A stretch of DNA of 47,866 nt from an uncultured Ruminococcus sp. (GTDB lineage: Bacteria; Bacillota; Clostridia; Oscillospirales; Acutalibacteraceae). Each line of letters starts with the position of its first letter. The stretch's first letter is position 1. Below the pieces are notes generated by a model. The model did not search any database, was not told the DNA's origin, and worked only from the letters and a program-made list of their open reading frames with translations. Below, one piece after another: positions 1-47,866 of this stretch. The stretch is taken from assembly GCA_902777275.1 (NCBI GenBank), contig CACYTI010000012.1, positions 115,841 to 163,706 of the forward strand, given 5' to 3'. The position numbers and the translations under genes were made by a program.

Positions 1-272
1 AGGGTTGTGTATAGTTGAAGGGTTTTTTCAATAGTATGTATAAAAAATATAATTCTAAAAAAGAATATATAAAAATATAGAGGGTTTATAGAAAATGCCT
101 CAAACCCTACACAACCCTACACTTTAAATTTCTATATTAGAATAATGCATAGTTATGCAGGGTTTGCAGGGTTTTTCTATTGTTGTGTATAGAAAAATTA
201 TAATTCTATTATAGAATATAAAAAATATAGAGGGTTTATAGAAAACGCCTCAAACCCTGCACAACCCTGCAT
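1..272. repeat. Two copies of a 150-bp AT-rich tandem repeat
   Basis: The segments around 74-122 and 224-271 are nearly identical and lie exactly 150 bp apart; both carry AGGGTTTATAGAAAA, then GCCTCAAACCCT, then ACAACCCT. Inside each unit GGGTTGTG-type and CACAACCC-type words are inverted relative to each other, so each unit can fold into a long hairpin. No open reading frame uses it. It may be a non-autonomous element or a regulatory repeat; its left edge is cut by the window. Confidence 0.7.
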
Positions 273-278
273 AAATTG

Positions 279-926
279 TCAACTGTCCATTGACTTTCTG
301 CCGACCGCGTTTCTCTCCGCGAACTGAATCAAATTAAACAGCGAGGACGCTCCCTGCTCAAAATATCCCGAAAGAATATCGGGCGACAGGTCGAGCGAGA
401 GCTTTTCTTTTTCCATAAGCTCGACCGCTTTTTCAAGATTTATAATCATCGCGGCTGTGCTCAGACCCTTGAAACGGTTCCTGTCAAGCGCGAACATATC
501 CTGCGGATTTGACGGGTCGGCGCTGTAAATCGCCCTGAAAACCTGATATTCCGCGTTCATGAGATAGCTGCTGACCGCGTTTGCGAGATTCTTGTCACCG
601 AGCTGAGTTAGCAAATCGTAAATTATAGTTATGGTATTTGTAAGGAGCCGCTGATTTATCTGATTCATCACGCTGCTTTTCAGGTGGTGAAAATCGTCGC
701 TGTCGGGGGAGGCTCCCCGCTGCAAGGTCCTTCCGAGCAGATAATCAGCCGAAACCTCGTAATAATCCGCCGCTTTGATCAGAAAATCCATTCCGCAGGC
801 TCTAATACCCTTTTCATAATGCGACAAAAGCGCCTGAGATACTCCAAGGTCCTCAGCCGCCTGCTTTTGGCTGAGCCCCCGTTCTTTTCGCAAAAAAGTG
901 ATAATTCTGGGAAAATCATTGTTCAA
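279..926 (-). CDS. XRE-family helix-turn-helix transcriptional regulator
   Basis: The protein has 215 residues. An N-terminal HTH of the Cro/C1 type spans about residues 5-65 (LRKERGLSQKQAAEDLGVSQ followed by LLSHYEKGIR and YYEVSADYLLGRT). The remaining ~150 residues are helical and match no domain I recognise; they may sense a ligand or mediate dimers. The start is a TTG at 926, because AGAGGTG sits 8 nt upstream and no ATG is in frame. The last codons run into a heptanucleotide repeat (274-294), so the C-terminus ends in repeat DNA. It is divergent from the phosphatase gene and the shared 40-bp gap holds that gene's promoter, so it probably controls itself and its neighbour. Target unknown. 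Confidence 0.85.
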   Translation of the reverse strand: MNNDFPRIITFLRKERGLSQKQAAEDLGVSQALLSHYEKGIRACGMDFLIKAADYYEVSADYLLGRTLQRGASPDSDDFHHLKSSVMNQINQRLLTNTITIIYDLLTQLGDKNLANAVSSYLMNAEYQVFRAIYSADPSNPQDMFALDRNRFKGLSTAAMIINLEKAVELMEKEKLSLDLSPDILSGYFEQGASSLFNLIQFAERNAVGRKSMDS

Positions 927-930
927 ACTC

Positions 931-960
931 TTGACACCTCTTTCATATTAATAGTATAAT
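931..960 (+). promoter_or_regulatory. Sigma-A promoter for the histidine phosphatase gene
   Basis: TTGACA (931-936) and TATAAT (955-960) are separated by 18 bp. The site overlaps the ribosome site and start of the divergent XRE gene, so binding of that regulator here could control both genes. Confidence 0.7.
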
Positions 961-1063
961 ATATCAAATGTGGTTAGTTGCGCCTTTCGAGGCGTATCTG
1001 AATAAATATTACTTACAGTATAATTTAAATTTTACAAATTGTAAACAGCCACGGGAGAATTTT

Positions 1064-1690
1064 ATGAAATCTTATCTTATTCATTTCATTCGCCACGGCG
1101 CAATCGATGAAACCCTTTCGGGAAAATACATAGGAACGACCGACCCGCCTTTGTCGGACAAGGGCAGGGCTGCGCTGAAAGCTCTGAACAGAGAGCTTAG
1201 CTACCCTTACGCCAATGTCGTTTTCACAAGCCCGCTGAAACGCTGCGTTGAAACCTGCAAAATCATTTATCCCGATTTGGAGCCGCTTCCCATTGCCGAT
1301 TTAAGGGAATGCAATTTCGGTGAGTGGGAGGGCAAAACCGCCGCCGAGCTCAAAGACGAACCGGGTTTTCAGAAATGGTTGGCGGGCGACAACTCGGCAA
1401 AGCCGCCGAAGGGGGAGAGTAACGCCGATTTTGTGCGCCGCGTCTGCCTGATGTTTGAAAGCATAGTGGACGGACTCGTCAAAACAGGCGTCACCGAAAG
1501 CGCGATAGTCACCCACGGCGGGGTTATTATGACTCTGTTAGCGGTGTACGGTCTGCCGCAGGCAAAGCCCTTTGAGTGGAGAATGGACAACGGCTTCGGG
1601 TATTCTCTCAGAATTACGCCCATGCTGTGGCAGAGGGATAAGGTAACGGAGGTCTTTCAAAGGATCCCGCTTGATGATTCTCAAAGATAA
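1064..1690 (+). CDS. Histidine phosphatase family protein (phosphoglycerate-mutase-like)
   Basis: The protein has 208 residues. The catalytic RHG motif appears at once (IHFIRHGAIDE), followed by LSDKGRAAL, the SPLKRCVETC segment, an acidic ECNFGEWEG motif and the second catalytic histidine in IVTHGGVI. These are the landmarks of the branch-2 phosphatase superfamily, which includes the alpha-ribazole phosphatase CobC and broad-specificity phosphatases; the substrate cannot be read from the sequence and no cobalamin genes are nearby. The ATG at 1064 is chosen over upstream TTG/GTG codons because GGGAG (1053-1057) precedes it at the right distance and homology starts at MKSYLIHFIRHG. It is monocistronic, with the promoter at 931-960. 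Confidence 0.88.
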   Translation: MKSYLIHFIRHGAIDETLSGKYIGTTDPPLSDKGRAALKALNRELSYPYANVVFTSPLKRCVETCKIIYPDLEPLPIADLRECNFGEWEGKTAAELKDEPGFQKWLAGDNSAKPPKGESNADFVRRVCLMFESIVDGLVKTGVTESAIVTHGGVIMTLLAVYGLPQAKPFEWRMDNGFGYSLRITPMLWQRDKVTEVFQRIPLDDSQR

Positions 1691-1791
1691 GTAAAATATT
1701 TGTTTTTTATTTCTGATTCGGAAAAATATTATTGTATTTTTAGTATAATATTTGTTATATAGTAATCACATACAGATTGGAGCATATAAAA

Positions 1792-2862
1792 ATGGACAAC
1801 TATAAAATAACATTATTAAAAGGCGACGGCATCGGACCCGAGATCGTTGATCAGGCGGTAAAGGTTCTTGACAAGGCAGCGGAGAAATTCGGCTTCACGG
1901 TTACATATGACGAAGCTCTGTTGGGCGGCTGCGCCATAGACGCGACAGGCGTTCCGCTCCCTCAGGAAACCATAGACAAGTGCAAGGCGTCGGACAGCGT
2001 GATCTTAGGCGCGGTCGGAGGTCCCAAGTGGGATAATCAGCCGGGTAATAACCGTCCCGAGGCGGGGCTTTTGGGAATTCGCGGCGCGCTCGGACTTTTT
2101 GCTAATCTGCGTCCCTCGGTCATTTTCGGACCGCTCAAAAGCGCCTCGCCCATCAAAGACGACATCATCGGCGACAATATGGATATTATGATCGTCCGCG
2201 AGCTGACAGGCGGTATCTACTTCGGAGAACGCGGAAGAACAACGGTTGACGGCTCTCCCGCAGCGTGGGACACCGAGCAGTACACCGTCCCTGAAATTGA
2301 GCGCATAGCGCGCGTTGCCTTTGACCTTGCAATGAAGCGCGGCAAAAAGGTTACAAGCGTTGACAAGGCAAACGTTCTTGAATCCTCCCGTCTTTGGAGA
2401 GAGACCGTAATCAAAGTCAGCGCGGACTATCCCGAGGTCGAGCTTAACCATATGTATGTCGATAACTGCGCCATGCAGCTTGTACGCAACCCGAAGCAGT
2501 TTGACGTTATCGTTACCTCAAACATTTTCGGAGACATTCTCTCGGACGAAGCTTCAATGATAGCGGGTTCTATCGGAATGCTCGCCTCGGCAAGTCTTTC
2601 GGACGGCAAGCTCGGTCTTTATGAACCGATCCACGGCTCTGCTCCCGACATCGCGGGCAAAAATATAGCCAATCCGCTTGCCACCATTCTTTCGGTAGCC
2701 ATGATGCTCCGTTACTCTTTCAACCGTCAGGACGCTGCGGACGCCATTGAGGAAGCCGTGGCAAGTGTGCTCGAAAACAACCGTACTCCCGATATTTACG
2801 AGGAAGGAATGAACAGGGTGAGCTGTGAGGAAATGGGAGACCTCGTTTGCGCCCGGCTCTAA
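1792..2862 (+). CDS. leuB: 3-isopropylmalate dehydrogenase
   Basis: LeuB oxidises and decarboxylates 3-isopropylmalate with NAD in cytosolic leucine synthesis. The 356-residue product is the normal size. The N-terminal [11 protein letters not shown] motif, the substrate loop with [20 protein letters not shown], the LTGGIYFG motif and the C-terminal [14 protein letters not shown] nucleotide-binding segment are all present. The ATG at 1792 follows TTGGAG by 9 nt; an in-frame TTG at 1777 lies within that ribosome site and is unlikely. A TATAAT sits at 1744-1749. No other leu gene and no T-box leader is visible beside it, so it is separated from the rest of the pathway. The downstream gene starts 8 nt later and may be co-transcribed. 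Confidence 0.96.
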
Positions 2863-2870
2863 GGTGAAAT

Positions 2871-3599
2871 ATGGAACTGTATGATATGCACTCACACATT
2901 CTGCCTGATTTTGACGACGGCGCCAAAGACGTTGAAACCGCTTTGGAACTGATCGATCTGCTCCGCAAACAGGGTGTGCGCAATATATGTCTTACTCCTC
3001 ATTATTATACTGATGAAATAAGTTACGAAAAATATCTCGAAAAACGTCAGATAGCCTTTGAAAAATTTAAGCCGTTCATACCCTCGGACATCAATATTGT
3101 CTTGGGCAGCGAGGTTTACGTAACCGATTATCTGTTTAACAACGATGACATTTCAGGAATAACCTACGGCAAATCCCGCTACATACTCACTGAGTTTCCG
3201 TACAATATAACTCTTTCGGACCAAAACCTGAAGCAGTTCTATATGCTGACTCAGAACTACGGTCTGCACCCTGTTATTCCTCATGTTGAGCGCTATAATT
3301 ATTTGATCAGCCACCCCGAAACGATAGAGCAGCTTCAGGAGATCGGCGTCATCATTCAAACAAACATTTCAAGATACGCAAACAACGTTTCTGCCTTTAA
3401 AAGGCGCAAGCTGCTCAAATACATCAGCCAAGGACTTATTGATATCTTAGGCAGTGACGCTCATTCGCTGACTCACAGCTCGCCTGTAGTTTATACCGAG
3501 GCTATAGATAATATAGCGAAAAAATGCGGCGAGCACGCTGTTGAACGCATGATGAAGAAGTCCGCCAGGATTTTCAGGAAAGCTCTCGGCGAGCCGTAA
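2871..3599 (+). CDS. CpsB/YwqE-family PHP-domain tyrosine-protein phosphatase
   Basis: The protein has 242 residues and opens with the PHP metal-binding signature DMHSHILPDFDDGA. Further likely metal ligands are LTPHYY, GSEVYV, VIPHVERY and the late GSDAHS. This arrangement is that of the manganese-dependent tyrosine phosphatases CpsB, CapC and YwqE, which remove phosphate from bacterial tyrosine kinases that control capsule export. No capsule genes or tyrosine kinase lie here, so its substrate is uncertain. It follows leuB by 8 nt with AGGTG as the ribosome site, so co-transcription is likely. The family call is firm, the role is inferred. Confidence 0.88.
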   Translation: MELYDMHSHILPDFDDGAKDVETALELIDLLRKQGVRNICLTPHYYTDEISYEKYLEKRQIAFEKFKPFIPSDINIVLGSEVYVTDYLFNNDDISGITYGKSRYILTEFPYNITLSDQNLKQFYMLTQNYGLHPVIPHVERYNYLISHPETIEQLQEIGVIIQTNISRYANNVSAFKRRKLLKYISQGLIDILGSDAHSLTHSSPVVYTEAIDNIAKKCGEHAVERMMKKSARIFRKALGEP

Positions 3600-3652
3600 A
3601 AGTGATTGCTTTCAATTAATTTCGATAAATATTAATAAATTTAAAAAAATAC

Positions 3653-3681
3653 TTGCATTTTTGGAAGAAGTGTAGTATAAT
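3653..3681 (+). promoter_or_regulatory. Sigma-A promoter of rpmE
   Basis: TTGCAT (3653-3658) and TATAAT (3676-3681) have an optimal 17-bp spacer and lie 36 bp upstream of the rpmE start codon. Confidence 0.8.
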
Positions 3682-3717
3682 CGATATGTTAATTGTGTAA
3701 ACAGGTAGGTGAAAAGA

Positions 3718-3921
3718 ATGAAAGAGAAAATCCATCCTAAGTATGGGCAGACAACAATTACTTGTGCTTGCGGTAATGTTATCGAAACAGGTTCAACCAG
3801 AAAAGATATCCGTGTTGAAATTTGTTCCAAGTGCCATCCTTTCTACACAGGAAAGCAGAAGCTTGTTGATACCGGCGGACGTGTTGACAGATTTAAAAAG
3901 CGTTTCAACATCACAAAATAA
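3718..3921 (+). CDS. rpmE: 50S ribosomal protein L31 (zinc-binding type)
   Basis: L31 lies on the large subunit near the central protuberance and bridges it to the small subunit. The 67-residue product starts [10 protein letters not shown] and has the two CxxC-like knuckles (CACG at residues 16-19 and [13 protein letters not shown]), so it is the C+ form that holds zinc, and not the zinc-independent paralogue made under zinc starvation. The ATG at 3718 is preceded by AGGTAGGTG; a GTG at 3709 lies inside this ribosome site. It has its own promoter and terminator, so it is a single-gene unit. Confidence 0.97.
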
Positions 3922-3936
3922 TCTTTTGCAACTCAT

Positions 3937-3966
3937 AAAGCGGCACTTGTGTGCCGCTTTATTTTT
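3937..3966 (+). terminator. Intrinsic terminator of rpmE
   Basis: A perfect 10-bp stem (AAAGCGGCAC / GTGCCGCTTT) with a TTGT loop is followed by ATTTTT. Confidence 0.9.
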
Positions 3967-4007
3967 CGGCAGCGTGACGGCAACATGATGTTGCATCCAT
4001 GGCGCCT

Positions 4008-4287
4008 TTGGACAGATTCATATTAACAGGACTTCCGTTAACGGCGCGTCTGAACGAGATAGATTTTTTAAACTTTAGGCAATGTGAGGTTGTGCTAAGG
4101 GTGCCTTTTTAAATTTGACATTAACCGAATATCCATAAACAGTAACTCCGTCAATTTAATAGAATATAAAAATGTTTTCTTAATATTTGTAGGGACAGCC
4201 CTTGCGGCTGTCCGGCAGTAAAGGAAGACGTATACCAATCAGTTTTAGCGTTTGATAGTACAGAAATGTTATTTTGGACAGATTCAT
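4008..4287. repeat. 280-bp non-coding block bounded by a direct repeat
   Basis: TTGGACAGATTCAT occurs at 4008-4021 and again at 4274-4287. Between them there is no credible gene, but GGGACAGCC-CTTGC-GGCTGTCC (about 4192-4212) forms a strong hairpin. The copies could be target duplications around an inserted palindromic element. This block fills most of the gap between rpmE and the YigZ gene. Confidence 0.5.
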
Positions 4288-4331
4288 TACAAGGTTGTTT
4301 TTAAGCTTTTGGCAGCAGGAGGTGTTTTAGT

Positions 4332-4967
4332 ATGTCAGATGATTATAAAACCGTAAAAAAAGAGGCGTCGGACGAATTCACCGAGAAGCGTTCGCGCTTT
4401 ATAGGCTGGTGCAAGCCCGTCAAAACCGAGGAGGAGGCGACGGCGTTTATAAACGAAAAACGCTCAAAGCATTGGGACGCGCGTCACAATGTCTACGCCT
4501 ACGCTCTGCGCGAGGGCAACCTAAAGCGTTACAGCGACGACGGAGAGCCGTCGGGCACTGCGGGAATGCCCGTGCTTGACGTTATCCTGAAAAACGGTCT
4601 GACCGACGTTTGCGTTGTTGTAACGCGCTATTTCGGCGGGATTCTTTTAGGAACAGGCGGCTTGGTGCGCGCCTACTCTCAGGCTGCAAAGCTCGCCGTT
4701 GAAGCGGGGGAGATCGTTCTAATGGAAAAGTGCGCCCTCTGCTCCCTGAGCTGCTCCTATAACCGTTACGGCAAGGTTTCCGCCATTGTCGCCGAGCATT
4801 CCGCGGGCTTGGACGACACGGTTTATGAGGCGGACGTGGTGCTTAAATTTCACATAAAGCCCGATAAGCTTCCGCTGCTCTCAAAAAAGCTTGCCGACGC
4901 AACCTCGGGAGAAGTGACAATAAACACGAAATCAGAGGGCTTTTTTCCTTGTTCACCGAAGGATTGA
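4332..4967 (+). CDS. YigZ/IMPACT family protein
   Basis: The protein has 211 residues. The N-terminal UPF0029 (Impact) domain is recognised by KRSRFIGWCKPV, the KHWDARHNVYAYAL motif, SDDGEPSGTAGMP and VVVTRYFGGILLGTGGLVRAYS, which are hallmarks of the family. A DUF1949-type domain fills the C-terminal third. Bacterial members such as E. coli YigZ are linked to translation or RNA binding by structure only; the function is not established. The start has AGGAGGTG 8 nt upstream. It stands alone between non-coding DNA and dnaG. Confidence 0.92.
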   Translation: MSDDYKTVKKEASDEFTEKRSRFIGWCKPVKTEEEATAFINEKRSKHWDARHNVYAYALREGNLKRYSDDGEPSGTAGMPVLDVILKNGLTDVCVVVTRYFGGILLGTGGLVRAYSQAAKLAVEAGEIVLMEKCALCSLSCSYNRYGKVSAIVAEHSAGLDDTVYEADVVLKFHIKPDKLPLLSKKLADATSGEVTINTKSEGFFPCSPKD

Positions 4968-5095
4968 TGATTTTCCGATTATGATTTTGAGTTTTTTCCT
5001 TATTTTTCAAATTTTTTAAAATAATTAAAAGGTATTTTGCGAATAACTGCGAATAAAGTATATAGAAACCGATTATAACAATACCGGAGCGTCAA

Positions 5096-6862
5096 ATGAA
5101 ATTCACCGAAAGCTTTTTACAAGAACTTAAAATGCGCAATGAGCTTGCTGATGTTGCCGCTTCTTACGTCAGCCTTAAACGAAGGGGCAGAAATCTGATT
5201 GGCTTATGTCCGTTTCACGGCGAAAAGACCCCGTCCTTCAACATCTATACCGAGGACAATCACTTTTATTGCTTCGGCTGCGGCGCGGGAGGCGACGTGA
5301 TTTCATTTATAATGCGCATTGAAAACCTCGATTATGTCGAGGCGGTAAAATATCTGGCTCAGCGCGCGGGAATGGATCTTCCCGAAAACTCCTACGACGA
5401 CAGTATGTCGCGGCTGCGCAAGCGTATTTTTGAGGCGAACCGCGAGGCGGCGCACTTCTATTACAAGTCGCTTTATCTGCCGGTCGGCAGGGAAGGGCTC
5501 GACTACTTTCACTGCAGAATGCTCAGCGACAGAACGATAAGGCATTTCGGTCTGGGCTTTGCCGATGACGACTGGACTTCCCTTACAGCCCACCTTAAAT
5601 CGCTCGGCTTTTCCGAAAACGAGCTTGTCGCGGCTAATTTAGCGGTTCAGCGGCGCAGCGGCAACGGAGTTTACGACCGTTTTACAAACCGCGTTATGTT
5701 CCCGATAATCGACCCGCGCGGCAACGTTATAGCCTTCGGCGGCAGGATAATGACCGACCAAAAGCCGAAATATCTCAACACCGCCGACACGCCTGTTTTT
5801 AAAAAGAGCGAAAATCTGTTTTCTCTGAACAACGCGAAGAACTCCGGCAGCCGCACTCTGCTTTTATGCGAGGGCTACATGGACGTCATCGCCGTGAATC
5901 AGGCGGGCTTTTCAAACGCCGTTGCGACGCTCGGCACCTCGCTTACGACCGAGCAGGCTATGCTGATGAAGCGGTACGCCGACGAGGTTATCATCTGCTA
6001 TGACGCTGACGAGGCGGGGCAGAAGGCTACCTCCCGGGCGATACCTATTCTGCGCGATGCGGGGCTTGTTATCCGCGTCCTGACGATTCCGAACGGCAAG
6101 GACCCCGACGAGTTTATCCGTTCCAAGGGAGCCGACGGTCCCGCGGCATTCGCCGCCGTCATCGAACGCAGCGGCAACGACATTGATTACCGCCTGCAAA
6201 AGCTTCGCGGCGAATTCAACCTTGAAACGTCTGACGGCAAGGTTGCATATCTTGAGGCGGCTTCCAAAATAATAGCTTCCGTCGTCAGCCCTATCGAGAG
6301 AGACGTTTACGCTTCAAAGCTCTGCAAGGAGTTTGAAATCGACAAAACCGCCTTCAACGCGCAGCTTCAAAAGCTTGACAAAAGCCGTTCGCGCGAGGAA
6401 AACCGCAGGCAGCAGCAAAAAATCCGCGCCGAATTGAGCGGCACCGCCGACCGTTTTGACGCAGACAGGGCAAAGGAGCGCCGAAGCTCCTCGGCTGAGG
6501 AAGCGCTTGTGGTGTATTTAGTCAACAATCCCGACTCATGCGATTATATTTCCTCGGAAATATCGCCCGGGCAGTTTAAAAACTCCCTGATGCGGCGCTA
6601 TTATGAATATTTCCTTGAAAGAATTAAAAGCGGCAAGGATCCTTTGAATAATACAACCGCCGACTTTTCGCGGGAAGAAAACAACCGCGTTTACAAAATG
6701 CTCACAAAATACGCCGGAGTAGCCCAAACAAAGCAGACTCTCGGCGAATATATAAAAGTCATACGTGAGGAAAGCGCAAAGCCAAAGCGCGGCGACGTTG
6801 AAAAAATGTCGGGCGACGAGCTTAACGCTTACCTTGAAAAGATAAGGAATTCCAAAAAGTGA
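5096..6862 (+). CDS. dnaG: DNA primase
   Basis: DnaG makes the RNA primers for lagging-strand synthesis together with the replicative helicase. The 588-residue protein has the CHC2 zinc finger near residues 39-65 ([11 protein letters not shown] and [11 protein letters not shown]), the RNA polymerase core with [19 protein letters not shown], and the TOPRIM metal site ([12 protein letters not shown], then [12 protein letters not shown]). The C-terminal helicase-binding part, from about residue 440, is highly charged and diverged as usual. The rpoD start codon lies 14 nt downstream, giving the classic dnaG-rpoD operon. A weak promoter (TTGCGA near 5037, then TATATA) may drive it. Confidence 0.97.
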
Positions 6863-6875
6863 AAGGAAAGATACT

Positions 6876-7970
6876 ATGGCACAAGAAAAAAGATCGCTTT
6901 TCAAAGAGCTTGTTGAACTGGGAAAGCAAAAGGGACAGCTCACAAACCAGGACATTTTAGACGCTATCGGCGAGCAGGACTTTGACCCCGAAAAGCTTGA
7001 AAAGCTGTATGACATGATTGAGGCTCAGGGTATCGAAATAGTCGAGGATTTTGACGACCTTAAGCTTGACGACATCGACATCACGATCGACGACAACAAG
7101 GATGAGGACAACCCCACCCCCTCGGGAGAGCAGAGCATTACGATTGACGACCCCGTAAAGGTCTATCTCAAGGAGATAGGCAGGGTGCCGCTTCTCTCGA
7201 GCGAGGAAGAGATCGACTTGGCTATCCGCATTCAGAACGGCGACGTGGCGGCAAAGCAGCGTCTTTCCGAAGCCAACCTCCGCTTGGTCGTTAGCATAGC
7301 AAAGCGTTATTTAGGCAGAGGAATGCAGTTCCTTGACCTTATCCAGGAGGGCAACCTCGGCTTGATCAAGGCTGTTGAAAAATTCGATTACACCAAGGGC
7401 TTCAAGTTCTCAACCTACGCCACATGGTGGATCCGTCAAGCTATAACCCGCGCTATCGCGGATCAGGCGCGCACGATCAGAATTCCCGTTCACATGGTTG
7501 AAACCATAAACAAGGTAAAAAAGGTGCAGAGCCAGCTCCTTCACCAAAACGGTCACGAGCCTTCTCCCGATGAAATCGCGGAAGAGATCGATATGCCCGT
7601 TGACAAGGTTCGCGAGATAATGCGCGTTGCTCAGGAGCCTGTTTCGCTTGAAACCCCGATAGGCGAGGAGGAGGACAGCCACTTAGGAGACTTCATTCCC
7701 GATAACGACGCCCCCGCGCCTGCCGACGCCGCTTCTCACACCATGCTGCGCGAGCAGCTTGCCGACGTGCTTTCAACACTTACCCCGCGTGAGGCAAAGG
7801 TGCTCAGACTGCGCTTCGGTCTTGAGGACGGCAGAAGCCGCACGCTTGAGGAGGTGGGCAAGGAGTTCAACGTTACAAGGGAGCGTATCCGCCAGATCGA
7901 GGCAAAGGCGCTCAGAAAGCTCCGACATCCCAGCCGTTCAAGAAAGCTAAAGGACTATCTTGATTATTAA
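6876..7970 (+). CDS. rpoD: Primary sigma factor (sigma-70/SigA)
   Basis: This is the housekeeping sigma factor that directs RNA polymerase to promoters. The 364 residues hold a short region 1.1, region 1.2 with [20 protein letters not shown], region 2 with [20 protein letters not shown] and [17 protein letters not shown] (the -10 recognition helix), region 3, and region 4 with the [23 protein letters not shown]. The length is typical of Firmicutes SigA, with no large non-conserved insert. GAAAGGAAAG precedes the ATG. The promoters I see in this window (TTGACA, 17 bp, TATAAT) fit its expected specificity. Confidence 0.97.
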
Positions 7971-7987
7971 TATTCCGGAGCAGAATT

Positions 7988-8356
7988 ATGATTGGTTTTG
8001 AAGAATGCGCCGCAATGCTTGATGAAATCGCCGACGCCATGCCGTATGAGCTTTACCGCGACTTGAACGGAGGAATAAGTGTTGTGCCGGAGCACAAATA
8101 CCATCCCGTTGCGCGCAACAATGATCTGTACATTTTAGGCGAATATAAGCAGGATCTGATCGGCAACTCGATTGTCCTGTATTACGGCTCCATAGCCCGG
8201 GTATACGGCTGTCTCCCGCGCGAAGAGTTCTACAAAAAGCTTGAACATATCCTCCACCACGAGGTTCGCCACCACAACGAGTATTTGGCAGGCTCCGAGG
8301 ACTTGGAGCTCTGGGACGACGAACAGATTTTAAAATACCTTAACCGCAATAAATAA
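7988..8356 (+). CDS. Small putative zincin (HExxH) protein
   Basis: The protein has 122 residues. Near residue 95 it has HHEVRHHNEYLAG, which contains HEVRH, an HExxH zinc-metallopeptidase motif; a short acidic tail with a further glutamate follows. It is much smaller than classical proteases and resembles the short metallopeptidase-like proteins (PF06262-type) seen in many Gram-positive genomes, whose activity is unproven. There is no signal peptide or membrane segment. It begins 17 nt after rpoD with GGAG as the ribosome site and ends before the terminator at 8391, so it is probably the last gene of the dnaG-rpoD transcript. Confidence 0.72.
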   Translation: MIGFEECAAMLDEIADAMPYELYRDLNGGISVVPEHKYHPVARNNDLYILGEYKQDLIGNSIVLYYGSIARVYGCLPREEFYKKLEHILHHEVRHHNEYLAGSEDLELWDDEQILKYLNRNK

Positions 8357-8390
8357 AGGGAACCTCTGACAATTCCCTAAACAGTACATA

Positions 8391-8421
8391 AAAAACACGT
8401 GGGCAAAACCTGCGTGTTTTT
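8391..8421 (+). terminator. Intrinsic terminator after the dnaG-rpoD transcript
   Basis: AAAAACACG pairs with CGTGTTTTT across a short loop, and the 3' arm itself supplies the U-tract. Confidence 0.75.
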
Positions 8422-8463
8422 GCTTTATGGAGAACTGCCGCGAAAAACGCGGTTATTGGGATA

Positions 8464-8492
8464 TGGACAACGCCTCTGTCATGTGATATAAT
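8464..8492 (+). promoter_or_regulatory. Promoter of the two-component operon
   Basis: TGGACA (8464-8469) and TATAAT (8487-8492) are 17 bp apart, about 85 bp upstream of the kinase start. Confidence 0.65.
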
Positions 8493-8575
8493 ATAATTCA
8501 ACAAATTATTCATCATATATAATCGGATTTTTATACAAATGCAAACCGCTGTTGTAAGACGAGAGAAGTGACAGA

Positions 8576-10423
8576 ATGAAAATTTCAAAACGCAGGATTT
8601 GGACTATCATTATTTTCGGCATAGTGCTTATACTGTTCGGCTGGCTGATTTTAAATAACGCGATATACGCTGCAAGGATCGACACAAGCATGAACTTATC
8701 CGTTATGCTCGAAGGACAGTATTCCATCGACGGCGGAGAGTGGAAATATTGTGACGGGGCGGATCCGATAAAAGAACACTTTAAAAAAGCCGAATTCAAG
8801 GGAAAATTTGTTGATCTGGTTGAATTTTATCACGATATGTACATTACGTCAAAGAACGTCTGGTTCACTATCAAATATTCCGACGGAAAAGAGTTTTACA
8901 GTAACAGGCGAGATGACCTCTCGTCGTTTATTTCAGAATCGGAAATGATGCAGAAGGACAGAATGCTTTCGACCCCGGGTTATTCGGTATCTCAGTTCAT
9001 CCTTGACTACGACGAAGCTTTCCATGAGAATTTGGGTGAAGAAATGACATTGGAGGTGGAGTATCCCTACGACGGAAGAGGTCCGGTTTTTTCAGACGTG
9101 TTTAATGTTACGATGAGCTTTTCCGACGGAATATATTTCCGCTTCTTATTTGAAGCCCTTCCCGTTATACTCATCTCGATTTTAGTGTGCTTTTTCGGCG
9201 TGTTCTTTTTCCCGATAGCAAGCGTGATTCAGGGAAAATTTGAAACAAAATACATTTCCTTCGGCGCTCTCTGCTTTAGCGGCGGCTTCTATACGATCAT
9301 GCAATCAGCCTGTGATTATCTCAATCTGTGGATAATGGATCCGACAACCGTTATGATGACCGACAGGCTTTCGCTGTTCTTTTTTGTGATCGCTGTAGTT
9401 TTTTATCTGAAATCCGTCCTGAGCGGGAAAACAGCAAAGACGATCGCCGCCGTAATGGGAACGGCTTTTACCGCGTTCGCTGTTGCGGCGACGATTCTGC
9501 ACATGACCGATACCGCAGATTTTATAAAAACTACGGGTATTCTGTACTATGCTCTTGCGGCGGGCGCGTTGGTTTTGACGCCGCTGCTTTGTATGGAAAT
9601 CAGGGGAAGAAAGGGCTTTGATTTGTTCGATTACCTCATGTCATGGGTTCCGCTCACGTTGTGTATACTTTTAGATATTGCCGGAGTGTTGATTTACGGC
9701 AGAGGCGCTTTCTTTATAAAAATCGGGCTTGCTTTGACAATACTCTATCAGATGGTGCGCTTCGGGCTCGACCTGAGAAAGCAATATGTAGAAGCTATAC
9801 GGTATCAGCAGGTTCAGAAAGAGCTTTATGAGGCGAAGGTCAGTGTTATGACCTCGCAAATCCGCCCGCATTTCATGTATAACGCCCTTACATCAATAGC
9901 GATGATGTGTACGATAAATCCCAAAACCGCGCAGAAGGCTACCGTGACCTTTGCAAAGTATCTGCGCGGAAACATGGATTCGCTCAAGCAAACGGCTCCC
10001 GTGCCCTTTTCGCAGGAGCTGGAGCATTTGAAAAAGTATTTATATATAGAAAAGCTCAGATTTGACGATTTGCTCAATATCGAGTATGACATTCAGGCGA
10101 CGGATTTTGAGCTGCCTCTGCTCAGCATTCAGCCCCTTGTTGAAAATGCCGTCAAGCACGGCGTCGGTATGAAGGAGGACGGCGGCACGGTCAAGATATC
10201 CACCCGCGAAACCGAAACCTCGTATGAGGTCATTATAGAGGACGACGGAGTGGGCTTTGACGTAAACGAACAAAAGAACGACGGCAGAACGCACATCGGT
10301 ATGGAAAACACAAAAAAACGCCTGCACGATATGTGCGGAGGCGAGGTTATAATTACAAGTAAGGTCGGAGAAGGCACCACAGCAAGGGTGATAATTCCGA
10401 AAAAGGAGGAAAAAGGAAAATGA
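8576..10423 (+). CDS. LytS/YpdA-like membrane sensor histidine kinase
   Basis: The protein has 615 residues. One N-terminal membrane segment (about residues 9-31) is followed by a ~160-residue extracytoplasmic domain and then some seven hydrophobic helices, an architecture like the 7TMR-DISM receptors. The cytoplasmic part has the His_kinase box with the phospho-acceptor in SQIRPHFMYNALTSI (about residue 427) and a HATPase domain with QPLVENAVKHG, DDGVGFD and HIGMENTKKRL. It should phosphorylate the response regulator whose ATG overlaps its stop by 4 nt. The ligand is unknown. The start has AGAGAAGTGAC upstream. Confidence 0.9.
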   Translation: MKISKRRIWTIIIFGIVLILFGWLILNNAIYAARIDTSMNLSVMLEGQYSIDGGEWKYCDGADPIKEHFKKAEFKGKFVDLVEFYHDMYITSKNVWFTIKYSDGKEFYSNRRDDLSSFISESEMMQKDRMLSTPGYSVSQFILDYDEAFHENLGEEMTLEVEYPYDGRGPVFSDVFNVTMSFSDGIYFRFLFEALPVILISILVCFFGVFFFPIASVIQGKFETKYISFGALCFSGGFYTIMQSACDYLNLWIMDPTTVMMTDRLSLFFFVIAVVFYLKSVLSGKTAKTIAAVMGTAFTAFAVAATILHMTDTADFIKTTGILYYALAAGALVLTPLLCMEIRGRKGFDLFDYLMSWVPLTLCILLDIAGVLIYGRGAFFIKIGLALTILYQMVRFGLDLRKQYVEAIRYQQVQKELYEAKVSVMTSQIRPHFMYNALTSIAMMCTINPKTAQKATVTFAKYLRGNMDSLKQTAPVPFSQELEHLKKYLYIEKLRFDDLLNIEYDIQATDFELPLLSIQPLVENAVKHGVGMKEDGGTVKISTRETETSYEVIIEDDGVGFDVNEQKNDGRTHIGMENTKKRLHDMCGGEVIITSKVGEGTTARVIIPKKEEKGK

Positions 10424-11214
10424 GAATACTCTGTCTTGACGACGAGCCTCTGGCTCTGAAAATGCTTGAAGCGGCTGTCCGCGAGGCAAAGCCCGACGCC
10501 GATATCACCGCTTTCAGAAAGCAAGCCGATTTGTTGGAGGAGGCTAAGCAAAACGGCTGCGACGTGGCGTTCCTTGATATACATATGCGCGGCATGAACG
10601 GCGTGGAGCTTGCCAAAAAGCTTAAAGAAGTCAATCCCACCATGAACATAATCTTTGTTACGGGCTTTTCGGAATTCGCGGGCGAGGCTATGAAAATGCA
10701 CGCGAGCGGTTATATTATGAAGCCCGTAACCGCCGAGGAGGTGGAGCAGGAGCTTTCGGACCTGCGATTTCCGATCGAGCCAAAGTCAAACGCTCTTCTG
10801 CGCGTGCAGTGCTTCGGAAACTTCGACGTTTTTCTGCCCGACGGCAAACGCCTGCGATTTGAGCGGAGCCGCAGCAAGGAAATTTTCGCCTATTTGGTGC
10901 ATAAGCAGGGCACCTCATGTACGACAAAGGAGATCGCCGCTGTTTTGTTTGAGGACGAGCCGTATGACAAAAAGCAGCAGAATTATGTTCAGCAGCTTAT
11001 AAGCGCGATGATGAAAAGCCTGAAAGCCGCAGGAGTGGAAGCGACGGTGAGCAAGGGCTTCAATTCCCTCGCCGTCAATGCCGACACCCTCGACTGCGAC
11101 TACTACCGCTTTAAGGAGCTTGATGCGGGAGCTGTAAACGCCTATCAAAACGAATACATGAGCCAGTATTATTGGGCTGACTTTATGTATGACGGATATG
11201 ACGATTGGGATTAA
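10420..11214 (+). CDS. Response regulator with SARP/OmpR-like winged-helix output
   Basis: The protein has 264 residues. The receiver domain (about 1-115) has the acidic pair in LCLDDEPLAL, the phosphorylated aspartate in VAFLDIHMRG, the threonine in IIFVTGFSE and the lysine in YIMKPVTAEE. After a short linker comes a winged helix (LRVQCFGNFDVFLPDGKRLR, then SKEIFAYLVHKQGTSCTTKE), which is the DNA-binding type found in SARP regulators of the AfsR class. LytS-like kinases usually pair with LytTR output domains, so this pairing is less common. The region ends soon after the winged helix, with no full BTAD or NTPase domain. Translationally coupled to the kinase by ATGA. Confidence 0.88.
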   Translation: MRILCLDDEPLALKMLEAAVREAKPDADITAFRKQADLLEEAKQNGCDVAFLDIHMRGMNGVELAKKLKEVNPTMNIIFVTGFSEFAGEAMKMHASGYIMKPVTAEEVEQELSDLRFPIEPKSNALLRVQCFGNFDVFLPDGKRLRFERSRSKEIFAYLVHKQGTSCTTKEIAAVLFEDEPYDKKQQNYVQQLISAMMKSLKAAGVEATVSKGFNSLAVNADTLDCDYYRFKELDAGAVNAYQNEYMSQYYWADFMYDGYDDWD

Positions 11215-11272
11215 TAGAACAACGGAAGATATATTGCAGCATAACAGAGCAGTTTGCTGTAAAGCAAAAAAG

Positions 11273-11326
11273 ATCCGAAGAGAGTCCGGACTTTGCCGTT
11301 CTCTCTTCGGATAAAATGTTTTTTCA
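11273..11326. terminator. Bidirectional intrinsic terminator
   Basis: A perfect 12-bp stem (ATCCGAAGAGAG / CTCTCTTCGGAT, 11273-11284 and 11301-11312) is followed by AAAATGTTTTTT. It sits between the convergent response-regulator gene and the small minus-strand gene and can serve both. Confidence 0.8.
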
Positions 11327-11356
11327 ACGTGAAAAACGTGAGTTATTGAAATTGTG

Positions 11357-11623
11357 TTATCCGACCTTGTAAGCAGCCTCGTATCCGAAGCAATTGAAAC
11401 GGAACAGCTTGCTTTCGTCGTTCTTGTTGTCACAAAGGATTTTCGCCTCGGCGATTTTGCCGCCTTCGATCAGACTGGTCAGGCCGACGAGCTGGCAAAG
11501 CTTGGATCTGAGGTTGAGTTTATCTCCTTCGTCTGTAACAAGATATACATTGCCCTCGCAGGTATCCAGCACGGCGAGGAACTCTGTAACGTTGATGTCA
11601 TGTAAATCCATGATAGGTTTCAT
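11357..11623 (-). CDS. Conserved small protein of unknown function
   Basis: The product has 88 residues (start MKPIMDLHDINVTEFLAVLD). It has no signal peptide, membrane segment or metal motif; it is acidic, soluble and probably a compact alpha/beta fold. It looks like a family of small Clostridia proteins with no known role, but I cannot name it. A perfect AGGAGG lies 10 nt upstream of the ATG. A good promoter lies about 165 bp upstream, so the message has a long leader with several hairpins, unusual for such a small gene and suggestive of control at RNA level. Confidence 0.7.
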   Translation of the reverse strand: MKPIMDLHDINVTEFLAVLDTCEGNVYLVTDEGDKLNLRSKLCQLVGLTSLIEGGKIAEAKILCDNKNDESKLFRFNCFGYEAAYKVG

Positions 11624-11788
11624 AATAGGGTCCTCCTAAATCTTAAATTTTTTTAGAAATATTCGTGCGCCATTTACCATTTGGCAAATCATGATTTATA
11701 ACCGGCTTGTGTGTTTCTCGATTTGCTATCCGGATAAACAAATCGAAGCTGTCCGGTTGTCAGGCGGACTGTTTACCTGACACTCACC
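11624..11788 (-). promoter_or_regulatory. Long structured 5' leader of the 88-residue protein gene
   Basis: Reading on the minus strand, the leader holds TGTCAGG...CCTGACA (about 11758-11783) and CGATTTG...CAAATCG (about 11718-11745) hairpins before the AGGAGG. I do not recognise a known riboswitch class. No open reading frame of note is inside it. Confidence 0.45.
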
Positions 11789-11816
11789 ATTATACTCAGC
11801 CTTTCGGAAAAGTCAA
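11789..11816 (-). promoter_or_regulatory. Sigma-A promoter of the 88-residue protein gene
   Basis: On the minus strand TTGACT (11816-11811) and TATAAT (11794-11789) are 16 bp apart. Confidence 0.75.
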
Positions 11817-11829
11817 CAGTTTTTTGAGT

Positions 11830-12283
11830 CTGGATTTGTGCATAATGACTTTTTGATGTCGGTTTTCGCTAATTTTTAAAGGGATGTTTTGTGCAACCTT
11901 CACGTCAAGATGATGTGTATGTGTTTTTGTTGTCATTTATCCGACACTTTGTTTCGTTATTATATCCAACTTCATTCCGTTTTAATTATCAACTGCGTTG
12001 TGTTTTTACAAACTTTCCGAGAGCCGGTTTTTCAAAAAACATCTATCCCGGCATAAGCACCGGTTATTTACCGTGGCTGAACAAATTTTTACAGTATATT
12101 ACCTATATATAATAATTATATAATAATTATATAATAATTGAAGCACATATAAAAGTCAATCTTCATAAAGAATAAATCACGGAAATCATTTTTGTATTTG
12201 GCAGGGGACTGCGCGTCGTTATAATTATGTTCCCTTTCTTCTGACTTCTTTGGGAAACAGTTGCGAATATAATCAGATTTATA
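11830..12283. other. Non-coding stretch with a short AT tandem repeat
   Basis: I see no supported gene here; the open frames lack ribosome sites and normal composition. At about 12108-12140 the 11-bp unit ATAATAATTAT is repeated three times. Confidence 0.5.
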
Positions 12284-12312
12284 TAGACAACCGCGCCGTG
12301 ATGTGTTATGAT
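12284..12312 (+). promoter_or_regulatory. Promoter of the frameshifted HTH gene
   Basis: TAGACA (12284-12289) and TATGAT (12307-12312) are separated by 17 bp, 65 bp upstream of the start codon. Confidence 0.55.
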
Positions 12313-12376
12313 TTATACAGTAATAAATTCGGTTCGGCTGAAACAATTTCGAGTAAAAAACAACGGAGGGTTGACA

Positions 12377-13205
12377 ATGGATACTATCGGACAGCAAATC
12401 AAGAGGTACCGCGTTGAAATGGGCTATACACAGGAAAAGCTCGGACAGCTGATCGGCGTGACGACGCAGGCGGTGTCAAAATGGGAGAGGGGCAGTGTGC
12501 CCGACGCGGAGCTTATTCCGCTTATCGCGTAGTTCGCTCGGCATCAGCATTGACAATTTGTACGGAAACGAGGAACAGAACCTTTCCGTAATACTTGCGC
12601 AAAAGCTTTGTCATATGTCCAAGGATGAAGCCTACCGCCATGCCTTTGAGCTGTGCCGGGCGATTCAGGTCGGCTTGCTTGGCGAGCCGTCGGCGGTTGA
12701 GCTGTTTGTTAACCGAGGCTTTACCGAAAGCGACAAGTCAAGCGACCATTTTGCAAAGCTTATACATGACAGCGGCATAGCTCTGAGCCGTTTGTCGCCG
12801 CAGCCGCAGCACTTCTTTATGATGGTTCAGCCGGAGGAGGGCGGCGTTTTGCCGAAGTTGGAGAGTCTTGATTCGCTCCAAAAGGTATTCGCTCTCTTTG
12901 CGGACAGAAACGCTCTTAAAATCATTTGCTATCTGTATTCGCTGCCGGTCATGCCTGTTGCCGCCTCTCTTATCAGCAAGCACACACATCTGCCTGAAAA
13001 TAAGGTTGAGGAATATATGAAGAAGATTTGCGAACGTCACCTTGCCACCTGCGCAGAGATAGCGACCGCCGACGGCAAAATGAATTCCTACACCGTCCGT
13101 CCCGAGGCATTCGCGGTGCCGCTGCTCTGCTTTGCCGATGAGATCGCCAAAAAAGATGTTCAGCCGTTCTTCGGGGCGCACGACCGCAAAAAGCCTTTTT
13201 TCTAA
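12377..13205 (+). pseudogene. XRE-family regulator disrupted by a single-base frameshift
   Basis: The first frame gives MDTIGQQIKRYRVEMGYTQE, then QLIGVTTQAVSKWERGSVPD and ELIPLIA, a textbook HTH_3 domain, and then hits TAG at 12530. The next frame continues seamlessly with SLGISIDNLYGNEEQNLS and about 215 more residues. Removing one base near 12530 (GCG-T-AGT to GCG-AGT) would join them as LIASSLGISIDNLYG. The intact product would have about 275 residues, with a long C-terminal part carrying another probable winged helix (LISKHTHLPENKVEEYMKK). The gene keeps a promoter and GGAGGG ribosome site, so the lesion is recent, or it is a sequencing error. Confidence 0.8.
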
Positions 13206-13257
13206 ACGCTCCGTTGAATCATAAGCCGAATCGTTGTAAAAATCCATAGACCGTTTC

Positions 13258-13286
13258 TTGTTATCATCCGGTTTTTGTATTACAAT
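13258..13286 (+). promoter_or_regulatory. Promoter of the serine hydrolase gene
   Basis: TTGTTA (13258-13263) and TACAAT (13281-13286) are 17 bp apart; the start codon is 32 bp further on. Confidence 0.65.
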
Positions 13287-13317
13287 GTAATTGAAAATAA
13301 AACAGGGAGGAATCCTT

Positions 13318-14412
13318 ATGAAAAAACTGATCGCTTTATTATTATCAGCCGTTTTGCTTTGCATGACCGCCGCCTGTTCGCCGAAGAGCTCCTCCGGCAC
13401 AGAGACGGCAGCTTCCGAAACATCAAGCACCGAAGAGGTGAAAGAACAGCCTGACAATGTATTAAAGGGCTATGGCTTCAAAGGCATCGTCAGCCTTACA
13501 AAGGACGGAGAAGTCATTTATCAGTATGTCAACGGCAAGGACAGCGGCGGTAACGCTTTGACCGTCGATTCTTCCATGTATATCGGCTCCACCTCAAAGC
13601 AGTTTTGCGCCGCCTCGATCATCATGCTGCGCGACCGTGGAAAGCTGAGCGTGGACGATACTCTGGATAAGTATTTCCCGGAATACGAAGCGGCAAAAAA
13701 GCTGACGGTCAGGAACCTGCTCACAATGCGCTCGGGAATCTTGGATATGGTCAACGAGGGACCGGTTGAGGGCGTTTCGTATGAGAATACAGAGGATAAG
13801 AATACAGCCGTTATCAAGGAATGGATTTTTTCACAGCCGCTCAAATTTGAGCCTGATTCGGCATACGCTTATTCAAATTCAAATTATTTTCTGCTTGCCG
13901 ACATAGTGAAGCAGATTTCCGGCAAGAGCTATCACGATTTTGTGCGTGAAAACATCTTTAAGCCGCTCGGAATGTCGCACAGCGGCTTTGTTGAGGAGGT
14001 CACCGATGACCCGGCATGGGCTGAGGGCTTGGCAAGGGGAGAGGGCAATACCTCTGTTGAGCCTCCCGGACTTGCAAACGGAGCAGGCGACGTCGCATCT
14101 AATGCCGCCGATATGGATGCATGGATGGCGGGGCTTTCCGACGGCACTGTCGTTTCAAAGGAAAGCTTCCGCGAGATGACCGAAAATTATTCAACGGACA
14201 GCGGAGCAAGCTACGGCTACGGACTTATGGGAATGGCTTACGACGGTACCGGTCACCCGGGAGCTATCGGTACCTACGGTGCTCTCGATTACATCAACCC
14301 CGAGCGCGGTCTGCGCCTGTTTATCGCAAGCAACAAGGCTTCCTCGCAGTCGTACATCGACTCTCTGCCGTCGGCGCTGTTAAAGAGCTTTATCGAAGAA
14401 AACAATCCGTAA
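13318..14412 (+). CDS. Secreted serine hydrolase lipoprotein, class C beta-lactamase fold
   Basis: The 364-residue protein begins with a lipoprotein signal peptide (MKKLIALLLSAVLLCMTAAC, lipobox TAAC), then a Ser/Thr/Glu-rich linker. The penicillin-binding catalytic motifs follow: SxxK in GSTSKQF (about residue 97), YxN in YAYSNSNY, and an HxG-type third motif in GHPGAIGTYG. This is the broad Beta-lactamase family (PF00144), which includes D-Ala-D-Ala carboxypeptidases, esterases and true AmpC enzymes; here the third motif is not the KTG of AmpC, so resistance should not be assumed. It would be anchored outside the membrane. GGGAGG supports the ATG at 13318. Confidence 0.9.
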   Translation: MKKLIALLLSAVLLCMTAACSPKSSSGTETAASETSSTEEVKEQPDNVLKGYGFKGIVSLTKDGEVIYQYVNGKDSGGNALTVDSSMYIGSTSKQFCAASIIMLRDRGKLSVDDTLDKYFPEYEAAKKLTVRNLLTMRSGILDMVNEGPVEGVSYENTEDKNTAVIKEWIFSQPLKFEPDSAYAYSNSNYFLLADIVKQISGKSYHDFVRENIFKPLGMSHSGFVEEVTDDPAWAEGLARGEGNTSVEPPGLANGAGDVASNAADMDAWMAGLSDGTVVSKESFREMTENYSTDSGASYGYGLMGMAYDGTGHPGAIGTYGALDYINPERGLRLFIASNKASSQSYIDSLPSALLKSFIEENNP

Positions 14413-14486
14413 CAATACAGATTACGATTCTTTCCTTAAAAAAATAGTCAGCCGTGGATATATCTCCATGACTGACTGCTATATGG

Positions 14487-14560
14487 GAACCGCCGTGTAC
14501 CGAACGGTATGTACGGTGGTGTGAGAGGTCGGGGGATTAGAAAATCCCGGTTTCGATTAT
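14487..14560 (+). ncRNA. Orphan 3' end of a group II intron (domains V and VI)
   Basis: Positions 14487-14520 are exactly 34 nt long and read GAACCGCCGTGTACC-GAAC-GGTATGTACGGTGGT, the form of domain V of bacterial class C group II introns. The following GTGAGAGGTCGGGGGATTAG with AAAATCCCGG and TTTCGAT fits domain VI and an intron end in AT near 14558. The stem just upstream (AGTCAG...CTGACT, 14444-14475) may be left over from domain IV or be the terminator hairpin that such introns target. No reverse transcriptase or 5' intron domains are present, so it is a truncated relic. The call comes from memory of class C domain V sequences. Confidence 0.75.
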
Positions 14561-14607
14561 ACGAGGAAGATAAGCAATTCCGCAATCATCTCGAAAACCA
14601 TATCAGA

Positions 14608-15471
14608 TCACAGCGCTGGCTTTTCATATTGATTTGTGTAATATTTCATTGCCAAATCATTGTTGCCGACCAGCTGCAGCATACCGCCTGTCTCCCAGCG
14701 TAGTATCTCGCTTTCTTTGTAGGTTTCGTTAGATGTTTTGTAGGCACAATTGGAAACCACGTGGATTTCGGGAACATTGTTTTCCAGAGCGTACTTCATG
14801 AATTCGGCTTCAAACAGTAACGAACCCCACGCAATATGGTAGCTGCTGCTTACGATCGCTATCGAATTGATGCTCGGGTATTTGTCCAAAATGATTTTAT
14901 AGGAAAACTCGGCGTTCTGCGCAGTGGTCATCGATCGATCCTCGATAATCAGTCTGTTTTCGCTTAGGCCGTGTTCCTTTAGCCAATCGCCCATCAAACC
15001 GGCTTCGGTAACCTCTTTATTATTCTTCGCTGTACCGCCGCCTGTGCAGATCACATAAGCATTGGGATACTGTTCGGAGCATTTCAGGGCAGTGTCCAGC
15101 CTGCCGAAAAGCTCATCCTTCATCGTGCCGTCGTCATTCAGCTCAAAACCAAGAACGGTGATCGCAAGACTGCTGTCCTTCGGCAAGTTATCGGGAAGCT
15201 TTTCAAGGTTGACAGTCATCTCATTATTTGCGTAATCCCAGTACTCCATAATCTTTTTCCAAAGCTCACCTTGCTTGCTGTCAACGGTGTTGAGCTCATC
15301 AAGCAACTCACTGACTTTGGTATCCGCTTTATGATCATAGCATCCGTGGTAAGTAATTATATCCTGAATGATTGCGTCGGCTGTACGCGCAGGCACGTTG
15401 CTTTGTCTGCATCCGGCGAACGAAAAAACAAGAACCGCGATTATCAGCCAAATAGAAATCGATTTTTTCAT
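14608..15471 (-). CDS. YdcF/SanA-like DUF218 lipoprotein
   Basis: The protein has 287 residues with an N-terminal lipoprotein signal (lipobox FAGC at about residue 20). The DUF218 domain spans roughly residues 95-260: ITVLGFELNDDGTM, GRLDTALKCSEQYPNAYVIC, TGGGTAKNNKEVTEA, the IIEDRSMTTAQNAEFS motif and IAIVSSSYHI. Family members such as YdcF and SanA act at the cell envelope; a true substrate is not known. A non-conserved helical segment lies between the lipobox and the domain. The ATG has AAAGGAAC upstream. It faces the serine hydrolase gene convergently with the intron relic between them. Confidence 0.87.
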   Translation of the reverse strand: MKKSISIWLIIAVLVFSFAGCRQSNVPARTADAIIQDIITYHGCYDHKADTKVSELLDELNTVDSKQGELWKKIMEYWDYANNEMTVNLEKLPDNLPKDSSLAITVLGFELNDDGTMKDELFGRLDTALKCSEQYPNAYVICTGGGTAKNNKEVTEAGLMGDWLKEHGLSENRLIIEDRSMTTAQNAEFSYKIILDKYPSINSIAIVSSSYHIAWGSLLFEAEFMKYALENNVPEIHVVSNCAYKTSNETYKESEILRWETGGMLQLVGNNDLAMKYYTNQYEKPAL

Positions 15472-15549
15472 TTTATTTGCCGTTCCTTTCTACTTCTTAC
15501 CGTTGCCTCTTAATGCTGTATAGTGTTATTGGCATGAGATTTTTATCCC

Positions 15550-15664
15550 CTAATTCATAAGGCTTTCGTAAAACGGGGGTTCTTTATCTACTTTGGTAAT
15601 TTCAAATACGTCTGCGTTTGTAGCAAGAGCTTCCCTTAGATCTTCTGCAAAAGCAAAGTTATTA
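15550..15664 (-). pseudogene. Remnant resembling the C-terminus of a nucleotidyltransferase
   Basis: On the minus strand an open stretch encodes NNFAFAEDLREALATNADVF followed by EITKVDKEPPFYESLMN and a stop. This resembles the end of MNT-type nucleotidyltransferase domain proteins, often antitoxins of HEPN/MNT pairs. There is no start, ribosome site or catalytic GSxxR...D motif, so only a tail of about 38 codons survives. The assignment is tentative. Confidence 0.35.
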
Positions 15665-15850
15665 GTTTTTTTGAATAATTATATCCAATGAGAATTACCG
15701 TGTCAAGCAATAATTTCACCAAATGATTAGCTAAGATATTCCGATCATTAAGGCTTTGCATCTTGCAAACATATACCTTTCCGAGAATGCAATCCTATTG
15801 ATTTTTGCACTCTTTGCTTTTTTAAAAGCAAACTGTTTATCAGGCAATTT

Positions 15851-16026
15851 AAGGAACCACTGATTAATTCACGCCTGACGTCCGGGCACGCAACTCGCTT
15901 GCATCTTTTCCGTCAGACTGCCCAAAAAGTCTCGGCAAGGCGTCAGCCTTACCTCTATTTATTTGTACAACCTGACGAAAATTCTGACATCGCGATTTGC
16001 GCACCCGAATTAATCAGTGCTTCCTT
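15851..16026. mobile_element. 176-bp MITE-like element with 20-bp terminal inverted repeats
   Basis: AAGGAACCACTGATTAATTC (15851-15870) and GAATTAATCAGTGCTTCCTT (16007-16026) are inverted repeats with one mismatch. The interior is non-coding and GC-richer than its flanks. No target duplication is clear. It is too short to encode a transposase, so it would move with help from another element. It abuts the truncated membrane-protein gene to the right. Confidence 0.7.
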
Positions 16027-16027
16027 A

Positions 16028-16228
16028 TGTATCAGCTTTATCATCACACTTATCATTTCGGTAATAATCAACAAGGGAGATTATTATCCTGCAGTGCCGC
16101 ATAACTTTTGGGGTATTGCGGGCTACATCGCTATCTTCTTCTTTATTTATTTCTTCATTTGGTTCAGCCAGTATTTCGCTATGAAGAAAAGGATTCAGGA
16201 GTTTAACGAGAAAGTAAAAGCAGACTAA
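16028..16228 (+). pseudogene. 5'-truncated membrane protein gene, DUF3021-like tail
   Basis: Immediately right of the MITE an open frame encodes two membrane helices (ISFIITLIISVII and GIAGYIAIFFFIYFFIWFSQYF) and ends with KKRIQEFNEKVKAD, much like the C-terminus of DUF3021 proteins that accompany LytTR regulators. The frame extends left into the MITE but the leftward codons are element sequence, so the original start is gone. A DUF3021-like gene (16296-16730) and a LytTR gene lie on the other strand nearby, suggesting this is debris of a related pair. Confidence 0.5.
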
Positions 16229-16239
16229 TTAAACAAACA

Positions 16240-16282
16240 GCCGCCAAGCGGAATAATTTCCTGCTTGACGGCGATTTCTTTT
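16240..16282. terminator. Bidirectional terminator
   Basis: GCCGCCAAGC (16240-16249) pairs with GCTTGACGGC (16263-16272) with one mismatch, followed by GATTTCTTTTATT. It lies between convergent reading frames and probably ends the LytTR operon. Confidence 0.65.
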
Positions 16283-16295
16283 ATTGATTACTATT

Positions 16296-16730
16296 TTACT
16301 TTGCCAAATTATTCTGAAGATTTTGAAGCTGTTCGGTGAGCTTTTTGGATTGCTGAACCTTTTGCAGCCACATCATAACCATCGTTAAAATATATATGAC
16401 TGCGATTACTGCGCCGAGCACAAGATAAAACAGCGGCTTTTCTATTCTCTCAGGCGGCGTGATAAGGAACATTACCACTAACTCAATCAGACCGAGTTCT
16501 ATGATTTGTCTGATGATATACTGCTTGACCGTCGGCTCTTTTTTGAAGTACGTAACAAAGGTCGGCAGAACACTGCACGCGGCGATGATAATGGGGCTGA
16601 ACAAATGATAATAGCGCAGTTCCATATCAGGCTGATATATTGCTCCCATAACAGCACTGGCGGTCAGTATCAGCGTTACTAAAAAGAAAAATATCTGAAC
16701 ACGCGAAATGATAAATTCCTTTACTGTCAT
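16296..16730 (-). CDS. DUF3021-like four-helix membrane protein
   Basis: The protein has 144 residues with four hydrophobic helices (near residues 8-30, 43-62, 72-92 and 98-122) and a basic, glutamine-rich cytoplasmic tail (LQKVQQSKKLTEQLQNLQNN). Size, topology and position directly after a LytTR gene fit the small membrane proteins that pair with LytTR regulators and inhibit them in streptococci. The residue-level match to DUF3021 is modest, so the name is partly contextual. The ATG directly abuts the LytTR stop codon, and AAAGGAGAT within the LytTR gene is its ribosome site. Confidence 0.65.
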   Translation of the reverse strand: MTVKEFIISRVQIFFFLVTLILTASAVMGAIYQPDMELRYYHLFSPIIIAACSVLPTFVTYFKKEPTVKQYIIRQIIELGLIELVVMFLITPPERIEKPLFYLVLGAVIAVIYILTMVMMWLQKVQQSKKLTEQLQNLQNNLAK

Positions 16731-17174
16731 TTAGCTATCTCCTTTCAGAGCTTTTTTCAGCTCGGGTACATATTTACGTGTGATCACGATCTGCTCGCCT
16801 GAAAACAGAACTGCGGTAAAGCGGCTGTTTAGGGCGGGTTTTATCGCACTGACTTTCATCAAATTAAGCAGGGTTGACTTTGACACGCGGAGGAAATGCT
16901 TCTCTTTGAGCATTTCCTGAAGCTCATAGAGCTTTTGCCGCGTTTCGTACACCTTGCTTTTGGTGTAGATAAAAGCTTTATTGTCCACAGATTCGATATA
17001 AATAATGTCCGATATGGATATCTCATATTGTCTTTCGTCTGCGATACCCGTAAGCTGACCCTGACGGGACTTTACAAAGGCGACGATCTCACGCACCTCG
17101 TCGCTTATACTATGGCATCGTATTTCAAGCATTTCGGGCTTATCACAGTCGATTTTTGTAATCCTTGTTTGCAT
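16731..17174 (-). CDS. LytTR-domain transcriptional regulator without receiver domain
   Basis: The protein has 147 residues. The first ~45 (MQTRITKIDCDKPEMLEIRC and following) form a small variable domain; residues 46-147 are a LytTR DNA-binding domain (ISDIIYIESVDNKAFIYTKS, LYELQEMLKEKHFLRVSKST, LNLMKVSAIKP, ITRKYVPELKKAL). There is no phosphorylatable receiver domain, so activity is likely controlled by the membrane protein encoded next, as known for LytTR/DUF3021 systems. Its start is 2 nt after the hydrolase stop. It probably regulates its own operon; the 10-bp inverted repeat at 18521-18560 is not a typical LytTR direct repeat. Confidence 0.88.
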   Translation of the reverse strand: MQTRITKIDCDKPEMLEIRCHSISDEVREIVAFVKSRQGQLTGIADERQYEISISDIIYIESVDNKAFIYTKSKVYETRQKLYELQEMLKEKHFLRVSKSTLLNLMKVSAIKPALNSRFTAVLFSGEQIVITRKYVPELKKALKGDS

Positions 17175-17176
17175 TA

Positions 17177-18499
17177 TTAATACTGAGCTTTTATATTTAG
17201 CGTTCCCTCGTTCTTTAAGTAATAGTCGAACCAGTTAAGAACGATGCTGTTTATCGTGCCAAGCGTTTCTTCGTGATCCACATCTCCGCTGCCGAGCATC
17301 GACGCAAGGAACGGGGAAATCAGAGGAAGGTCGGTAAAATCCATATGCTCAACTTCTTTGAATACGACGGTTTTGCTGACCTTTGCGTTGTCGGTAACAT
17401 ACTCATTAACGTAAGAATAACCCTTTTCGCTCTTATACTGTTCTCTATCATTATAATCCGTTTCCTTTGTGAAATCAAGAACGGGAATCGGGTACGGCTC
17501 GCTGTAATATACATTTTTGCCGTTTTCAACGCCCTTTATCTCGCCGAGCATAGTGCCGTCGAGGTTGATGACCGCATCAATATCACTGCGCTCTCTGCCT
17601 AAGGCTACCGCTGTCGCGCCGCCCAAAGAATGACCCATCAAGCCGGTCTTATCGGTATCGGTGTGACCGAGAACATTGAGAATGACGGTCTGATCGTCAG
17701 TATGCCAAGTTTCGTCAAGCGACTTGTTTTCTTTTGCAGCTTTAATGGTATCAAGTACAAAATTCTCATCGTCAACTCTGAGCTTGAGCCAGCTCTGCGA
17801 GATGGTATATACCTCCTCGTCGATTGTGTCTTCATTGATTTTGATAACGTCCTCGATGAAATCCGTGTCAACCGTTACGGTCTTTCCGTCGGTATCAGTA
17901 GTAAAGAATGAGTGGTGCGGATGGTCGAGGGCTACTACGATATATCCGTTGCTTGCAAGTTCGGCGTAGGTTGAAAAGTTACTTTGATAATAACCAAACG
18001 CGCCGTGAGAGAAGATAACAAGCGGATATTCACCCTCGGCATTCTCGGGATAATAGAAATGCGCGGGTACCTCTCTGTATGAGCCGTCGCTTTCAAACTC
18101 GTCAACCCTGTTATTATCTACGAGAATAGCGCTCGCTTCTTTTACCTTGTACTCACCCGTTGTCGGCAGTCCGTTGTAGTTGGTAAAAATAAACGCGGGA
18201 ACAAGCGAGAAGGCAATCAGAACCATTGATAACACGCAGTTGAAAACTGTCACGGGCTTTTTTCTCAGCCCGTTGGATTTCTTTCGCATGACAAGCCAGA
18301 CGATACCCGCAATTAACAGGCGAACAGCCAAAACGATCAGCGCTCCGAAAAAGCGCCACTTCATATTGACCGTCGGAATGAGAATCATACCAAGCAGCAA
18401 AACCACCTCGGCGGCTCTGATGATCGCACGGTTTCTCCGCCATGCGGCTTTCTCACGGAATTTGGTGAATGTCAAAACTACCAGTGCAATTTCCGCCAA
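17177..18499 (-). CDS. Membrane-anchored alpha/beta hydrolase (PAF-acetylhydrolase-like); start region possibly frameshifted
   Basis: The protein has about 440 residues. The N-terminal third has four hydrophobic helices, and the rest is an alpha/beta hydrolase with the oxyanion segment FSHGAFGYYQSN, the ALDHPHHSFF segment, the nucleophile elbow GLMGHSLGGATAVALG and a late histidine in VEHMDFTDL. It resembles platelet-activating-factor acetylhydrolase/chlorophyllase-like lipases; substrate unknown. The only in-frame start is TTG at 18499, which has no ribosome site. AAAGGAAG is placed properly for an ATG at 18528, which is out of frame by one base across a run of seven A (18512-18518); with eight it would read MGIIFFILFTLAEIALVVLT, a clean first membrane helix. 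First gene of the LytTR operon. Confidence 0.82.
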   Translation of the reverse strand: MAEIALVVLTFTKFREKAAWRRNRAIIRAAEVVLLLGMILIPTVNMKWRFFGALIVLAVRLLIAGIVWLVMRKKSNGLRKKPVTVFNCVLSMVLIAFSLVPAFIFTNYNGLPTTGEYKVKEASAILVDNNRVDEFESDGSYREVPAHFYYPENAEGEYPLVIFSHGAFGYYQSNFSTYAELASNGYIVVALDHPHHSFFTTDTDGKTVTVDTDFIEDVIKINEDTIDEEVYTISQSWLKLRVDDENFVLDTIKAAKENKSLDETWHTDDQTVILNVLGHTDTDKTGLMGHSLGGATAVALGRERSDIDAVINLDGTMLGEIKGVENGKNVYYSEPYPIPVLDFTKETDYNDREQYKSEKGYSYVNEYVTDNAKVSKTVVFKEVEHMDFTDLPLISPFLASMLGSGDVDHEETLGTINSIVLNWFDYYLKNEGTLNIKAQY

Positions 18500-18520
18500 C
18501 GTAAATAAGATAAAAAAATA

Positions 18521-18560
18521 ATGCCCATAATCACTCTTCCTTTTGGTTTGTTATGGGCAT
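18521..18560 (-). promoter_or_regulatory. Inverted repeat enclosing the ribosome site and ATG of the hydrolase operon
   Basis: ATGCCCATAA (18521-18530) and TTATGGGCAT (18551-18560) are perfect 10-bp inverted repeats. In the minus-strand message the 3' arm contains the ATG (18528-18526) and the loop contains AAAGGAAG. The 5' arm starts near the predicted transcription start. It could be an operator or an RNA structure that hides the start codon. Confidence 0.6.
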
Positions 18561-18589
18561 AGTATAGCTTGTTATTTTAATTTTGAAAA
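18561..18589 (-). promoter_or_regulatory. Promoter of the hydrolase-LytTR operon
   Basis: On the minus strand TTTTCA (18589-18584) and TATACT (18566-18561) are 17 bp apart; transcription would start at the edge of the inverted repeat. Confidence 0.55.
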
Positions 18590-18683
18590 TAGATTTTGCG
18601 GTAAGGTGCAAAAATCGAGGGTAAGATGCAGAACGGTATGATTATTTAAAGGTCAATTCCTTTAACTGCTATTCCGGTTTTTC

Positions 18684-18930
18684 TTAATTTCCTTTTTTAA
18701 CGCCGATTTGAACTACCTGCCCGGTTGCGGTATCGACCCGGAAAAGCCCTGTCCATGCCCAGGAAAACATTTTTGAATTATTATTTCTGCAAATATTGAT
18801 ATATCTGCTGTTAGAATTGTTGGTAAAATAATCAATAATAGATTCCGAATAAATGATAAACAAAACCGAACTAAATAATTGGGCTGTAATGATTCCTATG
18901 CATTAAACTCATCCATGCCTATCTCACCCA
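18684..18930 (-). pseudogene. Decayed small gene
   Basis: A minus-strand open frame encodes about 75 residues ending NNNSKMFSWAWTGLFRVDTA then TGQVVQIGVKKGN and a stop, which looks like real protein sequence. An ATG GAT GAG TTT (MDEF) start lies upstream in another frame, so a frameshift near 18900 is likely. No ribosome site is clear and I do not recognise the family. Confidence 0.35.
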
Positions 18931-18947
18931 AACACTATGTAATACAC

Positions 18948-18975
18948 AACAAGCCCGAGTGAACTCGGGCTTGTT
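18948..18975 (-). terminator. Intrinsic terminator of tRNA-Leu
   Basis: AACAAGCCCGAG / CTCGGGCTTGTT is a perfect 12-bp stem with a 4-nt loop, 5 nt past the CCA end of the tRNA on the minus strand. Confidence 0.8.
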
Positions 18976-18980
18976 GAGGT

Positions 18981-19063
18981 TGGTGCGCCCGACAGGAATT
19001 GAACCTGCACCCTCTCGGACTGGAACCTAAATCCAGCGCGTCTGCCTATTCCGCCACGGGCGC
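18981..19063 (-). tRNA. tRNA-Leu (anticodon TAG)
   Basis: On the minus strand the acceptor arm is GCGCCCG...CGGGCGC followed by A and an encoded CCA. The D-arm GTGGCGGAATAGGCAGACGC is typical of tRNA-Leu. The anticodon stem-loop CTGGA-TTTAGGT-TCCAG gives anticodon TAG (reads CUN, mainly CUA/CUG). A long variable arm (CCGAGAGGG region) and T-arm GGTTCAATTCC complete the fold. It has its own terminator. Confidence 0.97.
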
Positions 19064-19131
19064 ACATCTATTTTTCAACAGCTTTTCGCTGTAAATTAAC
19101 AAAACGGTAAATCAAAGAAGTATTGACACAA

Positions 19132-19799
19132 TTATTCCCGCTTATCATAAAGCTTTTCCGAATCAAATCCGTAGACGTCTAAATTGCCTACATAGCCGCA
19201 TACTCCCATTCTCGGAGAATTTACAACAGGAAGTATATAATGTTCAGTTTCATCATAATGCGCTTCCGCGCATGACTTGCAGAAAAACGGAATATCGATT
19301 TGATAAAAACAATTGCAACAGAGCTGTGTCGCGGGCTTGCCGCAAACGCTACAGGTATAAGTTTGAGCCTTGTTTCTTACAAGAAGCCTGACAGCGTTCT
19401 TCTGATATTCTCGGGTGATAGTTCCGACAAAGGAGATTTTCAGCTCAGTTGTTGAACCGAAATCGTACTCGTAGCGTAAAATGCTTCCGTCAGAAATCGT
19501 TGAAATCTTTATGCTCATAGCGATTTCTTCATAATCGCCGGCGAAAAACGCGCTCATATGTCCGCAGCATTCGAGCCAGATTTCTCTCAGAAAACCGTCC
19601 AGAGAGCGCGGGTCGATGTAAAAGGAATATCCAGATAAAGCCAATAATCTTTATCGTAAGGGAACTCTACCTTCACAATACGGCATTTTTGATTATTTCC
19701 GCCGAGGTATTCATGCGTCAGCAAATGACGCTTTGCGCCGGCCTTTGTCAATTCTTTACCGCATACAAAGCAGTTGCCTTTTGTTGTTGTCTTTGCCAT
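19132..19799 (-). pseudogene. Zinc-binding pRiA4b ORF-3-like protein split by a frameshift
   Basis: One frame starts at 19799 (MAKTTTKGNCFVCGKELTKA, then KDYWLYLDIPF) and stops near 19587. A second frame carries RSLDGFLREIWLECCGHMSA and runs to 19132 with C-terminal zinc knuckles (CSVCGKPATQLCCNC, CKSCAEAHYDETEHY). Homologous proteins read YWLY...LDxFLRxIWLECCGHxSAF as one chain, so a one-base change around 19600-19635 splits the gene. A strong promoter (19899-19927) and GAGGAG ribosome site remain. The family is found with plasmids and mobile elements; function is unknown. It could be an assembly error. Confidence 0.75.
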
Positions 19800-19898
19800 A
19801 GCCCATCGCTCCTCATTCTTACACCAAGGTATCGTTACATAAAACTGGCGTGTCTGCCGGTGGGATCGTAAGCCATTACGTTGTTTTCCTTTTACACA

Positions 19899-19927
19899 AT
19901 TATACTAAATAATCGGTTTTTTGTCAA
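19899..19927 (-). promoter_or_regulatory. Consensus sigma-A promoter of the split zinc-binding protein gene
   Basis: TTGACA (19927-19922) and TATAAT (19904-19899) on the minus strand have a 17-bp spacer. The rest of 19930-20100 shows nothing I can support. Confidence 0.8.
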
Positions 19928-20100
19928 CGCAAAATCCTTCCCAATTTCGGAAAAGAAAGGAGATAGGGGAGGTTTTTTGTTTGAGCTTTTGTCTGCCACA
20001 GCCCGAGCGCATTTTTTGCTATCTACGATTGCAAAGCCAAAGCGCATTTTATGATATCGGATAACGTGTGATTCGTCAGGCGTTTGAAAATCACGAGCAT

Positions 20101-20135
20101 AAAAAAGCCCCGGACCGGTTGTGAGGTTCGGGGCT
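20101..20135 (-). terminator. Intrinsic terminator of the symporter gene
   Basis: On the minus strand AGCCCCG pairs with CGGGGCT and is followed by TTTTTT. Confidence 0.85.
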
Positions 20136-20161
20136 GAGTGCCTAATATTTGAAAATTGAAA

Positions 20162-21706
20162 TTAATCAAGCGAGTTTTTCTGCTTTGCGGGAACCTTTTT
20201 CTCGTAGCAGGCGAACGCTTCGTCCACAAGCTTTTTGTCGGGCTTGGGGGAGAGCAGGCTCACAACGGGAACGATGATAAGTCCCGCGAGCATTGCGAAC
20301 GCGCCGCAGTTGATTGGCGACTGCAAAACAACGGGGAAAATCTGCTTTGCGAAGAGGTTGAGAAGCATGATGCCCGCGCCGAAGATGAAGCTTACCCAGC
20401 AGGCTAACTTTGTTGTCTTTTTCCAGTACAAGCCGTAGAGGAAGGGAGCGAGGAACGCGCCGGCGAGAGCGCCCCACGAAACGCCCATGAGCTGAGCGAT
20501 GAACTTAACACTCTCGTTTTTGCTCTGAGTCTGATAAATCGCGATAAACGCCGAAATCGCGATGAACACAACGATGAAGATACGGATAATAAGAACCTGC
20601 TTTTTCTCGTCCATCTTCTTGATTACATTGCCCTTGAGCAGGTCGATAGTCAGGGTAGAGGAGGACGCGATAACGAGCGAGGAAAGTGTTGACATCGACG
20701 CGGAGAGCACAAGAATAACAACAATAGCTATAAGAATTGGGGGGAGTCCCGAAAGCATCTGAGGGATTATCGCATCGAAGCCGTCCTTTGCGACGTCAAC
20801 GTCGAACAGTCTGCCGAAGCCGCCGAGGAAGTAACAGCCGCCCGCGACGATAAGAGCGAACGAGGTGGAGATAACGGTGCCTTTTTTGATATCTCTCTCA
20901 TGCTTGATAGCGTAGAACTTCTGAACCATTTGAGGAAGTCCCCAGGTGCCGAGCGAGGTGAGTATCACAACGCCCAACAGTCCGAACGGATCGGGACCGA
21001 AGAAGGAATTGAACACGCCCGGAATGTCGCTGACAGTAGGATCGTTTACCTGAGCGAGTCCGTTGAGGGCTTCCATAAAGCCGCCCTGATTAACCAGAAC
21101 AGCCGAGATAACGGCCACGATGCCGATGATCATAATGATTCCCTGAATGAAGTCGTTGATCGCCGTAGCCATGTAGCCGCCCGCGATAACGTAAATTCCC
21201 GTGAGAACGCTCATGGCGACAATGCACCAAACGTAGGGAATGTTGAACGCCATTTCAAACAGGCGCGAAAGACCGTTGTACAGAGATGCGGTGTAGGGAA
21301 TAAGAAAAATAAAGGTTATGATAGAAGCGCCGATTTTCAGACCGTTGCTGCTGAAACGCTTACCGAAGAACTCGGGCATGGTTGACGAGTTGAGATGCTG
21401 GGTCATGATCCTTGTTCGTCTGCCGAGAACCACCCACGCGAGCAGAGAGCCGATAAGGGCGTTGCCCAAGCCTATCCATGTTGAGGCTATGCCGAATTTC
21501 CAGCCGAACTGACCGGCGTAGCCGATGAAGATAACGGCAGAAAAGTACGAGGTGCCGTAAGCAAATGCCGTAAGCCACGGTCCGACGCTTCGTCCGCCGA
21601 GAACAAAGCCGCTGACGTCGGTGGCGTTTTTGCGGCAGTAAATGCCGACGCCGACCATAACGCCGAAGAACAGCACCAGCATGATGATTTTGATTGCTAA
21701 ATCCAC
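20162..21706 (-). CDS. Sodium:solute symporter (SSS family)
   Basis: The protein has 514 residues and about 13 membrane helices. The N-terminal IKIIMLVLFFGVMVGVGIYC, GFVLGGRSVGPWLTAFAYGT with SYFSAVIFIGYAG, and LSASMSTLSSLVIASSSTLT (the SxxST sodium-site helix) are family hallmarks of PutP/PanF-like transporters. It imports a solute with sodium; sequence alone suggests but does not prove proline or a related substrate. The GTG at 21706 is chosen because GGAGG lies 9 nt upstream; further upstream codons are heptanucleotide repeat DNA. It is a single-gene unit with its own terminator. Confidence 0.9.
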   Translation of the reverse strand: MDLAIKIIMLVLFFGVMVGVGIYCRKNATDVSGFVLGGRSVGPWLTAFAYGTSYFSAVIFIGYAGQFGWKFGIASTWIGLGNALIGSLLAWVVLGRRTRIMTQHLNSSTMPEFFGKRFSSNGLKIGASIITFIFLIPYTASLYNGLSRLFEMAFNIPYVWCIVAMSVLTGIYVIAGGYMATAINDFIQGIIMIIGIVAVISAVLVNQGGFMEALNGLAQVNDPTVSDIPGVFNSFFGPDPFGLLGVVILTSLGTWGLPQMVQKFYAIKHERDIKKGTVISTSFALIVAGGCYFLGGFGRLFDVDVAKDGFDAIIPQMLSGLPPILIAIVVILVLSASMSTLSSLVIASSSTLTIDLLKGNVIKKMDEKKQVLIIRIFIVVFIAISAFIAIYQTQSKNESVKFIAQLMGVSWGALAGAFLAPFLYGLYWKKTTKLACWVSFIFGAGIMLLNLFAKQIFPVVLQSPINCGAFAMLAGLIIVPVVSLLSPKPDKKLVDEAFACYEKKVPAKQKNSLD

Positions 21707-21730
21707 GAAAAAAACCTCCAGTTTTTTGAA

Positions 21731-21758
21731 TTGACAGTTGACAGTTGACAATTGACAA
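21731..21758. repeat. Heptanucleotide tandem repeat (TTGACAR x4)
   Basis: Four units TTGACAG TTGACAG TTGACAA TTGACAA lie just upstream of the symporter ribosome site. The same 7-bp periodicity is seen at 274-294, 22217-22275 and 35581-35611. Confidence 0.85.
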
Positions 21759-21826
21759 TTAATGGCGGGCTCTGCCCGCACCCGATTTGTAATAATGCTG
21801 ATTAGTAAAAATGAATATACTTAAAA

Positions 21827-22177
21827 TCAGACCTGTGCTTTGCTTGTTTTTAATATTGAGGTCAGAATTTTTTCCAATTCCTTACAATCAGCTAACAGAG
21901 AGTTAGTTTCTATTTCGGTTAAGTATTGTGTAGCATTGAGCAGTCTTAGCCAATAACTTGTTTCAGCCGCTTCTTTTAAAGAAATGGCCATTTTTGATAT
22001 AAAATCAGCTTTGCTTTGAGCTTGCTGCGCTTCCGCGATATTTGCACCTATGCTCGTGCCTGAGCGCAAAAGCTGTTTTGACAAGACATACTCATTTTTA
22101 GATTCTTTCAAATGTTTAGTTAGTTTTACAATTCTTATTGCAAAGTCAAAACTTTTCTTCTCAATAATATTATTCAT
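21827..22177 (-). CDS. Four-helix bundle protein (23S rRNA intervening-sequence protein family)
   Basis: The 116-residue product has the family pattern: KSFDFAIRIVKLTKHLKESK, VLSKQLLRSGTSIGANIAEA, and FISKMAISLKEAAETSYWLR. Members (S23/TIGR02436) form pentamers and are encoded inside 23S rRNA insertions in some bacteria but free-standing in many others; their function is not settled. The start is uncertain: MNNIIEKKSF at 22177 lacks a good ribosome site, and a TTG at 22192 is possible. It lies between two heptamer-repeat patches, which suggests it moved as a cassette. Confidence 0.85.
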   Translation of the reverse strand: MNNIIEKKSFDFAIRIVKLTKHLKESKNEYVLSKQLLRSGTSIGANIAEAQQAQSKADFISKMAISLKEAAETSYWLRLLNATQYLTEIETNSLLADCKELEKILTSILKTSKAQV

Positions 22178-22216
22178 AAAATAATAATTCAAATTTTAAA
22201 TCGGCGCAAAGCGCCC

Positions 22217-22275
22217 CTTAATTGTCCATTGTCCAATGTCCATTTTACATTAAACGGACAATTGTCCGTTGTCTA
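22217..22275. repeat. Heptanucleotide repeat patches
   Basis: AATTGTC CATTGTC CAATGTC CATTTTA (about 22219-22246) and GGACAATTGTCCGTTGTC (22256-22273) are 7-bp spaced. The second patch encodes the final residues (DNGQLSV) of the acyl-CoA synthetase. Confidence 0.8.
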
Positions 22276-23911
22276 TTTTGATCTCGTTTTGCTGTGCTAC
22301 GACGCTTTCGCCGCAGTATTTCTTGCGGAGCACGGGCTTTTCGATTTTGCCCGTCGGATTTCTCGGGACGTCGGCAAAGATGACTTTGCGCGGGCGCTTG
22401 TAGCGGGGGAGAGCCATGCAGAAGGAGTTTACCTCGTCGCTGCTCAGTTCGCGGTCGGGCTTGACCTCGATGACCGCCGCTGCGATTTCGCCGAGACGCT
22501 GGTCGGGTAGACCGATTACCGCTACGTCCTTTACAGCGTCGTGAGAACGGAGGAAATCTTCTATCTGAACGGGATAAATATTCTCGCCGCCCGAGATGAT
22601 TACGTCCTTTTTGCGGTCAACAAGATATATAAAGCCTTCGCTGTCGCGCTCAGCCATGTCGCCCGTATACAGCCAGCCCTCGTTGTCGAGAACCTCCTCG
22701 GTCGCTTTGGCGTCGCGGTAGTAGCATTTCATAACGCCGGGTCCCTTTACCGCAAGCTCTCCGACGCCGTCGGTGACCTCCTGGCGGTTTTCATCTACAA
22801 TGCGGACCTCCCAGCCGTAGCCGGGAACTCCGATAGCGCCTACCTTGTGGATATTGCCCATGCCGAGGTGAACGCAGCCGGGTCCGATAGACTCGCTCAA
22901 ACCGTAGTTTGTGTCGTACTCATGGTTCGGGAAGATCGCTTTCCAGCGCTTGATAAGGGTTGGGGGAACGGGCTGGGCGCCGATGTGCATTAATCTCCAG
23001 CGGCTCAGGTCGTACTTGCTGAGGTCGATTTGCCCGCTGTCAATAGCGTCAAGTATATCCTGCGCCCACGGAACAAGCAGCCATACGATTGAGCAGCGCT
23101 CCTCGCTTACGGTGCGGATTATCCATTCGGGGCTGACTCCGCGCAGCAGAACCGCCTTGCTGCCGGAATACAGACTGCCGAACCAGTGCATTTTCGCGCC
23201 GGTGTGATAAAGCGGAGGAATGCAGAGAAAAACGTCGTCGCGGGTCTGTCCGTGGTGTGCGTGCTCGACCTTAGCCGAGTGTGTAAGAGCGCGGTGAGCG
23301 TGAAGAATAGCCTTTGGGAAGCCCGTTGTGCCCGAGGAAAAGTATATCGCGCCGTTGTCGTCGTCGGTGATGTATACGCTCGGAGCCTGAGAAGAACAAT
23401 ATCCTATCAGCTTTTCATAGCTGTCGGCAAAGGACGGACACTCGTCGCCCACATAAAAGCAGTTTTTAACGCGTGAGATCTGAGGAAGAATGTCTTCGAC
23501 TCTTCCGATAAATTCGGGACCGAACACCAACGCGTCGGAATCGGCTTTGTTTACGCAGTAGGCGATTTCTTCGGCGGTGTATCGGAAATTGAGCGGAACG
23601 GCGATCGCGCCCGTTTTGAGAATGCCGAAATAGATCGGCAGCCAGTCAAGGCAGTTCATCAAAAGGATAGCGACCTTGTCGCCCTTTTTAATGCCGCGGG
23701 TAAGCAGCAGATTCGCAAAGCGGTTTGCCTTAACGTCAAACTCGCCCCAAGTAAGCTGCTTGCGGAACGCTCCGCTGCGGTTGGACTCGATAAGGGAGTA
23801 CTCTCGCCACGTTACGTGGGGAATGTTTTTTACTTCGGGATTTATCTCTACCAGCGCGACCTCGTCTTTAAAATATGTCGCGTTTCTGGTGAGAAGCTCG
23901 GTTATTGGCAT
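22250..23911 (-). CDS. AMP-forming acyl-CoA synthetase/ligase
   Basis: This 553-residue enzyme activates a carboxylic acid to an acyl-adenylate and then a CoA thioester. Motifs in order: A3 IYFSSGTTGFPKAI, A5 NYGLSESIGPG, A7 GWLYTGDMAERD, A8 DRKKDVIISGGENIYPVQIE, and A10 PRNPTGKIEK with the catalytic lysine before I. The chain-length specificity cannot be told; the sequence sits with the long/medium-chain acid-CoA ligases. AAGGAGA precedes the ATG. A TTGACA (23983-23978) on the minus strand may be its -35 box. The last ~15 residues come from heptamer repeat DNA and are not part of the fold. Confidence 0.92.
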   Translation of the reverse strand: MPITELLTRNATYFKDEVALVEINPEVKNIPHVTWREYSLIESNRSGAFRKQLTWGEFDVKANRFANLLLTRGIKKGDKVAILLMNCLDWLPIYFGILKTGAIAVPLNFRYTAEEIAYCVNKADSDALVFGPEFIGRVEDILPQISRVKNCFYVGDECPSFADSYEKLIGYCSSQAPSVYITDDDNGAIYFSSGTTGFPKAILHAHRALTHSAKVEHAHHGQTRDDVFLCIPPLYHTGAKMHWFGSLYSGSKAVLLRGVSPEWIIRTVSEERCSIVWLLVPWAQDILDAIDSGQIDLSKYDLSRWRLMHIGAQPVPPTLIKRWKAIFPNHEYDTNYGLSESIGPGCVHLGMGNIHKVGAIGVPGYGWEVRIVDENRQEVTDGVGELAVKGPGVMKCYYRDAKATEEVLDNEGWLYTGDMAERDSEGFIYLVDRKKDVIISGGENIYPVQIEDFLRSHDAVKDVAVIGLPDQRLGEIAAAVIEVKPDRELSSDEVNSFCMALPRYKRPRKVIFADVPRNPTGKIEKPVLRKKYCGESVVAQQNEIKIDNGQLSV

Positions 23912-24115
23912 ATGCGTTCTCCTTTTTGTTTAAATCGTGAAAATATCAGTTAATAATATCGCATGAATTTTTTGTTTTGTCAAGTATAACTAAGCTAATG
24001 AGAATATTTTTGTTGAATCCTAACAAATAAGAGGCGCTTTTTTGGTTTAAATTGCTACGCTTTAAAGCGCCTATGCTTTAAATTGTTAAAGCGAATTTTT
24101 GAAATGAATCTTCTA

Positions 24116-24144
24116 TTTACAAAACCGTTTTCAAATGGTATAAT
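24116..24144 (+). promoter_or_regulatory. Promoter of the zinc-ribbon membrane protein gene
   Basis: TTTACA (24116-24121) and TATAAT (24139-24144) are 17 bp apart; the 5' untranslated region is about 30 nt. Confidence 0.75.
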
Positions 24145-24180
24145 GTATAAAATATCAAAATCTGAACGGAAGTGTAGTAT

Positions 24181-25497
24181 ATGTTTTGCGGAAAATGCGG
24201 AAAGCAAGTTCCCGACGGCATTAAGGCTTGTCCCGAGTGCGGTTGGCAATTGCCGAAATCCGACTTTTCAAGATCTGCATCTGCGCAGTCCGAACCGTTT
24301 GACGAAAATAAAACAGTTTACGCTGAATCGCCCGTAGAACCGCGCGTCAATAAAAACCGTTCCGGGTCGTTAAAGACCGATAAACACAATTCCGGAAATG
24401 CCGGTGATCGGCAGAGGGGCAAAGCGAGCGGACCTGATAATCAAAGGTATAAGCCGCAGTCCGGAAACACATCAGGATCGGCGAGGGAGTCACGTAACGA
24501 ATACGAGCGGAAGACCGCTCCGCCTCCTCCCCGTAAGCGCATACATCATATGTCTCAGCCCGTGCCTCAGCCTGTTCATCAGCAGCCGCAGGCTCAGGAT
24601 TACCATAACAATCCTGCTCCACAAAAAAGCGGAAAAGCGGCACTGATAATCGCGATTGTCACAGCGTCGCTTGTGCTCGTTTTGATAGGCGGATATTTTG
24701 CCTCGCGTTTTTATTACCGTAATTCCGACCCGTATAAAATATCTCAGGCTGAGCAGAATATTTTGAACGGTGATATCGACAAGGGACTCAATACGATTGA
24801 AAATGTCCGGGGCGCGCAGGCGGACGCCGTAAGGGAGTTCGCGAAATTAATGAGGTGCAGAGAGGAGTATTCTTCGAACTTCAAGCCCGATAAACTGCAA
24901 GGCTCCGACGATCCCGTCAAAACAAGCTATGACAAGCTGACGGAAGCCTACATTGATTTTTCAGCATATGATGATCTTCCCGAAAAGCTGAAAAAACGCT
25001 ATAATTTGTACAGCAGCAGGCTTGCCGAGATGAGCGAAGTGCTCGCAGGTCTGAAAATGAGCGACCTGACCGACGCGCAGCGCGGCGTTTTATCATTTGG
25101 CAATCGCAAGAGGGGAGATGGTTTTACAACCGGCGATTTGGAAAACGTTATCCGTATAACCGATCCCGCAGTTAAGGCGATCGACGCGGGCGTAATGCAG
25201 AAACCGGCGTTCGGTGAGCTGAAAAGCCATTCCTCAGCGTTAGCGGTGAAGGTTATGCAGGAATTCTTTGACAATGTTTCCCTGCAGCTTGAACAGGACA
25301 AGTTTGACCTGAATGATTATCTTAGCAAGGGAAAATCGGGATTTACTCTGAAATTTGATTCACCTGACCCTGATTATCAGGCTGTAGTGAGCAACTCGCT
25401 AAAGCCTCTTAATTCCGAGGAAGACGCGTCGGCAAATTCCAATACATTATACACCGCGCTCTGCTACGCATGGATGGCGTACTCATACGATATTTAA
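24181..25497 (+). CDS. Zinc-ribbon, single-pass membrane protein of unknown function
   Basis: The protein has 438 residues. An N-terminal zinc ribbon (CGKCG at residues 3-7 and CPECG at 17-21) is followed by a ~130-residue low-complexity linker rich in Ser, Pro, Arg and Gln (including PQPVPQPVHQQPQ-like runs), then one membrane helix (AALIIAIVTASLVLVLIGGY, about 155-175) and a ~260-residue outside domain of mostly helical character without a known motif. The zinc-ribbon-plus-helix layout is common in Clostridia envelope proteins of unknown role. It has its own promoter; a terminator hairpin follows at 25572. Confidence 0.75.
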   Translation: MFCGKCGKQVPDGIKACPECGWQLPKSDFSRSASAQSEPFDENKTVYAESPVEPRVNKNRSGSLKTDKHNSGNAGDRQRGKASGPDNQRYKPQSGNTSGSARESRNEYERKTAPPPPRKRIHHMSQPVPQPVHQQPQAQDYHNNPAPQKSGKAALIIAIVTASLVLVLIGGYFASRFYYRNSDPYKISQAEQNILNGDIDKGLNTIENVRGAQADAVREFAKLMRCREEYSSNFKPDKLQGSDDPVKTSYDKLTEAYIDFSAYDDLPEKLKKRYNLYSSRLAEMSEVLAGLKMSDLTDAQRGVLSFGNRKRGDGFTTGDLENVIRITDPAVKAIDAGVMQKPAFGELKSHSSALAVKVMQEFFDNVSLQLEQDKFDLNDYLSKGKSGFTLKFDSPDPDYQAVVSNSLKPLNSEEDASANSNTLYTALCYAWMAYSYDI

Positions 25498-25571
25498 CGG
25501 CGTGATCTTGCTATATGACAATATTTCATTACAATATCAAATCACTTAACTTCAGATAAAAAAGAAACAAT

Positions 25572-25613
25572 CCCCTTTCTTCCGCATATAATGAGCGATG
25601 AAAGGGGTTTTTT
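25572..25613 (+). terminator. Terminator hairpin overlapping the next gene's ribosome site
   Basis: CCCCTTTC (25572-25579) pairs with GAAAGGGG (25600-25607) and six T follow. The 3' arm also supplies AAAGGGG in front of the ATG at 25616, and the loop contains CATATAAT (25585-25592), which could be a -10 box of a new promoter. Confidence 0.65.
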
Positions 25614-25615
25614 AT

Positions 25616-26038
25616 ATGATCAACAGCTTTGAAAACCGGGTTTCGGGCGCGTCGCCCTTTAAGCCCGAATTTGAGCAGTACATCGGCAGCCACCCGGGAC
25701 GCGGCTCGCTCAAGATCCAGGTGAGCGCTGCAAATCGCAGCTTTCCTGTCCAAAACGTCTTTGTTGATGTTGCGGTTATGAGCGACGGAACGCGCTACAG
25801 CCTGTATCACGACGTCACCGACGAGTCGGGCATTGTCAATGAGATCGTGCTTCCCGCCTGCAGCGCAGCCGACAACAACAGCCCCGAAACAGCGGGAAAG
25901 GACGATACTGTTTATCTGATTTCGGTCTTTCATCCCGCGTTTCGCGAGGTGGTGGATTTTCCGGTGACGGTTCAGGACAGGATAGAAACGATTCTGCCCG
26001 TTGCGCTTGAACCGCTCAGCGGCGACAGGGAGGGATAA
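25616..26038 (+). CDS. Uncharacterised protein upstream of the SpoIID-like gene
   Basis: The product has 140 residues from the ATG at 25616 (MINSFENRVSGASPF). A middle part (GSLKIQVSAANRSFPVQNVF, then YHDVTDESGIVNEIVLP) resembles the beta-sandwich of carboxypeptidase-regulatory-like or Cna-B-type domains, which often serve as stalks or baseplates. No signal peptide is visible. The start at 25598 is rejected because it lies inside the terminator stem. It is followed after 2 nt by the peptidoglycan-binding gene, so the two products probably act together; homologous pairs occur in Clostridia but have no assigned role that I know. Confidence 0.7.
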   Translation: MINSFENRVSGASPFKPEFEQYIGSHPGRGSLKIQVSAANRSFPVQNVFVDVAVMSDGTRYSLYHDVTDESGIVNEIVLPACSAADNNSPETAGKDDTVYLISVFHPAFREVVDFPVTVQDRIETILPVALEPLSGDREG

Positions 26039-26040
26039 AC

Positions 26041-27384
26041 GTGGCAGCAACTCCCGTTATACCCGAAACGATCACTGTTCATTTAGGACGGCCGAACACG
26101 CCCGCGCCGAACGTCACGGTGCCTTTCACTGAGTATATCAAAAGTGTCGCCTCAAATGAAATATATCCTACTTGGCCCGAAAACGCGATTCGCGCGAATA
26201 TGCTTGCCCAGATAACCTTCGCGCTCAACCGCGTTTACACCGAATATTACCGCAGCAGGGGCTATGATTTCGACATTACCGACAACACCTCTATCGACCA
26301 GAAATTTGTGTACGGCGGCGAGATCTACGACAATATCAGCCGTATTGCCGATGAGACATTTAACAACTACATCGTGCGCACCGGCAGCATCGCGCCGCTT
26401 TACGCGCAGTTCTGCGACGGCTATATGACCTACTGCAACGGGCTTTCCCAGTGGGGAACCGTGACGCTTGCGAATCAGGGCATGACTCCGCTTCAGATCC
26501 TCAGATACTATTACGGCGACGATATCAGCATTGTATACAACGCCGACGTCGGCGGCAACACCGAATCTTATCCCGGCGTCGCGCTGCGGCGCGGCTCATT
26601 CGGCGACGATGTGCTTACAATAAAGCGCGAGCTTAACCGCATAGCAAAAAACTATCCCGCCATTCCGGCAGTGAACGGAAATACCGGCGTTTATGATTTG
26701 GAAACGGAAGAAGCCGTAAAGATCTTTCAGGAGATTTTTAACCTTGAGCCCGACGGCGTGGTCGGCAAGGCTACTTGGTATAAAATCAAGCAGATTTTTG
26801 CTGGTGTAAAACGTCTCTCGGAAATCACGGGCGAGGGTCTGACCTTGTCCGAGATCGAAAAGCGATATACGCGGGAAATGAGCATAGGAATGCGCGGAGT
26901 TGATGTGGAGGCGCTTCAATACTATCTTGCGTTTTTAGGCTATTTCTATCCCGAGCTTCCTCCGATCCCCATTACGGGATATTTCGGAGAATTGACGCGC
27001 GACGCCGTTTTCACCTTTCAGAACAACTACGGCTTGCCCGTGACGGGTGTTGTGGACGCGAATGTATTCCATGAGATCGAGCGGGCATATCAGGCGGCGG
27101 TAAGGGATTTGCCGCCGAGCTACCGCAGCGCTATCGGAGAACCGTACCCCGGCAGATTTATCGTAGAGGGCGACAGGGGAGAGAGCGTGAGGATAATTCA
27201 AAGATATCTCAACGTTGTATCGCAGTCGAACCCCGCGATACCGGTGATCGCCGTTGACGGAATATTCGGACCGCGCACCAAAGCGGCTGTAACGGCGTTT
27301 CAGCGTTCGCTCGGAATTGAGCAAAACGGAGCGGTCGGTCCCGTCGAGTGGGCGGAGCTTGTGATCAGGGGCAATCAGCTATAG
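26041..27384 (+). CDS. SpoIID-like domain protein with three peptidoglycan-binding repeats
   Basis: The protein has 447 residues. Residues about 10-170 match the SpoIID/LytB amidase-enhancer type domain (FTEYIKSVASNEIYPTWPEN, ALNRVYTEYYRSRGYDFDIT, GLSQWGTVTLANQGMTPLQI, LRYYYGDDI). Three PG_binding_1 modules follow at about 180-250, 280-350 and 375-445 (each with a GxxGxxV...LQxxL and ...FQ...G pattern). It should bind or remodel cell wall; SpoIID itself cuts glycan strands during engulfment. No signal peptide is evident at the GTG start (AGGGAGGG upstream). It lies convergent to the spoIIA operon, which fits a sporulation or germination role. Confidence 0.85.
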   Translation: MAATPVIPETITVHLGRPNTPAPNVTVPFTEYIKSVASNEIYPTWPENAIRANMLAQITFALNRVYTEYYRSRGYDFDITDNTSIDQKFVYGGEIYDNISRIADETFNNYIVRTGSIAPLYAQFCDGYMTYCNGLSQWGTVTLANQGMTPLQILRYYYGDDISIVYNADVGGNTESYPGVALRRGSFGDDVLTIKRELNRIAKNYPAIPAVNGNTGVYDLETEEAVKIFQEIFNLEPDGVVGKATWYKIKQIFAGVKRLSEITGEGLTLSEIEKRYTREMSIGMRGVDVEALQYYLAFLGYFYPELPPIPITGYFGELTRDAVFTFQNNYGLPVTGVVDANVFHEIERAYQAAVRDLPPSYRSAIGEPYPGRFIVEGDRGESVRIIQRYLNVVSQSNPAIPVIAVDGIFGPRTKAAVTAFQRSLGIEQNGAVGPVEWAELVIRGNQL

Positions 27385-27407
27385 TATAATTCTATAACAG
27401 AAATATA

Positions 27408-28064
27408 TCAGCAGCACATCTGTGCCCGCAGGCGGGCGAGGATCTTCTTTTCAAGTCGGCTGACCTGAACCTGAGAGATGTTTAAAATTCCCGCTGTTTC
27501 GGTTTGAGTTTTGTTTTGATAATATCTCAAAATTATCAACCGTCTGTCCCTGCCGTCAAGCTCATTGACAGCTTGGCGCAGGCTCAGGCGTTCGGTGATT
27601 TCATCCTGAATGTCGGGAGCCGGAGTAAGGGAAAGCGTGCTGTTGCCGTTGTCCTCGGCGTTGATCGACAAAGGCGCGAGGCTGCTTCCGACGGCTTCGG
27701 CTATTTTTTCGACGCTTACGCCGAGTATTTCGGCAAGCTGCGACACGCTCGGCTCTGTTCCGTTCTTTTCGGTGAGCTCACTGCCGAGCTTCGCTATTTT
27801 CAGCGACAGCTCTCTGACAGAGCGGCTGACCTTGACAGCGCCGCCGTCGCGGAACAGCCTTTTTATCTCCCCTGCTATAACGGGAAAAGCGTAGGTCGAA
27901 AATTTCAGTCCGCGCGTTTCGTCAAAGTTGTTCAATGCCTTTGTTAGCCCGAGGCAGCCCGCCGAGAAAAGCTCTTCGTATTCGATTCCCTTGCCCGAAA
28001 ATCGGCGGCAAATCGCGTGAACGAGTCCCATATGCTGCCCGGCGGGAATATCGTGTTCAGTCAT
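27408..28064 (-). CDS. sigF: RNA polymerase sporulation sigma factor SigF
   Basis: SigF drives the first forespore-specific gene set. The 218 residues include region 2 (YEELFSAGCLGLTKALNNFD, LKFSTYAFPVIAGEIKRLFR), a region 3 with SVSQLAEILGVSVEKIAEAV, and region 4 (TQTETAGILNISQVQVSRLE). The related SigG is excluded mainly by context: the start overlaps the end of spoIIAB by 8 nt. The length is somewhat shorter than B. subtilis SigF (255). The encoded protein would be held inactive by SpoIIAB until septation. Confidence 0.93.
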   Translation of the reverse strand: MTEHDIPAGQHMGLVHAICRRFSGKGIEYEELFSAGCLGLTKALNNFDETRGLKFSTYAFPVIAGEIKRLFRDGGAVKVSRSVRELSLKIAKLGSELTEKNGTEPSVSQLAEILGVSVEKIAEAVGSSLAPLSINAEDNGNSTLSLTPAPDIQDEITERLSLRQAVNELDGRDRRLIILRYYQNKTQTETAGILNISQVQVSRLEKKILARLRAQMCC

Positions 28065-28491
28065 CGGCGCCTATCTGCTTTTCAAGCGTGACGGTCGTGC
28101 CCTTGCCGGGGACGGATCTCACCTTTACTCTGTCGCAAAAGCTCTGCATGACAGCAAAGCCCAGCCCCGCGCGCTCCTCGTCGGCAGCGGTCGTGAACAG
28201 CGGCTTCATCGCCTGCTCTACATCGGCAATTCCGCAGCCTGAGTCGCGGACTTTGATTATGACCCTGTTGTCCTCCCTGATTGCGCCGCTTATGTAAATC
28301 GTGCCGTCCTGACGCCTGTAGCCGTGTACGATGCAGTTTGTTACCGCCTCGGAAACGGCGGTTTTTAAATCGCTCAGCTCGTTCACGGTGGGGTCAAGGT
28401 TCATTATAAACGCCGACACAGCGGTGCGCGCGAACGCTTCATTGCAGCTTTTTGACGGAAAGCTCAGCTTCATTTTATTTATGGTTTTCAT
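28057..28491 (-). CDS. spoIIAB: Anti-sigma F factor (serine kinase)
   Basis: SpoIIAB binds SigF and also phosphorylates SpoIIAA. The 144-residue protein has the GHKL ATPase motifs: the N box ELSDLKTAVSEAVTNCIVHG, the G1 box VRDSGCGIAD, and the G2 region EERAGLGFAVMQSFCDRVKV. The length matches the family. It overlaps both neighbours (4 nt with spoIIAA, 8 nt with sigF), so the three are made in a fixed ratio. Confidence 0.95.
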   Translation of the reverse strand: MKTINKMKLSFPSKSCNEAFARTAVSAFIMNLDPTVNELSDLKTAVSEAVTNCIVHGYRRQDGTIYISGAIREDNRVIIKVRDSGCGIADVEQAMKPLFTTAADEERAGLGFAVMQSFCDRVKVRSVPGKGTTVTLEKQIGADD

Positions 28492-28790
28492 CTCAGCACC
28501 CCCAGCGTTTCAAGTCCCGACATCGCGAAAATCTTGTAGATGACCTCGGAGTAGTTTATCACGCGGAGCGAACCGCCTAACAGCTTCATCTGACGGTACC
28601 TGCCCATAACAAGCCCCACGCCCGACGAATCCATAAAGCTGACTCCGCGGAAGTCAAGGCAGAGCAGGCGGGGCTTTACCTCCTGAGCCATGCCGTCCAC
28701 GGTCGAGCGTATCCGCGCCGCGCTGTCGTGGTCGATTTCGCCGGATATGTAGGCGGTGAGCACGTCGTTGCTATATTTTGTTTCAACCAT
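28488..28790 (-). CDS. spoIIAA: Anti-sigma F factor antagonist
   Basis: SpoIIAA frees SigF by displacing it from SpoIIAB when dephosphorylated by SpoIIE. The 100-residue STAS-domain protein has the phosphorylation site in FRGVSFMDSSGVGLVMGRY, with the serine pair after D as in B. subtilis. The ATG at 28790 is chosen because AAAGGGTG lies 8 nt upstream; an ORF start at 28808 would break that. It is the first gene of the spoIIA operon; I see no convincing SigH-type promoter but the region 28800-28860 is the place to look. Confidence 0.94.
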   Translation of the reverse strand: MVETKYSNDVLTAYISGEIDHDSAARIRSTVDGMAQEVKPRLLCLDFRGVSFMDSSGVGLVMGRYRQMKLLGGSLRVINYSEVIYKIFAMSGLETLGVLR

Positions 28791-28860
28791 TTTTTTACAC
28801 CCTTTCAACTTGGAGCGTTCATTTTTTTTAATTGTTTGTCAATGGCGGGAAGAAGTATAT

Positions 28861-28905
28861 AATAAAAAAATCACGCTGTACTAATCATAACTTAGTATAG
28901 CGTGA
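28861..28905 (-). terminator. Intrinsic terminator of the rsmI-folC transcript
   Basis: On the minus strand TCACGCTATACTA pairs with TAGTACAGCGTGA (one mismatch) and is followed by seven T. Confidence 0.88.
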
Positions 28906-28915
28906 AAAATTTGTT

Positions 28916-30214
28916 TTATTCTGTAGGCTGATTAAATTTTTCGATAATGTACGGGCGGATTTCCCCGGCTAAGTAAAGCGAGCCGCAGATTACAACAGCG
29001 CAGTTGTTATTTTTCGCGGCTTCAAAAGCCTTGTCAAACGCGGCTTGCGGAGAGGCGCCGGCTTCCGTTTCGGTCTGTGAAGCGCGGTATTTTTCGGCGA
29101 GTGCTTCGGCGTCAAGAGCGCGGGGATTGTTGATGGGAGCGGTGAAAACTTTTTTGAACATTCCTTTTAACAGCTCTACCGAGCGGTCAACATCCTTGTC
29201 GGCGAGCATTCCCGTAACGCCAAAAATGGGAACGTCGGGCAAAAATGTATTTATAGCTTCTTTCAACGAAGTTATTCCGTCGGGATTGTGCGCGCCGTCG
29301 AGCAGCACAACAGGCTCCTTATTAAGAAGCTCCAGACGGGCGGGGTTCTCAGCTGATTCCAAGCCATCCATAAACGCTTCATCGCTTATCGAAAGAATCT
29401 TCTTTTTTCTTAAATAGAATAATGCTGACAGAGCTGTGACCGCGTTTTCAATTTGGTGCCTGCCCGCAAGCTTAATAAAGCAAGAAATATTGTCCGCCGT
29501 AAAGCGGCTGCCCTCAAGCGTCATTTCCTCGATATTGACCTTGATATCGCTGCTCTTTATAAGCGGAACGTTCATTCGCTCGGCGGTTTCTTCAATCACT
29601 GCCATAGCTTCATCGCATTGGGCAGAGGTGAACACAGCCGAACCGTTTTTGATTATACCGCATTTTTGAGCGGCGATTTCCTCGATCGTTTCTCCGAGAA
29701 CGGCGGTGTGGTCAAGCCCTATCGAGGTTATGACCGCACCAAGAGGAGGATTAATGACGTTTGTGCAATCTAACAGACCGCCCATTCCCGTTTCGAGCAC
29801 TACGATGTCGCAGCCCGCCTGCGCGTGAATGTAAAACTGCAATGCGTTTACATATTCAAATTCGGTTATAATAATTCCTTCCTCACGCAACTCTTCAAGA
29901 ACGGGAAAGGTTTTCTCGACCGCGTCTGTGAGCGTTTCCTTTGAGATCATTTCGTTGTTGATTTGAATGCGCTCGCGGAAGTCGGTTATATACGGCGAGA
30001 TGAAAAGTCCGGTTTTGTAATCCGCCGCCGTCAGCACGGACGAGAGCACCGCGCAAACGGAGCCTTTGCCGTTTGTTCCCGCGACGTGTATATATCTCAG
30101 CTTGTCCTGCGGATTGTCAAGCCTGCGCATCAGCTCGCGCATACGGTCAAGCCCCGGGCGCGAGCCGAAGGTCAGAAGCGAATGGATTTTTTCAAGCGCG
30201 GTTTCGTATGTCAT
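28916..30214 (-). CDS. folC: Bifunctional folylpolyglutamate/dihydrofolate synthase
   Basis: FolC adds glutamate to folates (and in many bacteria to dihydropteroate) in the cytosol. The 432-residue protein has the P-loop VAGTNGKGSVCAVLSSVL near residue 45, YITDFRERIQINNEMIS, GMGGLLDCTNVI, ITSIGLDHTAVLGETIEEIA and the Mur-ligase C-terminal domain with DGAHNPDGITSLKEAI. Length is typical. Its ATG shares a base with the rsmI stop codon (TAATG), so they are translationally coupled. No other folate gene is adjacent. Confidence 0.95.
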   Translation of the reverse strand: MTYETALEKIHSLLTFGSRPGLDRMRELMRRLDNPQDKLRYIHVAGTNGKGSVCAVLSSVLTAADYKTGLFISPYITDFRERIQINNEMISKETLTDAVEKTFPVLEELREEGIIITEFEYVNALQFYIHAQAGCDIVVLETGMGGLLDCTNVINPPLGAVITSIGLDHTAVLGETIEEIAAQKCGIIKNGSAVFTSAQCDEAMAVIEETAERMNVPLIKSSDIKVNIEEMTLEGSRFTADNISCFIKLAGRHQIENAVTALSALFYLRKKKILSISDEAFMDGLESAENPARLELLNKEPVVLLDGAHNPDGITSLKEAINTFLPDVPIFGVTGMLADKDVDRSVELLKGMFKKVFTAPINNPRALDAEALAEKYRASQTETEAGASPQAAFDKAFEAAKNNNCAVVICGSLYLAGEIRPYIIEKFNQPTE

Positions 30215-31032
30215 TAGATCAGCTCCCTGTATATTTCATTTTTCTTAAAGCCTGTCGCGGAGGCGGCCTGCTTTGCGGCTTCGGTCGTCTTTTCGCCGTC
30301 CGCTATAAGCTCTTTTGCCAATGCCACGGCGTCTTGCAGAGTATATTTCTTTTCTTCCTCGCGCGCGCCCTCAAGCACAAGAACGATTTCGCCTTTTATG
30401 CTTCCGTCGGCAAGCTGCTCGGCGGCAGCGCGTGTGGTGGTGCGAATGACTTCCTCATGGATTTTGGTAAGCTCGCGCACAATGCTCAGTCTGCGGTCGC
30501 CGAATGCGTCGTAAAAATCGCGCAGGGTAGCGGGGAGCTTGTGCGGAGCTTCATAAAAAATCATGGTGCGCTTTTCATGGAGCAGGCTTTGCAAATGCTC
30601 GCTGCGGCTCTTTTTATTCACGCTGAGAAACCCTTCAAATGTGAATCGTCCCGTATCAAGTCCCGACACCGCAAGAGCCGAAACGACCGCGCTCGGCCCC
30701 GGAACAACAACGGTTTTGATCCCGCGCTCGGCGCAAAGCTTTATCAAATCCTCTCCCGGGTCTGAGATACACGGCATACCGGCGTCGGTGACAATGGCGC
30801 AGCTTTCACCCTGCTCTATTCGCTTGCAGATAATTTCTCCGCGTTCGCGCTTATTGTGCTCATAGTAGCTCACCATCGGCTTTTTTATCCCTAAATGATT
30901 CAGAAGCTTAAGCGTTACCCGGGTGTCCTCGGCGGCGATAAAATCGACCTCAGCCAGAGTTTGAGCGGCTCGCGGCGACAGATCCGACAAATTGCCTATC
31001 GGTGTTCCCATAACATATAAAATTCCCGACAT
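30214..31032 (-). CDS. rsmI: 16S rRNA (cytidine(1402)-2'-O)-methyltransferase
   Basis: RsmI methylates the ribose of C1402 in the decoding centre with S-adenosylmethionine. The 272-residue protein has GTPIGNLSDLSPRAAQTLAE at its N-terminus, FIAAEDTRVTLKLLNHLGI, AIVTDAGMPCISDPGEDLIK and VVPGPSAVVSALAVSGLDTG, all family signatures (tetrapyrrole methylase fold). Gene order holB-ricT-trmN6-rsmI matches the yaaT-yabB-yabC region of Bacillus, here with a ferredoxin gene inserted. Confidence 0.96.
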   Translation of the reverse strand: MSGILYVMGTPIGNLSDLSPRAAQTLAEVDFIAAEDTRVTLKLLNHLGIKKPMVSYYEHNKRERGEIICKRIEQGESCAIVTDAGMPCISDPGEDLIKLCAERGIKTVVVPGPSAVVSALAVSGLDTGRFTFEGFLSVNKKSRSEHLQSLLHEKRTMIFYEAPHKLPATLRDFYDAFGDRRLSIVRELTKIHEEVIRTTTRAAAEQLADGSIKGEIVLVLEGAREEEKKYTLQDAVALAKELIADGEKTTEAAKQAASATGFKKNEIYRELI

Positions 31033-31056
31033 ATCTTTATCCTTGTATTTGTTGTT

Positions 31057-31785
31057 CTATGATTTATAGTTTCCGTATATTTCAAGCATTTCCTTTGAAA
31101 ATCCGCCGCTGTCGTCCTCTATGAACAGCGTTGGCAGCACGTCAAGAAAGCCGCGCTTGCCGCCGCGCCTTCCTTCAAGCAAAAACAGCTTTGGCGCCTT
31201 GTCACGTCGCTGTTGAACGAACCGCAGGCGCTTAGGCTCGATCCCGAACTCGCGCATACTTTCTGTAGCGTCCGCTAAACGTTCGGGGCGCTGGCACAAA
31301 AACAGCTTTCCGCCGAATTGGAGCAGCTTTGATGCCGCCTGACAAACGTCTGACAGCGAGCACTCCGTTTCGTGGCGCGCGATCTGCTTTGCCTCGGCGG
31401 GATTTTGAAGCCCCGTGCCCGTCGGCTTGTAGGGCGGGTTGCAGGCGACCGCGTCAAACGCGCCGAACGGCAGCACGCCTTTCAGATCCTTTATATCGGC
31501 GTTATAAACCGTTAACCTGTCTTCGAGATGATTGTGCGCTATGCTGTCGCGCAGCAGGCGGCAGGCGTCCTTCTGTATTTCCACAGCGGCTATATTTAGT
31601 TTTGGATTGTGTTTGAGCCAGAGCAGCGGGATAGTGCCGCAGCCGGTTCCGAGATCGGCGCAGAGCTTCGCGCCCTGCTGCTTTGAAAAGTCTGCGAGCA
31701 AAATAGTATCGGTAGAAAAGTGATAGCTCCGCGAAACATAAATTTCAATTCCGCCGCCGAGTGGTTCAAGATGAATGTTTTCCAT
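31057..31785 (-). CDS. TrmN6/YabB-like tRNA1(Val) adenine-N6 methyltransferase
   Basis: The protein has 242 residues. The SAM-binding motif is CADLGTGCGTIPLLWL and the N6-adenine catalytic motif is VACNPPYKPTG. This combination and size match YfiC/TrmN6, which modifies A37 of tRNA1(Val) in E. coli; Bacillus YabB is the equivalent. The ATG at 31785 (MENIHLEPLGGG) has GGAGAG 4-9 nt upstream; the extra N-terminal 12 codons of the open frame lie over the promoter region. It is the first gene of a trmN6-rsmI-folC transcript. Confidence 0.9.
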   Translation of the reverse strand: MENIHLEPLGGGIEIYVSRSYHFSTDTILLADFSKQQGAKLCADLGTGCGTIPLLWLKHNPKLNIAAVEIQKDACRLLRDSIAHNHLEDRLTVYNADIKDLKGVLPFGAFDAVACNPPYKPTGTGLQNPAEAKQIARHETECSLSDVCQAASKLLQFGGKLFLCQRPERLADATESMREFGIEPKRLRFVQQRRDKAPKLFLLEGRRGGKRGFLDVLPTLFIEDDSGGFSKEMLEIYGNYKS

Positions 31786-31812
31786 ATTCTCTCCGTAAAT
31801 GGTGTTTGTTTT

Positions 31813-31841
31813 ATTATACAATAGGTGAGAGGATACCGCAA
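31813..31841 (-). promoter_or_regulatory. Promoter of the trmN6-rsmI-folC operon
   Basis: TTGCGG (31841-31836) and TATAAT (31818-31813) on the minus strand are 17 bp apart. Confidence 0.6.
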
Positions 31842-31908
31842 GAGGTATTTGCGATATGAGAGAGGAATTTAACTTTAAAAATTTAGGTTACCCTATGCTA
31901 ACTGAGCA

Positions 31909-31943
31909 GCAAAAAAGACGGCAAGGTCAAACCCTTGCCGCCT
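31909..31943 (-). terminator. Intrinsic terminator of the ferredoxin gene
   Basis: On the minus strand GGCGGCAAGGG pairs with the CCTTGCCGTC arm and is followed by TTTTTT. Confidence 0.85.
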
Positions 31944-31964
31944 GTTCGGTTAACCAGACCTGAA

Positions 31965-32135
31965 TCAGCCTTCGTTGGGAGCGCCTACGGGGCAAACATC
32001 GGCACAGGAGCCGCAGTCTACACAAGCGTCAGCGTCGATAACGTACTTGCCGTCGCCCTCGGAAATAGCTGAGCAAGGACATTCGTCTGCACAAGCACCG
32101 CACATGATGCATTCATCATTAATTACATATGCCAT
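31965..32135 (-). CDS. 2[4Fe-4S] ferredoxin (56 residues)
   Basis: A clostridial-type electron carrier. The 56-residue product has two cluster motifs, CIMCGACADECP and CVDCGSCADVCP, each CxxCxxCxxxC(P), separated by SAISEGDGKYVIDADA. The start MAYVINDECI is typical. GGAGG lies 10 nt before the ATG; promoter and terminator frame it as a single gene. It would serve low-potential redox enzymes such as pyruvate:ferredoxin oxidoreductase, which points to an anaerobic host. Confidence 0.97.
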   Translation of the reverse strand: MAYVINDECIMCGACADECPCSAISEGDGKYVIDADACVDCGSCADVCPVGAPNEG

Positions 32136-32166
32136 GGATTGAATACCTCCTTATTTGATTAATTAA

Positions 32167-32194
32167 AGTATAGCACAAATAAAAAATTTTTCAA
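32167..32194 (-). promoter_or_regulatory. Promoter of the ferredoxin gene
   Basis: TTGAAA (32194-32189) and TATACT (32172-32167) on the minus strand are 16 bp apart, with TGTGC directly before the -10 box, as in the proB promoter. Confidence 0.7.
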
Positions 32195-32321
32195 GTAATT
32201 TATTGATTTTTTGTGAATTAATATTATTATTTTTCGTAATTTGATACTTCTCTGTTAAGCCGTTGATGAGTGCTTGGAAAGATTGACGTTTCAAAAGGCA
32301 GTCGGGAGCGCCCACCGGCGC

Positions 32322-33188
32322 TTATTCCAAGCTACCCAACTGTTCGAGCTCCTTTTTGTTTACCCTGATATATCCGTCCTTAACCAGCTTGCACTGGCGC
32401 ACGGTGTAGGTTTTTGGCGCTACGTCGGCGGGCGCGTTGTCGAGCTTTACCTTTAGCGTGCGGGCAATGAGATTATTCTCCACAACGAGACCTCTTCCCT
32501 CGGGGGTGTTTACTATAGCTCCGACCTTCGGCGTATGCTTTAACAGGTCGGTGTATGCCTCCTGCTCGTATTTCAGGCAGCACATCAGTCTGCCGCAGGT
32601 TCCCGAGATTTTGACGGGGGAGAGGGACAATCCCTGCTCCTTAGCCATTTTGATTGAAACGGGCTGGAACTCGCCCATAAAGCGGTTGCAGCAGAAAGGT
32701 CTGCCGCAGATTCCCAAACCGCCGAGCATTTTTGCCTCGTCGCGGACGCCGATCTGTCTCAGCTCGATACGCGTGCGGAACACGGAAGCCAGATCTTTTA
32801 CGAGCGCACGGAAGTCTACCCTGCCGTCGGCTGTAAAATAAAATATTATCTTGCTGTTGTCAAAGGTGTATTCCACATTCACAAGCTTCATTTTCAGTCC
32901 GTGAGCGGCGATTTTCTGCTCGCAGATCTTGCGCGCCTGCTTTTCCTTTATGCGGTTTTCAGCCACGTGGTTCAGGTCTTTTTCGGTCGCTATGCGAATA
33001 AGCGGCTTCAAGGGATGATTCAGGCTTTCGTCGCTCATTTCCTTGTTAGCCATTGCCACCTCTCCGCATTCCAGACCGCGTGCGGTCTCGACTATCACCA
33101 TGTTGCCAACCTGCAGCTTATTTCCCAGCGGGTCAAAGTAATAAACCTTGCCTACATCTTTAAATCTTACGCCGATTATCTCTGCCAT
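32322..33188 (-). CDS. ricT: PSP1-domain protein RicT (YaaT)
   Basis: In Bacillus, RicT with RicA and RicF forms an iron-sulfur complex that assists RNase Y and affects sporulation. The 288-residue product shows the PSP1 domain and the cysteine-rich signature GLGICGRPFCCNRF and GTCGRLMCCLKYEQ. The ATG at 33188 has AGGAGGATAAC before it; upstream codons of the frame lie within holB. It overlaps the holB 3' end by 13 nt, the same gene order as in Bacillus. Confidence 0.95.
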   Translation of the reverse strand: MAEIIGVRFKDVGKVYYFDPLGNKLQVGNMVIVETARGLECGEVAMANKEMSDESLNHPLKPLIRIATEKDLNHVAENRIKEKQARKICEQKIAAHGLKMKLVNVEYTFDNSKIIFYFTADGRVDFRALVKDLASVFRTRIELRQIGVRDEAKMLGGLGICGRPFCCNRFMGEFQPVSIKMAKEQGLSLSPVKISGTCGRLMCCLKYEQEAYTDLLKHTPKVGAIVNTPEGRGLVVENNLIARTLKVKLDNAPADVAPKTYTVRQCKLVKDGYIRVNKKELEQLGSLE

Positions 33189-34039
33189 GTTATCCTCCTG
33201 AATTCTCCGCACATTCGTGTTGTGAGGAGATTGATATTTGCGTTTTGTTTTATATTTACGGAAGAGCTGTCGCACAGCTCGATCATTTCTATCAATTTGC
33301 TTTTTGTAAGCCTTCCGGCAAGCTTCAGGGCGGCTTCCTCATCGGTTCTTGCCTCTCCTCCCGAGAGAATCACAAGCGCATCGCGCAGAATAAGCTTGAC
33401 CGCCGATAATATATCGCACGCTTTTTCTTTGTCGGTTAAAGCGTTAAGCGCCTTTAAAAGCGGATATTCACGGTTTTCCGTTATTGAGCCCGCGATATCC
33501 CTTGCCGCCGTCAAAAGCTCTTTGTCAAGAGCTTTGTCGCCCTTAAGCCTTATCACCGTAAAGCGCGACAAAATCGTGTCGAGCAGACTTTGTGCGCTGC
33601 GGCACAACAGAATAAAGAACACGTTGGGCGGCGGTTCCTCCGAAAGCTTTAAAAATGTGTTCTGGGCCTGAACCGATAGCCGCTCGTCGCAGTTTTCAAA
33701 AATATACGCCTTAGCGTTTGCTTCATTCGGGAGAATATATGCGTCTTTGATTAAATCGCGCATTTGCTCCACGGTGTAAACGGTTTTTTTAGCTTGCAGC
33801 GTTAAATATGTCACGTCGGGATGAGCCCTGTTCTTTGCGTTCAGGCAGTTTTTGCACTCGCCGCAGGGCTTTTCATCTCTGTCGCACAGGGCGTACATCG
33901 AAAGAAACACAGCCGCCTGCATAGCTTTTTCCGAGTCGGGGCTTTCTATGATCACGGCGTGAGGGACGCGCGAGGCGCGGTCAAGCTCTTCAAGCAGGCT
34001 GCGCGTGCCGTCGTCAAATGAAAATCCGTTAAAATTCAC
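33176..34039 (-). CDS. holB: DNA polymerase III subunit delta'
   Basis: A clamp-loader subunit of the replisome. The 287-residue protein has the zinc module CDRDEKPCGECKNCLNAK, AAA+ family segments (AKAYIFENCDERLSVQAQNT, FLKLSEEPPPNVFFILLC, and the SRF arginine-finger region LLDTILSRF) and a helical C-terminus. As normal for delta' the P-loop is degenerate (ESPDSEKAMQA). GTG at 34039 is chosen since AAGGTGAGC precedes it and it avoids a long overlap with the phosphodiesterase gene. Confidence 0.93.
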   Translation of the reverse strand: MNFNGFSFDDGTRSLLEELDRASRVPHAVIIESPDSEKAMQAAVFLSMYALCDRDEKPCGECKNCLNAKNRAHPDVTYLTLQAKKTVYTVEQMRDLIKDAYILPNEANAKAYIFENCDERLSVQAQNTFLKLSEEPPPNVFFILLCRSAQSLLDTILSRFTVIRLKGDKALDKELLTAARDIAGSITENREYPLLKALNALTDKEKACDILSAVKLILRDALVILSGGEARTDEEAALKLAGRLTKSKLIEMIELCDSSSVNIKQNANINLLTTRMCGEFRRITWQR

Positions 34040-34043
34040 GCGC

Positions 34044-34520
34044 TCACCTTCTGCTAAGCTTAACAATGTTTGTTATTATTTCGCCCCTGTCGGTGATGTC
34101 GATATATCCGTAGGACGCGCCGTAGCCGCAGCAGCTTCCGGGGTTCATTATATGCAGACCTTCGTAGTAGTCCGTAACTGCCTGATGTGTGTGACCAAAC
34201 AGAAGAATGTCGGCGTTTTGCTCGCGAGCGGCTTCAATAAGGTTGATAAAAGTAAATTTCGCATTGTACAAATGCCCGTGAGTAATAAAGATCCGCTTGC
34301 CGCCGACCTCAGCTATTTCCGTTGATGGCAGCTTGCTCGACCAGTCGCAGTTGCCGCGGACTCCTATTACCGTTTTATCGGGGAGAGTTTGTTTTAAAAA
34401 AGTATACTGCTCCGACCCGTCGCCGCAAAAGATGATAACCTCTGCATTCGGCTGGGCGTCAAGAGCGTGTTTAAGTGAGAAGAAATCGCCGTGAGTGTCG
34501 GAAATAACTAAAATACGCAT
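34044..34520 (-). CDS. YfcE/MJ0936-family metallophosphoesterase
   Basis: The 158-residue protein has the calcineurin-like metal motifs: ILVISDTHGDF, FCGDGS (a GDxx variant), GVRGNCDW, ITHGHLYNA and LFGHTHQAV. The family hydrolyses phosphodiesters in vitro; its natural substrate is unknown. It is the first gene of the phosphodiesterase-holB-ricT run, ending 5 nt before the holB start. The N in GNCD and both H in GHTH are retained, so it should be active. Confidence 0.92.
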   Translation of the reverse strand: MRILVISDTHGDFFSLKHALDAQPNAEVIIFCGDGSEQYTFLKQTLPDKTVIGVRGNCDWSSKLPSTEIAEVGGKRIFITHGHLYNAKFTFINLIEAAREQNADILLFGHTHQAVTDYYEGLHIMNPGSCCGYGASYGYIDITDRGEIITNIVKLSRR

Positions 34521-34578
34521 ACAAAAACTCCGTTCTGATACAAATTCGGTTTAAACGCGCAAAAGCAATTGAGTATCG

Positions 34579-34606
34579 GAATAAATTTCGCGTTCGCGCA
34601 TAGTAT
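34579..34606 (+). promoter_or_regulatory. Possible sporulation-sigma (SigE/SigK-like) promoter of the small-protein trio
   Basis: CATAGTAT (34599-34606) resembles the -10 element of mother-cell sigma factors, with GAATAAA (34579-34585) 13 bp upstream as a possible -35. No sigma-A promoter is evident. Motif-based and weak. Confidence 0.35.
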
Positions 34607-34623
34607 GGATTGAGGTGGTTTAT

Positions 34624-34863
34624 ATGGCGGATAAATTCAGTGAAAAAAATGAAATATTTGAGAGTCTGTCGCGCGGGCTTAATATGCCGTCGGAGGAAAT
34701 AGAATCCTCATACCGCGCGGGCGATGTAAATAATCTGATGAAAAACCTTGACGGCGACAAAGCAAAGCAGGTAGAATCGGTTCTCAGCGACCCCGACAAA
34801 GCGCGGGAGCTTCTTGAAAGCCCCGAGGCTCAGGCATTGCTTAAGCTATTTAACGGACAATAG
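34624..34863 (+). CDS. Small conserved protein A of an uncharacterised trio
   Basis: The product has 79 residues (MADKFSEKNEIFESLSRGLN...ALLKLFNGQ), acidic, soluble and all-helical by appearance; the second half (DKAKQVESVLSDPDKARELL, then ESPEAQALLKLF) looks like two short helical repeats. I cannot name the family but similar small proteins occur in Clostridia next to genes like the two that follow. GAGGTGG is the ribosome site. The three genes are spaced by 9 and 29 nt and form one transcript. Confidence 0.75.
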   Translation: MADKFSEKNEIFESLSRGLNMPSEEIESSYRAGDVNNLMKNLDGDKAKQVESVLSDPDKARELLESPEAQALLKLFNGQ

Positions 34864-34872
34864 GGTGAAAAT

Positions 34873-35235
34873 ATGTCTGAATTACAGGATACTATCAATA
34901 AAATAATGAGCAATCCCGAAGCTATGCGGCAGGTGCAGAGCTTGGGAGAAAAGTTAGGGCTTGGGCAGAGCGGTTCGTTCGCTCAGCCCTCTCAGCCTGT
35001 TCAGCCCGCGCCGCCCGCACCGCCCGTTCAGGGAGGCAGCGAGATGATGAGCGCGCTTTCAAGGTTAGCTCCGCTTATGAACGCCGCAAAGCCAAACGAT
35101 GAAACAGCGGCTCTGCTGAACGCCCTGCGCCCGTTCCTCAGCGGAGAAAAGCTTGAACGTCTGAACAGCGCGCAAAGGCTTATCGGGTTTATTCATATTA
35201 TTCCGCTTTTAAAGGACAGCGGACTGTTTTTTTAG
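34873..35235 (+). CDS. Small conserved protein B of the trio
   Basis: The product has 120 residues. The N-terminal MSELQDTINKIMSNPEAMRQ helix resembles the SPD..LL segment of protein A; a Pro/Gln-rich linker (residues 38-55) follows, then a helical domain (ETAALLNALRPFLSGEKLER, LNSAQRLIGFIHIIPLLKDS). No membrane helix, signal or metal site is present. The shared helix suggests A and B bind each other or a common partner. Confidence 0.75.
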   Translation: MSELQDTINKIMSNPEAMRQVQSLGEKLGLGQSGSFAQPSQPVQPAPPAPPVQGGSEMMSALSRLAPLMNAAKPNDETAALLNALRPFLSGEKLERLNSAQRLIGFIHIIPLLKDSGLFF

Positions 35236-35264
35236 CGGTATGTTAATGAGGTGTTAGGTGAAAT

Positions 35265-35579
35265 ATGCCGGGATTTGAAGAGGAAGCGCTTGAACGCGCC
35301 AGAAAAATATCGCAGAACCGCCGAGCCGCGCCGCCGCGTCAGGAGCCGACGGGGGAGGAGCGGAAAAAGCCCGAGCCTCCGCCAAAGCCCGCCGAACCGC
35401 CAAAGGAGCCGCCGGTTCAGCATCAGCCGAAGCCGCCCATAGAGCCGCCGAAGCCGAATATGCTTGAAGCGCTGTTAAAGGACAAGGAAACGAGCCTTAT
35501 ATTGACTCTGCTTCTGCTCCTGATGGACGAGAAAAACGACCCGTCGCTCCTTTTCGCGCTGATGTATATGCTGATGTGA
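35265..35579 (+). CDS. Small conserved protein C of the trio, proline-rich with hydrophobic tail
   Basis: The product has 104 residues: a short charged helix (MPGFEEEALERARKISQNRR), a long Pro/Lys/Glu-rich linker (residues 21-65), then MLEALLKDKETSLILTLLLL and LLMDEKNDPSLLFALMYMLM, a hydrophobic C-terminal hairpin that could insert in a membrane. It could tether A and B to the membrane. GAGGTGTTAGGTG precedes the ATG. The middle proline-rich part is GC-rich but the frame is intact. Confidence 0.75.
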   Translation: MPGFEEEALERARKISQNRRAAPPRQEPTGEERKKPEPPPKPAEPPKEPPVQHQPKPPIEPPKPNMLEALLKDKETSLILTLLLLLMDEKNDPSLLFALMYMLM

Positions 35580-35580
35580 G

Positions 35581-35611
35581 GAGTGTGGAATGTGGAGTGT
35601 GGAGAGTGGAG
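35581..35611. repeat. Heptanucleotide tandem repeat after the trio
   Basis: GAGTGTG GAATGTG GAGTGTG GAGAGTG GAG lies directly after the stop of protein C. The rest of the gap up to 35807 shows no gene. Confidence 0.8.
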
Positions 35612-35807
35612 TTAATGTCGTCGCTCCGCTTAAAGCGCGGGAAGATTAATTTTGCTGAAAATCAACAGTCAGAATCGCGAACTGACAGTCAGCTCAGCCG
35701 ACCGCTCCTGATTTACAATGCTGTGTGTTCGTTTGTAAAAGTTCATCTTGCGCAGCGGCGCAGGAAAATAAATCTGTTATCTGTAGAATAATTAGATATG
35801 GATTGGT

Positions 35808-37052
35808 TTATCTGATCTGTCCGTCGCCTCTGATTACAAACTTCATGCTTGTAAGCTCGTTCAAGCCCATGGGTCCTCTTGCGTGAAGCTTTTGAGTTGA
35901 AATGCCGATTTCGGCGCCGAGACCGAATTCTCCGCCGTCCGTGAATCTTGTGGAGGCGTTTACATAGACCGCTGCGGAATCGACGCAGGCGGTAAAGCGG
36001 TTAGCGGAGCGGTAGTCGCTCGTCACTATGCATTCGCTGTGACCCGTGCTGTACTTTGCGATGTGGTCGAGAGCGGCGTCAAGGCTGTCAACAACTCTTA
36101 CAGCTAAAATATAATCCAAAAACTCTACGGCGTAGTCGTTTTCGGTGGCGGGGATAACGGAGTCGCCTAAAATCTCCTGCGTCTTTTCGCAGCCGCGAAT
36201 CTCAACATTCTTTTTGTCGAGAGCCGCTTTGATAGCCGGCAGAGCCTCGGGTGCGATATCCTTGTGTACAAGCACGGTTTCGATTGCGTTGCACACCGAG
36301 GGACGGGAGGTTTTTGCGTTGTAAACGATGTCGGTCGCCATTTGGATATCGGCGCTCGCATCAACATAAACATGGCAGTTGCCAACGCCCGTTTCAATCA
36401 CGGGAACCTTCGCGTTTGCTACGACGCTTTTGATAAGTCCCGCTCCGCCGCGCGGAATGAGCACGTCAAGATATTCGCTGAGCTGCATAAGCTCGGTCGC
36501 GCTCTGACGGGTGGTGTCGGTCACAAGAGCCACGCAGTCGCGAGGAAGACCGGCCGACTCGATAGCGTCGCGCATGACCGCTGTTATAGCCTTGTTTGAA
36601 TTGATGGCTTCCTTTCCTCCGCGGAGAATGACCGCGCTGCCCGCTTTAAGACAAAGAGCGGCGGCGTCGGAGGTTACGTTGGGACGAGCTTCGTAGATGA
36701 TTCCGATAACGCCCATGGGGACGGTGATTTTTTCAATTTGCAGACCGTTTTTGAGCGTTCTGCCCTCGATAACCTTGCCGATGGGGTCGGGCTGAGCCGC
36801 AACCTGTGAAACGCCCTCAGCCATGCCGAGAATGCGGCCTTCGTCGAGCTTGAGGCGGTCAAGCAGGGATTCACTCAATCCCGCAGCCTTGCCGTTTTCG
36901 ATATCCGCTTCGTTTGCCTTGATTATTTCTGAGGCGTTTTCTTTGAGCGCTTTAGCGATCGCAAAAAGAGCCTCGTCTTTTTTTGCTCCCGCGTTCATAA
37001 GAACGCGCGCGGCGTGTTTTGCGTTTGAGCCCATCATTTCAAGCTGTGTCAT
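35808..37052 (-). CDS. proA: Gamma-glutamyl phosphate reductase
   Basis: The second step of proline synthesis: reduces gamma-glutamyl phosphate to glutamate semialdehyde with NADPH. The 414-residue protein has the ALDH-like cofactor region (IGIIYEARPNVTSDAAALCL, ILRGGKEAINSNKAI), the catalytic cysteine in TSRPSVCNAIETVLVH, and FTDGGEFGLGAEIGISTQKL HARGPMGL near the C-terminus. Length matches the family. It lies 54 nt after proB on the same strand, in the standard proBA order. Confidence 0.97.
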   Translation of the reverse strand: MTQLEMMGSNAKHAARVLMNAGAKKDEALFAIAKALKENASEIIKANEADIENGKAAGLSESLLDRLKLDEGRILGMAEGVSQVAAQPDPIGKVIEGRTLKNGLQIEKITVPMGVIGIIYEARPNVTSDAAALCLKAGSAVILRGGKEAINSNKAITAVMRDAIESAGLPRDCVALVTDTTRQSATELMQLSEYLDVLIPRGGAGLIKSVVANAKVPVIETGVGNCHVYVDASADIQMATDIVYNAKTSRPSVCNAIETVLVHKDIAPEALPAIKAALDKKNVEIRGCEKTQEILGDSVIPATENDYAVEFLDYILAVRVVDSLDAALDHIAKYSTGHSECIVTSDYRSANRFTACVDSAAVYVNASTRFTDGGEFGLGAEIGISTQKLHARGPMGLNELTSMKFVIRGDGQIR

Positions 37053-37106
37053 GTTGTTTGTTCTTCCTTTCGTATCTTTTGATTATGTTTTATTGCTTAT
37101 AAAGAA

Positions 37107-37892
37107 TTATCGTTGCGCCAAAAATTTGGTGCCCGGGGTTTTTCCCTCAAAAATATCGTATATTTGCTTTGGATTGTTGCCGTTCATAACATGAACCTCG
37201 ATCCCGCGTTTTGTTGCGTAGTCAGCCGCCTGAAGCTTTGTTATCATGCCGCCCGTGCCTCGGTTTGAGCCTGTTCCGGCAGCCATATCTAAAATCGTCT
37301 TGTTGATTTTTGTCACAACGTCAAGCTTTTTCGCGTTGAGGTTGACGCGCGGATTGGAGTCGTATAGCCCGTCGATATCGGTCAGTATAACAAGCCTGTC
37401 GGCGTTTATGATGTGTGAAACGATCGCCGAAAGCATATCGTTATCGCCGAAGTTGTTGCCCTCAAGCTCGTCTATAGACACCGTGTCGTTTTCGTTGATG
37501 ATCGGGATAATGCCCATGTTCAGAAGCTCGTCGATTGTGTTATTGATATTGCGGCGCTTTTTTTCGGTTTCAACTGCGTCGGCGGTCAGCAAGATCTGGG
37601 CTACCGAGTGGTTGTATTCTCCGAAAATTTTGTCGTACATGAACATAAGCTCGCACTGACCGATAGCCGCCAGAGCCTGCTTCTTTTTTGTTTCGGAGGG
37701 GCGTTTGGTTAGTCCTGTTTTTCCCATGCCTACTCCGATCGCGCCCGAGGAAACAAGCATTATGTTCTCTCCGCTGTTCTGCAAATCTGCAAGCACCTTG
37801 CACAGCGACTCAACGCGCCTGTAGTTAACTTTTCCGTTCTCATAGGTTAGGGTAGATGTGCCCACCTTTATAACGGTTTTTTGATTTTCCAT
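37107..37892 (-). CDS. proB: Glutamate 5-kinase (no PUA domain)
   Basis: The first step of proline synthesis. The 261-residue kinase domain has VIKVGTSTLTYENG, MLVSSGAIGVGMGKTGL, PIINENDTVSIDELEGNNFG, DNDMLSAIVSHIINAD and GTGGMITKLQAADYATKRGI. The C-terminal PUA domain of the E. coli enzyme (367 residues) is absent, a known shorter form. The ATG at 37892 has ACAGGTG upstream. Promoter TTGAAG-17-TATAAT lies at 37956-37928. Confidence 0.95.
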   Translation of the reverse strand: MENQKTVIKVGTSTLTYENGKVNYRRVESLCKVLADLQNSGENIMLVSSGAIGVGMGKTGLTKRPSETKKKQALAAIGQCELMFMYDKIFGEYNHSVAQILLTADAVETEKKRRNINNTIDELLNMGIIPIINENDTVSIDELEGNNFGDNDMLSAIVSHIINADRLVILTDIDGLYDSNPRVNLNAKKLDVVTKINKTILDMAAGTGSNRGTGGMITKLQAADYATKRGIEVHVMNGNNPKQIYDIFEGKTPGTKFLAQR

Positions 37893-37927
37893 AGATGCAC
37901 CTGTCTTTACACAAAAATCCAAATTAC

Positions 37928-37956
37928 ATTATAGCACAACAGATAAAAAACTTCAA
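37928..37956 (-). promoter_or_regulatory. Promoter of proBA
   Basis: TTGAAG (37956-37951) and TATAAT (37933-37928) on the minus strand are 17 bp apart, with TGC immediately before the -10 box (extended -10). Confidence 0.8.
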
Positions 37957-38105
37957 GCAAAAAACGAAATCTATATGTTGATTCTGCCCAAAACAGAAGA
38001 TGATCTGCATGACCGCCTGCCGGGGGATTACCCGCATAATTATTTTGCGACTCCGTAAACCGAAAAAGCGAAAGGAATAAATCTTTGCAAAAGCCTGTTC
38101 CGCTA

Positions 38106-38134
38106 TTGACTCATTAACTAAAATGAGTTATAAT
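38106..38134 (+). promoter_or_regulatory. Promoter with a 7-bp dyad in the spacer (candidate operator)
   Basis: TTGACT (38106-38111) and TATAAT (38129-38134) are 17 bp apart. ACTCATT (38109-38115) and AATGAGT (38122-38128) are perfect inverted repeats filling the space between them, so a bound dimeric repressor would block the polymerase. Confidence 0.75.
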
Positions 38135-38194
38135 GTACTGGTGAAAATGTGACAAAGTCACTATGATATGGCCTATTTTAGGAGGAAAAATAAT

Positions 38195-38878
38195 ATGGCA
38201 CATTTAAAAGATTTTATTAATGACGTCATCGAAAAAGGACTCGCAAAGAAAACTTCCCATGAGCAGGATGTTTATCAGCTTATTAAGGCTATCGACGACG
38301 AACAGGTATCTATCAAGGATAACTATTCAAAAATCGGCGAGCTGTATGTAGCTCAGTACAAGGGCGAGGCAAAAGGCACAGAGCTTGGCGCTCTCGTTGA
38401 AGAAGTTAAGGCGTCCGAGAAGAAAATCAAGGACAGCAAGCTCAAAATCGGCGAGGTTCTCGGCTTCAATTTCTGCCCGACCTGTCTTGAAGAGGTTGAT
38501 GAAGACGCTTTGTATTGCAACAACTGCGGCGCGAAGATGCCTGTCAAGGTTATGCCCGGCATGGTTATCTGCAACAACTGCAACAAGGCTGTAAGAGAAG
38601 GCGTTCGCTTCTGCACCAACTGCGGCCACTCCATGATTGAAGAGCCCAAGCCCGAAGGCAAGGTTTGCCCCAACTGCGGCTGGACAACCGAAGATATGAG
38701 TATCAATTTCTGCGACAAGTGCGGCAGAAGACTTGAAGGCGGCGAAGAAGAGGAAGAGAAAAAGGAAGAGGAGAAGGTTCCCACCAATAAGGTTTGCCCC
38801 AACTGCGGCTGGACAATTTTCGACATTGAAACAATGTTCTGCGACAAGTGCGGAAGAAGACTTGAAGTTGCCGAATAA
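38195..38878 (+). CDS. Multi-zinc-ribbon protein of unknown function
   Basis: The product has 227 residues. The first ~85 are helical and charged with a possible coiled coil (ELGALVEEVKASEKKIKDSK). Four zinc ribbons follow: CPTCLEEVDEDALYCNNCG, CNNCNKAVREGVRFCTNCG, CPNCGWTTEDM...FCDKCG and CPNCGWTIFDIETMFCDKCG; an acidic Glu/Lys linker separates the last two. No membrane helix or enzyme motif. AGGAGGAAAAATA sits before the ATG at 38195. Its tightly placed operator suggests it is induced on demand; function not recognised. Confidence 0.82.
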   Translation: MAHLKDFINDVIEKGLAKKTSHEQDVYQLIKAIDDEQVSIKDNYSKIGELYVAQYKGEAKGTELGALVEEVKASEKKIKDSKLKIGEVLGFNFCPTCLEEVDEDALYCNNCGAKMPVKVMPGMVICNNCNKAVREGVRFCTNCGHSMIEEPKPEGKVCPNCGWTTEDMSINFCDKCGRRLEGGEEEEEKKEEEKVPTNKVCPNCGWTIFDIETMFCDKCGRRLEVAE

Positions 38879-38904
38879 TAATTCTATTAAATAATTAAAA
38901 TTTT

Positions 38905-38950
38905 AACACCCTGTTTGAGACACACAGCTTTGAACGGGGTGTTTTGTTCT
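38905..38950 (+). terminator. Intrinsic terminator
   Basis: AACACCC...GGGTGTT stem (38905-38911 and 38937-38943), with TTTTGTT after it. Confidence 0.75.
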
Positions 38951-39000
38951 CTTTTAAAAAAGATAAAAAACTCTCAAAAACAAAAAATTCACTCAACCCC

Positions 39001-39028
39001 TTGCGTTATTCCGTGTTTTTGATATAAT
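39001..39028 (+). promoter_or_regulatory. Promoter of the GMP synthase subunit gene
   Basis: TTGCGT (39001-39006) and TATAAT (39023-39028) are 16 bp apart. No purine riboswitch is visible in the 30-nt leader. Confidence 0.7.
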
Positions 39029-39058
39029 ATAAGGAAATCTATAAAAGGGAGAGTTAAT

Positions 39059-40039
39059 ATGCAGGATAATGTAAGACCCGAATCAATGGAAAGAATCACA
39101 ACTCCCGAGCTTGCGGACGCGTTTATCGCGGAGCAGCTTGAGGCATTAAAAGCTCAGATTGGCGACAAGAAGGTGCTGTTGGCGCTTTCCGGCGGTGTGG
39201 ACAGCTCGGTTGTAGCTGCGCTGCTCATCAAGGCTATCGGCAAAAATTTCGTGTGCGTACACGTTAACCACGGTTTGCTCAGAAAGGGCGAGCCCGAGCA
39301 GGTTGTTGAGGTGTTCCGCAATCAGATGGACGCGAACCTCGTTTATGTGGACGCCGTTGACCGTTTCCTTGATAAATTGTCGGGCGTCGCCGAACCCGAA
39401 AAGAAGAGAAAGATAATCGGCGCGGAGTTTATCCGCGTGTTTGAGGAAGAGGCGAGAAAGCAGGATGGCATCGAATTTCTCGCTCAGGGCACCATTTATC
39501 CCGATATCATTGAGAGCGACGGCGTTAAGGCGCACCACAACGTCGGCGGACTTCCTGAGGATCTGCAGTTTGAGCTTGTTGAACCGCTTAAATTCCTCTT
39601 TAAGGACGAGGTAAGAGTAGTTGGCAAGGCGCTCGGTCTGCCCGACGGCATGGTTTACCGTCAGCCGTTCCCGGGCCCCGGACTCGGAGTTCGCTGCCTC
39701 GGAGCCATCACCCGTGACAGACTCGAAGCCGTGCGTGAGAGCGATGCGATCCTCCGCGAGGAGTTCGCGAAGAACGGCCTTGAGGGCAAGGTATGGCAGT
39801 ACTTCACAGCCGTGCCGGACTTTAAATCAACAGGCGTAAAGGACGGCAAGCGCACATTCGCCTATCCCGTCATCATCCGCGCCGTAAACACCAAGGACGC
39901 CATGACTGCTACAGTCGAAAACGTTCCCTTCGACCTGCTGCAGCACATAACCGCAAGAATCACAACAGAGGTTGAAAATGTAAACAGAGTCCTCTTCGAC
40001 CTCACCCCCAAGCCTTCGGGAACTATTGAGTGGGAGTGA
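39059..40039 (+). CDS. guaA: GMP synthase ATP-pyrophosphatase subunit (no glutaminase domain)
   Basis: Converts XMP to GMP with ATP. The 326-residue protein has the PP-loop LLALSGGVDSSVVAALLIKA, CVHVNHGLLRKGE, the FLAQGTIYPDIIES motif, GGLPEDLQFELVEPLKFLFK, QPFPGPGLGVRCLG and the dimerisation domain ending LTPKPSGTIEWE. Usual bacterial GuaA is ~510 residues with an N-terminal class I glutamine amidotransferase; here that domain is absent and homology begins near the normal junction, as in the split archaeal enzymes. It would need a separate GuaA amidotransferase or free ammonia; none is in this window. The Tn7-like element starts just downstream. Confidence 0.93.
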   Translation: MQDNVRPESMERITTPELADAFIAEQLEALKAQIGDKKVLLALSGGVDSSVVAALLIKAIGKNFVCVHVNHGLLRKGEPEQVVEVFRNQMDANLVYVDAVDRFLDKLSGVAEPEKKRKIIGAEFIRVFEEEARKQDGIEFLAQGTIYPDIIESDGVKAHHNVGGLPEDLQFELVEPLKFLFKDEVRVVGKALGLPDGMVYRQPFPGPGLGVRCLGAITRDRLEAVRESDAILREEFAKNGLEGKVWQYFTAVPDFKSTGVKDGKRTFAYPVIIRAVNTKDAMTATVENVPFDLLQHITARITTEVENVNRVLFDLTPKPSGTIEWE

Positions 40040-40112
40040 TATGTAATGTCCTCATTAACTCTCGGTTAACCTCAAAAGCTCCAAATGATGCAAACTGAAG
40101 TATCCTCGGAGG

Positions 40113-40199
40113 CTAAGGTTATATCCCTTCATAGCGGGTTGAGATTCTTAATCGACCTAAGGTATATCCCTTCATAGCGGGGTCAAATTCAGAATCGAT
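40113..40199. repeat. Two tandem copies of a ~44-bp repeat after guaA
   Basis: CTAAGGTTATATCCCTTCAT... (from 40113) and CTAAGGTATATCCCTTCATA... (from 40157) share AGCGGG and an ...ATCGA end at a period of 44 bp. They lie between the guaA stop codon and its terminator, in the 3' untranslated region. Confidence 0.75.
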
Positions 40200-40232
40200 C
40201 CAGGAGAAAGACGGACAAACAACAACATAAGT

Positions 40233-40290
40233 AAAAGCCTTGTGCCAATGGATGCCGCAAAGCGGCGCACCTTTGGCTAAGGCTTTTTTT
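40233..40290 (+). terminator. Large branched terminator downstream of guaA
   Basis: AAAAGCCTTGTGCCAA pairs with TTTGGCTAAGGCTTTT around an inner GCCGC-AAA-GCGGC hairpin, followed by T7. Confidence 0.85.
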
Positions 40291-40370
40291 CGTGCTCTGA
40301 AAGCCTGATTACATTTCAGAAATTCGGTAAGTTAAAGTCCCGTCTTTCTCTCCTAGTCGTATCTCCCTCT

Positions 40371-40406
40371 AAAAGAAAAAGGAGAAAAAAGAAGAAGAGA
40401 GAAGAA
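40371..40406 (+). other. 36-nt pure polypurine tract
   Basis: An uninterrupted A/G run lies in a ~250-bp purine-biased stretch. It could form triplex DNA, a known preferred target structure of Tn7 transposition complexes; the link is speculative. Confidence 0.5.
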
Positions 40407-40472
40407 TAAATGGCGAATATTAAGGAAATTAGACTAAGGAGAGAGGGTAATGAGGGAAAGAGAAGGAACCGA

Positions 40473-40612
40473 AGCGAGCCGTCTTCTAAGCCGCGACTGC
40501 GTGCGAGAAGGTGGGCGAGCTGAGGGGAGTAAAGGAGAAGGGAGTTAGGAGAGTAGAAGGGACGTAGCGAGCCGTCTTCTAAGCCGCGATAGCGTGCGGG
40601 AAGGTGGCGAGC
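40473..40612. repeat. Two ~48-bp direct repeats 93 bp apart in the left flank of the transposon
   Basis: AGCGAGCCGTCTTCTAAGCC then GCGA..GCGTGCG.GAAGGTGG and CGAGC occur from 40473 and from 40566. No gene covers them. Confidence 0.8.
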
Positions 40613-40655
40613 GGAGGGAGAACGAAGGCGAAGGACGGAAAAACGGTGAGGATAG

Positions 40656-40694
40656 ACGACTTCGCACCAAATGACGATAAACGACTTCGCACCA
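40656..40694. repeat. ACGACTTCGCACCA repeated with 25-bp period; candidate TnsB sites
   Basis: Copies at 40656-40669 and 40681-40694, each followed by ATGAC. Repeats of this length and spacing near tnsA are expected at the end of a Tn7-like element, where TnsB binds. I could not find inverted copies on the right side within the window. Confidence 0.55.
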
Positions 40695-40809
40695 TGACAT
40701 AGTGTTTTCCGATAAACCCATTTTTCGGGATTGTGCTATTACCCTTCTTAACTTACTGATATTCTGATAACCACTGGACTTTTGAGGTGTTCGTGTGCCT
40801 CGGAGCATC

Positions 40810-40884
40810 CCGAAAAAACATCCCCCGAAAAACCCCGAAAAACCGCACGTAATTTTTCGGAGCATTTTTCGGAGCATTTTTCGG
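40810..40884. repeat. Mirror array of CCGAAAAA / TTTTTCGG upstream of tnsA
   Basis: CCGAAAAA at 40810, 40825 and 40835 faces TTTTTCGG at 40853, 40865 and 40877 (the last three in a perfect 12-bp period). The set forms a large dyad ending just before the tnsA ribosome site, so it may be an operator for the tns operon or a cluster of TnsB sites. Confidence 0.75.
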
Positions 40885-40904
40885 AAAATCGGAAAGGAGT
40901 AAGT

Positions 40905-41270
40905 ATGAGGTCAAAGAGAATCAAGGATCGCTGTACGAAGATGCAGCTAAGTAAGTGCGATACCACTGCCCGCCTTTATGATCAGGTTATGATCGCTTTT
41001 GCTGGGCTGTTAGAGCGCAACAAGCAAGTCAGTAAGATTATGTGCAACGTATCAATGGACGGGCTGGAAGAAGGGGAATTTACCTCTGATTTTGTCTGTG
41101 TCAAAGCCAATGGAGATTATATGGTCAGAGAATGTACCTGGCGTAAGAAGCTAACCCTGCCTCGAACGGCAAGGCTTTTGGAAGCATCCCGTAAGTATTG
41201 GGCGCGGCGCGGCGTTCAGGATTGGGGTATTATCGTGGAGAAGGAGCGTAGTAATGATGAAGCAAACTAA
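40905..41270 (+). CDS. tnsA: TnsA-like heteromeric transposase endonuclease subunit
   Basis: The 121-residue product matches the short TnsA-like proteins of Firmicutes Tn7-like elements: EGEFTSDFVCVKANGDYMVR then ECTWRKKLTLPRTARLLEAS and RKYWARRGVQDWGIIVEKE. D62 and E76 are the likely catalytic acids of the restriction-nuclease fold; a lysine two residues after E76, as in the usual ExK/QxK motif, is not present, so activity is uncertain. TnsA cuts the 5' ends in Tn7, giving cut-and-paste transposition. AAGGAG precedes the ATG; the tnsB start overlaps its end. Confidence 0.8.
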   Translation: MRSKRIKDRCTKMQLSKCDTTARLYDQVMIAFAGLLERNKQVSKIMCNVSMDGLEEGEFTSDFVCVKANGDYMVRECTWRKKLTLPRTARLLEASRKYWARRGVQDWGIIVEKERSNDEAN

Positions 41271-43083
41271 GCTGTTGCAGTCAGCAGACGGAAAACAGAT
41301 TATCCGTGTCCTTGATACAAATGGTAATAAGGCTTTGATTATTGACTGTATCCATCCTGCTATGCCGCTATATGTAGATGCGGACACTCTGACAAGTTAT
41401 GTCCCGTGTGATGATGATACCCTCTGTGAAAAGACAGGATATTTGCCTGAATCTCTCGACAGTTTGAGCCCTCTCAGAAGGAAAACAGCATTAGAGCGTT
41501 ATACCGTCATAGCTGGGGTATTAGCCTCTCTCGGATGCAAAGGTCAGATCGGCTATAATCGCAAGAGCAGCTGAGGAATATAAGGTCAGCAAGCAAACGG
41601 TCAGGGCTTACTTGCAGAAGTATCTGATCTATCAGGACATCGGGGTATTAGCCGATAAGGAGAAGAAAGCGCGGGAGATGACTGACACAGAGAAAACCAT
41701 GCGCTGGGCTTTAAACCGATTCTATTACACGCAGCACAAAAATTCTCTCTCAACAGCTTATGCTATGATGCTGAAAGAGAAGTACACAGACGAAAACGGG
41801 GAGCTGCTTGATCATCCTACGATCAGTCAGTTCAAGTATTTTTATCGGACGCATCGGAAGATGGAAAACTTTTATATCTCTCGGAACGGGCTGAAAGACT
41901 ATCAGATGAACGACCGTCCTCTTCTCGGTGACGGCTTACAGCAGCTTGCCCCAAATATCGGTACAGCTTTTCTCGACGGCACGATTTGTGACATCTACCT
42001 GGTAAACGATAAAGGACAGCTTGTAGGTCGTCCCGTGCTGGTGGCTGCTGTTGATGTCAATACTTCACTGTGCCTCGGATATGCGCTGTTATGGGAAGGC
42101 GGCGTGTATTCTCTCCAACAGCTCATGTTGAGTATTCTTTCAGACAAGGTTAAGCTATGCCGAAGTATGGGGATCGTTATCAGCTCGGATCAGTGGTCAA
42201 ATATGGGATGTCTGCCTGGTAAGATGTACTGTGATCGCGGGTCTGAATATGTCGGCAGTACCTTTGAGCAGATTACGGAGCTCGGTATTACGCTGGTTGA
42301 ATTGCCGCCGTTTCGTGCGGAGTTGAAGGGCTCGGTTGAACGCTTCTTTGGTCTTGTGCAGGATTCATATAAGACTGTTCTGAAAGGGCGCGGTGTTGTG
42401 ATGCCCGATTACGAAAAACGCGGCTCTCACGATTACAGGAAGGATGCCGTGCTCACGATGCAGGAGTTTCACAGGATTATCGTCAGGTGCATCGTCCACT
42501 ACAATTCAGAACGTGTCATTACGAGTTATCCTTATACAGCAGATATGCTGGAGCGTCGTATTTCTCCCCACGCTGCGGATATTTGGAATTATAAGGCATC
42601 ACAGGCAGGAGCAAATATGATCCCCGTTTCCGAGAATGAGTTGATTATGACGCTGTTGCCCCGTACCGAAGGGACATTTAGCCGATATGGGCTTAAGGTC
42701 AATGGGCTGCGTTTTATGCCGAAGGATACAAGGAACAGTATCTCTCAGGCGGGAAAGCTGTTGCAGCATATAACCCCGACGATGCAAGTAAGGTTTGGCT
42801 GAAGGAGAAAGACGGGCGGTTTGTTGCGTTCAGCCTGATAGAATCTCGATTTGAAGGGAAATCGCTTGTCGATATTCAGGAAGAGAAACGACAGCAAAAG
42901 CACCTGGTCAATGATGCTACCGAGGAAAGCTATAAAGCAAAGGTAGAGCTTATGCGGTTTATCGAATCGGTTATTGCGGGAAAGGCTCCGTCTGAGAATG
43001 TTCAGATCAAAGGCGCAAGAGCCGTTAGGTCAAAGGAGCGGCGTAAAGCGCATAAAGCGCTGGAGGTGGTTGTTGATGAATGA
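41254..43083 (+). pseudogene. tnsB: TnsB-like DDE transposase, interrupted by two compensating frameshifts
   Basis: Read as one chain it would be ~609 residues. Part 1 (41254 to about 41548) gives MMKQTKLLQSADGKQIIRVL and ends in LERYTVIAGVLASLG; part 2, shifted by +1, gives AIIARAAEEYKVSKQTVRAY and the integrase core with acidic residues in GTICDIYLV, MYCDRGSEYVG and LKGSVERFFGLVQ; part 3, shifted back by -1 at TTTT (42712-42715), gives AEGYKEQYLSGGKAVAAYNP and ends RRKAHKALEVVVDE at 43083. Stops in the wrong frames lie at 41572 and 42800. These are two mutations, assembly errors or recoding; without repair no complete transposase would be made. Confidence 0.85.
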
Positions 43084-44308
43084 AGCCGTATTGAAAATCA
43101 TGCCGAAGATGCTTATGGGTGAAGAGCTGGATGCAGCCCTTCGGGTCCTTCCTGCGTATGATCCATATATGCGGGAACAAGGAAAGGTTGAGCGGCTTAT
43201 GGGATTAGAAAGCCTTTACCACGTATTTATCCCAAGTCAAATGAGCCGCGAGATATACAGCAAGCTCTATCTGTCTATGCTGCACAGCTTACAGAAGAAG
43301 AGCGGGATTTTGGCGGTGCAGCAGTCTTATGAAAACCGAAGGGCGATAAGGCAACAGTCGTTTGATTCAATCCTTGGCGGCAGCGAGGCGTGGACCATTA
43401 TCGGGGACAGTGGAATCGGAAAATCAGCGAGTGTATCAAGAGGGCTAAGCCTTTTAATGGAAAAGCCGTTTTTCGATTTAGGGGATGCGAAGGTCGTGCC
43501 GTGCTTGACGGTCCAAACTCCCGCCGATGCTTCCTTGAAGGGATTTCTGTTTGAAGTTCTCAGAAAGCTCGATGAACACCTGGAAACGCATTATTATGAA
43601 CACGCACGCCGAACAGGAGCGACGGTGGATATTCTGATAGGAATGATCTCTCAGGTCAGTCTTTCTCACGTCTGTCTGCTGGTATTGGACGAGATACAGA
43701 ACATCGTCAATTCCAAAAACGGTAAGGCGATAGTCGGGACCCTGACGCAGCTTATCAATAGCTCAGGAATATCGATCTGTATGGTCGGGACCCCTGAAAC
43801 ATCCCTATTTTTCAGTCAGAGTATGATACTGGCAAGACGATCCCTGGGGCTTGAATACCATTCTATGCCGTATGATGATACCTTCCGTAGCTTTTGCAGC
43901 ATCTTATACGGATACTGTTATACGCATCAGCACGATCCGTTTGATGAAGCTGTATGTACTTGGCTGTACGGTCATTCGGGCGGTAATGCTTCTATCGTTG
44001 TATCGCTGATACACGATGCACAGGAGATAGCAATATTAGAAAGCTATGAGAAGCTGGATATAAAGTCGCTTACACTGGCTTATGAGCGGCGGCTTAGTAT
44101 GCTGCATGATTACATTGACGTTCCGCGTATGAACGGCAAAAAGGCGGGAAAGACAAAAGTGGTCAAGTCCCTGCCATCACGGGAAGAATCGCAGACGGAC
44201 CAGGGAACAGATATTTACAGGACGATTATGAGTGCGAAGGAAGATAAGCGGGATATCCTTGAGGCTCTGAAAAACAGCGGGATCAGCATAAGAGAGGTAG
44301 CCGTATGA
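43076..44308 (+). CDS. tnsC: TnsC/TniB-like AAA+ ATPase
   Basis: The 410-residue protein binds ATP and DNA and links target choice to the transposase. Walker A is IIGDSGIGKSASVSRGL, Walker B is VCLLVLDEIQNIVNSKNGK, sensor I is ISICMVGTPETSLFF. The N-terminal ~110 residues and C-terminal ~100 are helical. GGAGGTGG precedes the ATG at 43076, which overlaps the end of tnsB (GATGAATGA). Confidence 0.92.
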   Translation: MNEAVLKIMPKMLMGEELDAALRVLPAYDPYMREQGKVERLMGLESLYHVFIPSQMSREIYSKLYLSMLHSLQKKSGILAVQQSYENRRAIRQQSFDSILGGSEAWTIIGDSGIGKSASVSRGLSLLMEKPFFDLGDAKVVPCLTVQTPADASLKGFLFEVLRKLDEHLETHYYEHARRTGATVDILIGMISQVSLSHVCLLVLDEIQNIVNSKNGKAIVGTLTQLINSSGISICMVGTPETSLFFSQSMILARRSLGLEYHSMPYDDTFRSFCSILYGYCYTHQHDPFDEAVCTWLYGHSGGNASIVVSLIHDAQEIAILESYEKLDIKSLTLAYERRLSMLHDYIDVPRMNGKKAGKTKVVKSLPSREESQTDQGTDIYRTIMSAKEDKRDILEALKNSGISIREVAV

Positions 44309-45720
44309 TAGCACAGTTTCCGACACCATACCCCGACGAGTTATTATACAGTCAGATTTGCCGTTATCACATCCGCAGCGGAAATTATTGCGCGACATTT
44401 ACCGTTGACGACATTTATCATCACAGGACGGTACATCCCGATTTTCTGTATCTCAACGCCTTTACCGACGATGCGCTGCGCTGGATTTGTAAGGATACGA
44501 CACTTCAAGAGGTTATTATGACCAGGACGATGTTTCCCGTCTATGGGCGTTTCATTCCGAAGGACAGGCGTGAAAAAGCGTTTTCGATGCTGTGCGCTAT
44601 GGAAGGAAATTGGGATAACCTACTCTTTGCTCCTATCAAGAGAGGGGATCGGTTTCTGAGGTATTGCCCGATGTGTGCTGCTGAGGACAGGACCGCATAT
44701 AGAGAAACATACTGGCATCGGAACGCGCAGATATGTAAACTGAACATCTGCCCTGAACACGGCTGTAAGCTCGTCGATTCCAGCGTCAGAATATCAAGCA
44801 GGACGACACCGAATTTCTTTGATGCACAGAGTATCATCCCCGTCGATACAGAAGCCGTTATGTGTGAGAACGCTGCCGAAATTCAGCTTGCTCAGTATAT
44901 GGATGCCGTTATGCGTAGTCCCCTTGATCCTGATTCCGATACCCCCGTAGGATCCTTCCTTCACTCTAAGCTGGGCGAGAAGTATTGCAACAGGTCGGGC
45001 TTGGTCCGAGATATGGAACAGCTATACGCTGATTATGCTGCATATTATGATGGGGTCGAGTTGATGCCTGAGTATATGATGCAAAAGACGTTCAACGGCT
45101 ACAAATGGGATTATTACAATGTATGTCAGCTCGGTATGTTCTTAGGAATCACGGCTCAGGAGTTAGCCGAACTGCCGTATGAGGTCAAGCTCTACGGGCA
45201 GGAATCGCTTTTTGATACTCTCTCTGAGAAATACGGTGTAGATCGTGATACAGTCCGAAAAATCGGATTTGAAGTGCTCAGGTATTCAAATCAGCAGGCA
45301 CGGATGAAGCGCAAATCGGGACCCCGTGCTGCACAGTGGGAAAAGCTGGATGATGAAATGCTGCCGAAGATACAAGCGTTTGTCGATGCATTTTATCAGG
45401 ACACAGACAGACCTAAAAGGCTCAGTGTAAAGCTGGTCGAAAGAAATCTGAACCTTCCGCAGAAGCAGCTTAGCAAGCTGCCGAAGAGCTACGAGTATAT
45501 TCAAAGCCGTATGATGTCTATGCCTGAACATTGGGCGCGATCCGTAATATGGGCTTACTACGATATGACAGCATCCTCAGCCCCTATGTCCCGATATAAG
45601 ATACTTAAGCGGTTGGGGATGCGGTCAGGGGACCTTGAACGCTGCCTCCCTTATATCAAGGATAAGAAGGTGTTAGCGTTCCTCAGCCCGTCGGATGTGA
45701 GTATCAAAACTGAGGTTTGA
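44305..45720 (+). CDS. tniQ: TniQ/TnsD-family target-selection protein
   Basis: The 471-residue protein has the TniQ N-terminal domain (FPTPYPDELLYSQICRYHIR) and zinc finger (RYCPMCAAEDR...ETYWHRNAQICKLNICPEHGCKL, C-x2-C and C-x2-H type). It carries a long C-terminal part with SVKLVERNLNLPQKQLSKLP-like HTH segments, so it is closer to the site-specific TnsD than to the short TniQ of CRISPR-guided elements. It would recognise the attachment site, plausibly the guaA 3' end. ATGA overlap with tnsC. Confidence 0.9.
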   Translation: MIAQFPTPYPDELLYSQICRYHIRSGNYCATFTVDDIYHHRTVHPDFLYLNAFTDDALRWICKDTTLQEVIMTRTMFPVYGRFIPKDRREKAFSMLCAMEGNWDNLLFAPIKRGDRFLRYCPMCAAEDRTAYRETYWHRNAQICKLNICPEHGCKLVDSSVRISSRTTPNFFDAQSIIPVDTEAVMCENAAEIQLAQYMDAVMRSPLDPDSDTPVGSFLHSKLGEKYCNRSGLVRDMEQLYADYAAYYDGVELMPEYMMQKTFNGYKWDYYNVCQLGMFLGITAQELAELPYEVKLYGQESLFDTLSEKYGVDRDTVRKIGFEVLRYSNQQARMKRKSGPRAAQWEKLDDEMLPKIQAFVDAFYQDTDRPKRLSVKLVERNLNLPQKQLSKLPKSYEYIQSRMMSMPEHWARSVIWAYYDMTASSAPMSRYKILKRLGMRSGDLERCLPYIKDKKVLAFLSPSDVSIKTEV

Positions 45721-45759
45721 CGAATAATACCAAAACTAATGCCGATTCCAGGCTAAAAC

Positions 45760-45772
45760 ATCTATATTAGAT
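45760..45772. promoter_or_regulatory. Palindrome upstream of the resolvase, candidate res subsite
   Basis: ATCTA-TAT-TAGAT is a perfect 13-bp palindrome in the gap between tniQ and the resolvase genes, where resolvase binding sites usually lie. Confidence 0.4.
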
Positions 45773-45808
45773 ATACAGAAACTACCGATGGTCAGAAAGG
45801 GTATAGAT

Positions 45809-45976
45809 ATGAAACACGATAATCAAGATGGTAGATTTGAATTGCAGCGTACCCGCATCTGTAACATCTTAATCGAAATCGCAAATAATCACAAGGATTT
45901 GATCCTTGCGTTAAAAAGGAAGGAGAAAGATGATTTACGGCTATTGCAGGATCAGCAGAAAGACACAGAACATTGA
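45809..45976 (+). CDS. Small protein overlapping the resolvase gene
   Basis: A 55-residue frame (MKHDNQDGRFELQRTRICNI...LLQDQQKDTEH) has GAAAGGG 7 nt before its ATG and overlaps the resolvase start by 47 nt. It is helical and charged, with no known motif. It may be a small regulator or a translational coupling leader. Confidence 0.45.
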   Translation: MKHDNQDGRFELQRTRICNILIEIANNHKDLILALKRKEKDDLRLLQDQQKDTEH

Positions 45977-46637
45977 TCGCCAGGTCAGGAATATCACAGC
46001 AGCATATCCCACGGCGCACATCATCAAAGAGGCGTTCACGGGCACAAAGATAGTCGGGCGAAAGGAGCTGGATAAGCTGTTGAAGGTTCTCAAAGAAGGA
46101 GATACCGTTGTATTTGACAGCGCATCCAGGATGTCAAGAAACGCAGATGAAGCGGTTGGTCTTTATCAGGAGCTATATGATCAGGGAATCAGCCTGATTT
46201 TTTTGAAAGAGCCGCACATCAACACGGCTGTCTATAAGGAAGCTCTGGAGCGTCAAGTCGCGGTGAATCTGAGAACGGGAAACGCTGCAACCGACAGCTT
46301 TATCAAGGATATTATCGCCGCCTTGAACGGCTATACGATTGCTCTTGCCAAAGAGCAGATACGGCTTGTCTTTGAACAGGCGCAGAAAGAGGTCGATGAT
46401 CTACACCAAAGGACAGCCGAAGGTCTTATAACGGCGAAGATGAACGGTAAGCAGATAGGTCAACCCAAAGGAGCAAAGCTGCAAACGAAGAAGAGTATCA
46501 GGGCTAAGAAGGTTATCAGGAAATACAGCGCAGACTTTGACGGTTCGTTACAGGACAAGGATGTAATCAAGCTGGCAGGGATCAGCCGTAATACGTTCTA
46601 TGAGTATAAACGACAGCTTAGGGAAGATCGGAGATAA
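45930..46637 (+). CDS. Serine-family resolvase/invertase
   Basis: The 235-residue recombinase has the catalytic serine in IYGYCRISRKTQNIDRQVRN, VVFDSASRMSRNADEAVGLY (the R..SR region), a long helix (LAKEQIRLVFEQAQKEVDDL) and a C-terminal HTH (DKDVIKLAGISRNTFYEYKR). It would resolve cointegrates, as TniR does in Tn5053-type elements. AAGGAGAAAG is the ribosome site. Its 3' end is duplicated at 46983-47084. Confidence 0.92.
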   Translation: MIYGYCRISRKTQNIDRQVRNITAAYPTAHIIKEAFTGTKIVGRKELDKLLKVLKEGDTVVFDSASRMSRNADEAVGLYQELYDQGISLIFLKEPHINTAVYKEALERQVAVNLRTGNAATDSFIKDIIAALNGYTIALAKEQIRLVFEQAQKEVDDLHQRTAEGLITAKMNGKQIGQPKGAKLQTKKSIRAKKVIRKYSADFDGSLQDKDVIKLAGISRNTFYEYKRQLREDRR

Positions 46638-46640
46638 TTT

Positions 46641-46678
46641 TTTAATTCACCCCACCACAATAAACATCCTTTACTATA
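46641..46678 (+). repeat. CCCCACCACAA repeat, copy 1
   Basis: TTTAATTCACCCCACCACAA plus ATAAACATCCTTTACTATA lies immediately after the resolvase stop; copies 2 and 3 are at 47042 and 47635. Confidence 0.8.
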
Positions 46679-46708
46679 CCTGTTCATAAAAGGATTTGGC
46701 TTTTTGAC

Positions 46709-46747
46709 ACAAAAGAGTGGAGACGCATGGAGTCTCCACTCTTTTGT
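46709..46747 (+). terminator. Perfect 16-bp inverted repeat, likely terminator
   Basis: ACAAAAGAGTGGAGAC (46709-46724) and GTCTCCACTCTTTTGT (46732-46747) form a perfect stem with a 7-nt loop about 70 nt after the resolvase stop. Confidence 0.7.
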
Positions 46748-46802
46748 TTGAACTGATAGTTCGATTATTCTTAGAACTACTTGCAGTTTAAAAAAGATTA
46801 TA

Positions 46803-46835
46803 ATTTCAATACACACTCCCTTATAACGGGAGTGA
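46803..46835 (+). CRISPR. Solitary type I-C-like CRISPR repeat
   Basis: ATTTCAATACACACTCCC-TTATAA-CGGGAGTGA resembles the reverse complement of type I-C repeats (ATTTCAATCCAC followed by a CTCCC...GGGAG stem). Only one copy exists here, so it is not an array by itself. There are no cas genes in the window. Confidence 0.45.
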
Positions 46836-46982
46836 AAAGCAGGTTGTGCTTGCAGAGACTATCCATGCTTCCGTCTCGATTATATTATAGGAGAAGCTGA
46901 TTCAAATTGCGGGGTAAAATCAAGAAAATATTTTCACTTCAAAATTCAATTCATCATTTGATTTCTGATTTGAGGGTTAGTC
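46836..46982. other. AT-rich non-coding segment right of the I-C-like repeat
   Basis: No gene, second repeat or transposon end is evident here. TATATTATAGGAG (46880s) looks like a stray -10/ribosome-site-like string without an open frame. Confidence 0.4.
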
Positions 46983-47041
46983 ATCAGCCGCGATACGTTC
47001 TATGAGTATAAGTGGTAGATTAGGGAAGATCGCAAAAATTT
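46983..47041 (+). pseudogene. Degenerate copy of the resolvase 3' end
   Basis: ATCAGCCGCGATACGTTCTA onward matches the resolvase tail at 46581 with several changes; translation gives ISRDTFYEYKW then a stop. The match continues through copy 2 of the CCCCACCACAA repeat. It shows that a second, related element once ended here. Confidence 0.8.
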
Positions 47042-47084
47042 TTTAATTCACCCCACCACAACAAGCATTCTTTACTATAATAAT
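47042..47084 (+). repeat. CCCCACCACAA repeat, copy 2
   Basis: TTTAATTCACCCCACCACAA then CAAGCATTCTTTACTATAAT and AATAAT, directly after the degenerate resolvase tail. Confidence 0.8.
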
Positions 47085-47105
47085 AATGTAGGCGCAAGAC
47101 CTACA

Positions 47106-47193
47106 TTTATACCCCACGAAGTGGGGTTGGCTCTAAGGTATTTTTCATAAGTACCAAGCAAATTTTTTATACCCCACGTAGTGGGGGTGACTC
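47106..47193 (+). CRISPR. Two I-E-like repeats flanking one 32-nt spacer (mini-array)
   Basis: TTTATACCCCACGAAGTGGG... (47106-47133) and TTTATACCCCACGTAGTGGG... (47166-47193) are 28-nt units with three differences, each with an ACCCCAC/GTGGGG hairpin. They are separated by exactly 32 nt, a 60-bp period. The form (xxTxCCCCACG..GTGGGGxTGAxxC) resembles type I-E repeats. Alternatives: two paired hairpins of an oriT, since TGTAGG/CCTACA (47087-47105) and GAAACGAATT/AATTCGTTTC (47198-47225) hairpins flank them and integrative-element genes follow. Confidence 0.4.
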
Positions 47194-47266
47194 AAACGAA
47201 ACGAATTCAAAGAGAAATTCGTTTCTCTATATACGAAGGATACACTTTGATCGGAGGTGAAGAGTA

Positions 47267-47542
47267 ATGAGAGCTTTGTTAGTGTTTGATAGAGACGAGA
47301 TAGAGAAAGTGATTCCTTACAAAATGATCTGCGAGACTAGATATGGAGCTTTTTGGGAGACTTCAAGAAGAAGGCGGCTGTGGACTCAGCTGTTTACAGA
47401 AAGCGAAAGGAAGGCTGCATCAAAGCTGTTCAAGCAAGCTCACAGATGGCATCTCGTGAGAGGGCTCCCCAATGAACACAGAATGTCACCCAGCACATAT
47501 AGGTTGTGGTGCAAGCTTGCTGAGTTCTGTGCTTCGCTGTAA
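47267..47542 (+). CDS. Small protein typical of integrative conjugative elements
   Basis: The 91-residue product (LFTESERKAASKLFKQAHRW, HRMSPSTYRLWCKLAEFCAS) resembles small accessory proteins of Tn1549-like conjugative elements of Clostridia, none with a known function. CGGAGGTG sits 8 nt before the ATG. The next gene follows after 13 nt. Confidence 0.6.
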   Translation: MRALLVFDRDEIEKVIPYKMICETRYGAFWETSRRRRLWTQLFTESERKAASKLFKQAHRWHLVRGLPNEHRMSPSTYRLWCKLAEFCASL

Positions 47543-47555
47543 GGAGGTGAACACG

Positions 47556-47741
47556 ATGGCTTATGTTAGAAAGGCTCGTAACCAGTGGGATATTGAAACG
47601 AACTACGGTTACGGATGGGAAACAGAAAGCAGCTACCCCACCACAATAAGCATTCTCCACTATAATAATAAACTCATTTTCTCCTCCCAATCAGTAATGG
47701 TCATACTCACTTATTATCTTTTCTCAATCCCTCTATCATAG
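47556..47741 (+). pseudogene. Truncated conjugative-element gene fused to repeat DNA
   Basis: It begins MAYVRKARNQWDIETNYGYG WETE, like small proteins beside the previous gene in conjugative elements. At SSYPTTISILHYNNK it runs into copy 3 of the CCCCACCACAA repeat, so its natural C-terminus was lost when that repeat-bearing DNA was inserted. AAGGAGGTG precedes the ATG. Confidence 0.6.
47635..47672 (+). repeat. CCCCACCACAA repeat, copy 3
   Basis: ACCCCACCACAATAAGCATT then CTCCACTATAATAATAA, at the point where the preceding gene is cut and 35 bp from the recombinase stop codon. Confidence 0.75.
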
Positions 47742-47866
47742 CATCACTCGGTTCTTGAGATGGTACTTTTACCCAATGCCCGGACGTATCATACTTAGGA
47801 TAGTTATAGCGCCACTTGTCGTAATCGTCCTTGCTGATTTCGCCCTTGCGGTATTTTTCACGCATT
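47707..47866 (-). CDS. Large serine recombinase, C-terminal fragment (cut by the window)
   Basis: On the minus strand the frame reads MREKYRKGEISKDDYDKWRY then NYPKYDTSGHWVKVPSQEPS and ends EGLRKDNK. The KYRKGEIS..(E/D)YDKWRYxYP...VPSQExSD ending is typical of large serine recombinases of conjugative elements. The rest lies to the right of the window. Its 3' end is 35 bp from repeat copy 3, so that repeat may be an attachment-site relic. Confidence 0.75.
   Translation of the reverse strand, partial: MREKYRKGEISKDDYDKWRYNYPKYDTSGHWVKVPSQEPSDAMIEGLRKDNK

Follow-up and report, generated by a model that had tools for sequence, protein, structure and literature searches.

Does the 3' end of guaA serve as an attachment site for Tn7-like transposons? 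The question is raised by a stretch of 47,866 nucleotides from an uncultured Ruminococcus sp. (hereafter the window), in which a sequence-only reading placed a Tn7-like transposon directly downstream of guaA and proposed the guaA 3' end as a candidate new att site. Taking the locus and its relatives together, we consider it very probable that the window holds the portion of a Tn7-like transposon that lies next to guaA, and that the family homes to the guaA 3' end.

A Tn7-like gene set downstream of a guaA paralogue

The tns genes were found where they had been claimed, between positions 40047 and 46637, a segment comprising the guaA-side end, tnsA, tnsB, tnsC, a TnsD-type tniQ and a resolvase gene. 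The operon had been said to start about 870 bp past the guaA stop and to read away from it; tnsA begins at 40905, a distance of 865 bp from the stop, and does read away from it. The parts of the locus are as follows.

39059..40039 (+): guaA paralogue, attachment gene; 326 aa, GMP synthetase domain alone (NCBIfam guaA_Cterm, E 1.9e-132)
40042..40046: left copy of a candidate 5-bp target duplication (TGTAA); ends at guaA stop+7
40047..40699 (+): guaA-side transposon end region, bounded by the TGTCC terminus and an inner end-like motif whose last base is 40699
40236..40290 (+): intrinsic-terminator-like hairpin within the end, downstream of guaA; stem -28.3 kcal/mol, then a T run
40905..41270 (+): tnsA; 121 aa
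41230..43062 (+): tnsB in three pieces; matches 41230-41526, 41534-42778 and 42712-43062
43076..44308 (+): tnsC, AAA+ ATPase; 410 aa (Pfam AAA_22, E 1.7e-14; TniB, E 5.9e-14)
44305..45720 (+): tniQ/tnsD-type target selector; 471 aa (Pfam TniQ, E 3.1e-16)
45930..46637 (+): serine resolvase/invertase-type gene; 235 aa (Pfam Resolvase, E 1.3e-19)

The gene read earlier as guaA does encode a GMP synthetase domain, but the domain scan found no amidotransferase domain in its product. It is a synthetase-only paralogue, and the full guaA of the same genome is a separate 520-aa open frame on contig C31. The transposon begins 7 bp past the stop of the paralogue, inside the range found in relatives (see below), with its tnsA end facing the gene. 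These 7 bp are shared with two loci of the same genus, L033 and L048, beyond which the sequences diverge; they recur in only these 2 of the 29 same-genus loci. The inner end motif (CACCATGACA/TAGTGTTTTCC, at 40683-40699) resembles by eye those of L138, L084 (L016) and L149 (L018). A 36-bp repeat occurs in two copies within the end region, at 40120 and 40163; a CRISPR-like reading of it was dropped: with up to 3 mismatches allowed, the genome has just two copies of its core.

The contig stops at 47866, and only the near end of the element is readable. No far end was recognised in the source genome and no right copy of the TGTAA duplication was found. A genome search with the inner end motif (up to 3 mismatches) returned the known copy and two 3-mismatch matches, taken as chance, and a search with the sequence downstream of the L033 guaA' gave 11 weak matches, none convincing (best E 0.003 over 38 bp). 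After the operon there is a repeated stretch of 62 bp that covers the 3' end of the resolvase gene. Relatives of the resolvase are present in L091, L092, L097, L100 and L154, with 54-57% identity.

Gene order (tnsA-tnsB-tnsC-tniQ/tnsD) is the same as in Tn7. The tnsA end of Tn7 lies towards its attachment gene glmS, and the window has the same orientation, as had been proposed. Unlike Tn7, the window has a resolvase-type gene after tniQ, and no tnsE was recognised among the scanned frames. Tn7 TnsA is longer than the 121-aa TnsA of the window, which matches the Pfam TnsA N-terminal model below the cut-off (E 0.0097; 16.9 bits, cut-off 26.5). A TnsA match was found in 77 of the 80 related loci described below (36-60% identity). 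TnsB is homologous across all 80; the two window pieces scanned have no Pfam match, and the TnsB of L084 reaches Mu-transpos_C slightly under the cut-off (E 4.6e-4). TnsC belongs to the TnsC/TniB AAA+ ATPases by its Pfam TniB and AAA_22 matches.

TniQ is of the TnsD type

The tniQ product had been described as a long TnsD-like protein with a zinc finger, and this description was borne out. Its match to the Pfam TnsD model is weak (E 2e-4; 21 bits, cut-off 32.4), and it matches Tn7 TnsD in the PDB (8glu) with an E value of 2.8e-17. The AlphaFold model (pLDDT 85.9) has Tn7 TnsD as its best PDB fold match (8glu_X; TM (target) 0.76, E 4.5e-9). In an alignment of the window protein with 24 relatives picked from 54 collected TniQ frames, C121, C124, C149 and H152 are invariant (25/25). 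They stand at positions equivalent to the zinc-finger residues numbered C124/C127/C152/H155 in Tn7 TnsD, as given in the part of PMC2918618 consulted.

A Tn7-like core and a short two-copy repeat, here the 36-bp repeat, could also belong to a CRISPR-associated transposon (CAST) with guide RNAs choosing guaA. We give this reading almost no credence: none of the six scanned reading frames, which cover the near part of the element, matches a Cas family, the part of the element on the contig has no Rfam match at the gathering threshold, and the long TniQ has a TnsD-type fold.

Related elements recur at the guaA 3' end

A search of the genome collection for TnsB relatives yielded 95, of which 80 were kept; a scan by TniQ alone confirmed no relative. 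The guaA gene lies directly upstream of tnsA, on the same strand, in 18 of the 80 loci, belonging to several Bacillota families. The expectation that relatives would sit 3' of guaA thus stood, but not as a guaA-only rule, since the others were labelled ppdK (20), gpmI (1), serC (1), none of these (14) or contig too short (26). Fourteen of the 54 loci on long enough contigs therefore have none of the four genes upstream; in five of these the junction has just the final 12 bp of guaA, and nine stay unexplained.

The insertion point downstream of the gene is near-constant, with the tnsA end proximal, at guaA as well as at ppdK. In 15 of the 18 guaA loci, a TGT terminus stands 6-8 bp downstream of the guaA stop. 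L083 and L090, the nearest TniQ relatives of the window among the guaA-labelled loci, lack a TGT at the junction, and their terminus was read as TAT at 6 and 7; in L156 the element begins about 110 bp from guaA. In 16 of 19 cases, as against 1.3% of shuffles, a terminator-like hairpin was detected no more than 300 bp from the stop; this count is kept although the criterion does not pick up L148, where a hairpin can be seen by eye.

Ends of the TGT...ACA type with a 5-bp duplication, as in Tn7, were found in relatives, whereas the near end alone is readable in the window. Duplications were read for elements in five relatives (G552, G572, G553, G554 and G557). The Sporomusa ovata element (373311-420888; 47.6 kb, one contig) has AAAGA on both sides, and that of G572 (963466-996446, one contig) is flanked by ATAAG. 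In G554, G553 and G557 the far end is on another contig, and the duplications are TAATA, CTAAA and CAATA, respectively. An empty site was found in G573. Its guaA is followed after about 160 bp by a sequence 91% identical to the flank beyond the S. ovata element; of this S. ovata flank, the initial 80 bp have no match there. A candidate far end in Butyricicoccus (L149/G110), 19.8 kb from guaA, was rejected for want of a matching duplication, and a blast of it against the rest gave 12-13-bp matches only.

With related transposons at the same spot in other bacteria, the guaA end seems to be where these Tn7-like transposons naturally dock. The proposal of a new att site is thus supported by positions, duplications and an empty site.

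TniQ clades follow the target gene

A TniQ frame was obtained from 54 of the 80 TnsB loci; L154 (guaA) was kept out of the trees because of its length (298 aa). One tree holds the window and 53 loci, and a smaller one the window and 31 of these (32 rows). In the latter, a single branch separates the 18 guaA rows, window included, from the 13 ppdK rows with 100/100 support, and none of 500 shuffles gave as low a value. On the 54-row tree, guaA needs 9 changes when unlabelled and contig-short rows are counted as groups.

At ppdK, the distance from stop to element end ranges from 6 to 17 bp (15 of 20 loci measured); taken from the conserved AAAQA codons instead, it is 30-34 bp in 14 of these 15. 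Insertion at ppdK therefore holds its distance to the conserved codons, not to the stop. These spacings leave out L092, L099 and L108 (not measured), L119, and L158, the last because no TGTC-type end lies near its ppdK stop.

Other mobile elements at guaA

The 3' ends of guaA could be a shared hotspot for mobile elements of several kinds, chiefly integrase-driven ones, with the Tn7-like element carried in by one of them or there by chance. Integrase-driven islands in guaA are known, for example the IME Tn6591/GIsul2. It uses the same gene as integration site and, in the part of its description consulted (PMC8239412), has a site-specific recombinase and attL/attR with no tns genes mentioned, unlike the window element. 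Of 29 same-genus guaA' loci in our data, 7 have integrase-arm-like direct repeats, a motif picked after the data were seen, close behind the stop (2 of 1450 shuffles); the repeats lie at 58-59 bp in six and at another offset in L047, and are also present at the genome's own full guaA. The end of the window contig matches stretches downstream of guaA or guaA' elsewhere (e.g., L028, L033, L036 and L048), as well as the stretch downstream of its own guaA on C31. The five junctions with just the last 12 bp of guaA also suit a hotspot. Passive carriage would not, however, predict a TGT at a near-constant offset of 6-8 bp in 15 of 18 loci, the empty site in G573, a TniQ split by target gene or the constant ppdK spacing. 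Nor would it predict 5-bp duplications around whole elements at guaA, and those in Sporomusa speak against it. We therefore judge a mere hotspot very unlikely.

The window copy looks decayed

The sequence-only reading was right about a Tn7-like element at guaA, but it missed the broken tnsB and the paralogue status of the gene. A tblastn search with the intact 605-aa TnsB of L084 showed two frame changes that divide the window tnsB into three pieces. Together with a guaA lacking the amidotransferase domain and a far end that was not found, this makes the copy look decayed. Provided that the frame changes are not errors of the assembly, the broken tnsB and the missing far end make it unlikely that this copy can still move by itself.

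The tns genes of the window could accordingly be decayed remains that no longer take part in homing, their proximity to guaA reflecting an old insertion. We lean slightly towards this view of the window copy, for which the state of tnsB, the unrecognisable far end and the repeated 62 bp across the resolvase 3' end speak; against it, tnsA, tnsC and tniQ are all open, and a single-frame tnsB is usual among relatives (at least 552 aa in 68 of 79 loci). Such decay is compatible with homing to guaA at the level of the family.

Terminal repeats in the Sporomusa/Pelosinus branch

One branch of the guaA-homing family carries direct terminal repeats of about 250 bp. Near and far cassettes are 99.6% identical in G552, 100% in G554 and 87.8% in G572. 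In G567, a solitary cassette at guaA+6 has AAAGA on both sides and is followed by more cassettes in tandem, the third and fourth being 89.4% identical. Near-identical terminal repeats as a general rule were dropped after G572 and G567.

As a tentative proposal, which we hold to be less likely than not, the Sporomusa/Pelosinus termini may be complete double-ended cassettes, with inverted TnsB-type ends on both sides, a terminator mid-way and a direct repeat of the whole at both element ends. This organisation would be like that of LTR elements. Cassettes would either move into guaA by TnsABC-TniQ or remain as a "solo end" after recombination between terminal repeats, and repeated homing to an already occupied guaA would then be possible.

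Discussion

Position and orientation, the relatives' duplications and empty site, the match of clade to target and the constant ppdK spacing are legible in the DNA; we infer the steps behind them as follows. The TnsD-type TniQ would bind the conserved 3' coding end of guaA, at the codons for K-P-x-x-T-I-E-W-E, and recruit TnsC. TnsA and TnsB would then insert the element 6-8 bp beyond the stop codon, with a 5-bp duplication and the tnsA end towards guaA, which would stay intact. The terminator just inside the transposon end may close the guaA transcript. Within the same family, another TniQ clade would read the ppdK end instead; on the TniQ tree, which is unrooted, this switch may have gone either way.

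Tn7 likewise inserts just past an intact conserved gene (consulted part of PMC2918618). Its attachment gene is glmS rather than guaA or ppdK, and its insertion point is about 20 bp past the gene, compared with 6-8 bp past the guaA stop. Other Tn7-like elements also occupy conserved chromosomal genes: the consulted part of a 2024 review (Annu Rev Biochem, PMC11406308) gives type I-F3 CASTs at guaC, yciA, ffs and rsmJ, Tn6230 at yhiN and Tn6022 at comM, and guaA is absent from the attachment sites named there. According to the same part, the I-F3 CAST sites are mostly chosen by guide RNAs, unlike the TnsD-type TniQ here, and Tn6022 inactivates comM, whereas guaA is intact. Among the literature matches listed, mostly from non-subscription journals, no title or abstract gives guaA or ppdK as the attachment gene of a Tn7-like element, nor do the consulted parts of Faure 2023 (PMC10293859) and Benler 2021 (PMC8649781), whose supplements could list one. 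To this extent, the earlier remark that guaA is not an established Tn7 site holds.

With these elements, guaA would join glmS as a widely conserved metabolic gene whose end is a safe harbour read by a protein, in Clostridia and relatives. The split of TniQ between guaA and ppdK would provide natural pairs in which TnsABC are alike and the target has changed, so that domain swaps could directly test what part of TniQ reads DNA, and the constant spacing at ppdK would indicate where in the coding end the binding site should be sought.

guaA as a probable attachment gene of a Tn7-like family

The sequence-only reading had proposed the guaA 3' end as a candidate attachment site for the window's Tn7-like transposon, and comparison of related sequences bears this out by the place and orientation of the elements, their target duplications, an empty site and the match between TniQ clade and target. 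The window genes concerned are as follows.

39059-40039: guaA paralogue, GMP synthetase of 326 aa (NCBIfam guaA_Cterm, E 1.9e-132)
40905-46637: tns and resolvase frames, in the order TnsA-like, TnsB (three pieces), TnsC/TniB ATPase, TniQ, serine resolvase-type

The amidotransferase domain is absent from the 326-aa protein, and a second guaA, with an open frame of 520 aa, lies on contig C31 of the same genome. The genus carries the amidotransferase-less paralogue in addition to full guaA (window 39059-40039; G000:C31:489-1427), and the two lie close together in several genomes, e.g. G411, G316 and G463. The TnsA-like protein is short, tnsB is split into its three pieces by two frame changes, TniQ has 471 aa and the contig ends at 47866. 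The window copy has probably decayed; the family at large has not.

Scanning a single genome of each species with a TnsB profile confirmed 95 relatives. Eighty loci were kept, and each was labelled with the same-strand gene immediately upstream of tnsA. This gene was guaA in 18 loci, ppdK in 20, gpmI in one and serC in one; 14 had none of these, and in 26 the contig was too short. One example each of the ppdK, gpmI and serC labels was confirmed by NCBIfam. Hosts of guaA loci include Sporomusa, Pelosinus, Propionispira, Megamonas, Pectinatus, Ruminiclostridium, Catenibacillus and Butyricicoccus. The amidotransferase-less form, 326-333 aa long, is the attachment gene of the window and of L083, L087, L089 and L090; the remaining 14 guaA loci have a longer frame (440-604 aa). 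The end sequence of guaA varies mainly at wobble positions. The single relatives behind gpmI (L095) and serC (L152) belong to the same TnsB family, hinting at further target switches. At another locus (L019, genome G049, reverse complement 3559-10001), frames resembling DNA methyltransferases by eye directly follow guaA and precede truncated tnsC and tniQ remnants; it may be a decayed or defence-cargo derivative.

Element ends, target duplications and an empty site

A TGT lies 6-8 bp past the guaA stop in 15 of the 18 guaA loci. The window's nearest guaA-labelled relatives, L083 and L090, have no TGT at the junction and show, by eye, TAT at 6 and 7 bp; in L156 the element starts ~110 bp away from guaA. 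Five-bp duplications flank the Sporomusa ovata element (genome G552, 373311-420888, single contig; AAAGA) and that of G572 (963466-996446; ATAAG), and in G554 (TAATA), G553 (CTAAA) and G557 (CAATA) the near-flank 5 bp recur at the far end on another contig. For the Butyricicoccus element, a candidate far end showed no 5-bp duplication. The empty site is the guaA of G573, where the S. ovata flank from beyond the element follows ~160 bp after guaA with 91% identity, the first 80 bp being unmatched; this flank was present in 7 of the 31 genomes searched, G552 counted.

Of 29 same-genus loci, two (L033 and L048) have the same 7 bp past the stop as the window paralogue (TATGTAA); neither shows a tns match within the 0.8 and 1.5 kb, respectively, beyond the paralogue. 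From 40047 the sequences diverge. On this pattern the window's target duplication is predicted to be TGTAA; a search of the genome found no right-hand copy. A 36-bp repeat, present twice inside the transposon end (40120-40198), contains a small CCC/GGG palindrome, and no further copy of its core was found in the genome at up to 3 mismatches.

Elements of the Sporomusa/Pelosinus branch terminate in a ~250-bp double-ended cassette, its ends inverted, and cassettes of this kind lie at:

L138:8828-9076: terminal cassette
G567:C1:3236722-3237483 (L223): cassettes behind guaA, one solo and others in tandem

Where both termini are readable, each carries the cassette in direct orientation, with near-far identities of 99.6% (G552), 100% (G554) and 87.8% (G572) and between-genome identities of 82-96%. 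At E <=1e-10 it turned up in 13 of the 80 genomes searched, G552 counted. Behind guaA of G567 the order is AAAGA-cassette-AAAGA-cassette-TTAAAT-cassette, with no tnsA within 1.5 kb after the third copy; a fourth lies 4.6 kb on, followed by AAAGA. The solo cassette of G567 may have inserted independently or been left over from recombination. The window end region (40047-40699) holds a terminator-like hairpin and an inner-end motif of similar kind; no inverted arm of at least 16 bp was found there, so no cassette is claimed for the window.

TniQ clades and target choice

On a TniQ tree of the window and 31 labelled loci, a single branch (100/100) separates 18 guaA from 13 ppdK rows, and none of 500 shuffles scored as low. 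L149, the long-branch guaA row from Butyricicoccus, joins beside the ppdK clade, a join flagged by the program as possibly false. A 54-row tree, counting contig-short and unlabelled rows as their own groups, requires 9 changes for guaA and 8 for ppdK; the trees are midpoint-rooted only and neutral as to the order of the two targets.

The ppdK elements begin 6-17 bp after the stop; counted from the conserved AAAQA codons, the end falls at 30-34 bp in 14 of 15 measured loci (of 20). For L137 the automatic rule gave 26 bp, and another TGTCG lies 6 bp beyond. The Tn7 TnsD footprint covers +23 to +58 relative to the insertion centre (PMC2918618), and the ppdK spacing is consistent with the same geometry. 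The window TniQ model (pLDDT 85.9, pTM 0.66) matches Tn7 TnsD (8glu) over 316 alignment columns. By the proposed mechanism, TniQ would bind the guaA end and recruit TnsC, and TnsAB would carry out the insertion.

A terminator-like hairpin lies no more than 300 bp past the stop in 16 of the 19 cases (the 18 loci plus the window) versus 1.3% of mononucleotide shuffles, which suggests that guaA receives a transcript end from the element.

An apparently shared insertion spot behind guaA

The window's last stretch (47726-47866) matches sequence behind guaA or its paralogue in L028, L033, L036, L048 and others, and on C31 of the same genome; in other genomes this sequence lies close to integrase-arm-like repeats, and it is probably part of an integrase-type element. 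Integrase-arm-like paired repeats, a motif defined only after data inspection, are present past the stop at 7 of the 29 same-genus loci and at the genome's own full guaA. Together with the 47726 match, they suggest that several kinds of mobile element share this spot. Nearby, a 62-bp stretch over the resolvase 3' end (46581-46642) recurs 402 bp downstream (46983-47044, 82%). There are also three copies of a 43-bp stretch (46636, 47037 and 47622; 100, 93 and 65%), the last of them at a small frame's end.

Among the 14 unlabelled loci, five (L085, L098, L103, L145 and L151) carry the last 12 bp of guaA (GAGTGGGAATAA; L098 reads -TGA) 6-9 bp before the element end, without guaA upstream, as does L120 of the contig-short group. 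The exact motif occurred in one of 1400 shuffled regions; the scan tolerated 2 changes, and matches with 1-2 changes (L086, L097, L106, L136, L140, L159 and L162) were left uncounted. All seven genomes inspected (those of the six loci and L106) have guaA elsewhere. In five of them integrase-arm-like repeats, recognized by eye, come after a guaA copy; one has a contig that breaks off at the stop of guaA. In L145 a phage-type integrase gene lies ~0.5 kb from the 12-bp copy. We read these copies as older Tn7-like insertions split from guaA by later integrase elements; insertion at a look-alike of the guaA end is the alternative. The other nine unlabelled loci are unaccounted for.

The searchable literature (titles, abstracts and main-text passages) yielded no report of guaA as a Tn7-like site, and PMC8239412 describes guaA as an integrase-island site. 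The 3' ends of guaA appear to be a hotspot for several kinds of mobile element.
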